DNA of 64,000 nt from Cephalotus follicularis (taxonomy: Eukaryota > Streptophyta > Magnoliopsida > Oxalidales > Cephalotaceae): assembly GCA_001972305.1 (NCBI GenBank), contig BDDD01001602.1, forward strand, positions 228,546 through 292,545. Direction: 5' to 3'. This document shows, in pieces, positions 1 through 64,000 of this stretch; positions within the stretch are counted from its first letter, which is position 1, and each line of letters begins with the position of its first letter. Made by a program: the position numbers and the translations under genes. The notes beneath the pieces are model-generated. The model ran no database searches. It had not been told where the DNA came from and was given only the letters and a program-made list of their open reading frames with translations.

Positions 1-122
1 GAAGGCTTCCGCAACTGATATATCTGTTTTAAAAGGTTTAAATTTATCGTAAAATTTGATAAGCCGGATTATTTATGTTAATTGCTACCATTTATATGTC
101 GTTTGGAAAACGGGGTGTGACA
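1..122 (+). mobile_element. 3' end of a Tekay-like gypsy LTR
   Basis: The stretch ends in GGGGTGTGACA, the same terminus as the LTRs ending at 2267, 57801 and 63339, and is preceded by the same kind of AT-rich text with a TTCCGC motif. It is followed by TAAGT, the expected site of a TSD. The rest of this LTR lies left of the window. The DNA to its right resumes inside another LTR, at the point matching about 55610 in the copy at 55270-57801, so this is probably an LTR inserted into a related LTR. Confidence 0.7.
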
Positions 123-2267
123 TAAGTGTCCTGCGATGTGTCAACCATGCAAGGAGACATTACCAACTGTTGACAATGCCAGACTGAGGAGCCTTGCATG
201 TGCTCTATCCCTCCTGCAACCTGCAAACAGAGATTGGAAGGAGAGAAAGTGAATGACATAAGGCATGGGAGAGAGAGAGAGAGGGATGAGCGCTGTAATG
301 TGAGTTAAGGGAATCTGACGAAATTAAAGACACAAGTTGAGCCTTTATATCAGCTGATCCATGAGCTGATTGAGTGTTAGGAAACACTGAGGATAGAGGA
401 GAACTTGCTGGAGAATTGTTGGAGCTTGCATTTTGAGGATTAGAGTGTCCAAAGAGACTTGGAAGCTTTGATTTTCCTGGTAAGTTCCTAATCTGAATTC
501 GTTGCCCTAGTTATAAGAATGATACTTAAGTTACTGAATCTAAGTATAATAACCACTGTCAACCTAATTTAAGAGTTAATAAGTTTGAATTGAGATAGAA
601 ATGATAAATGGTTCAATAAGAGTTGAAACTAGGAACTAATAGTGATAAGCTATGGTTCAAGTTATAAGTTGTTACCATGATTAGATAACAAAATAGACTT
701 ACTGGTGTTAATGTATAAACCTGTAAACATGCAATTGTTCAGGCTAATTTCTGCAATTTTGGAAGATTGAAGGAGAGTGAAGAACATTTGGACATAGAGA
801 GAGAAATCAATTTCAATTGAATTCGGGATTGCTTTTAAGGTAGGGGTTTTGACATGTTTTTGAACATATAACATGTATAATGTGTAGTGATGGTTAAGAT
901 TTGATTGCATGTTGATTTGGACTGAGATTGAATCGTTTTTGTGCATTCTTTGTTTTGATATTGCTCCTGGAATTTGTAAGAAGGCCAGAACCGTCGATGC
1001 TTAAATAGAAACTGTCGACGCTTTGGTGTGTAAAAATGGCACATTAAGGCTTAGAAGGTCGACGCTTTACGTTTGATCGTGTGTCAGTGTTAACACTTAG
1101 TCGACAACCGTCGACGCTTAAATAGAAACTGTCGACGCTTTAGAACAGTAATTGTGGAAATGTTTAATTGATTGATTGAATTGGTTGTGGTTGAAAATAT
1201 CCTTGAATTGCTATATTGTATTGTTGTCATTACTGTTAATTAAAGTAATTTACCACTGTTACATATAAATTTCAAGGATTATACCAACTTAATGCTTTCA
1301 GCATAAATAATGATTTTAAACAACGGATTTCGGACAAAAAATCTCATTGTTATACAACTGCTATTTTCCTCGTATAGAGGCACTGTATCGTTTTGTTCTC
1401 CAAGAGAACCACTAACTGAATTGTTATGTTTTCTAAATATGACAACCACCGTTATATTGCATATTATAGATAGATGTAATATTGCCACTGAATTGATTGA
1501 ATTGATTGTCTATGCTATTGCCGTTAGTCGAGTGATAGAAGACATCACTGGCTACGGAGGTGGTCCTACGTGCCAGGAGTTGGCTAGAGTATCCACCCAA
1601 ACTGTTTGCAATGCATATCTTGATTGTTAAACTGCCTGCTAATGCCGGTAGTAACTGACTTGATCTATCATCTACGGAGTGAAGGGTGATAGATAGGTGG
1701 TGCACAGTTGGTGCTAGGAGTTAGCGACATGTGACACCCAAACCACTGTACTGATTGATTGTACCCTTGTGCGGTATTCTCGCATTGTACTGTCTATGGC
1801 CACTTGGCATGATTGCGTATATATTGGAATATTACATATATGTTATTTCATTTAAACTGTCATGCATATTACATTTATAGATTCATTTATCATGCATTAT
1901 CTTCCTACTTAGCCAAGTGAGGACAACGGCTAACCCCCTACAATTTAAGATTAAGCAAGGGCGTTCGAAAGGTACGGCTGAAGCTTTTGGAGAGCTTCTT
2001 TTCTGCTTAAGGTTGTTACCTTTATGTCGTTTTGTATTGTAATGAACGTTCACACTCCGTGTTGCTATTTTGCATTCCTTATGTCAAAGGATAACTGTTG
2101 GAATTGTACATGCACGTAGTATGGGCTGCGTGCGGATGACTTTATAATCCAGTTTTATATGCTTCCGCTTATTTTGTTGAATTGTTGAATGAAATGCTGG
2201 ATTATTATTTATTCCTCATATCACCATATATGCTTGTCTTAACGAGATTGGAAGGCGGGGTGTGACA
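123..2267 (+). mobile_element. Tekay-like gypsy LTR, 5' truncated (type A array)
   Basis: Collinear with 55610-57801 of the complete LTR at 55270-57801: same GA run (269-283), same TTTATATC TATA candidate (344-351), same GTCGAC cluster (993-1140), same conserved 3' block (about 1540-2060) and same GGGGTGTGACA end. The first third of the LTR is missing here because another LTR (1-122) interrupts it. LINE sequence follows directly at 2268, starting GCTAC; the second LINE copy reads AATGGCTAC at that point, which fits a TSD of GCTAC. A 106-codon frame at 1310-1630 has a counterpart at 56827-57144, but this follows from DNA similarity and I do not call it a gene. Confidence 0.8.
993..1140. repeat. 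GTCGAC palindrome array, type A
   Basis: Cores of the form GTCGAC-GCTT (with GTCGAT and GTTAAC variants) start at 993, 1014, 1058, 1089, 1100, 1110 and 1131. Steps of 21 bp separate 993/1014, 1089/1110 and 1110/1131, and 1014 to 1058 is 44 bp. A degenerate GGCTT lies between, at about 1048. The complete motif AAGCGTCGACGCTT is a perfect 14-bp palindrome. The counterpart array is at 56514-56656. Confidence 0.8.
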
Positions 2268-2995
2268 GCTACTTCTTTAATGGGACCCTTTAACCTCTTT
2301 GTCATAACTATCGATTATTTAGTTAACCTCATGGGGATTCTTCCTTCCTTAGGGAGTTTAAAATTTCACTCCAAATGTAAGAGGTCTAGCCTAAATATAG
2401 TTTGTTTTGTTGATGATATTCTTGTATTTTTAGCAGCTGATGTCAAAACCAACAATTCTTCAAGAAAACCCTTACTAAATTTTCTGTCATGTCTAGACTT
2501 CTCCCAAACCTTTCCAAAATCAAAATTTTTCTTTGATGATGCCAAACAATCATTACAAAATAGAATATCTAACTTGCTTTTGAATTTTCCCTTTGTCGCC
2601 ATCCTATTAATTACCTTGTTGATCCTCTTTTCTCGTCAAGATTAAAAGGTGTTGCTTGTAAATCCTTAATTGACAATATGATTGCCAGAATTCAAAAATG
2701 GAAGTCCAAGTTTTTATCTACTGCAAGACTCCAAATCATCCAATCTACAATATTTAGCATACAAATTTGTTGTAGTAGTTATATCCAGCCCAAAGATGCC
2801 ATCAACGTGTGTGAGCTGATTTTCAGAAGATTTCTCTTGTATGGTTGCTCTAATCAAAAGGCAACAGCAATACCTTTTTCGGCCTTTTCGCTAAGATCAT
2901 GTGCAGTATTTGTTCTTATTAGTTTAATATTTGATATGTGGACCATTAATCCACATGATATTAAATTAAAATTTTTTTATGGGAAAGACTCACAA
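2268..2995 (+). pseudogene. LINE reverse transcriptase fragment, copy 1
   Basis: Translation gives the C-terminal half of a plant L1-type ORF2 reverse transcriptase. The block around FVDDILVF (2405-2430) corresponds to the catalytic FADD motif, with Ala changed to Val. Upstream is a KFHSKCKRSSLN block. In a second frame (2678-3001) lie MIARIQKWKSKFLS and a FRRFLLYG block typical of the region after the RT core. The reading frame breaks near 2640. Fingers, endonuclease and C-terminus are missing, so this is a dead fragment. It is nearly repeated at 4657-5395. Confidence 0.8.
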
Positions 2996-3690
2996 CAATA
3001 GCTTGCACCCATTCTGAAACCTGCGACCTCAACGGAATATGGGTTAGAGAGAGATGCTCCTCCTTCTCTCTAACCTCTTGCTGAAACCCTAGCCTTTCTC
3101 ACCTTTTCAGCCCGTTTCTCTCCTAGCTTTTGATACCAAACACTCACCTCTCGCCTAGAGCTTTGAAACCAAACACTATACCTCTCTTTCTCCCTTCCCT
3201 CTGCCCTAGCCATGACACCTGTCCGGAACGTGCCCTCTTTATCACCTGGCATTTATAAGATAGCCTGCGGCCCCACTAGAGTAAGCTCCTCATCTTTCTC
3301 AGAGGTTTCTCAGAAGAATGTTCCGGAGACATGTTCTCATCATCACTTAGGAGTTTTTGGCCCAAGCATGCCTGTTGAGCTTGCTTGTTCTAGAAACTCC
3401 CAAACCTCATCTGAAGAAGGTGACGCCTGCGATCCGAGAGAACTCTAGCTTTCCATGGTTTCAATGGTTCCCGAAACACAGGTGAGCACTTCCCCTAAGC
3501 CCTCGGAGAGTGGCATTACGAGTTCATCTTGGTCCAAAGGTTTTGTTGTGTAAGCTCCAGCCCTAACTGGAGAGGTGGAGCACCAAGAAGTTTCTAGCCA
3601 AGCCATGGACAAGGAAAAGTGGGAGTATGTTCCTCTGACTGCAAGTCCTTTACCCGCTGTTACAAGCAATCCTAGACCTTATTCACCCCA
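2996..3690 (+). pseudogene. LINE 5' leader and ORF1 N-terminus, copy 1
   Basis: A CT-rich leader (3050-3210) precedes an ATG at 3212 and a short frame starting MTPVRNVPSL. The same leader and start occur at 5396-5877, where the frame is longer. An extra C near 3400 shifts the frame and ends the protein at 3448. The copy stops matching the second one at about 3672-3690, shortly after the MDKEK block. I read this as the start of ORF1 (the nucleic-acid-binding chaperone) of an L1-type LINE, because in copy 2 the same text leads towards a DUF4283-like domain. Confidence 0.6.
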
Positions 3691-4650
3691 TGGAGCATCA
3701 AGAAGATTCTAATGTGATTAGGAATGACTATCTGGAGAATCGTTTGTGTTATGATTAATGCTTCTGCCAGTGTAATTATGAACCTATATGTCACACAGAA
3801 TAAAAGTGTGAGAATGAAAATAGATCAGAGCGAGAATTAAATTACGGCTTGTCCTTAATTTTGAATACTAATGTGATTAGTGTAATTGAACATGCTTATA
3901 TGATAAGCTATATGATTAATGAGATTAATTATATTGAATTGAGCCGCCTTTGGGCAGAGCTGTTGATTGGGTCGTCTACCCACAATTTTCAAAGGACTAC
4001 CTTCCTTGGGTTAGACTACCAATATTGACATTGGCATTGGACACATTGGAGGTTACATGCTCTATAGGATTTATTGGGTGTATTTATACACCACTATTGA
4101 TTGTCTGATAGATGATTGATAAGAGTGATTGAGTAGATCCCATTCCTATATGTCAGTATGGGCTGGTGGTATACGAATGGTAGATCAAAATGCATTCACA
4201 TGCCATACATTGATATTATATATATTTATATATATTGTCATCGATATTGCATACTATACATAGCATAATCTCTACATGGAGATATATCTATTTGGCCATT
4301 TTGGGTAACCCATCCTTCGGGATGGGGCATCTATTTTTGTATAGGTAACACAGTGGAGACTAGCGATCGTGTAGATTATTAGCTGGAGCCGAGTTCGCTG
4401 AAGATTGTAATATGTTAATGCTTTTCTTTCTAACATGTATTGATTAATGTATTGACTTGGACCAAGTATTGTAATGTATTGGACATATAATATTATGGAT
4501 TATTATTATTACATTTGAGTATATTGATACATACTGTGTATGAAAGTTTTTAATTTTCCCGCTTTTTGATACACTACCTAGGACCAATTATTGATTGTAT
4601 TATCTTGAAAGTAACGTCTCGGGTTCATAACCCAGAAGTAGAGTATTACA
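3691..4650. mobile_element. LTR-like insert of unassigned family
   Basis: About 960 bp of non-coding AT-rich DNA separates the two LINE copies. It ends in GAGTATTACA, a typical LTR end in this window, and contains TGTGATTAG repeats and a weak self-complementary CATCCTTCGGGATG near 4311. I cannot fix the left boundary, and no TSD is visible (right flank GCTTG). A solo LTR or a truncated LTR is likely. No coding frame of note is present. Confidence 0.4.
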
Positions 4651-5395
4651 GCTTGAATGGCTACTTCTCTAATGGCACCCTTTAACCTCGTTATCATAAC
4701 TATCGATTATTTAGTTAACCTCATAGGGATTCTTCCTTCCTTAGGGAGTTTAAAATTTCACTCCAAATGTAAGAGGTCTAGCCTAAATATAGTTTGTTCT
4801 GTTGATGATATTCTTGTATTTTTAGCAGCTGATGTCAAAACCAACAATTCTTCAAGAAAACCCTTACTAAATTTTCTGTCATGTCTAGACTTCTGACAAA
4901 CCTTTCCAAAATCCACATTTTTCTTTGATGATGCCAAACAATCATTACAAAATAGAATATCTAACTTGCTTTTCAATTTTCCCTTTGTCGCCATCCTACT
5001 ATTTACCTTGTTGCTCCTCTTATCTCGTCAAGAATAAAGGGTGTTGCTTGTAAATCCTTAATTGACAATATGATTGCCAGAATTCAAAAATGGAAGTCCA
5101 AGTTTTTATCTACTGCAAGACTCCAAATTATCCAATCTACATTATTTAGCATACAAAATTGTTATAGTAGTTATATCCACCCCAAAGATGCCATCAACGT
5201 GTGTGAGCTGATTTTCAGAAGATTTCTCTTGTATGGTTGCTCTAATCAAAAGGCAATAACTATACCTTTTTCAGCCTTTTGGCTAAGATCATGTGCAGTA
5301 TTTGTTCTTATCAGTTTAATATTTGATATGTGGCCCATTAATCCACACGATATTAAATTAAATTTTTTTTTACGGGAAAGACTCACAACAATAGC
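4651..5395 (+). pseudogene. LINE reverse transcriptase fragment, copy 2
   Basis: Nearly the same DNA as 2268-2995, with scattered substitutions. The catalytic block reads SVDDILVF (near 4800), so the first residue of the FADD-type motif has changed again. The frame is broken by a stop at about 4896 and continues in other frames (IQKWKSKFLS block from 5070). It carries a few bases upstream (GCTTGAATG) that copy 1 lacks because a gypsy LTR interrupts copy 1 at that point. Confidence 0.8.
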
Positions 5396-6247
5396 TTGAA
5401 CCCATTCTGAAACCCGCGACCTCAACGGGATATGGGTTAGAGAGAGATGCTCCTCCTTCTCTCTAACCTCTTGCTGAAACCCTAGCCTTTCTTTCCTTTT
5501 CAGCCCGTTTCTCTCATAGCTTTTGATACCAAACACTCACCTCTCGCCTAGAACTTCGTAACCAAACGCTCTACCTCTCATTCTCCCTTCCCTCTGCCCT
5601 AGCCATGACACCTGTCCGGAACGTGCCCTCTTTATCACCTGGCATTGCTAAGATAGCCTGCGGCCCTGCTAGAGTAAGCTCCTCATCTTTCTCAGAGGTT
5701 TCTCAGAAGAATGTCCCGGAGACATGTTCTCATCATCACTTAGGAGTTTTTGGCCCAAGCGTGCCTGTTGAGCTTGCTTGTGCTAGAAACTCCAAACCTC
5801 ATCTGAAGAAGGTGACGCCTGCGATCCTAGAGAACTCTAACTTTCCATGGTTTCAATGGTTCCCGAAACACGGGTGAGCACTTCCCCTAAGCCCTCGGAG
5901 AGTGGCAATACGAGTACCTCTTGGTCCAAAGGTTTTCTTGCGTAAGCTCCTGCCCTAACTGGAGAGGTGGAGGACCAAGAAGTTTCTAGCCAAGCCATGG
6001 ACAAGGAAAAGGGGGAGTATATTCCTCAGACTTCCAGTCCTTTACCCTCTGGTACAAGCAATCCCGCCCCCGGCCCCTCTTTTCCAGCCGGTATCTTTGG
6101 AGCCCTTCCTAAGGGAAACTTTGTACCCGTTAGCATTTTGAAAAAGACTTCGTCCCACCTGGGTGCCCCTGCCATTCGTATCATGCCCAGGGTGGCTCAT
6201 CTACACCCCCCCACAACCTTCTCCTTCCCCCTTTCTTGCCCTACAAT
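5396..6247 (+). pseudogene. LINE 5' leader and ORF1 N-terminus, copy 2
   Basis: CT-rich leader, then ATG at 5605 (MTPVRNVPSL) running to a stop at 5877, followed in another frame by a 109-codon piece (5967-6296). That piece is Pro/Ser-rich, as plant L1 ORF1 N-termini often are. The LINE text is cut at 6247 by a minus-strand solo LTR and resumes at 8991, where the DUF4283-like part begins. Stops and frame changes make it non-functional. Confidence 0.6.
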
Positions 6248-8990
6248 TGTTGGCTCCCCTCGAATGGTGGGAGCCCTTACAGGTCATATAACATAACTTA
6301 ACATAACATAACAGAGTCTCTTTATTCATGAAGCGAAAAATGTGATGGCAGAACATAAACTGATAGCATAACTGAAACTAAACATAGCCTGAGAGCTTAG
6401 ACATAAAGAAAGTGTCATAAATCAAAACCATCATATAGTCATAAAACTGGTCCTAATACGACCGTAAGGCATCGTAACCGTAGTAGGATCAAACTCCTAG
6501 ATGATCCTTAGACATAAGAGAGACTCCTCTCATCACACATTGCCCCGATGCTCCGGATAACCTGCCACACTGAAAAAAATGCGGCTGAGCAAACCTCAGT
6601 ACAGATATAGAATGTAAAAACAGTAAATGATAATTTAACAGCAGTAAGATTTGAGGAGGTACTTCAAAATAGAAATCTTAAGCAGTAAATAGTTTAAACA
6701 ACCTTCATAATGACTTCAGTATTTTCGTATAAACCAAATCCATAACTTTCAAAACATAAAGCATACTTTTAAGAACATAAAGCATACCTTTCAAAACATG
6801 AAGTTCCATACTGAGCATCATAACATATCACATATCAGAAACACATAGAAGTAAGGGATTCACAACATCCACATGCCAAATAGAAATGAAGTGTACGGCA
6901 CTACACAATCAATTCTCATAACATATCATATCATATTGTATAACTGGGATCGATCCATACGCGCCTATCACAAATCCTATCCAAGGATATCATAAACATA
7001 GTGGGATTCCATAGACAAATCGCACCACTACGGAAGTGTCATGTCCCCGTGCCAAGCCTACAGCATGCCTATGGTACGCCCCATAGGTGGCTAAAAACTC
7101 AGTACTTCACCATTTCGAAAATATTGTTTTCATCATAATCAATTTAAAACAGATAAAAAATGGTTTTCCAAACATATCAATAACCATTATCAAACGATAT
7201 AAACTCATACTTTCATAATCGAAAAATCAGTTCATTTAATCTCACAATAAAGAGATGTTTCATAACATTTCATAAACATATCATAACTCAATTCATAAAG
7301 TCAGAAATATTTATCCCAAAAAATATCAAGTGACTTTTTTTCCAAAACATAACAGAGTTCGAATATCATAATTGTGAAACTAGATTTGTTTCAATCAAAA
7401 ATCATATTAAGATAGCCAAAGAACGATAAGATCCGTACCGTATGCAATCACAGAATAACTTACGAATTGACCGATAAATTCTAGCTGCCCCACGATAGCA
7501 CAATATCTATAAGACATGAATTCATTCATATAAGGACTTAAAACAACCTGCAGACACAAAATAGATTCATGACGGTGCATAAAACAAACCCTAATTCAAA
7601 AGGAGGACAAACGGATAAGGAAACTTGATAATAGAATTTTCCTGGACACTCCAACCCACTGTTACAGAACTCCAATTGACTATTCAAGGGCTGGCCCTCG
7701 ACTGTACAGCATAGGCAGCCGACTACACAAAATGGACTACTGCCAGTCGACTGTGACAGGGGTCCAGTCGACTGGGCAAGACAAAAAAGCCGATTGATTC
7801 ATAAGGCAGCCGACTACTAAAGCAAAACAGTCGACTGTTCATAAAAACAACCGACTGAACTGGGCGACAGAACATAAAAAAATATAACAATATTATGTAA
7901 TTTTCTATCAAAACCTGTATGTTACAATACCAGAATGCCACAATCATTTAAGAGGACTCTATAAGGTATTTAAAATAGTTGAAGAACACCGAATTTATGA
8001 ATGAGATACACTGGCAATAACTTCACTTAAAGAGAAGAATAATGTCTAGACAATGGTATACACATTTAAATTGCTAGATTTCTGTCAATGTATCAGTTTC
8101 TAGTCATTAAGCAGATTACAACTTATACAAAAGCCTAAAGACTGATTAATGAACTTAGAAACAATCACCAAGTATAAAGTGGCTGGAATTAAGACCAATA
8201 CTCTACAGCCTATGTAAACATAAAATCAAATTAACATAAGACTAAAACCAAATACTATGACATAATCACAAAGGAGACAAAACTGAAGGATGTCAAAACA
8301 ACGAAAAAGACGCCAAAATCATTGGGTGTACTACGACTGTTTCAACAGAAAACAGAAGAAGGAAAAACACACATTCGCAGCCTACCATTGTTATGTATAT
8401 TAAGTACAACAAACCTTAAACCGAACTATGAATAAGAAACCTGATTTTCATGAAGACGCTTGCACAAGAACAAAATGAATTCCAAATTGAAGAATCGGTT
8501 ACCAACAGGCGATAGAGAAATGGATGACAAAGTGGTGTGGCTAACTTCATACTTAAACAGAAAATGAGAGGGGATTTCGGCTGGGATAAGGAAAAGAAGG
8601 AAAAGAAATCGGTTTGGATAAGGGAAGAGAAAGATTTTTAGGGAGAGAAGAAGGAAAGAGGGAGAGATACAGGGAAGGGAGTGAAGAGAGGGAGAGATTT
8701 ACAGGAGAGATAGAAATAGGAGAGAGAGATTCAGGTGGGAGAGATAAAAGAGAAAAGAAATTAAAATAAAAGGTTTTTGTTTTAAAACTTTTAAATAAAA
8801 CTGATTTGTTATAAAATAAAATAAAATGAGGTGAAACAAAACTTACTTATGCATATACATACTAACATTCCCGAAAGCCAAGGCTGGTATCAGTCAGCCC
8901 ATAACACATAACTCAACATAAAGCAGACAGGCTACATAACACAGCCGATTAAAAGCCCAAAAATTACACACGGACACACAGGGTATTACA
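6248..8990 (-). mobile_element. Solo gypsy LTR (TGTAATACCC family)
   Basis: Read on the minus strand the unit begins TGTAATACCC (ending at 8990) and finishes near 6248 with a GGGAGCC/GGCTCCC region ending in CA. The solo LTR at 28719-31258 has the same start, the same TGTCCGTGTGTAA block and the same end region. No gag-pol is present. The flanks ACAAT and CAAGT are not a clean TSD, so an edge may have decayed. A purine-rich block (8620-8760 on the plus strand) matches the CT-rich block at 28950-29070. The type B array is at 7697-7855. It interrupts LINE ORF1. Confidence 0.75.
7697..7855. repeat. GTCGAC palindrome array, type B
   Basis: CAGTCGACTG-type cores and one-base variants (CTCGAC, GCCGAC, GCCGAT, ACCGAC) start at 7697, 7718, 7746, 7767, 7789, 7809, 7830 and 7850. 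The steps are 21, 28, 21, 22, 20, 21 and 20 bp. A further degenerate core (ATGGAC, 7732) lies midway in the 28-bp step. Spacer sequences differ from each other. Confidence 0.85.
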
Positions 8991-9885
8991 CAAGTCCATA
9001 TGGAAAGACCTTTTCTCTCATTCAAATCAACCGGATTCAGCTTTAGAGTTCCTTGAACATTTAATGGTTGATGGGATCGCTTCGGCTAAACTACCCCCGA
9101 AAGTGTCTGCCAGTGGTGCACTAAAATGGGACCATGCCCTAGTTTCCTTCCTTGTTGGAGAGAGATTACCGGCCAAAAATGTTAATGAGGTCCTTCAAAA
9201 AAAGTGGGGGCTGGTGGGGAGCTTCACCTTCCATGATGTGAATAATGGAGTCTTTTTAGTAAATTTTGGGAATGGTCAAGCAAGAGATTGGGTTATAGAT
9301 AATGGTCCTTGGGACATATGGGGTTACCATCTAGCATTGAGCAAATCGACAAAGGGTATGTCTCTCAAGTTGGAAGAGTGTAGCTCAATTTCGGTTATCA
9401 AAGGCTCTTGTCCAATATTGGACAAAGTTGTGGTTGAGCTACATTCCTAGCATTCTAGGCAGGCCACTATATATGGATTTAAGCACCACCAATAGGTATG
9501 CTCTCTCCTATGCCCGAGTATGCGTTGATATGTTAGCCTCTAGTATGTTCCCAAATAGTATTCTCCTAGAGCTTAAAGATGGCTCCGCACTGACCATAGA
9601 AGTTAATTATATATGGAAACCAGTTGCATTACCTTATGTAAGGTTTTTGATCATTCCAAAAAGAATTGCCCAAAAGCTGTTAGAAGAGAATGGATGTGTA
9701 AACTGGAGTTGGCTGCACAAAGGAGACTGGATGACATTGGGGGATGGATCATTGTGAAAAGAAAGAGCAACCAGGCCCAATATGTGACTGTGCCTCCATC
9801 CACAGATAGGGAGGTTTCCATTTCGGACAAAGGAAAATTGGTGAGTGGTATGGATGCTAATCATGCTCCAAAAACTCCTGTCTAG
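8991..9885 (+). pseudogene. LINE ORF1, DUF4283-like domain and zinc knuckle
   Basis: Frame 9064-9450 contains a block typical of the plant DUF4283 domain found in L1 ORF1/gag-like proteins ([15 protein letters not shown], then [18 protein letters not shown] and a GPWDIWGY block). The protein continues after a frame change at about 9430 (ILGRPLYMDLST block) and again at about 9613. There a CKVFDHSKKNC stretch is the remains of a zinc knuckle, with its first Cys misplaced by one residue. The role in the family is RNA binding and ribonucleoprotein assembly during target-primed reverse transcription. At least two frameshifts disable it. Its N-terminal part is at 5605-6247, across the solo LTR. 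Confidence 0.75.
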
Positions 9886-10122
9886 GAGGTCGTGATTAAC
9901 AAACCTCATGGTAATACCCAGAAGCCTACTACGGCCTCCCTTGATCCTAATCCCTTAGGCTCTAAGATTGTAAGCATTGATGGTGGTGGAAGTTTTGTGG
10001 ATGCTAGAGGAATGATTAGTATTGTATCTATAGAGGCCCCTCTCCTTGGAAGCTCTAATGGTAGCAAGAAAAAGAAGAAAAGGGCCATGGTGGCATGGGA
10101 ATCTCCCCTCCCAACAATCCAA

Positions 10123-10270
10123 ATGATTAAGGCCACTGCTTGGAATATGAGGGGCGTCAATGACTCCTCCAAACATAGAGAGGTTAGACAGTTTATTAGT
10201 GATAATAATATTTCCTTGTTAGGAATCTTAGAATCTAGGGTTAGAGAACCAAATATGACCCAGGCTTTTA
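10123..10270 (+). pseudogene. LINE ORF2 start, endonuclease N-terminus
   Basis: The frame starting at about 10123 (MIKATAWNMRG) shows the opening of an APE-type endonuclease: the WNMRG block that carries the first catalytic Asn, then LLGILESRV with the metal-binding Glu. In L1-type LINEs this enzyme nicks the target DNA. The frame then runs into unrelated DNA, an inserted copia-like LTR. The remainder of the same domain resumes at 12765. The ORF1-ORF2 gap is about 240 bp. Confidence 0.75.
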
Positions 10271-12764
10271 ATGTTGAATTGGCTCTAAATAGGCTAGAAC
10301 ATTTAGGGAATTAGGGTTTATGGTTAACTTTTAAAACTTTTTAATCCCCAAGCAGTGGGATACCCTAAATGCTAAGTCCAGAATTGTCCTAATAGGCCCT
10401 AGGATCTCTAATTAGGGTATCAATTGATTCAATACATCTTCCCAAGCAATAAAGGGAAGCCGGTGGGAGCTAGGGTTACACAAGCCCTAGCTTTGGTCAC
10501 TCCCAAAATAGAATTAGGGTAACACACCAAAAACCCTAACACCAAATGCTCAACCCGAAACCCTAACATAGCAAAACCCTTAGGGTTTTCTAGGGTTCCA
10601 ATATAGCAACAAAAGGGCACAATTGGGATAGCAATCCCAGCCCTCAACCCCGACATTAAAAAAAACACCAAAATCATCAACATCAAAGAGGAGAATTAGA
10701 ACCATTTCCTAATTTCTTTGCTCCTACACTTTGGTGTTCCTTCAAACTTGGAATGAAACCTTTTGCCTTCACAAAAGAGCTTCAAGAATGCACGGACAGT
10801 AGCTTCTATGAAGGCATGAAGGCTTGATGTGTTTGACCTAAACTAAACTCTAAGATAAGTAAAGATATGATCCAATAAGGAAACCATCTCCACCTATTAT
10901 GAAGTTTGGAGGGTGAGAGGATGATTGTTTGTTCTTCTTTCTCAAAGAGCTTCAAGCTCTATTAAGTTCTTCAATGGAGGAAGTTTCTCATGGCATATAG
11001 AGGAGGGAAAGAAGAGAGAGCACATGGGTGAAGAGTTAGGAGAGATTTAGAAAGTGTGTTGAGTAAGTCTTACAAATATCTTAAGTCATCATTTCTCCTA
11101 TAAGACTAGTCAAAGATATTTGAATTGAGCTTGTCTCATAAGCTTCAAGACTCACCAATTCACTCCCTTAAATCACTTAACTGCTGGCCAACCCACTATG
11201 CAAAATGGCACCACAATAAAGCCCAAAAACAAGTGACAATTCCATAGTTGAAAAGTCAACAATAGTATGCTAAGTTTGCACATTTGGGCCGGCCCACCTC
11301 TAGCCAAAGTGAAGCCCAATTTTTGGCTCACTAAACGAAATAATTTCCAAGCCCAATATGCTACAAAGCCCACTAGCTCTCTCTACAAGTAAATGCCCAA
11401 TGCACTTACAAGTTGCACGGGACATTCGATTATGGCGATGCATGAACTAACTTCTAAAGAAATGATATATGTTCAGCAAATAAAATTTACACTAGCAAAG
11501 TAACGGCTCCCAGATTCTAAATTCTCACTAAATGACATGTATCCCACACACGTCAACATGTTCCAAAATCAGATGGGAACCTAAAGCCCAGTTGGATTCC
11601 GTTACAATGATAAATTTCCCAGAACATCCCAGAGTCCTTGTACGACCATCTTAATAGTCCTCGACTATCAAAATAGCCCCATATGGTATCCAATCTTCCC
11701 CCGGATTTGTGGACCAAAGTTCCACATCTATCATTCGTTAGTTGGATAACCAATGCTTTCTCACGGTCATCGGTTTATGTGTCATGTATCCCTCATCATA
11801 CTTGGCTCTGACCGCGGACTAGGGTTTGGATTAATGTCTAGCCCAGGTAATACCGCGATAAATATAATTCTATGAACGCACTGAGACTATCAGGAGACAT
11901 CCCAGGAAACCTCTTGTTTCCAATCTCCCAAGTGCCTGGCCAGGACTTTAAGTCTACAACGGTCATAGATGTTATAGAGCATGTCACCCTCAACACCGGT
12001 GTGACAATCCCATATTGCGCACTCACCCATACATCTTAATGCAGGTCCCATAATCCCCAAAGATATCCCTTTTTCCAGCACGTGGCTAGTGCTGGGGAAG
12101 GTAAAAATCAAAGCCAAGTGATTAACACATAATGCATGCTAGCCGCTCAGGTAGAAGGAACACCGCAGATCACGTATGATCTACTAGACACCTTTGGCTA
12201 TACACTACCGAGACAATTGGAATCCTATCAAAAAAGGTGTTGACTCTCCAAATAGGCTTCCTATGGTAGGTTGGAAGTGTCATGCCTCCAGCATGCACCC
12301 CACATTAGCTTTAGGATAAGCCCAAATGGCAATGAGATAATCCATCCTCCACATGACCCAGGAGCAAGCATAACACGGCAAGTCTTTGAGGTTCATCAAT
12401 TGCCCGAAGAAAATGAACCTATGACTTGGAACGTTCTATCAGAAGGGAGTAAGGATCTCATTCTTGTAACCTCTCAGGCACGAGATCCAAACCTCGAACA
12501 ATAGGGCGCTATATGTGTATTCAGTTAACATGGTGATTAACTGATCCGTAGTGATGGTTTTGGATAATACATATAGCAAATGCCAATGTTACTAAATAAG
12601 CACAATAGAACATGAATGGAACTAAGAATGTATGGATAAAGAGTGTATCATATGTAAAATACATATAGATGCAACCACCTCGTAGCTTACAGGGACACCC
12701 TAATCTAACAATTAAAGGGATCCATATGCAGTGTAATTGTTATTCTAACCATAATGCTTCGCAG
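10271..12764 (-). mobile_element. Copia-like LTR inside LINE endonuclease
   Basis: Non-coding block between the two halves of the LINE endonuclease. It shares long stretches with 13266-14870, with the reverse complement of 14940-19045, and more weakly with the 3' LTR of the copia element at 31264-32326 (for example a GTGTGACAATCCC then GCGCACTC segment at 11999 and 31657). Orientation is set by that copia LTR, which belongs to a minus-strand element. It is probably a solo LTR. The exact edges and TSD are not resolved; the edges given are where LINE coding sequence stops and resumes. Confidence 0.6.
10361..10600. repeat. Cluster of telo-box-like CCCTAA/TTAGGG motifs
   Basis: CCCTA or TAGGG units occur near 10363, 10396, 10412, 10471, 10485, 10514, 10534, 10561, 10575, 10581 and 10591, in both orientations. 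Some adjacent steps are 20 or 27 bp. This is too sparse and mixed to be interstitial telomere repeat. A weaker form is visible at 13415-13500 in the related LTR copy. Confidence 0.55.
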
Positions 12765-13265
12765 TTAGGAACAATTTTGGCGATATGGGACCCTACCTGT
12801 ATCAATTTTGAACCAATCCTTGTGAATGAATAGGCTATACATGGGAAAGTACACTTCCCCAATAATCAGGTTTTATTTGTTTCCTATATATATGGTGTTT
12901 GTGATAGCTATGCTAGAAAGAATCTATGGGCTAATATTTAAATTGTGCCAACTGTTTTCGGAATGAGTCGTGGGCCATTCTAGGGGACTTCAATGGTATT
13001 AGGTTTGGCTATGAGCACAGCTCTAGTAACCGAATCACCAACGCTATGAATGAGTTCAATAAAGATGTTAGAATTGCTGAATCGGAGGACTTGAAGACAA
13101 CTTGTTTGAATTTCACATGGAGTAATATGAGCGTTGGAATGGATGCTATTTCAAAAAAACTAGACAGAGCTATGGGAAACTGTCAATGGTTTAACATTAT
13201 GGGGGACTCCTTTGCACACTTTCATAGCCTTGGGATCTCTGACTACTCTCCTGCCTCGATCTAGT
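12765..13265 (+). pseudogene. LINE ORF2 endonuclease, C-terminal part
   Basis: Translation resumes with a QLGTILAIWDPTCINFEP block, then SYIYGVCDSYARKNLW, AILGDFNG (the conserved GDFN with metal-binding Asp) and finally KKLDRAMGN and GISDYSPASI, equivalent to the SDHSP end of APE-type endonucleases with His changed to Tyr. Several stops and frame changes intervene. Together with 10123-10270 it covers nearly the whole endonuclease. No RT follows, because copia-like LTR DNA begins within a few tens of bases. Confidence 0.75.
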
Positions 13266-14870
13266 TGATGCATAGACCATAGTGTTTAAAAGGCTCTATG
13301 AACTGTGGGATATTTAGTGCTCATGGTGAAAAACAAAAAGTTTTCTTTCTTTTGAAATGAGAAAGCGTGAAAACCCCTTTAACTAATTGTCCCATTGTGA
13401 CCAAGGATCAATAATTAGGGTTTCAATTGAACCAAACAAACTTCCCAAGCATAGGGGTTCGGGTGGAGCTAGGGTTTCGCTAACCCTAACATAGGTCACT
13501 CCTTAAATTGGTATAAGGGTGACACATAAAACCCCAACATCAATTTGCCAACTGAATCCCAAACATCAACACAAAAGTCATAAAAAGGATGCAGGAATTC
13601 AAATTCCTAATTTTTTGCTCCTCCACTTTTGTGTGTTCCCTCAAGCTTTAAATCTAAGCTTTTGTCTTCACAAATGTTGCCACCCAAACCACGACCAACA
13701 ACTTTTGTGAAAGGTTGAAGGCTAAAAGCGTTTATACCTAATCTAGTCTTCAACACAAGTAAAGATAGAATCCAGTGTAGAAACTATCTCCACCTATAAC
13801 GAAGTTTGGAGGGTGAGAGATGATATGTTTGTCCTTCTCTTGTCAAGAGCTCCAAGCTTAGTCCACGTCCTTTGGTGAAAGAAGACGAATTGGGAGAGAT
13901 TTAGATGACGAGAAAAGAGAGAGAATTTTGGACGGGTTCGAAACTTGTTCGTATCAAGAGTTGTTCCAAAGTGTGTTCAATACGATTCGATAAGATTTGA
14001 TAAGTCAAGAAAATACCTTTTCAGCCTTATATATAATATAGATGATGACTCATCATAAAACATCTCATACAAGCTTACCCTTAAGCTTACAGACTCTGAT
14101 CCCTCTGATCAAGGAGGTCTGCAAAAGAGTTCCGAAGTCTAACTTTGTACATCGAGCTCCCAGCTCTGCCAAACAAAGTATGATCTCCAACCTCTACCAT
14201 CGAGGTCTTCCCTAGAGCTCTAAGGTCTGAGGTATGATCTCTACCACCGAGGTCTAACATTTTCCCTCTGTATCTTAGGTCAATGAATGACCCCCCCGAG
14301 GTCTGCCCGTTGCCTCTTAGGTCTGCCAATGACCCCTACGGTCTGACCTCTACCTCTGAGGTCTGACTTCGTGGTCTGACTTCCGCTGCGTGGTCTAACT
14401 TTGAGGTCTGACCTTCGCTGTGAGGTTTTCCTTCACATAAACCCGTCTTATAGCTCTCTCAAAAAATAAATACTCGCTGCATTTTTCTATTAAAACAAAT
14501 AACCCATCCCACAAAACTTTCCATTATGGTGATGCTTGAACGTTCTCAAGAAGAAGAGACACACGTCCAGCAATGAACTGTTTACTAGCAAAGTAGCATC
14601 TCCCTGATGCTAATCTCTCACTAAATGACATGTGACACACACGTCAACCTATTCCAAAATCAGGTCGGAGCTCAAAGTCTGGTTGGTTCCAGTACAGAGA
14701 TAAATTTCCCAGAACATCCCTAAGTCCTGGTACGAACATCCTAATAGTCAGAGACAATCAGAGCAGCCCCGGTATGATGTCCAATCATCCCCCAGAAATG
14801 TGGGCCTCCACGTCTATCATTCATTAGCTGGTGAATTGGTATTTTATCCTGTCATCGACGTAGGTGTCAT
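13266..14870 (-). mobile_element. Copia-like LTR copy, truncated
   Basis: Follows 10320-11780 block by block (start with a long A/T run, CTTCCCAAGCA, CTAGGGTT, CACCTATAA-type segment, CACACACGTCAAC). It ends at about 14870, where the next copy begins in inverted orientation. It holds the AGGTCTGA array. The LINE endonuclease stops immediately upstream. There is no TSD I can define. Confidence 0.55.
14095..14430. repeat. Array of AGGTCTGA motifs with about 20-bp steps
   Basis: The GTCT core of a GAGGTCTGAC-like motif starts at 14117, 14137, 14205, 14225, 14252, 14301, 14321, 14341, 14361, 14374, 14393 and 14406, with weaker copies at 14279 and 14425. Many steps are 19-22 bp, others 27 or 13. 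Unlike the GTCGAC arrays the motif is not palindromic. It is absent from the related LTR at 10271-12764 as far as I can see, so it looks like a local expansion. Confidence 0.7.
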
Positions 14871-17668
14871 CCTTTGTTACACTCGATGTTTAAACATTCT
14901 TAGTTCCAATTATGTTTTAATGTGCATACTACGATCGAAAATGGCAAAGACTATATGTAATATCCCAAACCGTCACTGTGGATCAGTTGATCGCCATGTC
15001 AACTGAATACACATATAGTGTCATGTCCATGAAGGGTTAGATCTCATGCCTGGGAGGTTATGAGAATGAGATCCTTACTCCCTTGTGAAAAAATTTCTAA
15101 GTCATAGGTTCACTCTCTTAGGGCAATTGATGAACCGCAAACACTTTCCGTATTATGCTTGCCCTCTTATGTGTGGGGGATGGATCATCACATTTCCATT
15201 TGGGTTTACCCTAAATCTAATGTAGGGTGCTTGCTAGAGAGCATCATTGAACTGACCCACCATAGGTTACCTATTTGGAGAGTCAAGACCTCTGTCAATA
15301 GGACTCCTATTTGTCACGATAGTGTTTAGTCAAAGGAGACTAGTGGGTACTTTAAGACTCCTGTTATGTCCTTAAACCTAAGCAGCTGGCATGCATTGTG
15401 TAGTAACTGCTTGGCTTTGATTTTTGCCTTCCCCAGCACTAGCCACGTGCGGGCAAAAGGGTTGTCTTTGGGGCTTGTGGAAGCTACATTGAGATGTATA
15501 GGAGAGTACACAAAATGGGATCATCTCACCTATGTTGAGTGTTATAGGCTCTATAACATCTTTGACCATTGAAGACTTTAAAGTCTCGGTCGAGCACTTG
15601 GGAGATGGAAACGAGTGGTTTCCTGGGATGTCTCCTGATAGTCTCAATGCGTTAATAGAATTATAGTTATCGTGCTTTACCTAGGGGTGACATTAATCAT
15701 TACCCTAGTCATGGTCAGAGCCGAGATGATGAGGGATATACGACACATATGCCGATGACAGTGATAAAGTACAGGTTTAACTAGCTGACAATGATAGATG
15801 TGGTATACACGGATTCAGGGGTGATTGGAGATCACTACGTGGCCATATGGATAGTCAAGGACTATCAGGATGGTAGTACCAGAACTCTGGGATGTTTTGA
15901 GAAATATATCATTGTACCGGGAACCAACTAGCTTTCGGGTCCCGCCAGATTTTGGAATCGGTTGATATGTCAGGTGACATGTCATTTAGTGAAAGGATAG
16001 CTCTAAGGAAGATGTTACTTTGCTAGTGAACATTTCTTTTGCTAAGCAAACATTTCTTTGGAATTGAGTTCAAGCATCACCATACTGAAATGTTACGTGC
16101 AAAGAGTTGTTTGTTTCAATATTTAAGTGCAGATGGCATTTACTTATAGAGAGCGCTTATGGCCTTTATAGCATTTTGGGCTCTGGATTTAATTCCTTAT
16201 GTTGGCTGAAATTTGGGCTTCTTTATGCCTAAATAAGGCCGACCCAATGTGTGTTTAATTATGGGCTTTGTAACGCCCCCGATCAAAGCTCACTTTATAC
16301 TCAAAGCGAGCCTCGAGAAATCGGTGCGTTACGTGTGGGGTGAAACCTTTAATCTCTTTACAATTTAACTAATTTCTAATATTTATCTAATTTCTCATAG
16401 TCTCAAATGTAACTTACAACATCTCAAAGCTAAACTTTAACAACATCATACTTTCGATCATAGTCAATGTATTTATAAAATATTATCAGAATACATTTCA
16501 CAGTGGAAAATATGTACTCATTACATCAACAGCAGTTTATATAAAACATTAATGTATAACATAATTTCTTTCCATAAATGCTTTTCGAGCTTCCTCTAAA
16601 GTTCAAATTCCATGTCAATCATCTCCTGGAAATTTTATTTGAAAACAAAACATTGTAAGGAATGAGCTTAAATAGCCCAGTAAGAATCATAGTTATAAAA
16701 ACGTTATCGAAATTTCTTTTTGATACTCTTTATCAAAACTTCTTCAAATCGTACATTTTTCTGGCATATAACTTAGTCATACTTGAAAATAAAACATCAT
16801 TAAAATCCTTTTCTGGTATAAAAACCAACACGTTTCACATTCATTTCTTTTTCAAAATCACATTCATTCTTTTCTGTTCATATCTCATGAAACAAAACAT
16901 TTCTTTTCTTTTTCTGACCATATCTCATGAATCAAAACATTTCATAAATAACTGAGTTGTTGTATAAACTTAAATAACCCAATTGAACCATTGCTTCACC
17001 GGGGCATTGTGCACTCCCCGATTACTATCCTTACATCACATGCATGTCCGTGAGCACTCTCCGCTCATAACATTAATCTTTACTAGATTATTCCTCCATG
17101 GATCGCAATCCAGTAGTTGTTCATCTCAGTTCGTTGCATTTTCTCATTTCGTAAAAACATTTCTTAATACTTTGAGTGATCAGCTCAATGTTTCCATAAA
17201 ATAAATTCGTACAACATTCGTAAAACTGAATTTATATATATCAAAACATTAAATTATAGTAAACATTTCAACAATTTTGCAATGATAAAATCATAATTTC
17301 GTTGAAAATAATAGCAGAACATAAGTAATAATTTTAAACATAAAATTTCATCAAGAATTTGGCAGAAATTCGAATCACGTAAAACATAACAATTTGCTGT
17401 ATAAGTTCTAGAAATAACATAAATTATTTTGTCATAAAAATATAAAATAAAATACTTTGGAAGAGTGATAAAATATTGTACAGAATAGAATTTTTCCTTA
17501 CATTGCTTTAATCTCCTTCTTTCTCTTTCTCCACTAAAATCTCCTTACTGAAGCTTTTCTCTCTCAAACTCTTTCGCTCTCTTTCTTTCTCTCCCAGACT
17601 CTCAGACTCTCCTTCTCTCAGTAACTTCAGCCGAAATTACTACTGCACTAAGACGTTCTACTCACCTG

Positions 17669-17676
17669 TATTTATA
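17669..17676 (-). promoter_or_regulatory. TATA box candidate of solo LTR
   Basis: TATAAATA on the minus strand, placed downstream (in LTR orientation) of the GTCGAC array and just upstream of the CT-rich (plus strand) block. The same order of array, TATAAATA, GA-rich tract is seen at 51774-52180 in the sister LTR, which supports it as the LTR promoter. Confidence 0.55.
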
Positions 17677-17839
17677 GGAAGTAAAAGCCGCCTTTGTTTT
17701 GTCGTTATCTTCTTAAAATAATCAAAGTTAGGTAAAATATTTTCGCTCCTTCATCCGTTTGTCGACACGCGTCCTTACTTAAAAAGTTAACGCGCTAAAC
17801 GACAAAAAATGCCGGTATTTCCAATTTTTTTCTCAAAGC

Positions 17840-18112
17840 GTCGGAGGTTATGAGTACAGTGTCGCCACTTAAGCCTCAAACCGTTGCCGCTTAAACCATG
17901 AAGCGTCTCCGGTTAAACGCATTAACAAAGGAAGTGGGCTTTCAGTGTCGACAAAAACGCTTAAAAGCGTCGGCGCTTTTAGGCTAAAACGTTTGTCTCG
18001 AAATGAGTCGACACTTAAGGCATTTCACCACATAACAAAGGCAAACTGTCGACGCTTTAAAATAGGCAGTCAACGCCTTATAAACTATCGACGCTTATTC
18101 CTGGCAATTGAC
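17840..18112. repeat. GTCGAC palindrome array, type A (degenerate)
   Basis: Cores start at 17840 (GTCGGA), 17861 (GTCGCC), 17883, 17905, 17947 (GTCGAC), 17969 (GTCGGC), 18007, 18048, 18069, 18087 and 18107, most followed or preceded by GCTT/AAGC. The first steps are 21, 22, 22, 42 and 22 bp. A spurious 128-codon frame (17945-18331) overlaps this array and the GC-rich segment at 18220-18310; I do not consider it a gene. Confidence 0.75.
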
Positions 18113-19237
18113 GCTTTCAACACCACAAAACACGCACAACACAGTACAATTCCTAAAAAAACCATAACGACTTCAACAAAATTTCCAGTCCAAAAACAAT
18201 TAGCGAATTTTGAATACCTTTCGGGGGCACTGCCCCCGCCCGCTGTCCGGGCAGCTGGATCCCCCGTCCACTCACCGGGGAGTGGAACCCCCGAACCCAC
18301 GAGCGTTAGGGTCATAGTACTGGCCCTTTGAAATATTTTCCAACCTAAATAATAGCAACCATATTTCCATATAACTTTAACAAAAATTTTCGGTCATTAC
18401 AGGCTTGATCCTTAGTGAAATCCAAGTTGGTTTTACTTAAGCCCATTTGCATGACTAATACAATTTTGGTGCAAACTTCCTTTGCTTTGTGTGGGAAAAA
18501 TTGGTGGACATAATGGCCGACCAAAGGGTGAATAAAAGAGAGAAATAATAAGTCATGAGCTTGTTCAACAAGCTAAAGAAAAGTCCAAAAGGATTTTTTT
18601 AAGTCTTCACTTATTCAACACACCATAAGGAATTCTTTCTCTCCTTTTCTTCTCACTCGTAGCTCTCTCTTCTTATCTTCTCCTCTAGTCGTCTCCCTCC
18701 ATAGATGAAAATCAAGAGTGCTTGAAGTTCATGAAGAGAAGAAGACAATACAACTTCCTTTCACCCTCCCAAACTTATTTGGAAACTATCTTTACTTATT
18801 TTGAAAGATAGATTTAGGGTTAAACATTAGCCTTCATCCTCAAGCATTCTAGATTTCTAAAAGCTGTTGGCCGCCACTTGGGGATGATCTTGTGTGAAGA
18901 TGGAAAATTTGGAAACAAGTTACAAGGAACACCAAAGTGGAGGTGGGCAAGGAATTTGGTAGGCTTCTAATTTCTTCTCCTTGTAGAATTGTGTTTGTGT
19001 TGTTGTAGGTATGTGTCGGGTTTGAGGGATGGGATTCTTGCAGGTTGTTTTTAATGAATTTTGAAAAGAATTAAATTTATACCGCAAGTGCATGGTTGTG
19101 CAGTCATGAGAAGAACGCTAGGAAACAAGCTAAATTAATTTAAATCTATTCAACATATGCGAAGTATGCAAAATTGAGGTACAATTATGAAAACTACTCC
19201 TAAACATGCAAGAAATAAATTAATTATCAAAATAGCG

Positions 19238-19366
19238 GTTGAAGGCATCGACGATTTGTCAAGGTGTCAACGTGAATCAAATTAAAGCAGGAAATCGTCG
19301 ACTGAAGGCGTTGACAAAAACTAAACAAAACAGGAAAGTGTCAACGCTTACGGTGTAGGCGTCGAC
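19238..19366. repeat. GTCGAC array, type A, first in Tat/Athila LTR
   Basis: Cores or variants at 19247 (ATCGAC), 19265 (GTCAAC), 19297 (GTCGAC), 19310 (GTTGAC), 19340 (GTCAAC) and 19361 (GTCGAC). Spacing is less regular than in other arrays, but the last pair is 21 bp apart. GTCAAC and GTTGAC are what CpG deamination of GTCGAC would give on either strand. Confidence 0.65.
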
Positions 19367-19551
19367 GGTTATAGCACTGAATAAAAAACAAACAGAAATT
19401 AAGGCAGGCAAATGATTAAATATCAAAGAAAGAAATAAAAAATGAATATAATATGCAAGATAAAGTTGGTTTTAGGGTATAGAAACTCACCATAGATTAT
19501 ATTGAAACACTCAATTACTTAATTTCTCAAACCTTGGTAACCAACAGTAGC

Positions 19552-19704
19552 TAGGTCGATATGGAATGTGACTGTGATGACAAATCGTTTGAGTAGTCAT
19601 GCTAGGTCTATACGGAGTGTGGCAGTGGCGATAAATTGTATGAGTAGACATGTTATGTCTATAAGAAGTGTGTTCGGCATGACAAACCGTATGAGTAGAC
19701 TCCA
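19552..19704. repeat. Tandem repeat, 51-bp unit, three copies
   Basis: Three degenerate units begin TAGGTCGATATGG (19552), TAGGTCTATACGG (19603) and TATGTCTATAAG (19654), each containing a GAGTAG(T/A)CATG-like or GAGTAGACT end. Step is 51 bp. Non-coding, inside the Tat/Athila-type LTR. Confidence 0.75.
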
Positions 19705-20096
19705 TTGATTGCATTGGAAACCATTCATTCAACAATATTCTTATTCACTGACAAAGTGTTTGTGGATTTTAATCAGACAGACGAAGTGTGTGTGAAGGTA
19801 GAAAATTGAAGAACAAATCAACGCTTCAAGGATATTATTAATGGAGTTCAATCAATACAATCTAGGCTTTGTTCTAACCCTAAAAACCTTGAAAAGATTA
19901 GCTACAATACATTGAAATAAAGCTTAGAAATCTAAAGAAGAAGAAGGCGGCTACAAAGCTTATCACTAGCTTGTACTTGCTGTTATGACTGACCTTATAA
20001 TGTATTTATAATTACAAAACTGCTAAAAAATGGAAAGAAAATAACCTAATTACAAAACTAGGAAAAATCTGAAACTTTCAAAATTTGTTGCCAGGC

Positions 20097-20362
20097 GTCG
20101 TAAGCGTCGACGCTTACGTCTTGGGCGTCGACAGTTTGTAGCTTTGCGTTGACGCTTTGATGTGTTGAAGGCGCTAAGCGTCGACTTATATCTTGCGTGA
20201 TTGAGCTGACTTGAGTGTTAAGCATCGACGCTATTGGTCAAAGCATCGATGCTCAGAGGGTGTAATTCAATTTTCAATCTTCTGTACCAGAGCGTTGACT
20301 CTTTAATCTAAACCATTGGCGCTTTGTGTCTAGGCACCAATGCTTACAATCAAAGCGTCGAC
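20097..20362. repeat. GTCGAC array, type A, second in Tat/Athila LTR
   Basis: Cores at 20106, 20127 and 20148 (21-bp steps), 20180, 20224 and 20245 (21), then 20294, 20315, 20336 and 20357, an exact run of three 21-bp steps. The run includes GTTGAC, ATTGGC and ACCAAT variants still followed by CTTT or GCTT, and ends on a full AAGCGTCGACGCTT. The run shows that position, not exact sequence, has been kept. Confidence 0.8.
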
Positions 20363-20555
20363 GCTTTGCTTTATTTTTTGTAGATTTGAAATCTTGTCTT
20401 CAATTTTCACTAACTTGAACCATTCTTCATACACTTTGGTCTTTTTTACTCTTGTACCTGAAAATTAACAAAACACAACCACAGTAGTCTATTCCAAACA
20501 TAAAAATATAACAAATAGATTATTAAAAACACCACATTTTTATGCTAAACAAACA

Positions 20556-21007
20556 CCCCCATACTTAGACTTTGCCTGTCCTCAAGCAAACAAAATGGAA
20601 AACTAAAACAAGAAAACAAACACAAAAACAAAAACAGAAAACACAAACAAAAACCTAACTCACTTTCGCAGGAATCACGATTGCATTTAGCCTATGCAAC
20701 AAGACGAGTTTTGTGTCGTGAGTGTTTTACAGCGAATAAACACACAAAATTCAGTTCATCAAAACTTTGATGACAGGCAAAATGTATCTCTACTTAAAAA
20801 TTAATAGACACCCCCATACTTAAATTTTATTCTCTCGTTCCAAGTTCTAGAATCAAAACACGTCTCAATTAAGGGGTTTTACTAAATTTTCTGTTATTCC
20901 ACAATATATAAAGCAATCAAGATATGCATTCTTAATAACATAAAATCCAAATTCGAAGTTAGAGAAAGAACTTTAGCACTCACGCATCTTTTGTTGGAAA
21001 CGGTATA
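20556..21007 (-). mobile_element. Tat/Athila-type polypurine tract and 3' untranslated region
   Basis: Read on the minus strand, this holds two TAAGTATGGGGGTGT-like tracts (near 20560 and 20813) and TTGCTTGAGGACAGGCAAAG. No coding frame. The next element (21008-27714) is inserted here, with TSD GTATA at 21003-21007, and the few bases after 27719 are probably its continuation. Confidence 0.6.
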
Positions 21008-21229
21008 TGTCACACCCCGTTATTTCCATTCACGTATAATGGACAAGCATATGTGGTGATATCAGAAATAAGCATAATAATGCATAATTCGTTCGATCGT
21101 TGAAATATAATAGTAGCGATGTTAAATAACATCAAACAGTATATACTATATGATGGTAGCATATACAATTCAATAACAGTACCAAACAATAGCAATTCAA
21201 TCAATGTTATGCAATTTCTACCCAGAACA

Positions 21230-21338
21230 GTCGGTTGCCCTCAAGATTGGCCGACTGACTTGGTTGTGTAGTCGACTGCTTTGCCTTGGCAGTCGACTGG
21301 ATAGGTTGAGTGGTCAACTGCCAAGGGTGGCAGTCGAC
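21230..21338. repeat. GTCGAC array, type B, mid-LTR
   Basis: Cores start at 21230 (GTCGGT), 21250 (GCCGAC), 21271, 21292 (GTCGAC), 21313 (GTCAAC) and 21333 (GTCGAC). Steps are 20, 21, 21, 21 and 20 bp. The equivalent array in the solo LTR at 60434-63339 (61892-61999) has steps of 20, 21, 21, 20 and 20. Intervening bases are unlike each other within an array. Confidence 0.9.
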
Positions 21339-21917
21339 TGCCTCTGCCCAGAAAATGCAGAAATAGCAAGTCATGCACTGCAAGTTCAATTTCCAATTAA
21401 TTTCAACACATGTAATCATGCTGAAAATAACCATACATAATATGCATACTCATATCTTCCATAACATATCATCACCCCTACCTCAAATTGCTATCCCAAG
21501 ATCAATTGAGTTTGATCTTTCTCTTTGAGTTACATTCCTAGTTACATCATTAACATATTAACAGAGAATTCGGATTGAGAACTTACCAAGAAACCAAAGC
21601 TTCAAAGGTTCCTTCTTTGGCTCTCTAATTCATCCAATGCAAGCTTTCTAATAATCCCTCTCTTCACTTAGTGTTTTCTAAGACTCATATTCCTTCTCCA
21701 AGTCACATGCACTCACTTCTCTCTCTTTTCTTTCCATCACATGTATCCCTCTCTTCACTTTTCTCTCCTTAATTATCAGTTTGTAGGTTGTAGGTCTGCA
21801 GAGAACATGCAAGCATTCCCTTTTGCATGTTCTGGCAGGTGGTGAGAAGCATGTGCCTCCTACCCACCTGTCATTCTTGTCTCTGCACATGCTAGGAATC
21901 TATCCTGGGCAATTCCA

Positions 21918-21993
21918 GTCGACTGGCTATAGTGGGCAATCGACTGCCTTCATCACGTAGCAAACAGTCGACTGTTGCCCTATGATAGTCGGC
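21918..21993. repeat. GTCGAC array, type B, promoter-side
   Basis: Cores at 21918 (GTCGAC), 21939 (ATCGAC), 21967 (GTCGAC) and 21988 (GTCGGC). Steps 21, 28 and 21 bp. The same 21-28-21 pattern recurs at 27465-27540, 35348-35423, 41418-41493 and 60609-60684. Confidence 0.9.
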
Positions 21994-22167
21994 TGTTTGA
22001 GCTGGTTTAGGGTTTCCCGAGCTTTAATACTTCACCAATTGTATATCCATTCATCCCAAGCATTTACCAATCATAGAAATTAATATAATTGGATAAATAA
22101 CTCAATTAAAATGTATATTTAAATTAAATTGGATCAATATACATTAATTGAAGTTGCGGTTATTACA

Positions 22168-22185
22168 TTCCCCCCTCCTTAAAGG
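22168..22185 (-). other. Polypurine tract
   Basis: On the minus strand AAGGAGGGGGGAA abuts the 3' LTR, the expected plus-strand primer for reverse transcription. Confidence 0.8.
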
Positions 22186-22199
22186 AAATTCGTCCTCGA

Positions 22200-23777
22200 A
22201 TTTAGCCCTTCATTACATTCCGAATAAGTGGGGAAATGTTTCCCTCATTTCGTCTTCACGCTCCCATGTAGCTTCCTCAGCTCCGTGAAAACGCCACAAC
22301 ACTTTGACCATAGGGATGGTCTTGTTCTTCAGAACTTTTTCCATTCTATCCACAATCCTTGTCGGCCTTTCTTCATATGTCAATCACGGACTGATGAATA
22401 CAGGGTCGTAGCTCAAAATGTGAGATGGGTCAGGCACGTATTTCCGTAACATCGAAACATGAAATATGTTATGTACGTCCGACAAACTAGGCGGTAGTGC
22501 AATCTAATATGCTACCTCCCCCACTCTCTCCAGTATCTCGTAAGGTCCAATATACCTTGGAGCCAACTTCCCTTTAAGGCCAAAACGGTGTATCCCTTTC
22601 GAAGGCGAGATCTTCAGGAAAACATGATCTCCCTTCTCAAATTCCAACTTTCTTCTCTTGCTGTCGGCGTAACTCTTCTGCCGACTCTGTGCAGCTAGCA
22701 GTCTCTTCTTGATCATCTCTACTTTATCAGTGGTCTCTTGAACCAAGTACGGTCCAAATACTTGTCTCTCACCTACCTCATCCCAGCAAATAGGTGATCT
22801 GCATTTCCTTCCGTATAAAGCTTCATAGGGAGCCATTCCAATGCTGGTGTGGAAACTGTTATTATAGGAGAACTCAATCAGTGCTAGATGATCCTCCCAA
22901 CTCCCAGAAAAATCAATCATACAAGCCCGTAACATATCCTCCAGAGTCTGGATAGTACGTTCGGACTGTCCGTCAATCTGTGGATGAAATGCAGTGCTAA
23001 AGTTCAAGGTTGTTCCCATAGCTGCTTGGAACTTCTTCCAGAACCTTGAAGTAAATCTAGCATCATGGTCGCAAACAATACTGACCGGCACCCCATGCAA
23101 TCTCACTATCTCCCGGATATATAATCGAGCAAGCTTCTCGATAGAATATGTCATGTTCATCGGAAGAAAGTGTGCAGACTTAGTGAGTCTGTCCACAACA
23201 ACCCACACCGCTTCATGTTGATTTCGTGACCTCGGTAATCCCGACACGAAGTCCATGGTCACATGCTCCCATTTCCATTCCGCCACTGGTAGTGATTGTA
23301 GCAGTCCCGCAGGTTTCAAATGTTCAGCCTTCACTCTCTGATAGGTCAAACATCTTTCTACATATTCAGCAATTTCCCTCTTCATGCCGCTCCACCAGTA
23401 ATTCTTCTTCAAGTCGTGCCACATCTTGGAACTTCCTGGGTGAACACTGTATCTCGATTTATGAGCTTGTTGCAATTGCTCATTCTTGATACTCTCGTCA
23501 TCCGGAACACATATCCTTCCTCAGAACCTCAATATGCCATCAGTATGAATGGAGAACTCAGAATCAGTGTCTAGGTTCTCACGCATACACCCCAATTCAG
23601 CGTCATTATACTGAGCAATCAAAATACGCTCGAGAAGTTCCGGTTATGGTCTCATACTTGCCACTATAACTCCTCGAGAAACCATGAACGAATTCCAACT
23701 CTGAAATTCCTCCAATAACTTCCACTGTGAAACCATAGCTCCAGCAATCATCGCCTTGCGACTTAGCGCATCAGCCA
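22200..23777 (-). pseudogene. Gypsy integrase and chromodomain-like tail
   Basis: Frame 23475-22504 (323 codons) covers most of integrase: the end of the zinc-binding region, the catalytic core with MDFVSGLP, VCDHDARFTS and the Glu-bearing QTLEDMLRAC block, then the GPYEILERVG C-terminal part. In the HHCC zinc site the last Cys is replaced by Tyr (CLTY, where the sister element at 36069-36803 has CLTC). Downstream, after a stop at 22503, a translated KVLWRFHGAEEATWE block near 22250 is a Tekay-type chromodomain. Such domains direct insertion to marked chromatin. Stops upstream (near 23476) detach it from RT. Confidence 0.85.
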
Positions 23778-25604
23778 CTACATTTGCCTTTCCCGGGTGG
23801 TACTGAATATTGCAGTTATAGTCATTCGCCTCTGTCTCATGTTGAGCTCCTTCTGGGAAAACAGATACTTCAAGCTCTTGTGGTCCGTGAAGATCTCAAA
23901 CTGAGCACCATAGAGATAGTGCTTCCATTTCTGCAAAGCAAACACTATGGCTGCCAACTCATGATCGTGTACGGGATAATTTTCCTCGTACGGTTTTAAC
24001 TTCCTTGATGCGTAGGCAATTACTCTGTCATGTTGCATAAGTACGCATCCCAATCCTTTCCCAGAAGCATCAGTGTAGACAGTAAAACCCTCATTACCCT
24101 CCGGTAATGCCCACACTGGAGCCGAAATCAACCGACTCTTTAACTCTTGGAAACTCGCTTCACAGGAATCATCCCACACAAAGCTGGACTTCTTCTGAGT
24201 CAACTGTGTCAGTGGTGTAGCAAGTTTTGAAAATCCCTTGATGAACCTTCGGTAGTAGCCAACCAATCCCAAGAAACTACGAACTTTCGTCGCGTTCTTC
24301 GGTTGGGGCCAATCAACAATGCTTTCAATCTTCTAAGGATCCACTGTCAATCCTTCACTCGACACTATGTGACCTAGGAACGTCACATGATCCAGCCAGA
24401 ATTCGCACTTGCTAAATTTGGCATATAGCTGTTCCTTCCGTAGTGTCTGCAATACAATCCGCAAATGCTGCATGTGTTCCTCTATGCTCTTTGAGTAGAT
24501 CAGGATGTCATCCAAGAATATAACGACAGACTGGTCCAGGTAAGGTTGGAACACTCTGTTCATCAGACACATAAAGGCTGCAGGAACATTAGTCAACCCA
24601 AACGGCAGTATCAAAAATTCGTAATGCCCATTTCTGGTTCGAAATGCTGTTTTCTCCACATCACCTTCTCTAATCCTCAACTGATGGTAACCTGTTCTCA
24701 GGTCAAGTTTGGAGTATACAGTTGAGCCTTGCAATTGATCAAACAATTCCTCAATATGTGGTAGAGGATACTTGTTCTTCACAGTCACTTGATTAAGCAG
24801 CCTGTAGTCAATGCATAGCCGCATAGATCCATCTTTCTTCTTCACAAAAAGAACCGGTCCTCCCCACGGTGATACACTCGGTCTGATAAACCCTTTGTCA
24901 AGGTAATCTTGCAGTTGAACCTTCAACTCCTTCAATTCGGCAGGGGCCATTCGGTACGGTGCTCTAGATATAGGAGCAGTTCCAGGCAATAGCTCAATGC
25001 TGAACTCGATGTCTCTCTCCGGTGGCAACGAAGTGAGTTCATCTGGAAACACATCAGGAAATTCACATACAACAGGCACTTGTTCAATACTAGGCGTACC
25101 TTTCGTATGATCAATCACGTACGCCAAATAGCCCTCGCATCCTTGCTTGAGATATTTTTGTGCTCGTGTATATGAAATGATCGGAGCAGTAATATTCTTC
25201 TCCCCGATAAATTTGCACTCAGTTCCGTCTTGCAAGTAAAACGTCATCATCTTGTTGTAACAATCAACACAAGCATGATGAGTATACAGCCAATCCATCC
25301 CCAAGATTACGTCAAAATCTTGGATAGGTAACACTATCAGGTCAGCAGATAGTTCAATTCCAGCTATCACGATCTCATAGTCTTTCATAACAGTATCAGA
25401 TAAAAGACAAGTACCAGCAGGAGTACTTACTTCCAAAACATAAGGTAGTCTAGAAGTAACGCCATGCAATTTGCGAACAAATTCAGATGCAATGAATGAA
25501 TGCGTCGCACCAGGGTCAATCAATACATGAGCTAATGTGCCAGATATGCAAATAGTACCTCCCACAACAGTAGTAGATTCTGGCACATCATCTTTACATA
25601 AAGT
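23778..25604 (-). pseudogene. Gypsy protease, reverse transcriptase and RNase H
   Basis: Frame 25586-24333 (417 codons) starts with the aspartic protease ([13 protein letters not shown] at residues 24-27) and continues into RT with [14 protein letters not shown] and the catalytic FLDD block near residue 357. A stop at about 24333 separates it from 24272-23778 (164 codons), which holds the RNase H region ([21 protein letters not shown]). The latter is disturbed near 23825 by a small deletion relative to the sister element at 36846-39692. Nonsense also separates it from gag at 25605. Confidence 0.88.
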
Positions 25605-26780
25605 TTAGACCCTACCTTTCATAATCCCCTTTCCGGTGTCTCTTCGCGGTTGAGCCGCCGCAACACTGCCACTAGCACCAGCACTTCCTTGTTGGCCACG
25701 TACTTGTTCCCTAGTCATTGGGCAATTCATCACCATGTGACCTTGTGAACCACACCTTAAGCACTTTTCCGTCTTCTTCCAGCATTCAGAATCTTCATGA
25801 TTCGGACGACCACAGAAGGTACATCCACTTGCATTCTGTTGACTGTTGCGGTTAGGTGTCTTTGATCGTGTGCGTCGAGAACCTCCTTGACCTCTGTTGT
25901 CAAATCTGGTCATCTTAGCAGGATTATTACTTCCCTGCCCCCGTGACTGTGTAGCCCTCGATGGAACAACTCGAGACCGTTCTGCTCTCCTTTCATTCGC
26001 ATCAGCTTCCAGAATCATTGCTCTCTCCGTAACATCAACAAAAGTGGTCAGCTATAATAATAACAATTTAGATCTAATGTTAGGTTGAAGGCCTTTCAAG
26101 AACCTTCGGATCATCCGTGCTTCGCCCTCCACAAGATAAGGTGTGTGTCTTGCCAGCTCCACAAATCTAGTCTGGTATTGAGCTACAGTCATATCTCCTT
26201 GTCGTAACTCCATTAGTTTAGTCTCCCATCGGTCACGTTCAATCTGCGGTACATAAGTATCAAGAAACTCGGACTGGAATCTGTCCCAAGTCCTGTCAAG
26301 TCCACAGGTTTCCCATTTCGCTTCAGTTCTCTCCCACCAATAAGTTGCCTCGCCCCACAAGCGGTATACAGCAAAATTAAGCTTTTGGTCATCAGTGCAT
26401 TCTAGAGCGGTAAATATCTTTCCAAGGTCCCTGATCCATCATTCAGCTACGGTAGCATTCAACTCGCCATTAAAAGTTGGAGGATTCTGTCTCATGAACC
26501 GCTCCAGATCTCTGCCAAAATCACCAACATGATTGACTTCTGGAACACACTGTCGGGCTTGAGTAGCCTCATACATCCGTCTCATCTGTTCCATGTGTGC
26601 AGCATTGGCTTGGATCTGCTGCTGGAAAAGATCAGCCATGCGGTCAAAATTACTCCTCTCTTCTTGGACTGGAGGAATATTCACTCCTTCATTCATCGGT
26701 GGATCATTTTCAGGTACTAGCGGTGCATTGACACCGTCATCGGCTCTACGCCTTCCTCGTCTGCCTCTTCTTAGATCCAT
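25605..26780 (-). pseudogene. Gypsy Gag with two zinc knuckles
   Basis: Starts MDLRRGRRGRRR at 26780. A nonsense change at about 26439 (just before WIRDL) and another at about 26050 cut the capsid region, which shows GEATYWW and [17 protein letters not shown] blocks. The C-terminal piece (26018-25605) carries two CCHC knuckles, CTFCGRPNHEDSEC and CLRCGSQGHMVMNC. Function in the family is coat assembly and RNA packaging. The start was chosen because the sister elements at 40220 and 57906 begin with the same residues. Confidence 0.85.
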
Positions 26781-26869
26781 TTGTTTCCTATATGGAATGA
26801 CAAAAATCATTAGGAAACAATTTACTTAATTTCTGAGAAACTTATCCAAGCTTAGCATATATGGAATAT

Positions 26870-26881
26870 GCTCTGATACCA
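26870..26881 (-). other. Primer-binding site, initiator Met tRNA
   Basis: TGGTATCAGAGC on the minus strand, 3 bp inside the 5' LTR. It is complementary to the 3' end of plant initiator methionine tRNA. The same site is at 40309-40320 and 57806-57817. Confidence 0.9.
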
Positions 26882-27070
26882 TGCTGTCACACCCCGTTAT
26901 TTCCATTCACGTATAATGGATAAGCATATGTGGTGATATCAGAAATAAGCATACTAATGCATAATTCGTTCCATTGTTGAAATATAATAGTAGCGATGTT
27001 AAATAACATCAAACAGTATATACTATATGATGGTAGCATATACAATTCAATAACAGTACCAAACAATAGC

Positions 27071-27071
27071 N
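27071..27071. other. Assembly gap (one N)
   Basis: The N joins AACAATAGC to ATTGAGAACTTACC, which are about 370 bp apart in the partner LTR. True length is unknown. Confidence 0.95.
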
Positions 27072-27464
27072 ATTGAGAACTTACCAAGAAACCAAAGCTT
27101 CAAAGGTTCCTTCTTTGGCTCTCTAATTCATCCAATGCAAGCTTTCTAATAATCCCTCTCTTCACTCAGTGTTTTCTAACACTCATATCTCATTTCAACA
27201 GCTGATATAATGTCAAAATCCTTTGAATTGGTCAGATTCCTTCTCCAAGTCACATGCACTCACTTCTCTCTCTTTTCTTTCCATCACATGCATCCCTCTC
27301 TTCACTTCTCTCTCATTAATTATCAGTTTGTAGGTTGTAGGTCTGCAGAGAACATGCAAGCATTCCCTTTTGCCTGTTCTGGCAGGTGGTGAGAAGCATG
27401 TGCCTCCTACCCACCTGTCATTCTTGTCTCTGCACATGCCAGGAATCTGTCCTGGGCAATTCCA

Positions 27465-27540
27465 GTCGACTGGCTATAGTGGGCAGTCGACTGCCTTCAT
27501 CACGTAGCAAACAGTCGACTGTTGCCCTATGACAGTCAGC
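27465..27540. repeat. GTCGAC array, type B, promoter-side
   Basis: Cores at 27465, 27486, 27514 and 27535 (GTCAGC): steps 21, 28 and 21 bp, as in the partner LTR. Confidence 0.9.
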
Positions 27541-28357
27541 TGTTTGAGCTGGTTTAGGGTTTTCCAAGCTTTAATACTTCACCAATTGTATATCCATTCA
27601 TCCCAAGCATTTACCAATCATAGAAATTAATATAATTGGACAAATAACTCAATTAAAATGTATATTTAAATTAAATTGGATCAATATACATTAATTGAAG
27701 TTGCGGTTATTACAGTATAACCATCTCTGTCGCCAAAAATGGACTTAGGTGTAAAGGGTGTAAAACAAAACTTTTAAAACACATAACGCAGCGGAATAAA
27801 CACCCTTAACAAGCTAACACTAGTCCATCTTTGCAAAACCACAAGACAAAGATCACCACATCATTAACAATAGTTGAATTGGTATCACCATAGCATGCAA
27901 TGGTGACACACAAACATGGCAACAAGAGAGGGAGACAAGGACATATACCAATGGTGTAGGCTCCTTTGTCTTTGCCGCTACAAAAGATGCACTGGTATTA
28001 ACAAGGGTTTTCAATGTCAATCCACCCTAGATAAGCTACAAACTTGGTGTTTAAATCACAGAAGGGATCACTCAGAAAACCAGAGAACCAATTTTGTTTT
28101 TCCTAGCAAAGTTACACACAAAAATGCTCTCATGGAACGCCTCTTAACCAGCCCCGTTTCTCTCTCTACTATTATTCTTAACCTCACTCCCTCTCCTTGA
28201 TCATGTTCCTACCTCTAATGAATCATGGAACCATGATCTAAGAGTGCCCCCTGTCATGCAGAGAGGGGAGAACATCACTGATAGTGGCTGGTAATGGGAG
28301 GTTGAGGAGAAAGAGAACGTGCGCACGTTCTGGACTATCCCACATCGCGCACAAAGC

Positions 28358-28494
28358 GTCAAAATCTTCCAATAAGCGTCGACGGTTATATGTAATAACA
28401 CTATATGTTTCAAGTGTTAAGCGTCGACGCTTTCCCAGAAGGCGTCGACGCTTTGTCTAATGATACACGTTGATGCTTTCCAAAATGCGTCGAC
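28358..28494. repeat. GTCGAC array, type A, in copia LTR
   Basis: Cores at 28358 (GTCAAA), 28378, 28423, 28444, 28469 (GTTGAT) and 28489; steps 20, 45, 21, 25 and 20 bp. Most sit in AAGCGTCGACGCTT-like contexts. Confidence 0.75.
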
Positions 28495-28718
28495 GCTTAG
28501 ACAAGCTGGTTAGGCAAATAGAGTCTAACTCTTAAATGAGTCCAAACCATTTAATCCCTTCTAATATTGATTAATTAAGATCAAGCAAATGTGTTTCCAC
28601 AAAATACAAGATCCACCTAACCGATATTTTATTTTATAAAATACACCATGACTTAATATGTCCAACATATTAATGTAATGATCATAATTGGGCATGGACC
28701 CCTTAAAATCTCGGTTAA

Positions 28719-31258
28719 TGTAATACCCCATTTGTCCGTGTGTAAATATTCGGGCTTTTATTCTATTTTGTTAAGTAGTCTGCCTATTTTATTTCGGTTT
28801 ATGTGATTTGGGCTGACTGATACCAGCCTTGGCCTATTGGGTATCTGTTAGTATGTGTATATGAATAAGTAAAATTTATTTTATTTAATTTTAACTTATT
28901 ATAAATAAGTTTTTATTTAAACATTTAAACCAAATCTTTTAATTTAATTCCTTTTCTCTCCCATATCTCTCCCTATCCCATATATGTCTTCCTCCTTCTC
29001 TCTATTTCACCCGATTCTCTCCCTCTTTCCCTCTTTTTCCCCCCAAAATCTCTCCCTCTTTCCTTATCCCTCCTGAAATTGTATCCCCCTTTCTGTTTAA
29101 GTATGCCATTAGTCACTTTCTTTGTGCCATCTCCCTCTCTCTTGCCTGGAACGCAAGCGACCTGCATGCTTGGGGTATTCAAGTTTGCCCAATGTAGTTC
29201 TGTTTGATGTTCATTCTGCTTTGTTATGAATCAGAGTATATGCTTATGCCAGTTGTCAAAACTTTTGCTTCCTTTTGATTCCTGCCACACCATGCTCTGT
29301 TATTATTTCTGAGTCTGTTAACCAGCCTTTGGGCATCTTGTATAGGTTGTAATCTGGTTTTAATAACTTGTAGTTGGTATTTCGGACAGTAAACTGGTTA
29401 TATATGTATGCAAGGATTAGCATTTTCTTTTAGCATAAGCCACTGTTTACCTATATCTTACTGTTTTCAGTGTTCCTTTACTGTTTTTATACCATATAGA
29501 GTCTTATTTATATGGTTATGGTCCTCTGGTCATTTGGTATCATGTTTTAAACTGAGAATTCTATAGAATCGTTAAACGTTTCTGTTTTGTTGGCTGGAAC
29601 AGGAGGCTATTTTCTTGAACAGTCGGCTACTTTGCTTTGAGTAGTCAGCTATCGTATTGAACAATCGACTGCTATGCCTCGCACAGTCGACTGGACCCCT
29701 GTTCTAGTCGGCTAGCTGCAGTTCTGTTTGACTAGTTGGCTGGCCATGTTGGGTAGTTGACTTCCATGCTTTGAACAGTGGACTGGAGTTCTGTTACAGT
29801 CGGCTGGTAAGCCCGTAATATTATTTATTTTCAAAACTTCCCTATCCGTTTGTTATTCTGATGAATCGGGTCTGTTTCAAACACCATCATATTTCTGATT
29901 TAATGTTCGTAGTTAATTTCAAGTCCTTATATGAACGATTTTATATCTTATAGATAATTGTGCTACCGATGTGCAGTTTAGAAATTTATCGTTCAATTCA
30001 TAAAGTTATTTCTGTGATCGCATAAGGTACAGACGCTTTCGTTATTGGACATCTGATTTTATTGAAATGAATTTAATACTGCTTTTACTACGGATGTTCG
30101 TTCCTTCATATATTCTTATCGATTTTTCCTTATTGGATATTTCTTTCTGTTTATAAAGCCCGTTTTTATTACTAAAGTTTAATATTACTGATTTTATAAA
30201 TTTGAGCATGACTTTCACTATCAAAAGTATGTTAATTAACGGGTATGACTTTCACTTTCGAAACTATGCTGATTTCTGTTAAACGAACATGAGTTTCACT
30301 TTCAGAAGTATGTTAATTTTTAGATACTGATATGATTATTGTTTTCATATATGTTCAGAAATTGTTTGGAAAATCTGTTTATGTTTTGAATTGTTTTTAG
30401 AATAAAACAACATTTTGGCATAATGACATACAGAGTTTATACTTACCTGTGAGGTCTCATAGGCATGTTCTTTGGCACGGGGGACATGACACCTACCCTG
30501 GCAGTGTGATTGGTTTACGACGTCTCTTTTTATATATATCATGAGGGTAGGATATAGATCCATTTGAGGCATATGAGTCGACTCTAGTTATTATCGAATT
30601 CGGATTTTGAGAATGGATTGTGTAATGTTGTACACGTCGTTCCGTCTGGCATGTGGGCCTCGCGAACCCCTTGCACTTATATATCTATACATCGGAGCTC
30701 TGTATGGAATTATGAAATCAGATAAATTATGATATTTTGCTATTCGGATTTGGATATTCAAAAATTTTGAGATTTTATATCTGTTTTATATAAGTATTCT
30801 GTTTTACTTATGCAAGAATATTTTAATCATGTTTATATGAAATTCATGATTTTAAAGTTCAGATATTTGTTCATCTTTTGAATTTACGTTTACTGTTTTA
30901 TATTCTTTATCCGTACTAAGGTTTGCTCAAACGCGTTTTTGTTTTCATGCTGCAAGTTATCAGGAGCACCGGGGAAATGTGTGATGAGAGGTGTCCACCC
31001 TATATCTGAGGATCATCTAGGAGTTGGTCCTATTGTGTTTCAGTGTTTTATGGTCATGTTTAGGCCAGTTTTATAACAATATTTTTGCTTCGGATTATGT
31101 TATGACTTTCAGACTATGATTTTCAGATTTTGATTTTGATATCAGATTATGTTTTAGACCATCACGTTTTGGAATTAAGTTAAGTTTATGCTTTGATATG
31201 TTTTGACATGTTCTGTTTTATGTCCTGTAAGCACTCCCAACCCTTCAGGGGTGCTACA
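28719..31258 (+). mobile_element. Solo gypsy LTR (TGTAATACCC family), TSD GTTMA
   Basis: TG at 28719 and CA at 31258. Flanks GTTAA (28714-28718) and GTTCA (31259-31263) are a TSD with one mismatch. Same family as the minus-strand copy at 6248-8990. A CT-rich block (28950-29070) and a long type B array (29602-29804) lie in the first half. No gag-pol, so it is a solo LTR sitting in the copia 3' LTR. Confidence 0.85.
29602..29804. repeat. GTCGAC array, type B, long
   Basis: Cores start at 29602 (GGAGGC, weak), 29622 (GTCGGC), 29644, 29664 (ATCGAC), 29686 (GTCGAC), 29707 (GTCGGC), 29735 (GTTGGC), 29756 (GTTGAC), 29778 (GTGGAC) and 29799 (GTCGGC). Steps 20, 22, 20, 22, 21, 28, 21, 22 and 21 bp. 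This is the longest regular run in the window, with one 28-bp step in its middle. Confidence 0.85.
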
Positions 31259-32326
31259 GTTCATATCGGTGTTGTTCATAAATTACCGAAATACCCTTAA
31301 GGTTTGGTTAAGCCATTTTAAAAGCTCCTGGAATAATATCCAATATCATCCATATGGAAAAATTAATCTAATTAATTTTCCCATAATTTATTACACATCA
31401 CTTCAACCCTAGATTTTCTAAGTCATCGGTTCACGTGTACTATAATCCCTTGTCATAGTTGGCCCCGATTGAGATCTAGGGTAAGGATCCATATCAACCC
31501 TAGATAAAACCTCAATATCTAAAATATCTGATTATTACTAGGACCTTTGGAAGATTCTCTAAAAATCTAATTGCCAATCTACCTCAATCTTGGCCAAGGA
31601 TTTCATAAGTCCAAAGTACAATCAGACTATAATAGGGTCGATCACCTTCGCTCAGGTGTGACAATCCCTTATTGCGCACTCGCTTATATTTGTATAGATT
31701 CGATCATACCCAAAGACCACCCGATTGCCAGCCCTGCGCAAGAACTGGGTAAGGTGGAGGTCAAAGCATAACCGTCTCCATACAATATAGAGCAGTCGCT
31801 TAGGTCTAAGGATTGGATGAGTTCGAGAACTCGTTAAGTGACTAACACTTATACACAACCGCAATAAGTAGGAGTCACTACTAACACGAGAATAGCGACT
31901 ATCCAAGCAGTGTCTCCTACGCGGGTCTAGTTCAGTGTACACGCTCCCAGCGTGCTCCCCGTATTTGCCCTAGTGTCCAACACATATGGTAGTGAGAGAA
32001 TCCATGCTCCAATTCCATGAGTAGGCAACATACGCGCAAGTCTATCCGGTTCACTAATGCCCATAAAGTGAATCTGTGACTTGGAACTAATTCAACATAA
32101 GGAATAAGGTAACCAATCTCACAGCCTACATGCTAGGCATCCAACCTTATGTCAAAGCATCACAAGCATAAGTACGTAAATAAAAACTACTTCAATTTAG
32201 TGATAAAACACAAGTGATATTGCCATAACAAATTAGCACATGTCATATATAAAAGGAATAAGATTGTTTATATAGAAGGATAGATATAATACCACACCCC
32301 TTCCAATGGCTTTTCGGGTCACTACA

Positions 32327-33586
32327 TCTAACAATCTCCCACTTGACCCTCAAGCCATGACCTCCTATAGCCTAGACCCATCTTCTCACGATGATGCTCC
32401 AGAGCCTTGGTGCCCATTCCCTTGGTCAGTGGATCTACTATGTTCTCCTCTGAGGAGACTCTCTCAAGCTAAATATCTCCCCTACCAATAATCTCCGGGA
32501 TTAAATGATAGCGCCGCTCGATGTGTTTGGATCACTGGTGAGACCGAGGTTCCTTGGCTTGTGCTATAGCCCCATTATTGTCACAGTATATAACAATTAA
32601 ACTACTAATGGAAGGAACAACTCCTAGTTCAGTAATGAACTTGCGCATCCATAAACCCTCCTTGGCGGCGTCTGAGGCTGCTATGTACTTGGCTTCTGTG
32701 GTAGAATCTGCAATAGTCCCTTGCTTTGAACTAAGCCACCTCACAGCTCCACCATTAAGTACAAATACGTACCCAGTGACAGATTTGTGATCATCTGGAT
32801 CACTACCAAAACTAGAGTCTGTGAAGCCTTCTAATTTCAGCTCACTATCCTTTCCATAGATGAAGAAGATATCCTGAGTCCTTCTAAGGTACTTCAGAAT
32901 TCCCTTGACCACTTCCCAGTGCTTCTCACCGGCATCAGACTAAAATCGACTTACCATACCCAAGGCATGTGCGACATCAGGCCTAGTACATCACATGGCA
33001 TACATGATCGACCCTACTGCCGAAGCATAAGGAATCTGACTCATGCGTGCTCTCTCTTCTTATGTCTGAGCAAACATCTTTTGAGAAACATGAATTCCTT
33101 CACCTATTGGCAATAGGCCTCTCTTGGAATTCTCCATGCTAAACCTTTTCAGCACCATGCTGATGTACTAGCTTTGGGAAAGCTAGAGCAACCTATTGGA
33201 TGTATCCCTGAAGATCCTAATACCTAGTATATAGGTGATCCTTCATGGAAAAGTTCTTATTTAGCCATATCTTTAAAGACTGTAACATACCTACATCATT
33301 CCCAATGAGTAGGATGTCATCTACATGTAGCACTAAGAAAGTGTATTAGGTCCCTCTTGCTTTCGATAAACACAGGGCTCATCTACATTTTTGATGAAGT
33401 CAAAAGCTTTGACTGCTTCATCAAAATATAGATTACAGCTAGAGATGCTTGCTTTAGTCCATAGATGGACCATTCGAGCTTGCACACCATATGCGGATGC
33501 TTGGCAAATGTAAACCCCTCAGGTTATGACATATAAAGTCCTCGTCAAGATGCCCATTTAAAAATGCCGTCTTGACATCCATTTGC
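32327..33586 (-). pseudogene. Copia reverse transcriptase C-part and RNase H
   Basis: Minus-strand translation begins at the insertion site of the gypsy element with DVKTAFLNGHLDEDF, continues to LHVDDILLIGND (the copia YVDD-type catalytic block, near 33315-33330, with Tyr changed to His), and ends with RNase H in frame 32912-32535 (GFTDSSFGSDPDDHKSVTG, STTEAKYIAA, YCDNNGAI). The end of pol is near 32460 and the purine tract follows. Several stops break the frame. The N-terminal RT half is at 41672-42266. Confidence 0.88.
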
Positions 33587-34677
33587 TGTCACACCCCGTG
33601 CTTCCATTACGTTTAGACAACATGTAGTGATATCATGAATAAGTAAATAATCCAGCATTCCAAATAACAATTCAATATATAAGCGGAAGCATTCATATCT
33701 GGATTATAAATAAAAGACATCCGCACGTAGCCCATACTACGTGCACATACAATACTAGCAATTATCCTTTTACATAAGGAAAGTACACCAACAACGGAGT
33801 GCGAATCGTTCATTACAAAACAATATGACATAAGAATAACAACCATAAGTAGATAAAAACTCTCCAAGCTTCAGCAACACTTCCCGTACATCTTCGCTTA
33901 ATATAAAATTGTAGGGGGTTAGTCGTTGTCCTCACTTGGCTAAGTAGGAATAATGCATGTTAAGGAATATATAAATGCAACATGTATGACATTTTATATT
34001 GAAAATAACATAATTAAGTATTCCAATATATAAGCAAGCATGCCAAGTAGCCATGGACAATACAATTCAAGAATACCGCACAAGGGTAAAATCAATCAAT
34101 ACAGTGTTTGGGTGTCACATGTTGCTAACTCCTAGCACCAACTGTACACAACCTAACTATCACCCTACACTCCGTAGATGATAGATCAGGTCAATTCTGT
34201 CGGAATTTAGCGGGCAGGTAACAATCAGGGTCTGCATTGCAGATAACTGTGGTGGAAGTCTATCCAACTCCTGGCACATAGGACCACCCCTTAGCCAGTG
34301 ATGTTTCCTATCACTCGACTAACGACAATAACATAGACAAACAATTCAATCAATTCAATAACAATATTACATATGTCTATATGTAATATAGGGTTGTTTT
34401 CTTTTGAAACATATAACAATTCAGTAATCGTACATCTCATAGGAGGAAAACGATATTCAGTACAGTAACAGTACCTCTCATTGGAGGGAAAACAGTAATC
34501 ATTTGACAATATACATTTCCATTTTGAAAACCGTAAGGAACTCATATTTGTGCTTAAAGCACTAGTTGGTTCAATCATTTGAAAATAAGGGACAGTAGTG
34601 TTAATGAACACCCTAAACAGTATATACTAATTATAACAGTAGCATATACAGCAAACAGTAAAGCACAGTAGCAATCC

Positions 34678-34702
34678 NNNNNNNNNNNNNNNNNNNNNNN
34701 NN
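34678..34702. other. Assembly gap (25 N)
   Basis: Lies in the 3' LTR right after CAGTAGCAATCC, the position that directly precedes the mid-LTR GTCGAC array in the related LTR at 21008-22167. The partner LTR lacks this part, so the content is unknown. Confidence 0.95.
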
Positions 34703-35347
34703 ATTCGTTCCCATGTCAACAGTGGATATATATTACTAACATTAGTACGTTTAATCCGCTATCAACCTAATATCCAACTAGTAGCTCATCATTAGCTCAT
34801 AAATTCAACTCTTATTGAACCATTTACCCTTTCTATCTCACTTCAACTTATTAACTCTTAATCATGTTAACATAAGGTATGGATATCTAGTCCTAGTCTG
34901 TTTTCCTAGCTATTAACCATAACAGCATTAAGGAATTCGGATTAGTGACTTACCAAGAGAATCAAAGCTTCACTCTCCTTGAACACTCTAACATGCAAGC
35001 TCCAAGAAAATCTCTCTCCTTCAATTCCTTCTCCCCAGTGTTTTCTATCACCAAAATCAGTTCTTCACGGCTAATATAAAGGCTTAGAGTCTTAGAATTC
35101 GTTAGGATCCATTAACTCTACCTTCCCTCTTTTCCTTCTCTCTCTCACATGCACCTCTCCTCACTCTTTCTCTTCTATTTTTGCAGGTTGCAGGTGTGCA
35201 AATCTTGCAGAAGGAATAGAGGACATGCAAGGCACTCCTCTTGCATGTTATGGCAGCTGGTGATACGAATCCTTCATGCATGCCATGATTAGAACACTTT
35301 TCATCACTATATCTACGCATGCCAGACGCCTGTTCTGTGTCACTCCA

Positions 35348-35423
35348 GTCGACTGTCTCCCTGTGACAGTCGACTGTCTCTTCCACGAATCAACCAGTCG
35401 ACTGTTACCCTGTGACAGTCGGC
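35348..35423. repeat. GTCGAC array, type B, promoter-side
   Basis: Cores at 35348, 35369, 35397 and 35418 (GTCGGC): steps 21, 28 and 21 bp. Confidence 0.9.
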
Positions 35424-35596
35424 TGTTTGATCTGGTTTTAGGGTTCCTTAAGTTTTTTTTACAAATTTGTATTTCAATTCAACCCAAGCATTCACTAACC
35501 ACAATTATTATGTTAATTGGACAAACAATCTCAATTAAAATGTATATTTTATTTAAATTGGAGCAATATACATTAATTGAAATTGCGGTTATTAAA

Positions 35597-35613
35597 TTTC
35601 CCCCTCCTTAAAG
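35597..35613 (-). other. Polypurine tract
   Basis: Minus strand TTAAGGAGGGGGAAA adjoining the 3' LTR, matching the tract at 22168-22185. Confidence 0.75.
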
Positions 35614-35637
35614 AAAATTCTTCCGCGAATTTAGCCC

Positions 35638-36845
35638 TTACATTTCGAACAAGTGGGGAAATGTCTCCATCATTTCGTCTTCACGCTCCCACGTAGCCTC
35701 CTCTGCTCCATGAAAACGCCACAGAACTTTTACCATAGGAATGGTCTTGTTCCTTAGCACCATTTCCCTTTGATCCACTATCCTCATCGGCCTCTCTTCA
35801 TAAGACAATCTAGGACTGATGAATCCAGGGTCGTAGCTCAATATATGAGATGGGTCAGGTACGTATTTTCGTAACATGGAGACATGAAATACGTTATGCA
35901 CATCCGACAAACTAGGAGGTAGTGCAATCTGATATGCAACATCCCCCACTTTTTCCAGTATCTCGTAAGGTCCAATATACCTTGGACCCAACTTCCCCTT
36001 GAGGCCAAAATGGTGTATCCCTTTCGAAGGCAAGATCTTCAGGAAAACATGATCCCCCTTCTCAAATTCTAGCTTTCTCCTCTTACACTGGCGTAACTCT
36101 TCTGCCGACTTTGTGCAACTAGTAGTCTCTTCTTGATTATTTCCACTTTATCAGTAGTCTCTTGTACCAGGTCTGGTCCCAGCACTTGTCTCTCACCTAC
36201 CTCGTCCCAGCAAATAGGTGATCTGTACTTTCTCCCATACAAATCATCATAGGGAGCCATCCCAATGCTGGTGTGAAAACTATTGTTGTAGGAGAACTTG
36301 ATCAATGCCAGATGATCTTCCCAACTCCCAGAAAAATCAATCATGCAAGCCCGGAGCATATCCTCCAGAGTCTGAATAGTACGCTCGGACTGTCCGTCAG
36401 TCTGTGGGTGGAATGCAGTGCTAAAGTTCAAGGTTGTTCCCATTGCTGCTTGGAACTTCTTCCAGAACCTTGAAGTAAATATAGCATCGCGGTCACAAAC
36501 AATACTGACGGCATGCAATCTCACTATCTCCGGGATATACAATCGAGCAAGCTTCTCGATAGAATACGTCATGTTCATCGGAAGGAAGTGAGCAGACTTA
36601 GTAAGTCTGTCTACTACTACCCACACTGCTTCATGCTGATTTCGTGACCTCGGTAATCCTGACACGAAGTCCATGGTCACATGCTCCCATTTCAATTCAA
36701 CCACTGGTAGCGCTTGTAGCAGTCCCACAGGTCTCTGATGTTCAGCCTTCACTCTCTGACAGGTCAAACATCCTGCTACATATTCGGCAATCTCTCTTTT
36801 CATACCACTCCATTAGTAGTCCTTTTACAGGTCGTGCCACATCTT
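35638..36845 (-). pseudogene. Gypsy integrase and chromodomain
   Basis: Frame 36803-36069 (244 codons) has the zinc-site end (CLTCQRVKAEH), the core Asp in MDFVSGLP, VCDRDAIFTSRF and the Glu-bearing TIQTLEDMLRAC block. It shifts frame near 36075 and continues as 36033-35638 (131 codons), with GPYEILEKVGDVAY, DVHNVFHVSMLRKY and a C-terminal chromodomain whose KVLWRFHGAEEATWE block spans about residues 100-115. Stops near 36815-36845 cut it from the long pol frame upstream. The chromodomain in the Tekay/Del position is what assigns the clade. Confidence 0.88.
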
Positions 36846-39692
36846 TCAATTTCCCGGGTGAACACTGTATTTTGACTTGTGAGCTTGTTCCAGTAGTTCA
36901 TTTCTGATTCCCTGGTCATCTGGAACACATATCCTCCCTCGGAACCTCAGTAGGCCATCAGTAGGAATGGAGAACTCGGAATCAGTATCTAGGTTCTCAT
37001 GGATATTCCATAACTCAGAGTCACTGTACTTAGCCGTCAGAATACGCTCCAGAAGTTCCGGTTGTGCTCTCAGATTTGCCACAATAACTCCACGGGAAAC
37101 CATGAACGGATTCAATCTCTGAAATTCCTCCAATAGCTTCCACTGTGAAACCATTGCTCCAGCAATCATAACCTTGCGACTCAGCGCATCCGCCACTACA
37201 TTCGCCTTTCCTGGGTGGTATTGAATGTTGCAGTTGTAATGATTAGAGAATTCCACCCATCGCCTCTGTCTCATGTTGAGCTCCTTTTGGGAAAACAAAT
37301 ACTTTAAACTTTTGTGGTCAGTAAAGATCTCAAATTGAGTACCATAGAGGTAGTGCCTCCATTTCTGCAAAGCGAACACTATGGCTGCCAACTCAAGATC
37401 GTGTACGGGATACTTTTCCTCGTACAACTTCAACTTTCTCGATGCGTATGCAATCACCCTACCATGTTGCATAAGAACGCATCCCAATCCCTTCCCAGAA
37501 GCATCAGTGTAGACAATAAAACCCTCATTGCCTTCAGGTAATGCCAACACTGGAGCCGAAATCAACCGCCTCTTCAACTCACAGAAACTTTCCTCACAGA
37601 AATCATCCCACACAAAACTTGACTTCTTCTGGGTCAACTGTGTCAGTGGTGTAGCAAGCTTTGAAAATCCTTTGATGAACCTTCGGTAGTAGCCAGCCAA
37701 TCCCAAGAAACTACGAACCTCGGTAACGTTTCTCGGTTGGGGCCAATCAATAATACTCTCTATCTTTGAAGGATCCACTGACAATCCTTCACTTGACACA
37801 ATGTGGCCTAGAAAAGTCACATGATCCAGCCAAAATTTGCACTTGCTGAATTTGCCGTATAATTGTTCCTTCCGTAGTGTCTGTAATACAATTCTCAAGT
37901 GTTGCATGTGTTCCTCGGTGCTCTTCGAATAAATCAGGATGTCGTCCAGGAATATAACGACAAACTGGTCAAGATAGGGTTGGAACACTTTGTTCATCAG
38001 ACACATAAAGGCTGCAGGAGTATTTGTCAAACCAAACGGCAGTATCAGGAATTCGTAATGCCCATATCTGGTTCGAAATGCGGTCTTCTCCACATCACCC
38101 TCTCTGATCCTCAACTGATGATAACCTATTCTTAGGTCAAGTTTGGAGAATACAGTTGAGCCTTGCAATTGGTCGAACAACTCCTCAATATGTGGCAGAG
38201 GATACTTGTTCTTTACCGTTACTTGATTTAGCAGCCTGTAATCAATGCATAACCGCATCAATCCATCCTTCTTTTTCACAAACAGAACCGGTGCTCCCCA
38301 CGGTGATACACTCGGCCTGATGAAGCCCTTATCAAGGTAATCCTGCAATTGAATCTTTAACTCCTTCAGTTCAGAAGGAGCCATTCGATACGGTGCCTTG
38401 GATATAGGATCAGTTCCAGGCAATAGTTCAATGCTGAACTCTATATCTCTCTTTGGTGGCAACGAAGTGAGTTCATCTGGAAATACATCAGGAAATTCAC
38501 ATACAACAAGCACTTGTTCAATACTAGGCGTACCTTTCGTATGATCAATCACATACACCAAATAGCCTTCGCATCCTTGCTTGAGATACTTTTGTGCTCG
38601 AGTATATGAAATGATCAAAGCAGAAACATTCTTCTCTCCGATAAACTTGCACTCAGTCCCATCTTGAAGAAAGAAGGTCATTATCTTGTTATAGAAATCA
38701 AGACAAGCATGATGAGTATATAGCCAGTCCATTCCCAAGATTACATCAAAATCCTGGATAGGTAATGATATCAAGTCACTAGATAACTGAATCCCAGCTA
38801 CCATGGTCTCACAGACTTTCATGATAGTGTCAGATAGAAGACAAGTACCCGTAGGAGTACTCACCTCCAATACATAAGGTAATCTAGAAGTAATACCATG
38901 CAGATTGCGAGCAAATTCAGATGCAATGAATGAATGTGTCGCACCAGGGTCAATCAATACATGAGCTAGTAGGCCAGATATATAAATAGTACCTCCCACA
39001 ACAGTAGTAGATTCTGGCACATCATCTTTAGATAAGGTGTAGAGCCTAATTTTCACAATCCCTTTCCCGGTATCCTTCTGCGGTTGAGCAGCCGCAACAC
39101 TACCACTTGCACCAGCACTTCCTTGTTGGCCGCGGGCTTGATCCCTCACCATAGGACAACTGTTCAGCATATGTTCTGGTGAACCACACCTGAAGCATTT
39201 CCCCATCTTTTGCCAGCATTCAGTCTCATCATGGTTCTGACGACCACAGAAAGTACATCCACCCATATTTTGTTGACTGCTTCGGCTAGGTGTCCTTGAT
39301 CGTGAATTTCTGCGTCGAGAGCCTCCGTGACCTTTGTTGTCAGACTTTGTTGAATTAGCAGGGTTGTTACTCCCTTGCCCATGTGACTGTGCAGCCCTCG
39401 ATTGATTAGTACGAGACCACTCCGCTCTCCTTTCATTCGCATCTGCTTCTAGAATCATCGCCCTCTCAGCAACATCTACAAAAGAGATTAGCTGCAACAT
39501 CAATAGTTTAGATCTGATGTCAGGTCGAAGGCCTTTTAGGAACCTTCGGATCATCCATGATTCACCCTCCACAATATAAGGTGTATGTCTTGCCAGCTCC
39601 ACGAATCTAGTCTGGTACTGAGCTACCGTCATGTCCCCTTGACGCAACTCCATTAGTTCGGTCTCCCTCTGGTCATGCTCTATCTGTTGCAC
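36846..39692 (-). CDS. Gypsy Gag C-half, protease, RT, RNase H (948 codons)
   Basis: Longest open frame in the window. Residues about 1-90 are the end of the capsid region ([17 protein letters not shown]). Two CCHC zinc knuckles lie at about 146-159 and 166-179. Protease DPGA is at 248-251. RT runs from about 440, with [14 protein letters not shown] and catalytic FLDD at 581-584. RNase H has [11 protein letters not shown] and [10 protein letters not shown]. The frame ends at the start of the integrase zinc region ([11 protein letters not shown]). The ATG at 39692 is internal: the real Gag starts at 40220 but is cut by stops at about 39787 and 40056. The encoded enzymes would copy element RNA into DNA in cytoplasmic particles. 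It may be young, but it is not complete. Confidence 0.9.
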
Positions 39693-40220
39693 ATAAGTTT
39701 CAAGGAACTCAGACTGAAATATGTCCCAAGTCCTGTCAAGTCCACGAGATTCCCATTTTGCTTCAGTCCTTTCCCACCAATAAGTAGCCTAGCCCCATAA
39801 GCGGTATACAGCAACGTTGAGTTTCTGCTCATCAGTACATTCCAGGGCAGCAAATATTTTCTCCAAGTCTCTAATCCACTGCTCGGCCACAGTATCATTC
39901 AGCTCACCATTGAATGTCGGACGATTCTGTCTCATGAACCACTCCAGATCTCGGCCAAATCCACCAATATGACAAGCTTCAGGAGCCTGATGATAGGCCC
40001 GGTTAGCCTCGTACATTTGCCGAATCTGTTCCATGTTCGCCGTATTAGCTTGCATCTACTGTTGGAAAAGATCAGCCATGCAGTCAAAATTACTCCTCTC
40101 GTCTTGCACTGGAGGAAAATTCACTCCTTCATTCGCTGGCGGATCATGTTCGTGCACTGGCGATGCATTGACTCCTTCGTCGGCTCTACGCCTTCCTCTT
40201 CTTCCTCTTCGTAGGTCCAT
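39693..40220 (-). pseudogene. Gypsy Gag N-terminal part
   Basis: Begins MDLRRGRRGRRR at 40220. Stops at about 40056 (after MADLFQQ) and 39787 (before ATYWW) interrupt it, each consistent with one base change relative to the sister Gags at 57906-58250 and 25605-26780. It then runs in frame with the long pol frame. Confidence 0.85.
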
Positions 40221-40308
40221 TCGGTTTCCTATATGGAATGACATAATCATTGGGAAACAATTCACTTAATTTCTGAGAAACTTATCCCAGCTAGCATATA
40301 TGGAATAT

Positions 40309-40320
40309 GCTCTGATACCA
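40309..40320 (-). other. Primer-binding site, initiator Met tRNA
   Basis: TGGTATCAGAGC on the minus strand, 3 bp from the 5' LTR. Confidence 0.9.
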
Positions 40321-40323
40321 CGC

Positions 40324-41666
40324 TGTCACACCTCGTGATTCCATTACATTTAGACAACATGTAGTGATATCAGGAATAAGTAAATAATCCAGCATTCCAA
40401 ATAACAATTCAATATATAACCGGAAGCATTCATATATGGATTATAAATAAAAGTCATCCGCACGCAGCCCATACTACGTGCACATACAATACTAGCAATT
40501 ATCCTTTTACATAAGGAAAGTACAACAACAACGGAGTGCGAATCGTTCATTACAAAATAATACGACATAAGAATAACAACCTTAAGTAGATAAAAACTCT
40601 CCAAGCTTCAGCAACACTTCCCGTACGTCTTCGCGTAATATGAAATTGTAGGGGTTAGCCGTTGTCCTCACTTGGCTAAGTAGGAATAATGCTTGTTAAG
40701 GAATATATAAATGCAACATGTATGACATTTTATATTGAAAATAACATAATTAAGTATTCCAATATATAAGCAAGCATGCCAAGTGGCCAAGTGGATATAT
40801 ATTACTAACATTAGTACGTTTAATCCGCTATCAACCTAATATCCAACTAGTAGCTCATCATTAGCTAATAAATTCAACTCTTATTGAACCATTTACCCTT
40901 TCTATCTCACTTCAACTTATTAACTCTTAATCATGTTAACAGAAGGTATGGATATCTAGTCCTAGTCTGTTTTCCTAGCTATTAACCATAACAGCATTAA
41001 GGAATTCGGATTAGTGACTTACCAGGAGAATCAAAGCTTCACTCTCCTTGAACACTCTAACATGCAAGCCCCAAGAAAATCTTTCTCTCCTTCAATTCCT
41101 TCTCCTCAGTGTTTCTATCACCAAAATCAGTTCTTCACAGCTGATATAAAGGCTTAGAGTCTTAGAATTCGATAGGATCCATTAACTCTACCTTCCCTCT
41201 TTTCCTTCTCTCTCTCACATGCACCTCTCCTCACTCTTTCTCTTCTATTTTTGCAGGTTGCAGGTCTGCAAATCTTGCAGAAGGAATAGAGGACGTGCAA
41301 GGCACTCCTCTTGCATGTTATGGCAGCTGGTGACACGCATCCTTCATGCATGCCACGATTAGAACACTTGTCATCACTGTCTCTGCGCATGCCAGACGCC
41401 TGTTCTGTGTCACTCCAGCCGACTGTCGTCCTGTGACAGTCGATTGTCTCTTCCACGAATCAACCAGTCGACTGTTACCCTGTGACAGTCGGCTGTTTGA
41501 GCTGGTTTTAGGGTTCCTTAAGTTTGTTTTACCAATTTGTATTTCAATTCAACCCAAGCATTCACTAACCATAATTATTATGTTAATTGGACAAACAATC
41601 TCAATTAAAATGTATATTTTATTTAAATTGGAGCAATATGCATTAATTTAAATTGCGGTTATTACA
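40324..41666 (-). repeat. 5' LTR with large internal deletion
   Basis: TGTCACACC to TTATTACA. Relative to 33587-35596 it lacks the part from about 34052 to 34722; the junction reads GCCAAGTGGCCAAGTGG near 40789. TATA candidate GATATAAA (41143-41150 on the plus strand; TTTATATC on the minus). Promoter-side GTCGAC array at 41418-41493. Confidence 0.9.
41418..41493. repeat. GTCGAC array, type B, promoter-side
   Basis: Cores at 41418 (GCCGAC), 41439 (GTCGAT), 41467 (GTCGAC) and 41488 (GTCGGC): steps 21, 28 and 21 bp, about 270 bp upstream of the TATA candidate in LTR orientation. Confidence 0.88.
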
Positions 41667-41671
41667 TTTGC

Positions 41672-42328
41672 CATATATCATAATCATAATGAGCGGCAAT
41701 AGCAAGCAAAATCCTAATGGATTTAAGCATGGCGACAGGTAAGAAAGTCTCAGTACAGTCGACTCCATGTCGTCGCCTATCCCATTTCGCCACTAATTGA
41801 GCTTTATAAGCCTCGATTTTTCCATCTGCATTCATCTTCTTCTTGAAGAACCATTTGCAGTCAATAGGCACTATGCCTTCGGGTGCTTCAACCAAATTCC
41901 AAACTTGGTTGTAGTACGTGGAATCCATTTCGGATTTCATGGCTCCTATCCATGCTTCAGAATCAGTGCCTTGCACTGCCTCCTGATAGCTAGTAGGCTC
42001 GTCATCTTCAATGACGTTATCTCATCAGTACCACCAATGAGGAAACCATACCTCTGAAGTGCTAATGGGATCCTGCTTGATCTCCTCAAAGGAGTTTTGC
42101 CTAACTGAGAACCATTCTCAGCCTGAGATCCAATCTCAGCTGTGTCTATTGAAGGTCCAACCTCCAACTCCTCGCTCTCCTGTGTGGTTTCTACATGTGG
42201 TAACTCCTTGAGTTCCACTTTACTCCCACTATTTCCTTCAAGAAGGTATTCCTTCTCTAGGAACACAGTATTTCATGAAACAAATATTCTTTGTTCGCTA
42301 GGGTGATAGAAATAGTATCCTTTAGTTT
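41672..42328 (-). pseudogene. Copia reverse transcriptase N-part
   Basis: Minus strand from the CRM-like insertion edge: an ETKGYYFYHPSEQRIFVS block (end of integrase region), a Ser/Glu-rich linker in frame 42266-41946, then RT start in frame 41976-41662 with SEAWIGAMKSEMDS, GIVPIDCKWFFKKK and DYDIWQM, where the gypsy element interrupts it. Continuation is at 33586. Frame changes at about 41960 and 42270. Confidence 0.88.
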
Positions 42329-42333
42329 CTTCT

Positions 42334-43311
42334 TGATCCAGGTGGATCTGCAATGATCCAAGAAGGAGTCACAGCCCAAAGAACTCTGATTTCTAAGTTT
42401 GGACCGAATATGCCCCAAAATTCTTTTGGGTTTCTAAATCCTTCTTTTGGGCTTACTACACTTATTTGGGCCCAATCCCATGATAAGGAGGTTGAAATTT
42501 CATCCATTTAATGGAGTTTCAAGTTTGATGTCCAGATTCAATGAATCAAGCAATGAATACTTATGATTCCAAAAATCTGATTTGGGAAAGTTCCCGTAAG
42601 CCTACATTTATGAAATTTCATGGTCTTCTATGCATGGAAGCTAGTATCAATGTTTGGGAGCATGATATTTCGAGTTTCAAGACTTGGGAAGTAGTTTCAA
42701 GGCATGAAAGCTTGTTTCAAGGCATTGGTTTCATCTTTCAAGACTTTGTTTAATTTCTTTGTAATTTCCTATGAATACTCATTTATTATCTCCTAGTTTC
42801 TTGTATTTGTAGTTTGACCAATCATTAATGATGTAATCTGGTTGGTTTAGTTCACCATGTGGTTAAACAACATCTAGCCATGGTTCCTAGTAGTAGGTTT
42901 GGCCTGAAGCTTATAAAAGCCTTTGAAACATAATGTAAGGGGATTTTGGACGAATTTTAATAATACTTTGAAGTATTAAACTGAACTTTGTGTTCTTTTA
43001 TGTCCTATATCCAAGTCTTGATCTAGCTTGGTGGTGGATTGTTCTTGCTGGTGGCTTTGCCTTTATGCTTGGACCTTCTTTGATCAATTATCTATCTTCT
43101 ACATTTCTTGATAAAAACTAGAAAATTAAACCTTAAAGAACCCCCAAATCCGTGACCTATTACCATACATCACCCTAAACACCAAACCAGCCCTTAATCC
43201 TCCTTACATACCTTCCAAAACATATCCCCATGGCCAATAAAATTGAACCAGCCTTAAACACTATCTCTAAAGTTGATAGCTCACTTGAAAGGCCCACATA
43301 CACCCGCATCA
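42334..43311 (+). repeat. 5' LTR of CRM-like element
   Basis: Ends CGCATCA at 43311. The part from 42354 (TGATCCAAGAA) is collinear with the 3' LTR. The first 20 bases (42334-42353) start TGATCCAGGTGG and have no equivalent before 47695. Confidence 0.85.
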
Positions 43312-43313
43312 AT

Positions 43314-43325
43314 TGGTATCAGAGA
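43314..43325 (+). other. Primer-binding site
   Basis: TGGTATCAGAGA, 2 bp after the LTR; complementary to initiator Met tRNA with one difference at the last base. Confidence 0.85.
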
Positions 43326-43357
43326 ACCAGGTTTGAAGTGAGCTCTTATCAACATCA

Positions 43358-44590
43358 ATGGCAAACCATAGTAACTCATCTTCTCCACCGCACCCATCTG
43401 AAATCGCCATTAGAATGATGAGGGAGGAGATGGCAGAAATGAAGGAATATATGATAAACCTTACTCAACAACTCCAAAACCTACATGTTAACCAAAACCA
43501 GCCCATACACAACCCTCCCCCACCCCGTCAGCATCAAGCAAGAAGGAATGTTCACAATCCACCTCATGTCCATGAATTAGACTCTAGTGATGATGAAAGT
43601 GATGAAGGGAAGGCCACGACCAGATGACAATGATAGAGGCTCCAACTAGATGTCCCTGAATTTGTGGGTAATTTGAATCATGATGACTTTATTGATCGGT
43701 TAAATGCCATTGAGAGAGTCTTTGATTACAAGGAGTATTGAGAGGAGAAGAAATGCAAGGTGGCTATACTGAAATTTAAAAAGTATGCTAGCCTTTGGTG
43801 GGAAAGCATTAAGAATCAAAGAGAGAGGGAAGGCAAGGAGAAGATAAGGAGTTGGACTAAATTGAAGAAACTTTTAAAAAAAAAAGGCTCTTGCCTGTTT
43901 CCTATAAGCAAGATCTTTTTGTGAAGCTTAATCTCTTGAAGCAAGGAGACAAAGAGTGTGGAGGAATACATAAGGGAGTTTGAACAACTATTTTTGTGGT
44001 GTGAAATACCTGAACCACCTGAACAAAAGATGGCTCATTTTCTTGGAGGATTACATTCGGATATTGGCAATATTGTAGAATTGCAGCCCTTTTGGACCTT
44101 TGAAGATGTGTGTAAACTAGCAATTAAAGTGGAGAAACAAAAGAAGATATCAAAGGGTTTAGCCTCAAAGCCTTACACCTGTGGGACTAGTTTTTCAAAA
44201 GGTTTTTCTTCAACCAAAACCGAAACTAGTTCCAAAGACAAGAACAAATTCAAGGAGGCAGAAGTTGACAGGGAGAAGACGTCTATTCCTCAAGGAGTCA
44301 AGAAGTGTTTCAAGTGTCATGGGTATGGTCATTTCCAAGTCGAATGCCCTAATAGAAGGGTGATGACTATCAAAGAAATGGAAGAGATAGAATCTGCCCT
44401 TAAGGAGGAAGAGCATAAAGAGGAAGAATCCAATGATGATGAAGAAGTGATTGCCGATTCAATGAATGGAGAGTTGCTGGTTATTCGTAGATCATTGCAT
44501 ACCAAGATGGAAAGGATGGATGATCAAAGAGAAAACATATTTCAATCAAGATGCTCTATTGGGAACAAAAATCTGTTCCATGATTATTGA
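43358..44590 (+). pseudogene. CRM-like Gag
   Basis: ATG at 43358 (MANHSNSSSPPHPSE) opens a frame with a putative coiled segment (EMAEMKEYMINLTQQLQNL). It ends at 43627; the capsid-like continuation (LDVPEFVGNLNHDDFIDRL, WWESIKNQR) is in another frame with a TGA near 43739, and a third piece, 43958-44590, carries one zinc knuckle CFKCHGYGHFQVEC. At least three disabling changes, one of them near an A9 run at about 43877. A frameshift near 44550 separates it from pol, which would normally be in the same frame. Confidence 0.82.
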
Positions 44591-46889
44591 CAGTGGGAGT
44601 TGTGCTAACATTGCTTCCACCACCTTGGTGACTAAGTTGGGGCTGCCAACAACATCTCATCCGAAACCTTATAAGCTTCAATGGCTTAATGATGGAAACC
44701 GACTGAAAGTTACTCATCAAGTCCTACTCTCTTTTGCCATAGGTAAACACTATAATGATGAGGTTCTTTGTGATGTAATTCCAATGGATGCATGTCATTT
44801 GTTACTTGGAAGACCGTGGCAGTTTGATAGGAGTGCCATTCATGATGGAAGAAAGAACACTTATACCATTAAAAGAGATGAAAAAAAGGTTGTATTAACA
44901 TCTCTTAAACCCTCCAAGTTACTTGAAGACAAAACAGAAACATTTAAGAAAGAGAGCTTGTTTTTGAATGGTGGATGCGTAGAGAAAGCTTTGGATGAGA
45001 AGAAGGGTGTTCTTGCTTTATTGGTTGCGGAACGAGATCAACGGGAGGAAATCAATATTCATCCTCTTGTTCAACCTATAATTGCTGAATTTGAAGATGT
45101 ATTCCCTAAAGAGTTACCACATGGCTTGCCTCCATTAAGGGGCATAGAGCATCAAATTGATTTGGTACCCAGGAGTGTCATACCAAATAAGGCAGCCTAT
45201 AGATGTAATCCGGAGGAGTCTAAGGAGCTGAATAAACAAGTTGAGGAGTTGATTGCTCAAGGGATTATAAGGGAAAGCATGAGCCCTTGTTCGGTACCTG
45301 CCTTTTTGGTACCAAAGAAGGATGGAACCAACCGAATGTGTGTGGACAGTAGAGCTATCAATAATATTACAATCAAGTATCGTTATCCTATTCCTAGGTT
45401 GGATGACATGCTTGATGAACTGTATGGATCCACTATCTTCTCCAAGATTGACCTTCAGAGTGGACATCATCAAATTCGAATGAAAGAAGGAGACGAATGG
45501 AATACGGTATTTAAAACTAAAAAAGGACTTTATGAATGGTTGGTGATGCCATTTGGGCTTTCTAATGCCCCTAATACCTTCATGAGATTGATGAATGAGG
45601 TACTAAGTTCCTTTATTGGAGTTTTTGTGGTTGTATATTTTGATGATATTCTTGTGTATAGCAGGAGTGAGGGAGAACATCTTGATCATTTGAGGCAGGT
45701 TTTTGCCAAGCTAAGGAAGCAAAAACTATATGCTAAGATGGAAAAGTGTCAGTTCTTTTCATCTAGTATTGTCTTCCATGGTTATGTTATTTCAGAAGAG
45801 GGGATTTCAATGGATCAATCAAAAGTGGAAGCAATCAAATCATGGCCTGTTCCTAAGACCATCACCGAAGTTAGAAGCTTTCATGGACTTGCTTCGTTCT
45901 ATAGGAGATTTATCAGAAATTTTAGTATTGTCATGGCACCCATTACTGAATGCATGAATAAAGGTTTTAATTGGTCCAATTCAACGGATGTGGCCTTTGA
46001 GAACATCAAAGAGATGCTTTGTAAGGCTCATGTCCTTGCACTCCCTAATTTTGATATTGTCTTTGAGGTTGAATGTGATGCTAGTGGAGTTGGCATTGGA
46101 GCTGTCCTTACTCAAGCTCATAAGCCCTTAGCCTATTTTAGTGAGAAACTTTCGGGTTCAAGGCTAAACTATTCAACCTGTGATAAGGAGTTTTATGCTA
46201 TAGTGAGAGCTCTTGACCATTGGAGCCACTATCTAAAGCCAAAACAGTTTGTGTTGCACTCGGATCATGAAGCATTGAAGTATATTAGTGCCCAACACAA
46301 GCTGAATTTGAGACATGCAAAATGGGTTGAATTTCTTCAATCTTTTTCTTTTATTTCTAAATATAAACCTGGAAAGACTAACATTGTTGCAGATGCACTA
46401 TCAAGGAGATATTCTATGATTGTTATGCTCGATGCAAGAATCCTTGGTTTCCAATCTATGAAGGAGAGCTATGCTGAGGATCATGTTTTTCTTTCCATTA
46501 TTGAAGGATGCAAAAGAGGAGTCAATGGTGTATTTTCTGTCCAAGATGGTTTCCTTTTCAAAGGAAACAAACTTTGTGTTCCAAGAAGCTCTTTTAGGGA
46601 ATTACTTGTGAGGGAGGCTCATGGAGGAGGACTTGCAGGTCATTTTGGAGTAAACAAGACGCTGGAGTTGTTACAAGAACATTTTTTTTGGCCCAAAATG
46701 GTAGGAGATGTGCAATCCATAGTGGCAAGGTGTGCTACTTGTAAAAAGGCCAAAAGTCATTTCCAACCAGGTTTATATACTCCTTTGCCCGTGCCTAATC
46801 AACCTTGGGATGACGTGAGTATGGACTTTATTGTTGCTTTAACCAAGACTCAAAGAGGCAAAGATTCTATCATGGTGGTTGTAGACTGA
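44466..46889 (+). pseudogene. CRM-like protease, RT, RNase H, integrase start
   Basis: 807-codon frame whose first ~35 residues are probably out of the natural frame. Protease DSG is at residues 42-44 ([12 protein letters not shown]). RT has [17 protein letters not shown] (about 284-300) and catalytic YFDD at 391-394. RNase H has [13 protein letters not shown] and [12 protein letters not shown]. The integrase zinc region ([18 protein letters not shown]) and core start MDFIVAL follow. It ends in a TGA directly after VVVD, where family members have Arg (a CGA-to-TGA change fits). Downstream integrase is at 46890-47737. Confidence 0.9.
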
Positions 46890-47737
46890 TTCTCAAAAAT
46901 GGCACATTTTGTTCCATGTCATAAAACCGATGATGCCTCTAATGTTGTTGCCCTTTATTTTAAAGAGATCATTCGTTTGCATGGGGTGCCCAAAACCATT
47001 GTTTCAGATAGGGATTCTAATTCCTAAGTTATTTTTGGAAGACTTTGTGGGCTAAACTTGGTACTAAACTTCTTTTCAGTACTTCTCACCATCCCCAAAC
47101 CGATGGGCAAACTGAGGTGACCAATCGGACCCTTGGAACTCTTCTCAGAAGTTTAGTAGCCAAGAATTTGAAGGATTGGGATTTAAAGCTTGCACATGCT
47201 GAATTTGCTTATAACCGGCCTCCTAGTTCAACAACCAGTACTTCACCATTTGAGGTAGTATATGGTTTAAATCCTTGCACTCCTTTGGATCTAATTCCTT
47301 TACCAATTTCAGGGCAAGTCAGTTTTGAAGCTAGTGAAAGAGCTAAGAATTTGAAAAAGCTTCATGAATCCATTCGGGCCAAAATTGAGATAGCAAATGA
47401 CATGTATAAAAGAAAGGCCAACAAGCACCGGAGGAAGACTGAATTTCAACAAGGTTATATAGTGTGGGTCAATTTGAGAAAGGAGAGGTTCCCATCAAAG
47501 AGGAAGAGTAAGTTATCTCCAAGGGCAGATGGTCCTTTTGAAGTCCTAGAGAGAGTTGGTGATAATGCTTATAAGTTCAAACTTCCTGGAGACTGTGGAG
47601 TTTCGGCCACTTTTAACATTGGAGACTTGTCACCTTTTGTTGAAGATGAATACATTTCAGATTTGAGGTCAAATCCTAACCCACCCGAGGAGAATGATCC
47701 AAGAAAGAGTCACAGCCCAAAAAACTCTAATTTCTAA
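46890..47737 (+). pseudogene. CRM-like integrase, C-terminal part
   Basis: Translation continues after the TGA with [15 protein letters not shown] and [13 protein letters not shown], loses frame near 47020 by a single-base change, and resumes in frame 47045-47737 with FSTSHHPQTDGQTEVTNRTL (catalytic Glu block), GPFEVLERVGDNAYK and a tail ending SHSPKNSNF. The last about 15 codons lie inside the 3' LTR (from 47695). No clear chromodomain core is seen; the CR-type motif of CRM elements is expected in this tail. Confidence 0.85.
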
Positions 47738-48722
47738 GTTTGGACCGAATATGCCCCAAAATTCTTTTGGGTTTCTAAATCCTTCTGTTGGGCTTACTAC
47801 ACTTATTTGGACCCAATCCCATGATAAGGAGGTTGAAATTTCGTCCATTTAATGGAGTTTCAAGTTTGATGTCCAAATTCAATGAATCAAGCAATGAATA
47901 CTTATGATTCCAAAAATATGATTTGGGAAGGTTCCCATAAGCCTACATTTATGAAATTTCATGGTCTTCTATGCATAGAAGCTAGTATCAATTTATGGGA
48001 GCATGATATTTCGAGTTTCAAGACTTGGGAAGTAGTTTCTATGCATGGAAGCTAGTATCAATGTATGGGAGCATGATATTTCGAGTTTCAAGACTTGGGA
48101 AGTAGTTTCAAGGCATGAAAGCTTGTTTCAACACATTGGTTTCATCTTTCAAGACTTTGATTAATTTCTTTGTAATTTCCTATGAAGACTCATTTATTAT
48201 CTTCTAGTTTCTTGTATTTGTAGTTTGACCAATCATTAATGATGTAATCTGGTTGGTTTAGTTCACCATGTGGTTAAACAACATCTAGCCATGGTTCCTA
48301 GTAGTAGGTTTGGCCTGAAGCTTATAAAAGCCTTTGAAACATAATGTAAGGGGATTTTGGACGAATTTTAATAATACTTTGAAGTATTAAACTGAACTTT
48401 GTGTTCTTTTATCTCCTTTATCCAAGTCTTGATCTAGCTTGGTGGTGGATTGTTCTTGCTGGTGGCTTTGCCTTTATGCTTGGACCTTCTTTGATCAATT
48501 ATCTATCTTCAACATTTCTTGACAAAAACCAGAAAATTAAACCTTAAAGAACCCCCAAACCCGTGACCTATTACCATACACCACCCTAAACACCAAACTA
48601 GCCCCTAATCCTCCTTACATACCTTCCAAAACATATCCCCATTGCCACGAAAATTGAACCAGCCTTAAACACTATCCCTAAAGTTGATAGCTCACTTGAA
48701 AGGCCCATAAACACCCGCATCA
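47695..48722 (+). repeat. 3' LTR of CRM-like element
   Basis: Begins TGATCCAAGAA after a short purine stretch GAGGAGAA (polypurine tract) and ends GCATCA at 48722. It is longer than its partner because of a 70-bp tandem duplication at 47968-48107. Confidence 0.9.
47968..48107. repeat. 70-bp tandem duplication in 3' LTR
   Basis: Two near-identical units, each starting TCTATGCAT(A/G)GAAGC, at 47968 and 48038. The 5' LTR has only one (42627 onward), so this arose after insertion, or the copy was lost from the other LTR. Confidence 0.85.
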
Positions 48723-48727
48723 CTTTT

Positions 48728-49767
48728 GGATACCCCACAAACCTGCAACTGTCAAACCGCGCTTCCAGCCTATCTGCGACAAGCCTCTTGACATAAGTTG
48801 GATAGCCCAAAACCTTTAAATGGCTCGAGCTAGGTTTCCTCCCTAACCATACCCGGTATGGAGTGGAAGGTACAGATTATGAAGGAATCGGATTCAAGAT
48901 ATAAGCAGTTGTATCTAGCGCATAACCCCAGAGGTAGGTAGGAAGGTCAGTAAAAGACATCATAGATCGATCCATGTCCAACAAGGTCCGATTCCTCCTT
49001 TCGATTATGCTATGATGTTCTAAGAGGTGTCCACTGAGATAGAATTCCGTTAGCTCTAAGATAACCTAGGAATTCAGCTGACAGGTATTCGCCACCTCGA
49101 TTCGACCGAAGTATTTTAATTGATTTACCTGTCTGTTTTTCTACTTCAAGTATGAACTCCTTAAATTTCTCAAAGGACTCTAACTTGTGTCTCATCAGAT
49201 ACACAAAACCAAAGCTAGATAAATCATCCGTAAAAGTTATGAAGTAGATATAACCCCCTCATGCACTAACCAACATAGGACCACATACGTCGGTATGGAC
49301 TAAGCCCAGTAAGTCCATTGCCCTTTCTCCATGACCAGAGAAGGGAGACTTTGTCATCTTTCCCAATAAACAGGATTCTCAAGTTGGATAGGACTCTAAG
49401 TCCTGGATATCAAGAACATCATCCTTAACCAACTGTGATAGTCTAGCATCACTAAGATGTCTAAGTCTACAATGCCAAGTAAAGGTTTTATTTAGCTCAG
49501 TTTCACTTTGTCTTTTCTTATTACTTTGCTCTATGGACATGATTTTAGATTGTACAGTGTTTAAGACAAATAATCCGTTATCGATAAAACCATTACCGAC
49601 ACAAACATTTTCAGAAATTACAAAACATTGAATGTTTTAGAATTTGAGCTCTAGGCCCAAATTGCATAAGTATGAAACATTTATAATATTTCTTGCAACG
49701 TTTGGAACATAAAAACAATGATTAAGAGTCAATACATAACAATTACATAAAGTAACATAACAAATCC
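48728..49767 (-). pseudogene. Copia integrase
   Basis: Minus-strand frame 49204-49010 shows FVYLMRHKLESFEKFKEFI followed by ILRSNRGGEYLSAEF (the second catalytic Asp region, with Asp changed to Asn) and ANGILSQWTP. Frame 48810-48598 has LGYPTYVKRLVADRLE and RFVGYPK, the end of the integrase core region, where the CRM-like element interrupts it. The Glu-bearing block between them is scrambled by stops. The N-terminal zinc region (near 49440-49500) is degenerate. Confidence 0.82.
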
Positions 49768-50731
49768 CTACAGCTTCAGCGATGATCCTAGATCCATCCC
49801 CAAGCCGTAAGTCCAATCTCCGGCTCCAAGCTTTCTAACTTTTCTTAGTCCCTTCAACGAATTGCATAGGTTAGTTCCACATCCAGTATCCAATACCCAT
49901 GAAGAACTACAATTCAAATCTAGATTAAGTTCAATCATGAACATACATGATGTTCTCACACCATGAGAAACATCAGAAGAGACTCCAGCACCAGTAACCC
50001 AATAATCCTTCTTCCAGTGTCCAGTCTTGCCACACTAGAAGCAGGCACCCTCAGCTGCCAGCTGCTTCAAATGATTCTTGGTATCGCTCCCACTAGCTCC
50101 AAGCTTTCCCTCCTGGGCTAGGATCTTGACTTCTTCGAGTCAAGATTAGCCTATGTCGTTCTAAACATAGAAACTAACTCAGATGAGTCACTTCTATCTC
50201 AATCAAGTGAAAAAACTCCACAAACTGTGAGAACGGTCTAGGGAGGGATGTAAGGATAAGATCTATCTGCATATCGTGATCCATGAAAAAATCTAATTGA
50301 GTAACCTGCTCAATCATGTCTATCGTCTCCAGTCCATGATCATGGACCAAAGCTCCCTCTGGCATCTGGGCCTTGAAGAGTCTGCGAGAGAGATTAAGCC
50401 TCCAAGTCCTAGACCCAACCCCATACATCTCCTCAAGATGGAGTAGTATAGAGGATAAAGTTTCCATCTTCTCGTACTTGCATTGCAGCTCCGGCGTCAT
50501 CCCTAGAAGGGCTATGCACCGAGGTTGCTCGTTGTCTTCCAGCCACATGGCCAGACGGTCGCACTCATAAGGCGTAGGATCATCACCTAGTGATGGAGGC
50601 CCCCATTTCATCACATACTCCAATTTATTGGCCATTAGGATGAATTTAAGGTTAGGTTGCCAATTGATGAAGTTTGGGCCTTCTAACTTGTTTGTCTCTA
50701 GAATGCGGGACATAGAAGATTGTAAAGCCAT
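49768..50731 (-). pseudogene. Copia Gag and protease
   Basis: Frame 50731-50174 (185 codons, MALQSSMSRILETNKLEGPN) is copia Gag: FINWQPNLKFILMANKLEYVM, then LHLEEMYG and LILTSLPRPFSQFVEFF, the conserved end of the capsid region. After a stop comes a damaged zinc knuckle (CGKTGHWKKD near 50020, first Cys followed by a stop) and the aspartic protease motif SSSWVLDTGCGTNLC in frame 49959-49768. Gag to protease order and minus strand fix the orientation of the whole copia element. Confidence 0.85.
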
Positions 50732-51610
50732 TTTATAACAGCCTAGATAAGGAAATATAAAGGTGAGTCAGCATCTATTCCAATTTTAATATATGACAAC
50801 CATAACACTTGGTCTTTAGTGCTTATGGTTCCTCCCACTATTCTAATCGTATCCCATACCCCCATATGGAACTCGAGAAGTCCAACTTCCTAGTGAGGAT
50901 TGGAATCCATCGCAATCATATTATGGCCTCAGCTAGGGCATGGCAAACCATAATATATCCAATGGGTAGGCTATCTTGCCAATTTGTATCCAATACAAGA
51001 TCCAATCATAAAATTCGGCCTTAGATTCAATATGGCCTCAGCTAGGGCATGACAAACCATTAGAATCACAATAAGTCAGACACCCACAATTTTAATTGGA
51101 ATGCACTAGTTTTAACGCCCACACGTAGGCGTGTCCAAGTGCTAAAACATATCCACCCTTTGCGGTGTCCAACACTGACGTTGACATAGTGTCCCACAGG
51201 TTACCAGCCTCAGCTAGGGCATGACAAACTAATAACCCAGGTACACCACTCAACAAAAATTATGGAAGGCCACCGGGAACCACTCCATGGTTCCTATGTT
51301 CAGACTTATTATTGATTTGAGGGAATTTACGATCTCACATTTTAATTACCGAGCCATTAATTAATTCATTTGTTGCATTAGCCAATTCCAATTAATTTAC
51401 GGCTTAGCATACATGACGTGTATCTTATGCACCTTGGACATATTTCTAAAGTATATCAATGGATTTGGCAAGGACATTATAGGTAGTGACTTGAGCCCAA
51501 AGTCACTACTAGGTCTTCCTAGGTGTAAAGAATAAATTTACCTATTACAACAATAACCATGCATACATCGCCTTCAAAGGTCTTGTACTTCATTTCTCCT
51601 CTCCTCCATC
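50732..51610 (-). mobile_element. Copia 5' leader (untranslated)
   Basis: Non-coding. Contains four copies of a GGCCTCAGCTAGGGCATG(G/A)CAAACC-like segment (near 50925, 51030, 51210 and partially 51330). No TGGTATCAGAGC primer site is present in it, so the LTR-leader border is not located. It stops at the solo LTR 51611-53629 and continues at 53635. Confidence 0.5.
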
Positions 51611-51773
51611 TGTAAGGACCCAAATTTCCATGTAAGATATTAATTATGTTTTCTATTGTGTAGTTGACAAATATTTCAAGGGACCCGTAGTATGACCCTA
51701 CGCTCGGGGAGTACGGGGGTTCCGCTCACCCGTAGTATGACCCTTCTATCTGCGTTTTAATCCAGTTCAAACA

Positions 51774-51994
51774 GTCGACGCTGAAGGCTAAAGAGTCGAC
51801 GCTTTGGGTAACGGTCGACGGTTTAAATGTAAATGTCGATGCTTTGAGGTCAGGTAGGTCAGTTGACGTTGACGTTGACGAAGACTTAAAAGCGGCGACG
51901 CTTTGTAATAAAACGTCTGCGCTTTAATCGGGATAGAGGTGAAAAAGCTCAGATAAAACCCTTAACCGTCGATGCTTAGAGGGAAACCGTCGAC
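51774..51994. repeat. GTCGAC array, type A, upstream of TATA
   Basis: Cores at 51774, 51795, 51814, 51835 (GTCGAT), 51862 (GTTGAC), 51868, 51874, 51894 (GGCGAC), 51915 (GTCTGC), 51968 (GTCGAT) and 51989. Steps include 21, 19, 21, 27, 20, 21 and 21. The array ends about 65 bp before the TATAAATA box. Confidence 0.85.
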
Positions 51995-52057
51995 GCTTTA
52001 AGACATTTTTCTGAAATTTTGTACGCCACAAGCAATGAATGGAGGCAGCATTTTTTG

Positions 52058-52065
52058 TATAAATA
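52058..52065 (+). promoter_or_regulatory. TATA box candidate of solo LTR
   Basis: TATAAATA followed at once by a long GA-rich tract, a layout repeated in the minus-strand sister LTR at 17669. Likely LTR promoter. Confidence 0.6.
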
Positions 52066-53634
52066 GCAGTGATCAGTAGAAGAGGAAGAAAGAAAGAGAA
52101 AGGAGAGAAGGAAAAGAGAAAGAGAAAGAAGAGAAGGAAGAGAGAAAGAGAGGAAGAAGGAAAGAGGAGAAAAGAGAATTTTGTTGGGGTTTCAGCATAG
52201 TAATTTCTTTAGTGTGGAGAAAATAGAGAAGGAGATAAAGCAAAGTAAGGATTCCTATTCTTTTTCTAAAAAAGTAATTTACGTTGTAAGGATTCCTGTT
52301 CTTTTTCTAAAAATACTTTATGTTAGGAATTTCTACTCATTCTTTTAAAGTATTTTATTTTAGTATTCAGCTCAATTTAATTTCACTTTCCCATCGATAT
52401 GATCGGTATATCCGTCTGACCGAGTGGAGGAAATTAATTTTTAATTTAATATTTCAATTAAAGAGTTTTATGCTCGTTGCAACTGTTTATTTTATCAACT
52501 CAATTTAATTTAGCTTTCCCATCGATATGATCGGTATATCCGTCTGACCGAGTGGAGGAAGTTAATTTTTAATTTAATATTTTAATTAAGCACTTTTTAT
52601 GCTCGATATTTAAATAATTCATTTTTATATATCCTTTATAATTATTACGTTCCTGTATTTTAAATTTCTGCCAATATTCGTGGTAAATGTCTGTATTAAA
52701 TTTATGTAAATTCTTAAATTCTGTGTTGAATTGCTGCCAATTTGTGTACGAAATTTTATACTACTATTTTAAAATATTTCCGTTTGAAATATAAATTCTA
52801 TAAAATGTTGTACAAATTATTTATGAATGCTTTGAGCTGATCACTCGAAGTATCAAGAAATGATTATTTTTTTTAAATGAGAAAATGCAACATACTGAGA
52901 TGAACAACGACTGGATTGCGATCCAGGGTGGATTAATCTAGTAAAAGATTAATGTTAAGGAGCGGAGAGTGCTCTCGGGCTTGCAATGCTTAGTAATGAT
53001 AGTAATCGGGGAGTGCACAATGCCCTGGTGAAGCAAAGGTTCAATAGGGTTATTTACGTTTTTACAACCCCTCAGTATTTATGAAATATTATGATTCATG
53101 AGATATGATCAGAAAAGAAATGAATGAATGTGAAATGTTCTCGTTTTATAAAAATACCAGAAAATGAATTTCAATAATATTTTATTACGATAATTCTTAC
53201 TGAGCTATTTTGGTGCTCACTCCTTTCAATGTTTTTGTTTTCAACTAAAATTTTTCCAGGAAAAGATTGAACGAGGAAAGTCGAGCTTTGGCAGGAGCTC
53301 ATAAGTGATATTTCGGAAGGAAATTATTTTACGAATTATGTTACGAATATAGTTTGTGTAATAGTTTATGACATTATAAACTAATGTTTTCCGCTGTATT
53401 ATGCCTTTTTATAGATCCTGTGAAAATGTAAGATGTTGACTATAATTATTATGATGTATGATGATTTAAATAAGAGTATAAAATTTTAAGGTTTAATATA
53501 TCAAGTTATTTATAGATAATAGCAATTCAGTAAGATTGTTAAAGGATTAGAGGTTTCACCCCCACGTAACACACCGAATCCTCGAAGTTCGCTTTGAGCA
53601 TAAAGTGGACTCGGATCTGGGGCGTTACACCATC

Positions 53635-54295
53635 TCTCATTGCAAGATCTTCATTTACAAAAGGAACTTTACATTTTGAAAATAAAATTACATTTAAAAT
53701 TACAAAGAGAAATTACATAAGAAGGAAAGATAAATTGTGCACGCAGGCACCTTATTACAGACCATTAAAGATAATAAATAAATAAATCGAACCACACAAG
53801 AAAAACCATAAACTAGGTCAATGTCCTTTTAGGTCATCCATTGTGCATAAGACTTAAAATTATATCCAATATAATTTAACACAAAATAAAAATGCCATAA
53901 AAAATAACCAATTACAAAATTTCATTGAAGGAATGTTAATTGGTCAAACTCCCACTAAATCAAGCAATGATTTTAAATTTTCTAAGTGCCATAATGCAAA
54001 ATTCAAAATTTTATAAAATAGTTTTTTTTTTATGAAAGCGTCGACGCTTAACGTCTAACATTAAAAAACATGAAAAATTCAAATAAGCGTCGACGCCATA
54101 CGTAGATGTCGACGCATACAAAACCGTGTGATAAGCGTCGATGCCTCAACCAAAAGCGTCGACGCTTAAGTCTACTGCATGGGTTATGCATATTGCAAAA
54201 CAACAGATTTCAATGCTTTAGACTTTGGCATTCCATCTTGGCAATCCAAACTGCACTATGCAGGTTCTAAACATAATCCTAAAAACATTGTCACA
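53635..54295 (-). mobile_element. Copia 5' leader or LTR part with type A array
   Basis: Continues the copia DNA after the solo LTR. AT-rich, with no coding frame. Holds GTCGAC cores at 54040, 54089, 54108, 54137 (GTCGAT) and 54158 (steps 49, 19, 29, 21), in AAGCGTCGACGCTT contexts. Whether it is leader or the 5' LTR is not settled; I could not align it with 27757-32326 by eye apart from the array. Confidence 0.45.
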
Positions 54296-55269
54296 TAATC
54301 CCAATGTCCGGACCCATTCCCGCTAACTCTATGATACACGTGCCCTGACCGGTGATGGCACTACTCTTGCCAACAACCCTCTAAAACTAAAACTGTCGGA
54401 GGAGCTATCTTAAAACTCCCAGGGAAACTATGGCGCAAAAGCCTGTGGAGAAAGACTGGGTTGGGCTAGGTGCACAACTAATAGGGAAGCCGGGGCAAAG
54501 GACCTAACACCTCTCCTGCGCATGCCCCGCGCACAACTTAAAACCAAACTCGAACGCGTCGTTTCACTAAAGCTCAAAGCTTCACTTAACTTAAACTCCA
54601 AAACGCTCTGCATTACTTAATTCCCCACGTGCTCCTCACATGGTCTTAACATAATGCGCAAAGCATGCCCGGGGAGAGCACACACGTGAAACTCACGGGC
54701 ACACTTAACCACCATTCCGGGGACACTCCTTGTTCTCGGGCCTCTTTCTCCTTCCCTGGCTAAAACATCCCTAGCACAAACTCCACTACGCTGCGCAAAA
54801 CTAATGCCTGGGAAGAAAACCACGCTTGCCGCACTTGCTCACTTAAACTTCCCTGGAGACCACACATACATAACTTGTCCCTCGGTGTACAACCCTGCTC
54901 ATCTTAACAACACTAAGATCAACTTACGCTCGTCCCGGGCCTTCTTCTAACCAGCCTTCCCTGGCATCTACCTGAGGACTCCTTCTCAGGGGCATACACC
55001 AAAAGCAACCTTACTTGGTGACACCCTACCACCATGGGTAACACTCCAAAACTAAACTCTTGTTCCCAGCATACATAACAAACACCCCTACTGGGCTCAT
55101 CCCCTGCTACTAGCCCGGGGACTTCCTAGCTCCCCCGCCAGGCCTGGGATCACAAAACTCAAAACATGAAAAGATCATAAAAACACAAGATAAACTCATC
55201 TATAAACTCAAAACATCCATAACAGAACTCGAAAGCATAAGATCATTACATATTTGTCCTCTGGCTTAC
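54296..55269. other. Unassigned GC-richer non-coding block
   Basis: Base composition differs clearly from its neighbours. Short segments like CTTCCCTGG or CCCGGGGA recur irregularly (for example 54417, 54668, 54716, 54750, 54852, 54955, 55110), and the last 130 bp are AT-rich with repeated AAACTCAAAACAT. It may be the end of another LTR, cut by the element at 55270. No coding similarity recognised; short open frames here are not supported. Confidence 0.4.
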
Positions 55270-55419
55270 TGTAATAACCGTAATTTTAATTCATGTATTT
55301 TGTACTCAATGATTAATAAAATATACTTTTGAGTTTATGAAAGGTTATCTTTTGAATAGAATGGAATTTGGGATAAACTCTTAAATGAAAAATAGAGAAG
55401 TAAATTCTGGTGCTAAACC

Positions 55420-55535
55420 ACCGACGCCTAACGCCATACCGTCGATGCTTTGAGCCCAGACAAGTGTACAAAACGCGCAGTTGAAGGCTGAGTTATGACG
55501 CACAAACCGTCGACACCAGAGATAAAACCGTCAAC
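55420..55535. repeat. GTCGAC array, type A, promoter-side
   Basis: Cores at 55420 (ACCGAC), 55441 (GTCGAT), 55509 (GTCGAC) and 55530 (GTCAAC). Two pairs with 21-bp steps, 68 bp apart. It occupies the LTR position that carries type B cores in the LTR at 60434-63339. Confidence 0.8.
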
Positions 55536-55758
55536 GCTTTGCGCGATATCAGGAATGTGATACATGCCTGTAAGAACAGAGCAGTGGTGCCAAACGGGTT
55601 CCATACGAGCTAAGTGTCCTGTAAATGTGTCAAAACACACCAGAAGCCTTCACCAGCTAGGTAACATGCAAGGATAGAGCCTTGCATGTGACCTAAAAGC
55701 CTGCAACCTACAACCTACCAGAAATTAAAGAGAAAGAACAAAAGAAAAGAAGGCATGC

Positions 55759-55760
<2 letters not shown>

Positions 55761-55806
<46 letters not shown>
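55761..55806. repeat. (GA)n microsatellite
   Basis: About 22 GA units. The related LTR copy has only about 7 at 269-283, so it has expanded here or shrunk there. Confidence 0.95.
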
Positions 55807-55808
<2 letters not shown>

Positions 55809-55863
55809 TGAGTGCTGTAAATTTGAGTTAATGGAATCTGACAAATTCCTAAACTTTTGACCC

Positions 55864-55871
55864 TTTATATC
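55864..55871 (+). promoter_or_regulatory. TATA box candidate of Tekay-like LTR
   Basis: TTTATATC, conserved at 344-351 and, in minus orientation, at 41143-41150. In each case it follows the GA-rich or CT-rich stretch and the promoter-side array by a few hundred bases. Confidence 0.5.
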
Positions 55872-56513
55872 AACTGTGAGAGATTGAATGAGAGTGTTAG
55901 AAAACACTAAGCAATAGGAAGAACATTTGGACAGTGGCTGAGATTGCATGTAGAAGGAACTTGAAGTTCAAAGGGGAAAAATTGGAGCATCACCTGGAAT
56001 TGGTAAGTAATCCGAAATTTCTTGATGTTGTTAAGGTCGTTAGTAATGTAACACCCTGATGTTAGCACTACACATCCACTGTTAACATGATTAGGAAGGA
56101 TAAAGCATGGAAGTAGAGATTGAAAATTGTATTAGTTAGAAATTACAAAGTTGAACTTAGAAGTGAACTATAAGCTTCTGATTCGATTCTTGATGTTATC
56201 ATGGTTAGATAACGAATAAACTTACTGGTATTAATGTCTAAACCTGTAAACATGCAACTGTTTAGGCTAATCTCTGCAAATTAGAAGATTAAGTTGGAAG
56301 TTGAAGAACTTGGACTCAAAGAGAGATCAATTCGATTTGATTTCAGGATTGCTTTTAAGGTAGGGGTTTTGACATGTTTTTGAACATATAACATGTATAA
56401 TGTGCTATAATGGTTAATATTTGATTGCATGATTGAATTCGACTGAGATTGAATGAAAATTTTGCATGCCCTGTTTTGGTACTGTTCCTGGAATTCGTAA
56501 GAATGCCAGAAGC

Positions 56514-56656
56514 GCCGCCGCTTAGGTTAAGACCGTCGACGCTTTGGTATGAAAAACGTCTGTTAAGGCTTAGAATGTCGACGCTTAAGCTTTGATCATG
56601 CGTGTAGTGTCAACGCTTAGTCAACAACCGTCGACGCTTAAACAGAAACTGTCGAC
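56514..56656. repeat. GTCGAC array, type A, mid-LTR
   Basis: Cores at 56514 (GCCGCC), 56535, 56577, 56609 (GTCAAC), 56630 and 56651. Steps 21, 42, 32, 21 and 21 bp. Matches 993-1140 core by core, and lies at the LTR position that carries type B cores at 61892-61999 in the solo LTR. Confidence 0.85.
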
Positions 56657-57805
56657 GCTTTAGGACAGTAAGTGTAGAAATGCGTAATTTCATTGATTGA
56701 ATTGATTGTGATTGTAAATATCCTCGAACTGTTATATGTAGCTGTCATTACTGTTTATTAATGAAATTACTACTGTTATGTACAACTCTCAAGGATTTTA
56801 CCAACTTAATGCTTTAAGCATAAATAATGATTTTTACAACGGATTTCATACAGAAAATCTTATTGTATACATATGCTATGTTCCTCTACAAGAGGTACTG
56901 TATCGTTTTATTCTCCAGAGAACCACTGACTGAACTATTATGTTTTCTAAAAATGAAAACTACCGTTTTATTGCATATTATAGATATATGTAATATTACC
57001 ACTGAATTGATTGAATTGATTGTCTATGCTATTACCGTTAGTCGAGTGATAGGAGACATCACTGGCTACGGAGGTGGTCCTATCTGCCAGGAGTTGGCTA
57101 GAGTATCCACCCAAACTGTCTGCAATGCAGAGATTGATTGTTAAACTACCCGCTAATGCCGGTAGTAACTGACCTGATCTATCATCTTCGGAGTGAAGGG
57201 TGATAGACAGGTGGTGCACAGTTGGTGCTAGGAGTTAGCGACATGTGACACCCAAACCACTGTACTGATTGATTCTACCCTTGTGCGATATTCTTGCATT
57301 GTACTGTCTATGGCCACTTGGCATGTTTGCGTATATATTGAAATACATATATATATATATATATATATGTTATTTTAAACTGTCATGCATATTTACATTT
57401 ATATATTCAATTATCATGCGTTATCTTCCTACTTAGCCAAGTGAGGACAACGGCTAACCCCCTACAATTTCAGATTAAGCAAGGGCATTCGGAAGGTGCT
57501 GCTGAAGCTTTTGGAGAGCTTCTTTTCTGCTTAAGGTTGTTATTCTTTATGTCGTACTGTATTTTTAATGAACGGTTCGCACTCCGTGTTGTTGTTTTAC
57601 TTTCCTTATGTAAAAGGATAGTTGTTGGATTGTACGAGCACGGAGTATGGGCTGCGTGCGGATGACTTTTATTTTATAATCTGGCTTATGGAATGCTTTC
57701 ACTTATATATTTGAAATGTTGAATGGCATGTTGGATTATTATTTAATTCTGATATCACCATATATGCTTGTCTTATTGGAATTGAAAAGCGGGGTGTGAC
57801 AGGCA

Positions 57806-57817
57806 TGGTATCAGAGC
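57806..57817 (+). other. Primer-binding site, initiator Met tRNA
   Basis: TGGTATCAGAGC, 4 bp after the LTR. Confidence 0.9.
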
Positions 57818-57905
57818 ATATTCCATATATGCTAGCTGGGATAAGTTTCTCAGAAATTTAGTGAATTGTTTCCTAATGATTATGTCATTCCATATAGGAA
57901 ACTGA

Positions 57906-59090
57906 ATGGACCTACGAAGAGCTAGAAGAGGAAGGCGTACAGCCAACGAAGGAGTCAATGCACCGCCAGTGCATGATAATAATCCGCCAGTGAATGAAGG
58001 AGTGAATATTCCTCCAGTGCAAGACGAGAGGAGTAATTTTGACCGCATGGCTGACCTCTTCCAACAACAGATGCAAGCTAATGCGACAAACATGGAACAG
58101 ATTCGACAAATGTACGAGGCTAACTGGGCCTATCATCAGTCTCCTAAAGCTTGTCATACTGGTGGATTTGGTAGAGATTTGGAACGGTTAATGAGACAGA
58201 ATCCTCCGATATTCAATGGTGAGCTGAATGCTACTGTGGCTGAGCAGTAGATTAGAGACATGGAGAAAATATTTGCTGCTTTGGAGTGTACTGATGAACA
58301 GAAACTCAACTTTGGTGTATACCGCTTATGGGGCGAGGCTACCTATTGGTGGGTAAGGACTGAAGCAAAGTGGGAATGTCGTGGACTTGACAGGACTTGG
58401 GACAGATTTCAGTCTGAGTTCCTTACATCTTATGTGCCACAGATAGAACGTGACCGGAGGGAGACCGAACTGATGGAGTTACGTCAAGTGGATATGATGG
58501 TAGCTCAATACCAGACTAGATTTGTGGAGCTGGCAAGACACACACCTTATCTTGTGGAGGGTGAATCGCGAATGATCCGAAGGTTTCTGAAAGGCCTTCG
58601 ACCTGACATCAGATCTAAACTGTTAATGTTGCAGCTAACCTCTTTTGTAGATATTGTTGAGAGGGAAATGATTCTGGAAGCTGATGCTAATGAAAGGAGA
58701 GCGGAACGGTCTTGTACTAATCAATCAAGGGCCGCATAGTCACATGGGCAGGGGAGTAATAATCCTGCTAATTTGACAAGGTTGGACAACAAGGGTCAAG
58801 GAGGTTCTCGACGCAGAAATTCACGATCAAGGACTCCTAAACGAAGCGGTCAACAGAATTCTGGAGGATGTACTTTTTGTGGTTGCCAGAACCATGATCA
58901 GACTGAGTGCTGGAAAAAGATCGGGAAATGCTTGAGGTGTGGTTCACAAGAACATCTGCTGAATAGTTGTTCAATGATGAGGGATCAGGCATGCGGCCAA
59001 CAGGGAAGTGCTGGTACGAGTGGTAGTGTTGCTGCTGCTCAACCACGGAAGGATACCAGGAAAGGGATTATGAAAGGTAGGGTCTACACC
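57906..59090 (+). pseudogene. Gypsy Gag with two zinc knuckles
   Basis: Starts MDLRRARRGRR at 57906 and shares the DERSNFDRMADLFQQQMQAN and GEATYWW blocks with the two minus-strand sisters. TAG stops at about 58248 (Trp or Gln site before IRDMEK) and 58737 (Gln site) break it into three pieces. Knuckles CTFCGCQNHDQTEC and CLRCGSQEHLLNSC lie in 58773-59303. Confidence 0.87.
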
Positions 59091-60433
59091 TTATCTAAAG
59101 ATGATGTGCCAGAATCTACTACTGTTGCGGGGTGTACAATTTTTATATCTGGCATACTAGCTCATGTACTGATTGACCCTGGTGCGACACATTCATTCAT
59201 TGCATCTGAATTTGCTTGCAACTTGCATGGTGTTACATCTAGATTACCTTATGTATTAGAGGTAAGTACTCTGCTGGTACTTGTCTTCTATCTGACACTA
59301 TAATGAAAGATTATGAGATCATGGTAGCTGGGATTCAGTTATCTGCTAACATGATAGTATTACCTATCCGGGATTTCGATGTAATCTTAGGGATGGGCTG
59401 GCTATATGCTCATCATGCTTGTGTTGATTTCTATAACAAGATGATGACCTTTTACCTTCAAGATGAGTCCGAGTGCAAGTTTATCGGAGAGAAGAATGTT
59501 TCTGCTCCGATCATTTCATATACTCGAGCACAGAAGTATCTCAAGCAAGGATGAGAAGGCTACTTGGTATGTGATTGATCATACGAAAGGTATGCCTAGT
59601 ATTGAACAAGTGCCTGTTGTATGTGAATTTCCTGATGTATTTCCAGATGATCTTACTTCGTTGCCACCAGAGAGAGATATAGAGTTTAGTATTGAACTAT
59701 TGCCAGGGACTGCTCCTATATCCAAAGCACCATACCGAATGGCTCCTGCGGAACTGAAGGAGTTGAAGATTCAATTGCAGGATTATCTTGATAAGGGCTT
59801 CATCAGACCGAGTGTATCACCGTGGGGAGCACCGGTTCTATTTGTGAAAAAGAAGGATGGATCGATGCGGCTGTGCATCGATTACAGACTGCTAAATCAG
59901 GTAACTGTGAAGAACAAGTATCCTCTGCCACATATTGAGGAATTGTTCGATCAATTGCAAGGCTCAATTGTATTCTCCAAACTTGACCTAAGAATAGGTT
60001 ATCATCAGTTGAGGATCAAAGAAGGTGATGTGGAGAAGACCGCATTTTGAACCAGATATGGGCATTACGAATTTCTGATACTGCCGTTTGGTTTGACAAA
60101 TGCTTCTGCGGCCTTTATGTGCTTGATGAACAGAGTGTTCCAGCCCTATCTTGACTAGTTTGTCTTTGTATTCCTAGACGACATCCTGATTTATTCGAAG
60201 AGCATTGAGGAACACATGCAGCACTTGAGAATTGTATTGCAGACACTACGGAAGGAACAGCTATACGCCAAATTCAGCATGTGCGAATTTTGGCTGGATC
60301 ATGTGACTTTCCTAGGTCACATAGTGTCGAGTGAAGGATTGTCGGTGGATCCTTCGAAGATAGAGAGTATTGTTGATTGGCCCCAACCGAGAAACGCTAC
60401 TGAGGTTTGTAGTTTCTTGGGATTGGCTGGTTA
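59091..60433 (+). pseudogene. Gypsy protease and RT, interrupted
   Basis: Protease block IDPGATHSF near 59175. A missing base near 59265 shifts the frame; another change near 59553 (TGC to TGA) and one near 59570 follow. RT resumes in frame 59463-60050 ([14 protein letters not shown]), then has in-frame stops at about 60050 and 60156. The catalytic FLDD block ([10 protein letters not shown]) is at about 60173-60200. The frame stops at GLAGY, where a solo LTR begins; YRKFIKGFSK continues at 63345. Confidence 0.87.
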
Positions 60434-60608
60434 TGTAATAACCACAACTCCAATTAATGTATATCGATCCAATTTTGAACAAAATATACATTTTAATTGA
60501 GTTATTTGTCCATTTATGCTAATTTCTATGTTTGGTAGATGTTTGGGGTGAATAGATATGCAATTGGTGATGTATCGGAGCTTAGGAAACACTAAATCAG
60601 CCCAAACA

Positions 60609-60684
60609 GCCGACTGCCACAGGGCAACAGTCGACTGTTTGCTACGAGTTGAAGGCAGTCGACTGCCCCCTATATCCAGTCGAC
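60609..60684. repeat. GTCGAC array, type B, promoter-side
   Basis: Cores at 60609 (GCCGAC), 60630, 60658 and 60679 (GTCGAC): steps 21, 28 and 21 bp. Confidence 0.9.
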
Positions 60685-61891
60685 TGGTTTGCTCCAGGAC
60701 AGATTCCTGGCATGTGCAGGGACAAGAATGACAGGTGGGAAATGGCACTTGTGTCTCACCACCTGCCAGAACATGCAAAAGTGAATGTTTGCATGTTCTC
60801 TGCAGACCACCAACCACCAAATTGATAATTAATGAGAAAAGTGAAGTGATGGAGGCATGTGATGGAAGGAAAAGAGAGTAAGATATGAGTGCATGTGAGT
60901 AGGTGACAAATCTGACGAATTCAGAGGTCCTTGAGAGTTATATCTACTGATGGAATGGTGTTTGAGTGTTAGAAACACTAAGTGAAGAGAGGAATCATTG
61001 GAGCTTACATTGGATGATTAGGAAGCTCAAAGAAGGAACCTTTGAAGCTTTAAACTCTTGGTAAGTTTTCAATCCGAAATTCTCTGTAATTGTAATAATA
61101 ATATAACTAGGAGAATGTTGAATACCTCCTGTTCACATAATTAAAGATAACAAATTCTAGAATTGATTTAGAATTGGTAATGGGAGGAAGAAAGAATGTG
61201 AATATGGAGCTTTGAGAAATTAAGTGACACTAATTTGAATTTGTAATGGTTGATTAGTGTTATAAATTACTGATTTCCTTACCTATACCTACTGTTGAAA
61301 CATGCAAATCAGTAGATGGATTGAGTAAATTATTTGGAATATGGAGAGTGTTTTAAATGGAACTAGAGACTTAAGAGTTCTATTAATTCTTGATGAAACT
61401 AGATAATGATTATAGTAATTGATTAGCATATATATACGTACTGATTTCATGAATATATCTTCTCTCAAACAAGTTAGAATCAATGAATTCGAGATTGAAT
61501 AATTGTTAACATAGAGTTCAAAGGAGAATTGGAAAATGGAAGTTAAGAATTAGAGAACTTGATGATTGAAGTTATTGTTGGAATTGTAATTGTTCTAAGT
61601 AGCTAATGAAACCTACTGCTACTAATGCACGAGTCTATAAACATGCTTACATAGATTGATATTGCTGAATTGAAAGAATTGTTGGTAAAAGTGACTTGGA
61701 ACTCAAAGAGAAAGAACAAACTCAATTGATCTTGGGATAGCGATTTGAGGTAGGGGTAATGATATTTCATGGAAGATATGAGTATGCATATTGTGTATAT
61801 CTATTTTCTGCATGTTATATGTATTGAAATTGATTGGAGATCGAATTGGCATTGCATGACATGCCACTGCCCGAATTTATGGGCATAGGCA

Positions 61892-61999
61892 GTCGACTGC
61901 CAACCTTGGTAGTCGACTACTCAACCTATCCAGTCGACTGCCAGGGCAAAGCAGCCGACTACACAACCCAACAGCCGACTGTTCTTGAGAGCAGCCGAC
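61892..61999. repeat. GTCGAC array, type B, mid-LTR
   Basis: Cores at 61892, 61912, 61933 (GTCGAC), 61954, 61974 and 61994 (GCCGAC): steps 20, 21, 21, 20 and 20 bp. Flanks vary (GGCA..TGCC, TA..TA, CA..TG) but keep local dyad symmetry in the first three units. The clearest example in the window. Confidence 0.92.
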
Positions 62000-63344
62000 T
62001 GTTCTGGGCAGAAATTTCATAATGTTGATTGAATTGCCACTGTTTGACATTGTTATTGAATTGTATATGCTATCACCATATGGTACACACTGATTGATGA
62101 GAGTTAACATCACTACTACTTGTATTGTAACTATTGAATGAATTATGTGCCATATGTACAATTCATGGTTTTAAAACACCATTTTCAAAGGAAAACTATT
62201 ATTGCAAGAATTAATGATTTGTGGAAATTGTTACTGAATATGCTACTGTCATATTATTATAAACTGTTTTGGTGTCCTTTAAACACCACTGACATTGTAT
62301 TCAATGATTGAAACCAAATATGGGTTATGTACCCAAAACATGATATTATCTATCATTTTCAAATGGACACTTATTGTTTAAAAAGGAACGATTGATTTTC
62401 CTCCTATATGAGAGGCACCTACTGTTTTGTTTCCAAATTGGAAACCACTTTTGAATTGAGATCGTTTTCCTCCGAAGAGATGTACGATAAATGATCGTTA
62501 TATGTTTCTAAAGAAAACAACCTTTATATTGCATATTATTGATATATGTAATATTATTGAACTGAATTGATTGAATGGATTTGTCTATGCTTGTTACCGT
62601 AGCCGAGTGATGGAGGACGTCACTGACTATTGATGTGATTCTGCGTGCCAGGAGTTGGCCAGAGTATCACCTAAATGTGTTTGTAATTGTTACACTACCC
62701 GCCAACGCCGGTAGTAATTGTTACCTGATTTATCATCTTCGGAGTGTAAGGTGATAGATAGGTGGTGCACTGTTGGTGCTAGGAGGTGGCGACATGTGAT
62801 ACCTAATTGATGGATGAATTGATTGTACCCTTGTGCGGTATTATTGCATATGTTTTGTCTATGGCCACTTGGCATGATTGCTTATATATATTGGCTCATT
62901 TAAATGTTATTTTGATATAAACTGTCATACCTGTTGCATTCACATATTCCTTATCATACATTATCATTCTGCTTAGCCAAGTGAGGACAACGGCTAACCC
63001 CTACAATTTCAGATTAAGCAAGGACATTTGGAGACTGCTGCTGAAGCTTGGAGAGCTTCTCTTGTTATTTTAAGGTTGTTATTTATGATGTTGTATTGTA
63101 ATTGAAATTGAACGGTTCATACCTCGTTATATCGTATTTCCTTATTTAAGGATATTGTTGGTTTTACCCGCACGTAGTATGGGATGCGTGCGGACGGCTT
63201 GTATTTATATATTCCGGCTTATCAAATGCTTCCGCAAAATTTAATTATGAATTGTGCTGGAATATTAATTATGTTTATTTTCTGATATCACCACATATGC
63301 TGGTCCATTTTACGTGAACCGAAACAACGGGGTGTGACAGGTTA

Positions 63345-63462
63345 CTACCGAAAGTTCATCAAAGGGTTTTCGAAGCTTGCTGCACCATTGACACAGTTGA
63401 CTCAGAAGAAGTCAAGTTTTGTGTGGGATGATTCTTGTGAGGCAAGTTTCCAAGAGTTGAAG
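63345..63462 (+). pseudogene. Gypsy RT-RNase H linker piece
   Basis: [39 protein letters not shown] continues the RT interrupted at 60433 (written here in two blocks: [14 protein letters not shown], then [15 protein letters not shown]). It stops at 63462 where another LTR begins. Confidence 0.85.
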
Positions 63463-63792
63463 TGTAATACCCCGTTCGTTCACGTGCATATTTTGGATTT
63501 TAAAATTTGGTTTATTGGTTGTGTTGGCATATTTTGTTTTGGCATAATGTGTTCTTTTGGCTAGGTGATTTTAAATTTAGGGCTTTTCATATTTATTAGA
63601 ATATGATCTATTGTCTTGTTATTAAATGGTTGGTGAATATTGGTTGGATTATGTATATGAATAGGTAAAATTAATCGAATTATATTTCGTATAAATATTA
63701 AATCGGTTTTTGTTATTAACGTGGTAAAATTGTTTTAATTGGAAAACGAATCCTTTTATTTTTGGGCTTTTATGACTTAGGCTAAATAATAC
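63463..63792 (+). mobile_element. Start of a TGTAATACCC-family LTR
   Basis: TGTAATACCCCGTTCG opens at 63463 inside the RNase H coding sequence (left flank TGAAG). Same start and general text (GGGCTTTT, TATGAATAGGTAAAATTA) as the solo LTR at 28719. It is itself interrupted at 63793. Confidence 0.7.
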
Positions 63793-64000
63793 TGTAACGC
63801 CCGGGATTTCCATGTATTATTATTTCACAAGTATTTGTACCCTTAAAATTGTGGAATTAATAAAGAGGATGGTTTTTCCGAATTTGGTGATGTTTTCCAA
63901 TCTGTCTTATGTTGAAGCTTGTGTTTTATATGTTAAAGGATGAAAAGGACTAAAACGACGCTGTCTTGGAGGAAAGACGTCGACTCTATTTGGAAAGACG
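63793..64000 (+). mobile_element. Start of a TGTAACGCCC/TGTAAGGACC-family LTR
   Basis: TGTAACGCCCGGGATTTCCATGTATTA resembles the first bases of the solo LTR at 51611 (shared ATTTCCATGTA). A GTCGAC core is at 63979, with a weaker AACGAC at 63954, about 160-190 bp into the LTR, the same offset as the array start at 51774. It runs off the window. Confidence 0.7.

Follow-up and report, generated by a model that had tools for sequence, protein, structure and literature searches.

The heat-responsive elements of ONSEN and of further COPIA elements in the Brassicaceae are among the closest described systems: according to Pietzenuk 2016 (PMC5059998), they are clustered in the LTRs and were acquired more than once, in separate families, the one in ONSEN through duplication of a proto-site. 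These elements are clusters of nGAAn with gaps of <5 bp, and their factor, HSFA2, is known (PMC5059998). The targets of the VANC proteins of VANDAL elements form a second such system, for which the main text of Hosaka 2017 (PMC5735166) describes short, clustered motifs in intronic or upstream positions that differ between related elements and have spread by tandem repeat formation. The protein is encoded by the element itself, VANC21 motifs are arrayed in one orientation, and in that main text the string 'palindrom' is absent; the motif descriptions drawn on here mention neither a palindrome nor a fixed 21-bp step (PMC5735166).

The DNA analysed here is a single stretch of 64 kb (the window), probably from a plant, judging by its retroelements, in which sites with a GTCGAC-type core form arrays inside LTRs or adjacent to them. 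The core carries two types of arm, CAGTCGACTG and AAGCGTCGACGCTT, and the resulting classes 1 and 2 were assigned by eye; class-1-like half arms also occur in array F and at individual sites in X1 and X2. The arrays resemble the ONSEN type in being clusters of sites in LTRs, a host factor being here a candidate reading, and they resemble the VANC targets in their clustering upstream or in a putative intron, in their variants between related elements and in their probable spread by tandem repeats. They differ from the COPIA heat elements in that the sites are palindromes of 10-14 bp standing 21 bp apart, in both Gypsy and Copia elements.

The CRT/DRE cold element (CCGAC), reported from alfalfa (PMC5059998), offers a further likeness. 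The variants GCCGAC, GTCGGC, ACCGAC and GTCGGT seen here hold the CCGAC core on one strand; the sites as a whole do not share that core, which is found in just 16 of the 43 class-1 sites and in 1 of the 47 listed class-2 sites (plus the site at 55420), and the T-to-C variant is nearly absent from class 2. The motif (G/a)(T/c)CGAC, accepted by barley CBF2, is a CBF-like site that the class-1 variants fit; to our knowledge, CBF-like factors are not known to need palindromes. VANDAL elements are DNA transposons, and HTLV-1 and SV40 have viral promoter elements with 21-bp repeats, which are alike in the length of the unit but differ from the present arrays in motifs and spacing logic.

The 21-bp pair and its carriers

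The window has 57 occurrences of GTCGAC, where 4.69 would be expected and the highest of 100 shuffles gave 9. Matches of at least 5 of 6 bases stand at 41 of the 113 positions located 21 bp to either side of these exact sites, a count that takes in related LTR copies, as opposed to 3 at 20 bp and 2 at 22 bp. When hexamers were ranked by their exact pairs at distances of 8-60 bp, simple repeats of 1-3 bases being excluded, GTCGAC at 21 bp had the most of any hexamer (n = 11), the sole higher row being a run of N; the remaining listed rows are GTCGAC itself with a distance of 49 bp, or hexamers that overlap the same site with a distance of 21 or 49 bp. In regions chosen by eye as GTCGAC clusters, with the spacings already in view, and with one array taken per group and transition variants allowed, a 21-bp pair was present in all ten array groups (null mean 1.24, maximum 6 in 20,000); with exact GTCGAC only it was present in 7 of 10 (null mean 0.43, maximum 5), and the ten arrays together hold 17 such pairs, where 1.31 would be expected. 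The pattern greatly exceeds chance, and its recurring constant unit is a pair of sites 21 bp apart. A reading made from the sequence alone had named a sharp distance peak at 20-22 bp over all LTRs of the genome as its support; within this window a sharp peak exists, and its position is corrected to exactly 21 bp. That the SalI site is a cloning artefact was considered and dropped, since it agrees poorly with the conserved arms, the conservation within subfamilies and the 21-bp steps. A search of viral contigs with either 21-bp pair pattern gave 0 matches.

The array groups (Table 1) are spread over about six LTR families, Gypsy and Copia: a Gypsy group made up of E1, E2, E3, P and D1, the C pair, X1 with X2, an Athila/Tat-like element holding F and G, and two Copia elements holding H and J. 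The feature is not peculiar to the LTR family of E3 and E1. By place, 42 of the 57 exact sites are in examined LTRs (the putative F/G LTR included), 5 in D1, 4 in H, 4 in J and 2 elsewhere (41758 and 63979), and none was found in the internal regions of E1 and E2 or in 42352-48725, 10382-16251 and 2269-6064. Pfam identifies Gypsy-type domains in E1, E2 and P, and the ends of the LTRs suggest a Gypsy type for C, X1 and X2 as well, X2 being a solo LTR flanked by an identical five-base sequence on each side. A polypurine-like tract, order and orientation point to a place for H and J inside Copia LTRs and for F and G inside an Athila/Tat-like LTR. The Copia gag listed with array J is accompanied by a GAG-pre-integrase fragment, and upstream of H weak RVT_2 fragments (33220-33588) stand in order, below the curated cutoff; the one ORF near H that was compared with solved structures had no match among them.

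Table 1. Arrays of GTCGAC-type sites in the window, with the LTR that holds arrays A and B of E3
Feature	Position	Strand	Description
Array C1	7652..7857	-	about ten class-1 sites, 20-22 bp, one 28-bp step; LTR with Gypsy-type ends
Array C2	29600..29806	+	ten class-1 sites, 20-22 bp, one 28-bp step; LTR read as solo (28719-31253)
Array A, solo LTR E3	61892..61999	+	six class-1 sites (CAGYCGACTR), steps 20,21,21,20,20
Array A, E1 3' LTR	21230..21338	-	six sites, steps 20,21,21,21,20
Array B, U3 of LTR E3	60607..60686	+	two 21-bp pairs, 28 bp between; cores 60609, 60630, 60658, 60679
Array B, U3 of E1 3' LTR	21916..21995	-	steps 21,28,21
Array B, E1 5' LTR	27463..27542	-	steps 21,28; fourth site decayed
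Array B, E2 3' LTR	35346..35425	-	steps 21,28,21
Array B, E2 5' LTR	41416..41495	-	steps 21,28,21
U3 array, P 5' LTR	55420..55535	+	class 2; 21-bp pairs 55420/55441 and 55509/55530; eleventh array, beyond the ten groups
Leader array, P 5' LTR	56535..56660	+	class 2; steps 42,32,11,10,21
Leader array, truncated LTR D1	993..1140	+	class 2; steps 21,44,42,10,21
U3 array, LTR X1	17761..18078	-	class 2; upstream of TATA-like motif
U3 array, LTR X2	51774..51998	+	class 2; three 21-bp pairs, upstream of TATA-like motif
Array G	20104..20366	-	class 2; after PPT-like sequence of Athila/Tat-like element (element class judged by eye); TATA-like motif downstream
Array F	19297..19370	-	class 2 by eye, arms mixed; farther downstream in same putative LTR as G
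Array H	28376..28498	-	class 2; putative 3' LTR of Copia element
Array J	54038..54167	-	class 2; putative LTR, upstream of Copia gag (50177-50767), about 25 bp from TATA-like motif
LTR E3 (TGTAATAACC...GGGGTGTGACA)	60434..63339	+	probably solo; inserted in element P, within its internal region; arrays A and B lie inside

Array A is the row on which the sequence-only reading had been built, and both of its claims about the spacing, six GTCGAC-type cores at 61892-61999 and a related row in the LTR at 21230-21338, are borne out by the positions of the cores, although exact GTCGAC makes up only 3 of 6 in either LTR, the rest being off by 1-2 transitions. In E3, GTCGAC stands at 61892, 61912 and 61933 and GCCGAC at 61954, 61974 and 61994; in the 3' LTR of E1, GTCGAC stands at 21271, 21292 and 21333, with GTCGGT at 21230, GCCGAC at 21250 and GTCAAC at 21313. 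Long phased rows of this kind are extensions of the 21-bp pair unit. The 5' LTR of E1 (26885-27714) is without array A and its surroundings, both of which are present in the 3' LTR, a difference that is due to deletion or to gain after insertion.

The window holds several other repeats. In one Gypsy group the LTRs (55270-57801, 60434-63339 and 33587-35602) have their 3' halves in common and differ in parts of their 5' halves and in arm class, a mosaic that looks as if U3 modules had been swapped. Pieces of a DUF4283 ORF (8953-9754), which we take to be probably a LINE-type ORF struck by the insertion of an LTR, adjoin the LTR of C1; with this ORF adjoining, array C had been considered part of a LINE 5' region, a candidate dropped on finding that the boundaries TGTAATACCC...GGGGTGCTACA resemble those of a Gypsy-type LTR. 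Matches to U2 snRNA (Rfam RF00004) at 2870-3078 and 5262-5387 lie inside 1.4-kb direct repeats (2268-3672 and 4660-6064; 95% identity), a 1.4-kb inverted repeat without GTCGAC (11279-12650 / 14875-16251; 76% identity) is possibly a DNA transposon with long ends, and a 70-bp tandem repeat of 2.4 copies (47967-48131) lies in an LTR-like repeat of a Gypsy element that has no GTCGAC.

Conservation of the sites and growth of the arrays

Array B of the Gypsy group shows the sites conserved while the spacers change. Across all five LTRs, identical columns make up 35/40 in the sites against 18/40 in the spacers and 145/226 outside the array (p = 5e-5). With the best-preserved LTR of each of the three subfamilies, a choice that drew on the better-preserved LTR of E1 and of E2, 39/40 site columns and 19/40 spacer columns are identical, and over all four ways of choosing one LTR per subfamily the ranges are 36-39/40 and 18-19/40. 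The top windows of 10 columns, selected blind to the motif, coincide mainly with sites. The footprint is small in array A, where differing positions amount to 14% in cores, 12% in spacers and 19% outside, and there is little contrast between sites (25%) and spacers (29%) when C1 and C2 are compared (outside, 44%). In this set of footprint comparisons one site in the E2 alignment is a likely false call.

Methylated CpG is expected to be lost fastest. In five LTR pairs summed, CpG was kept in 23/39 cases in cores against 56/267 elsewhere (p = 2e-6), the counts being taken from whole-LTR MAFFT alignments of which some are poor (58-84% identity); pair by pair, it was kept at 9/10 sites in E1-E3, 5/6 in D1-P5 and 1/10 in X1-X2. 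Two pairs, left out of the sum since their elements are already in other pairs, would reduce the contrast if included: the 3' LTRs of E1 and E2 (4/9 sites, 4/20 others), and E3 with the 3' LTR of E2 (0/10 sites, 13/54 others). The latter result is probably a misalignment, because the shorter alignment of array B keeps CG at 4/4 sites between the same two LTRs. These counts bear on the suggestion that the arrays are bound by a silencing or repressor protein of the host, their persistence reflecting tolerance or a benefit to the element in hiding, or that the sites act as methylation bait through CAG/CTG and CG together. Each perfect class-1 site does combine CG and CHG contexts; a harmful site should nevertheless be lost, and the cores retain CpG better than other positions in the five pairs summed, if not in X1-X2, which leads us to consider silencing quite improbable.

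The spacers record how the arrays may have grown. In C2 their mutual identity is 0.453 against 0.305 in permutations (45% against 30%; 0 of 5000 permutations), so that this array probably grew by tandem duplication, while in C1 it is 0.356 against 0.293 (p = 0.007) and in array A the excess is marginal. Between neighbours 21 bp apart, identity at the mid-spacer offsets 10-15, a range picked after the profile was seen, is at background (28/108 positions in 18 pairs), and beside the sites 10/18 pairs agree at offset 16 of the 21-bp register and 8/18 at offset 20. Tandem Repeats Finder reports 21-bp arrays at 61886-61943, 21287-21342 and 56609-56660, with 2.5-2.8 copies each. An ordinary 21-bp tandem repeat, with units alike over their full length, is not what these arrays are, C2 and more weakly C1 excepted. 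The sequence-only reading had held that the spacer bases do not repeat and would have given up its case had the spacers proved to be decayed copies of one 21-bp unit: the former stands for the middle of the spacers between 21-bp neighbours, and the latter applies in part, as C2 bears traces of such a unit. In our view arrays probably lengthen through tandem duplication, with the spacers decaying afterwards and the sites persisting. The LTR of E1 and the stretch of C2 share a single match, of 31 bp, located at the arrays themselves. Arrays B and C contain the same odd 28-bp step (21890-22020, 7640-7880 and 29590-29830), divided in C1 into 14+14 by a weak eleventh site.

A neutral minisatellite, in which a 21-bp unit was duplicated and decayed and the palindrome owes its survival to chance or to quasi-palindrome correction, would explain the likeness of the spacers in C2, C1 and marginally A, the short arrays reported by Tandem Repeats Finder, the agreement next to the sites and the weak footprints of A and C. 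It does not explain why mid-spacer identity is at background, why the sites of array B persist as their spacers diverge, or why core and step are common to families without detectable homology, and we regard it as unlikely.

Symmetry, helical phase and position

The outermost pair of the class-1 12-mer is variable yet complementary within a site in 28/43 cases, against 14.0 expected (0 of 5000 permutations); with one array per group it is complementary in 11/16 (p = 0.003), a value that becomes p = 0.10 under one alternative choice of representative arrays. The arms of class 2 show no covariation beyond composition. Symmetry could also be read at the level of RNA, the palindromes pairing as hairpins, dimerising RNA or marking a 21-nt small-RNA register, and adjacent palindromes are indeed complementary by construction. 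Neighbours are, however, without significant covariation (p = 0.30 and 0.37 with the seven arrays together; the smallest value, 0.09, came from one subset), on which ground the hairpin between neighbouring palindromes was dropped, and RNA should prefer the U-G wobble of GTCGGC to the C-A mismatch of GCCGAC on the sense strand, whereas each occurs in 7/43 class-1 sites, related copies included. Phased small RNAs, moreover, require no motif in each register, and none of the present results speaks for a small-RNA reading. An RNA-level role is in our judgement very unlikely, and symmetry within the single site is better read as that of a DNA-bound dimer.

Class-1 steps are of 20-22 bp in 15/17 cases, the other two being of 28 bp, and class-2 steps in 14/36, of which 13 are exactly 21 bp. 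No helical phase (10.5 bp) was detected among 20 class-2 gaps outside 19-22 bp (R = 0.10, p = 0.83), for steps typed by hand with one array per homologous group and with two entries dropped, an X1 step of 186 bp and the weak site in C1. Strict helical phasing of whole arrays was rejected, given that the 28-bp step (2.67 turns) recurs in B and C and that class-2 gaps are unphased. The idea that a whole array lies on one face of the DNA holds for array A and inside both parts of array C, and fails for arrays B and C across their 28-bp step and for the class-2 gaps.

In E1, E2, E3, P5, X1 and X2 the arrays are close to the 5' end of their LTR, and in E1, E2, E3 and P5 the U3 array starts ~150-180 bp into the LTR, with the exception of the 5' LTR of E1, where the first of four sites has decayed. 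TATA-like motifs, which are pattern matches of a kind also met elsewhere in these AT-rich LTRs, occur downstream of the array in the 5' LTR of E2, in P5, X1 and X2, and in the elements of G and J, at about 70-100 bp in X1, X2 and the G element and about 25 bp in J; between array and leader no such pattern was found in E1 and the 3' LTR of E2, and E3 has no convincing match there. Farther downstream in E3, array A stands between splice-like signals of the leader, and like the downstream array of P5 it is flanked by a donor-like GGTAAGT and an acceptor-like TTTCAGATTAAG, again pattern matches, so that these two arrays may lie in a leader intron.

A dimeric protein as candidate reader

What has been observed directly is the sites and how they are spaced, that array B is conserved, and that the sites are concentrated in LTRs or putative LTRs. 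The best explanation of these observations, to which we give an even chance, is that the arrays serve LTR retrotransposons as cis-regulatory, enhancer-like elements, read by a dimeric, probably host, DNA-binding protein. Such a protein would recognise, as a symmetric dimer, each palindrome of 10-14 bp around TCGA, and two dimers would bind together two helical turns apart. The sites would act from a position upstream of the putative LTR promoter and, in one Gypsy group, a second time within the putative leader intron, raising transcription whenever the protein is there. A host gene probably encodes this protein, an origin favoured because Gypsy and Copia families share core and 21-bp step. The sequence-only reading had likewise called for a protein that needs aligned sites; binding by a symmetric protein is retained as the best reading, and alignment of the whole array gives way to the pair as the constant unit.

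Alternatively, the arrays may be targets of an anti-silencing protein encoded by the elements, which, like VANC, would bind clustered short non-coding motifs and remove methylation, the arms shifting between subfamilies as protein and target co-evolve. The traits of VANC motifs set out at the beginning speak for it, since here too dense motif arrays lie in non-coding parts (the U3 and a putative leader intron) and differ between subfamilies, and so does the finding that the four LTRs with two arrays (E1, E3, P5 and the putative F/G LTR) carry the same arm class in each of them, as judged by eye, with array F mixed. No extra gene was recognised, however, in the copies of E1 and E2, where 4/5 ORFs of at least 150 aa have gag-pol domains and the fifth (36069-36803) has only weak, below-cutoff integrase matches at the place expected for integrase; the motif is common to Gypsy and Copia; and the single orientation of VANC21 motifs differs from the palindromes seen here. 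We hold this alternative to have a small chance of being right.

Returning to a dimeric reader, we offer tentatively, and would sooner bet against than for, the further proposal that unrelated Gypsy and Copia families of one plant genome converged on, or exchanged, GTCGAC pairs exactly 21 bp apart, read by one dimer-of-dimers system not yet described for LTRs. The arms would then act as a specificity code that can be switched, with the sites in any one LTR moving together from CAG-CTG to AAGC-GCTT under a constant core and spacing, and the two arm classes would reveal shifts of target specificity between element families. The pair is short and exact enough for the protein to be isolated directly by affinity purification, and the array could also flag LTRs that work as enhancers near genes. 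If the proposal is true, several retrotransposon superfamilies of this plant rely on a single DNA-binding system, a dependence that would help to explain how retrotransposons escape silencing or what sets the timing of their activity.
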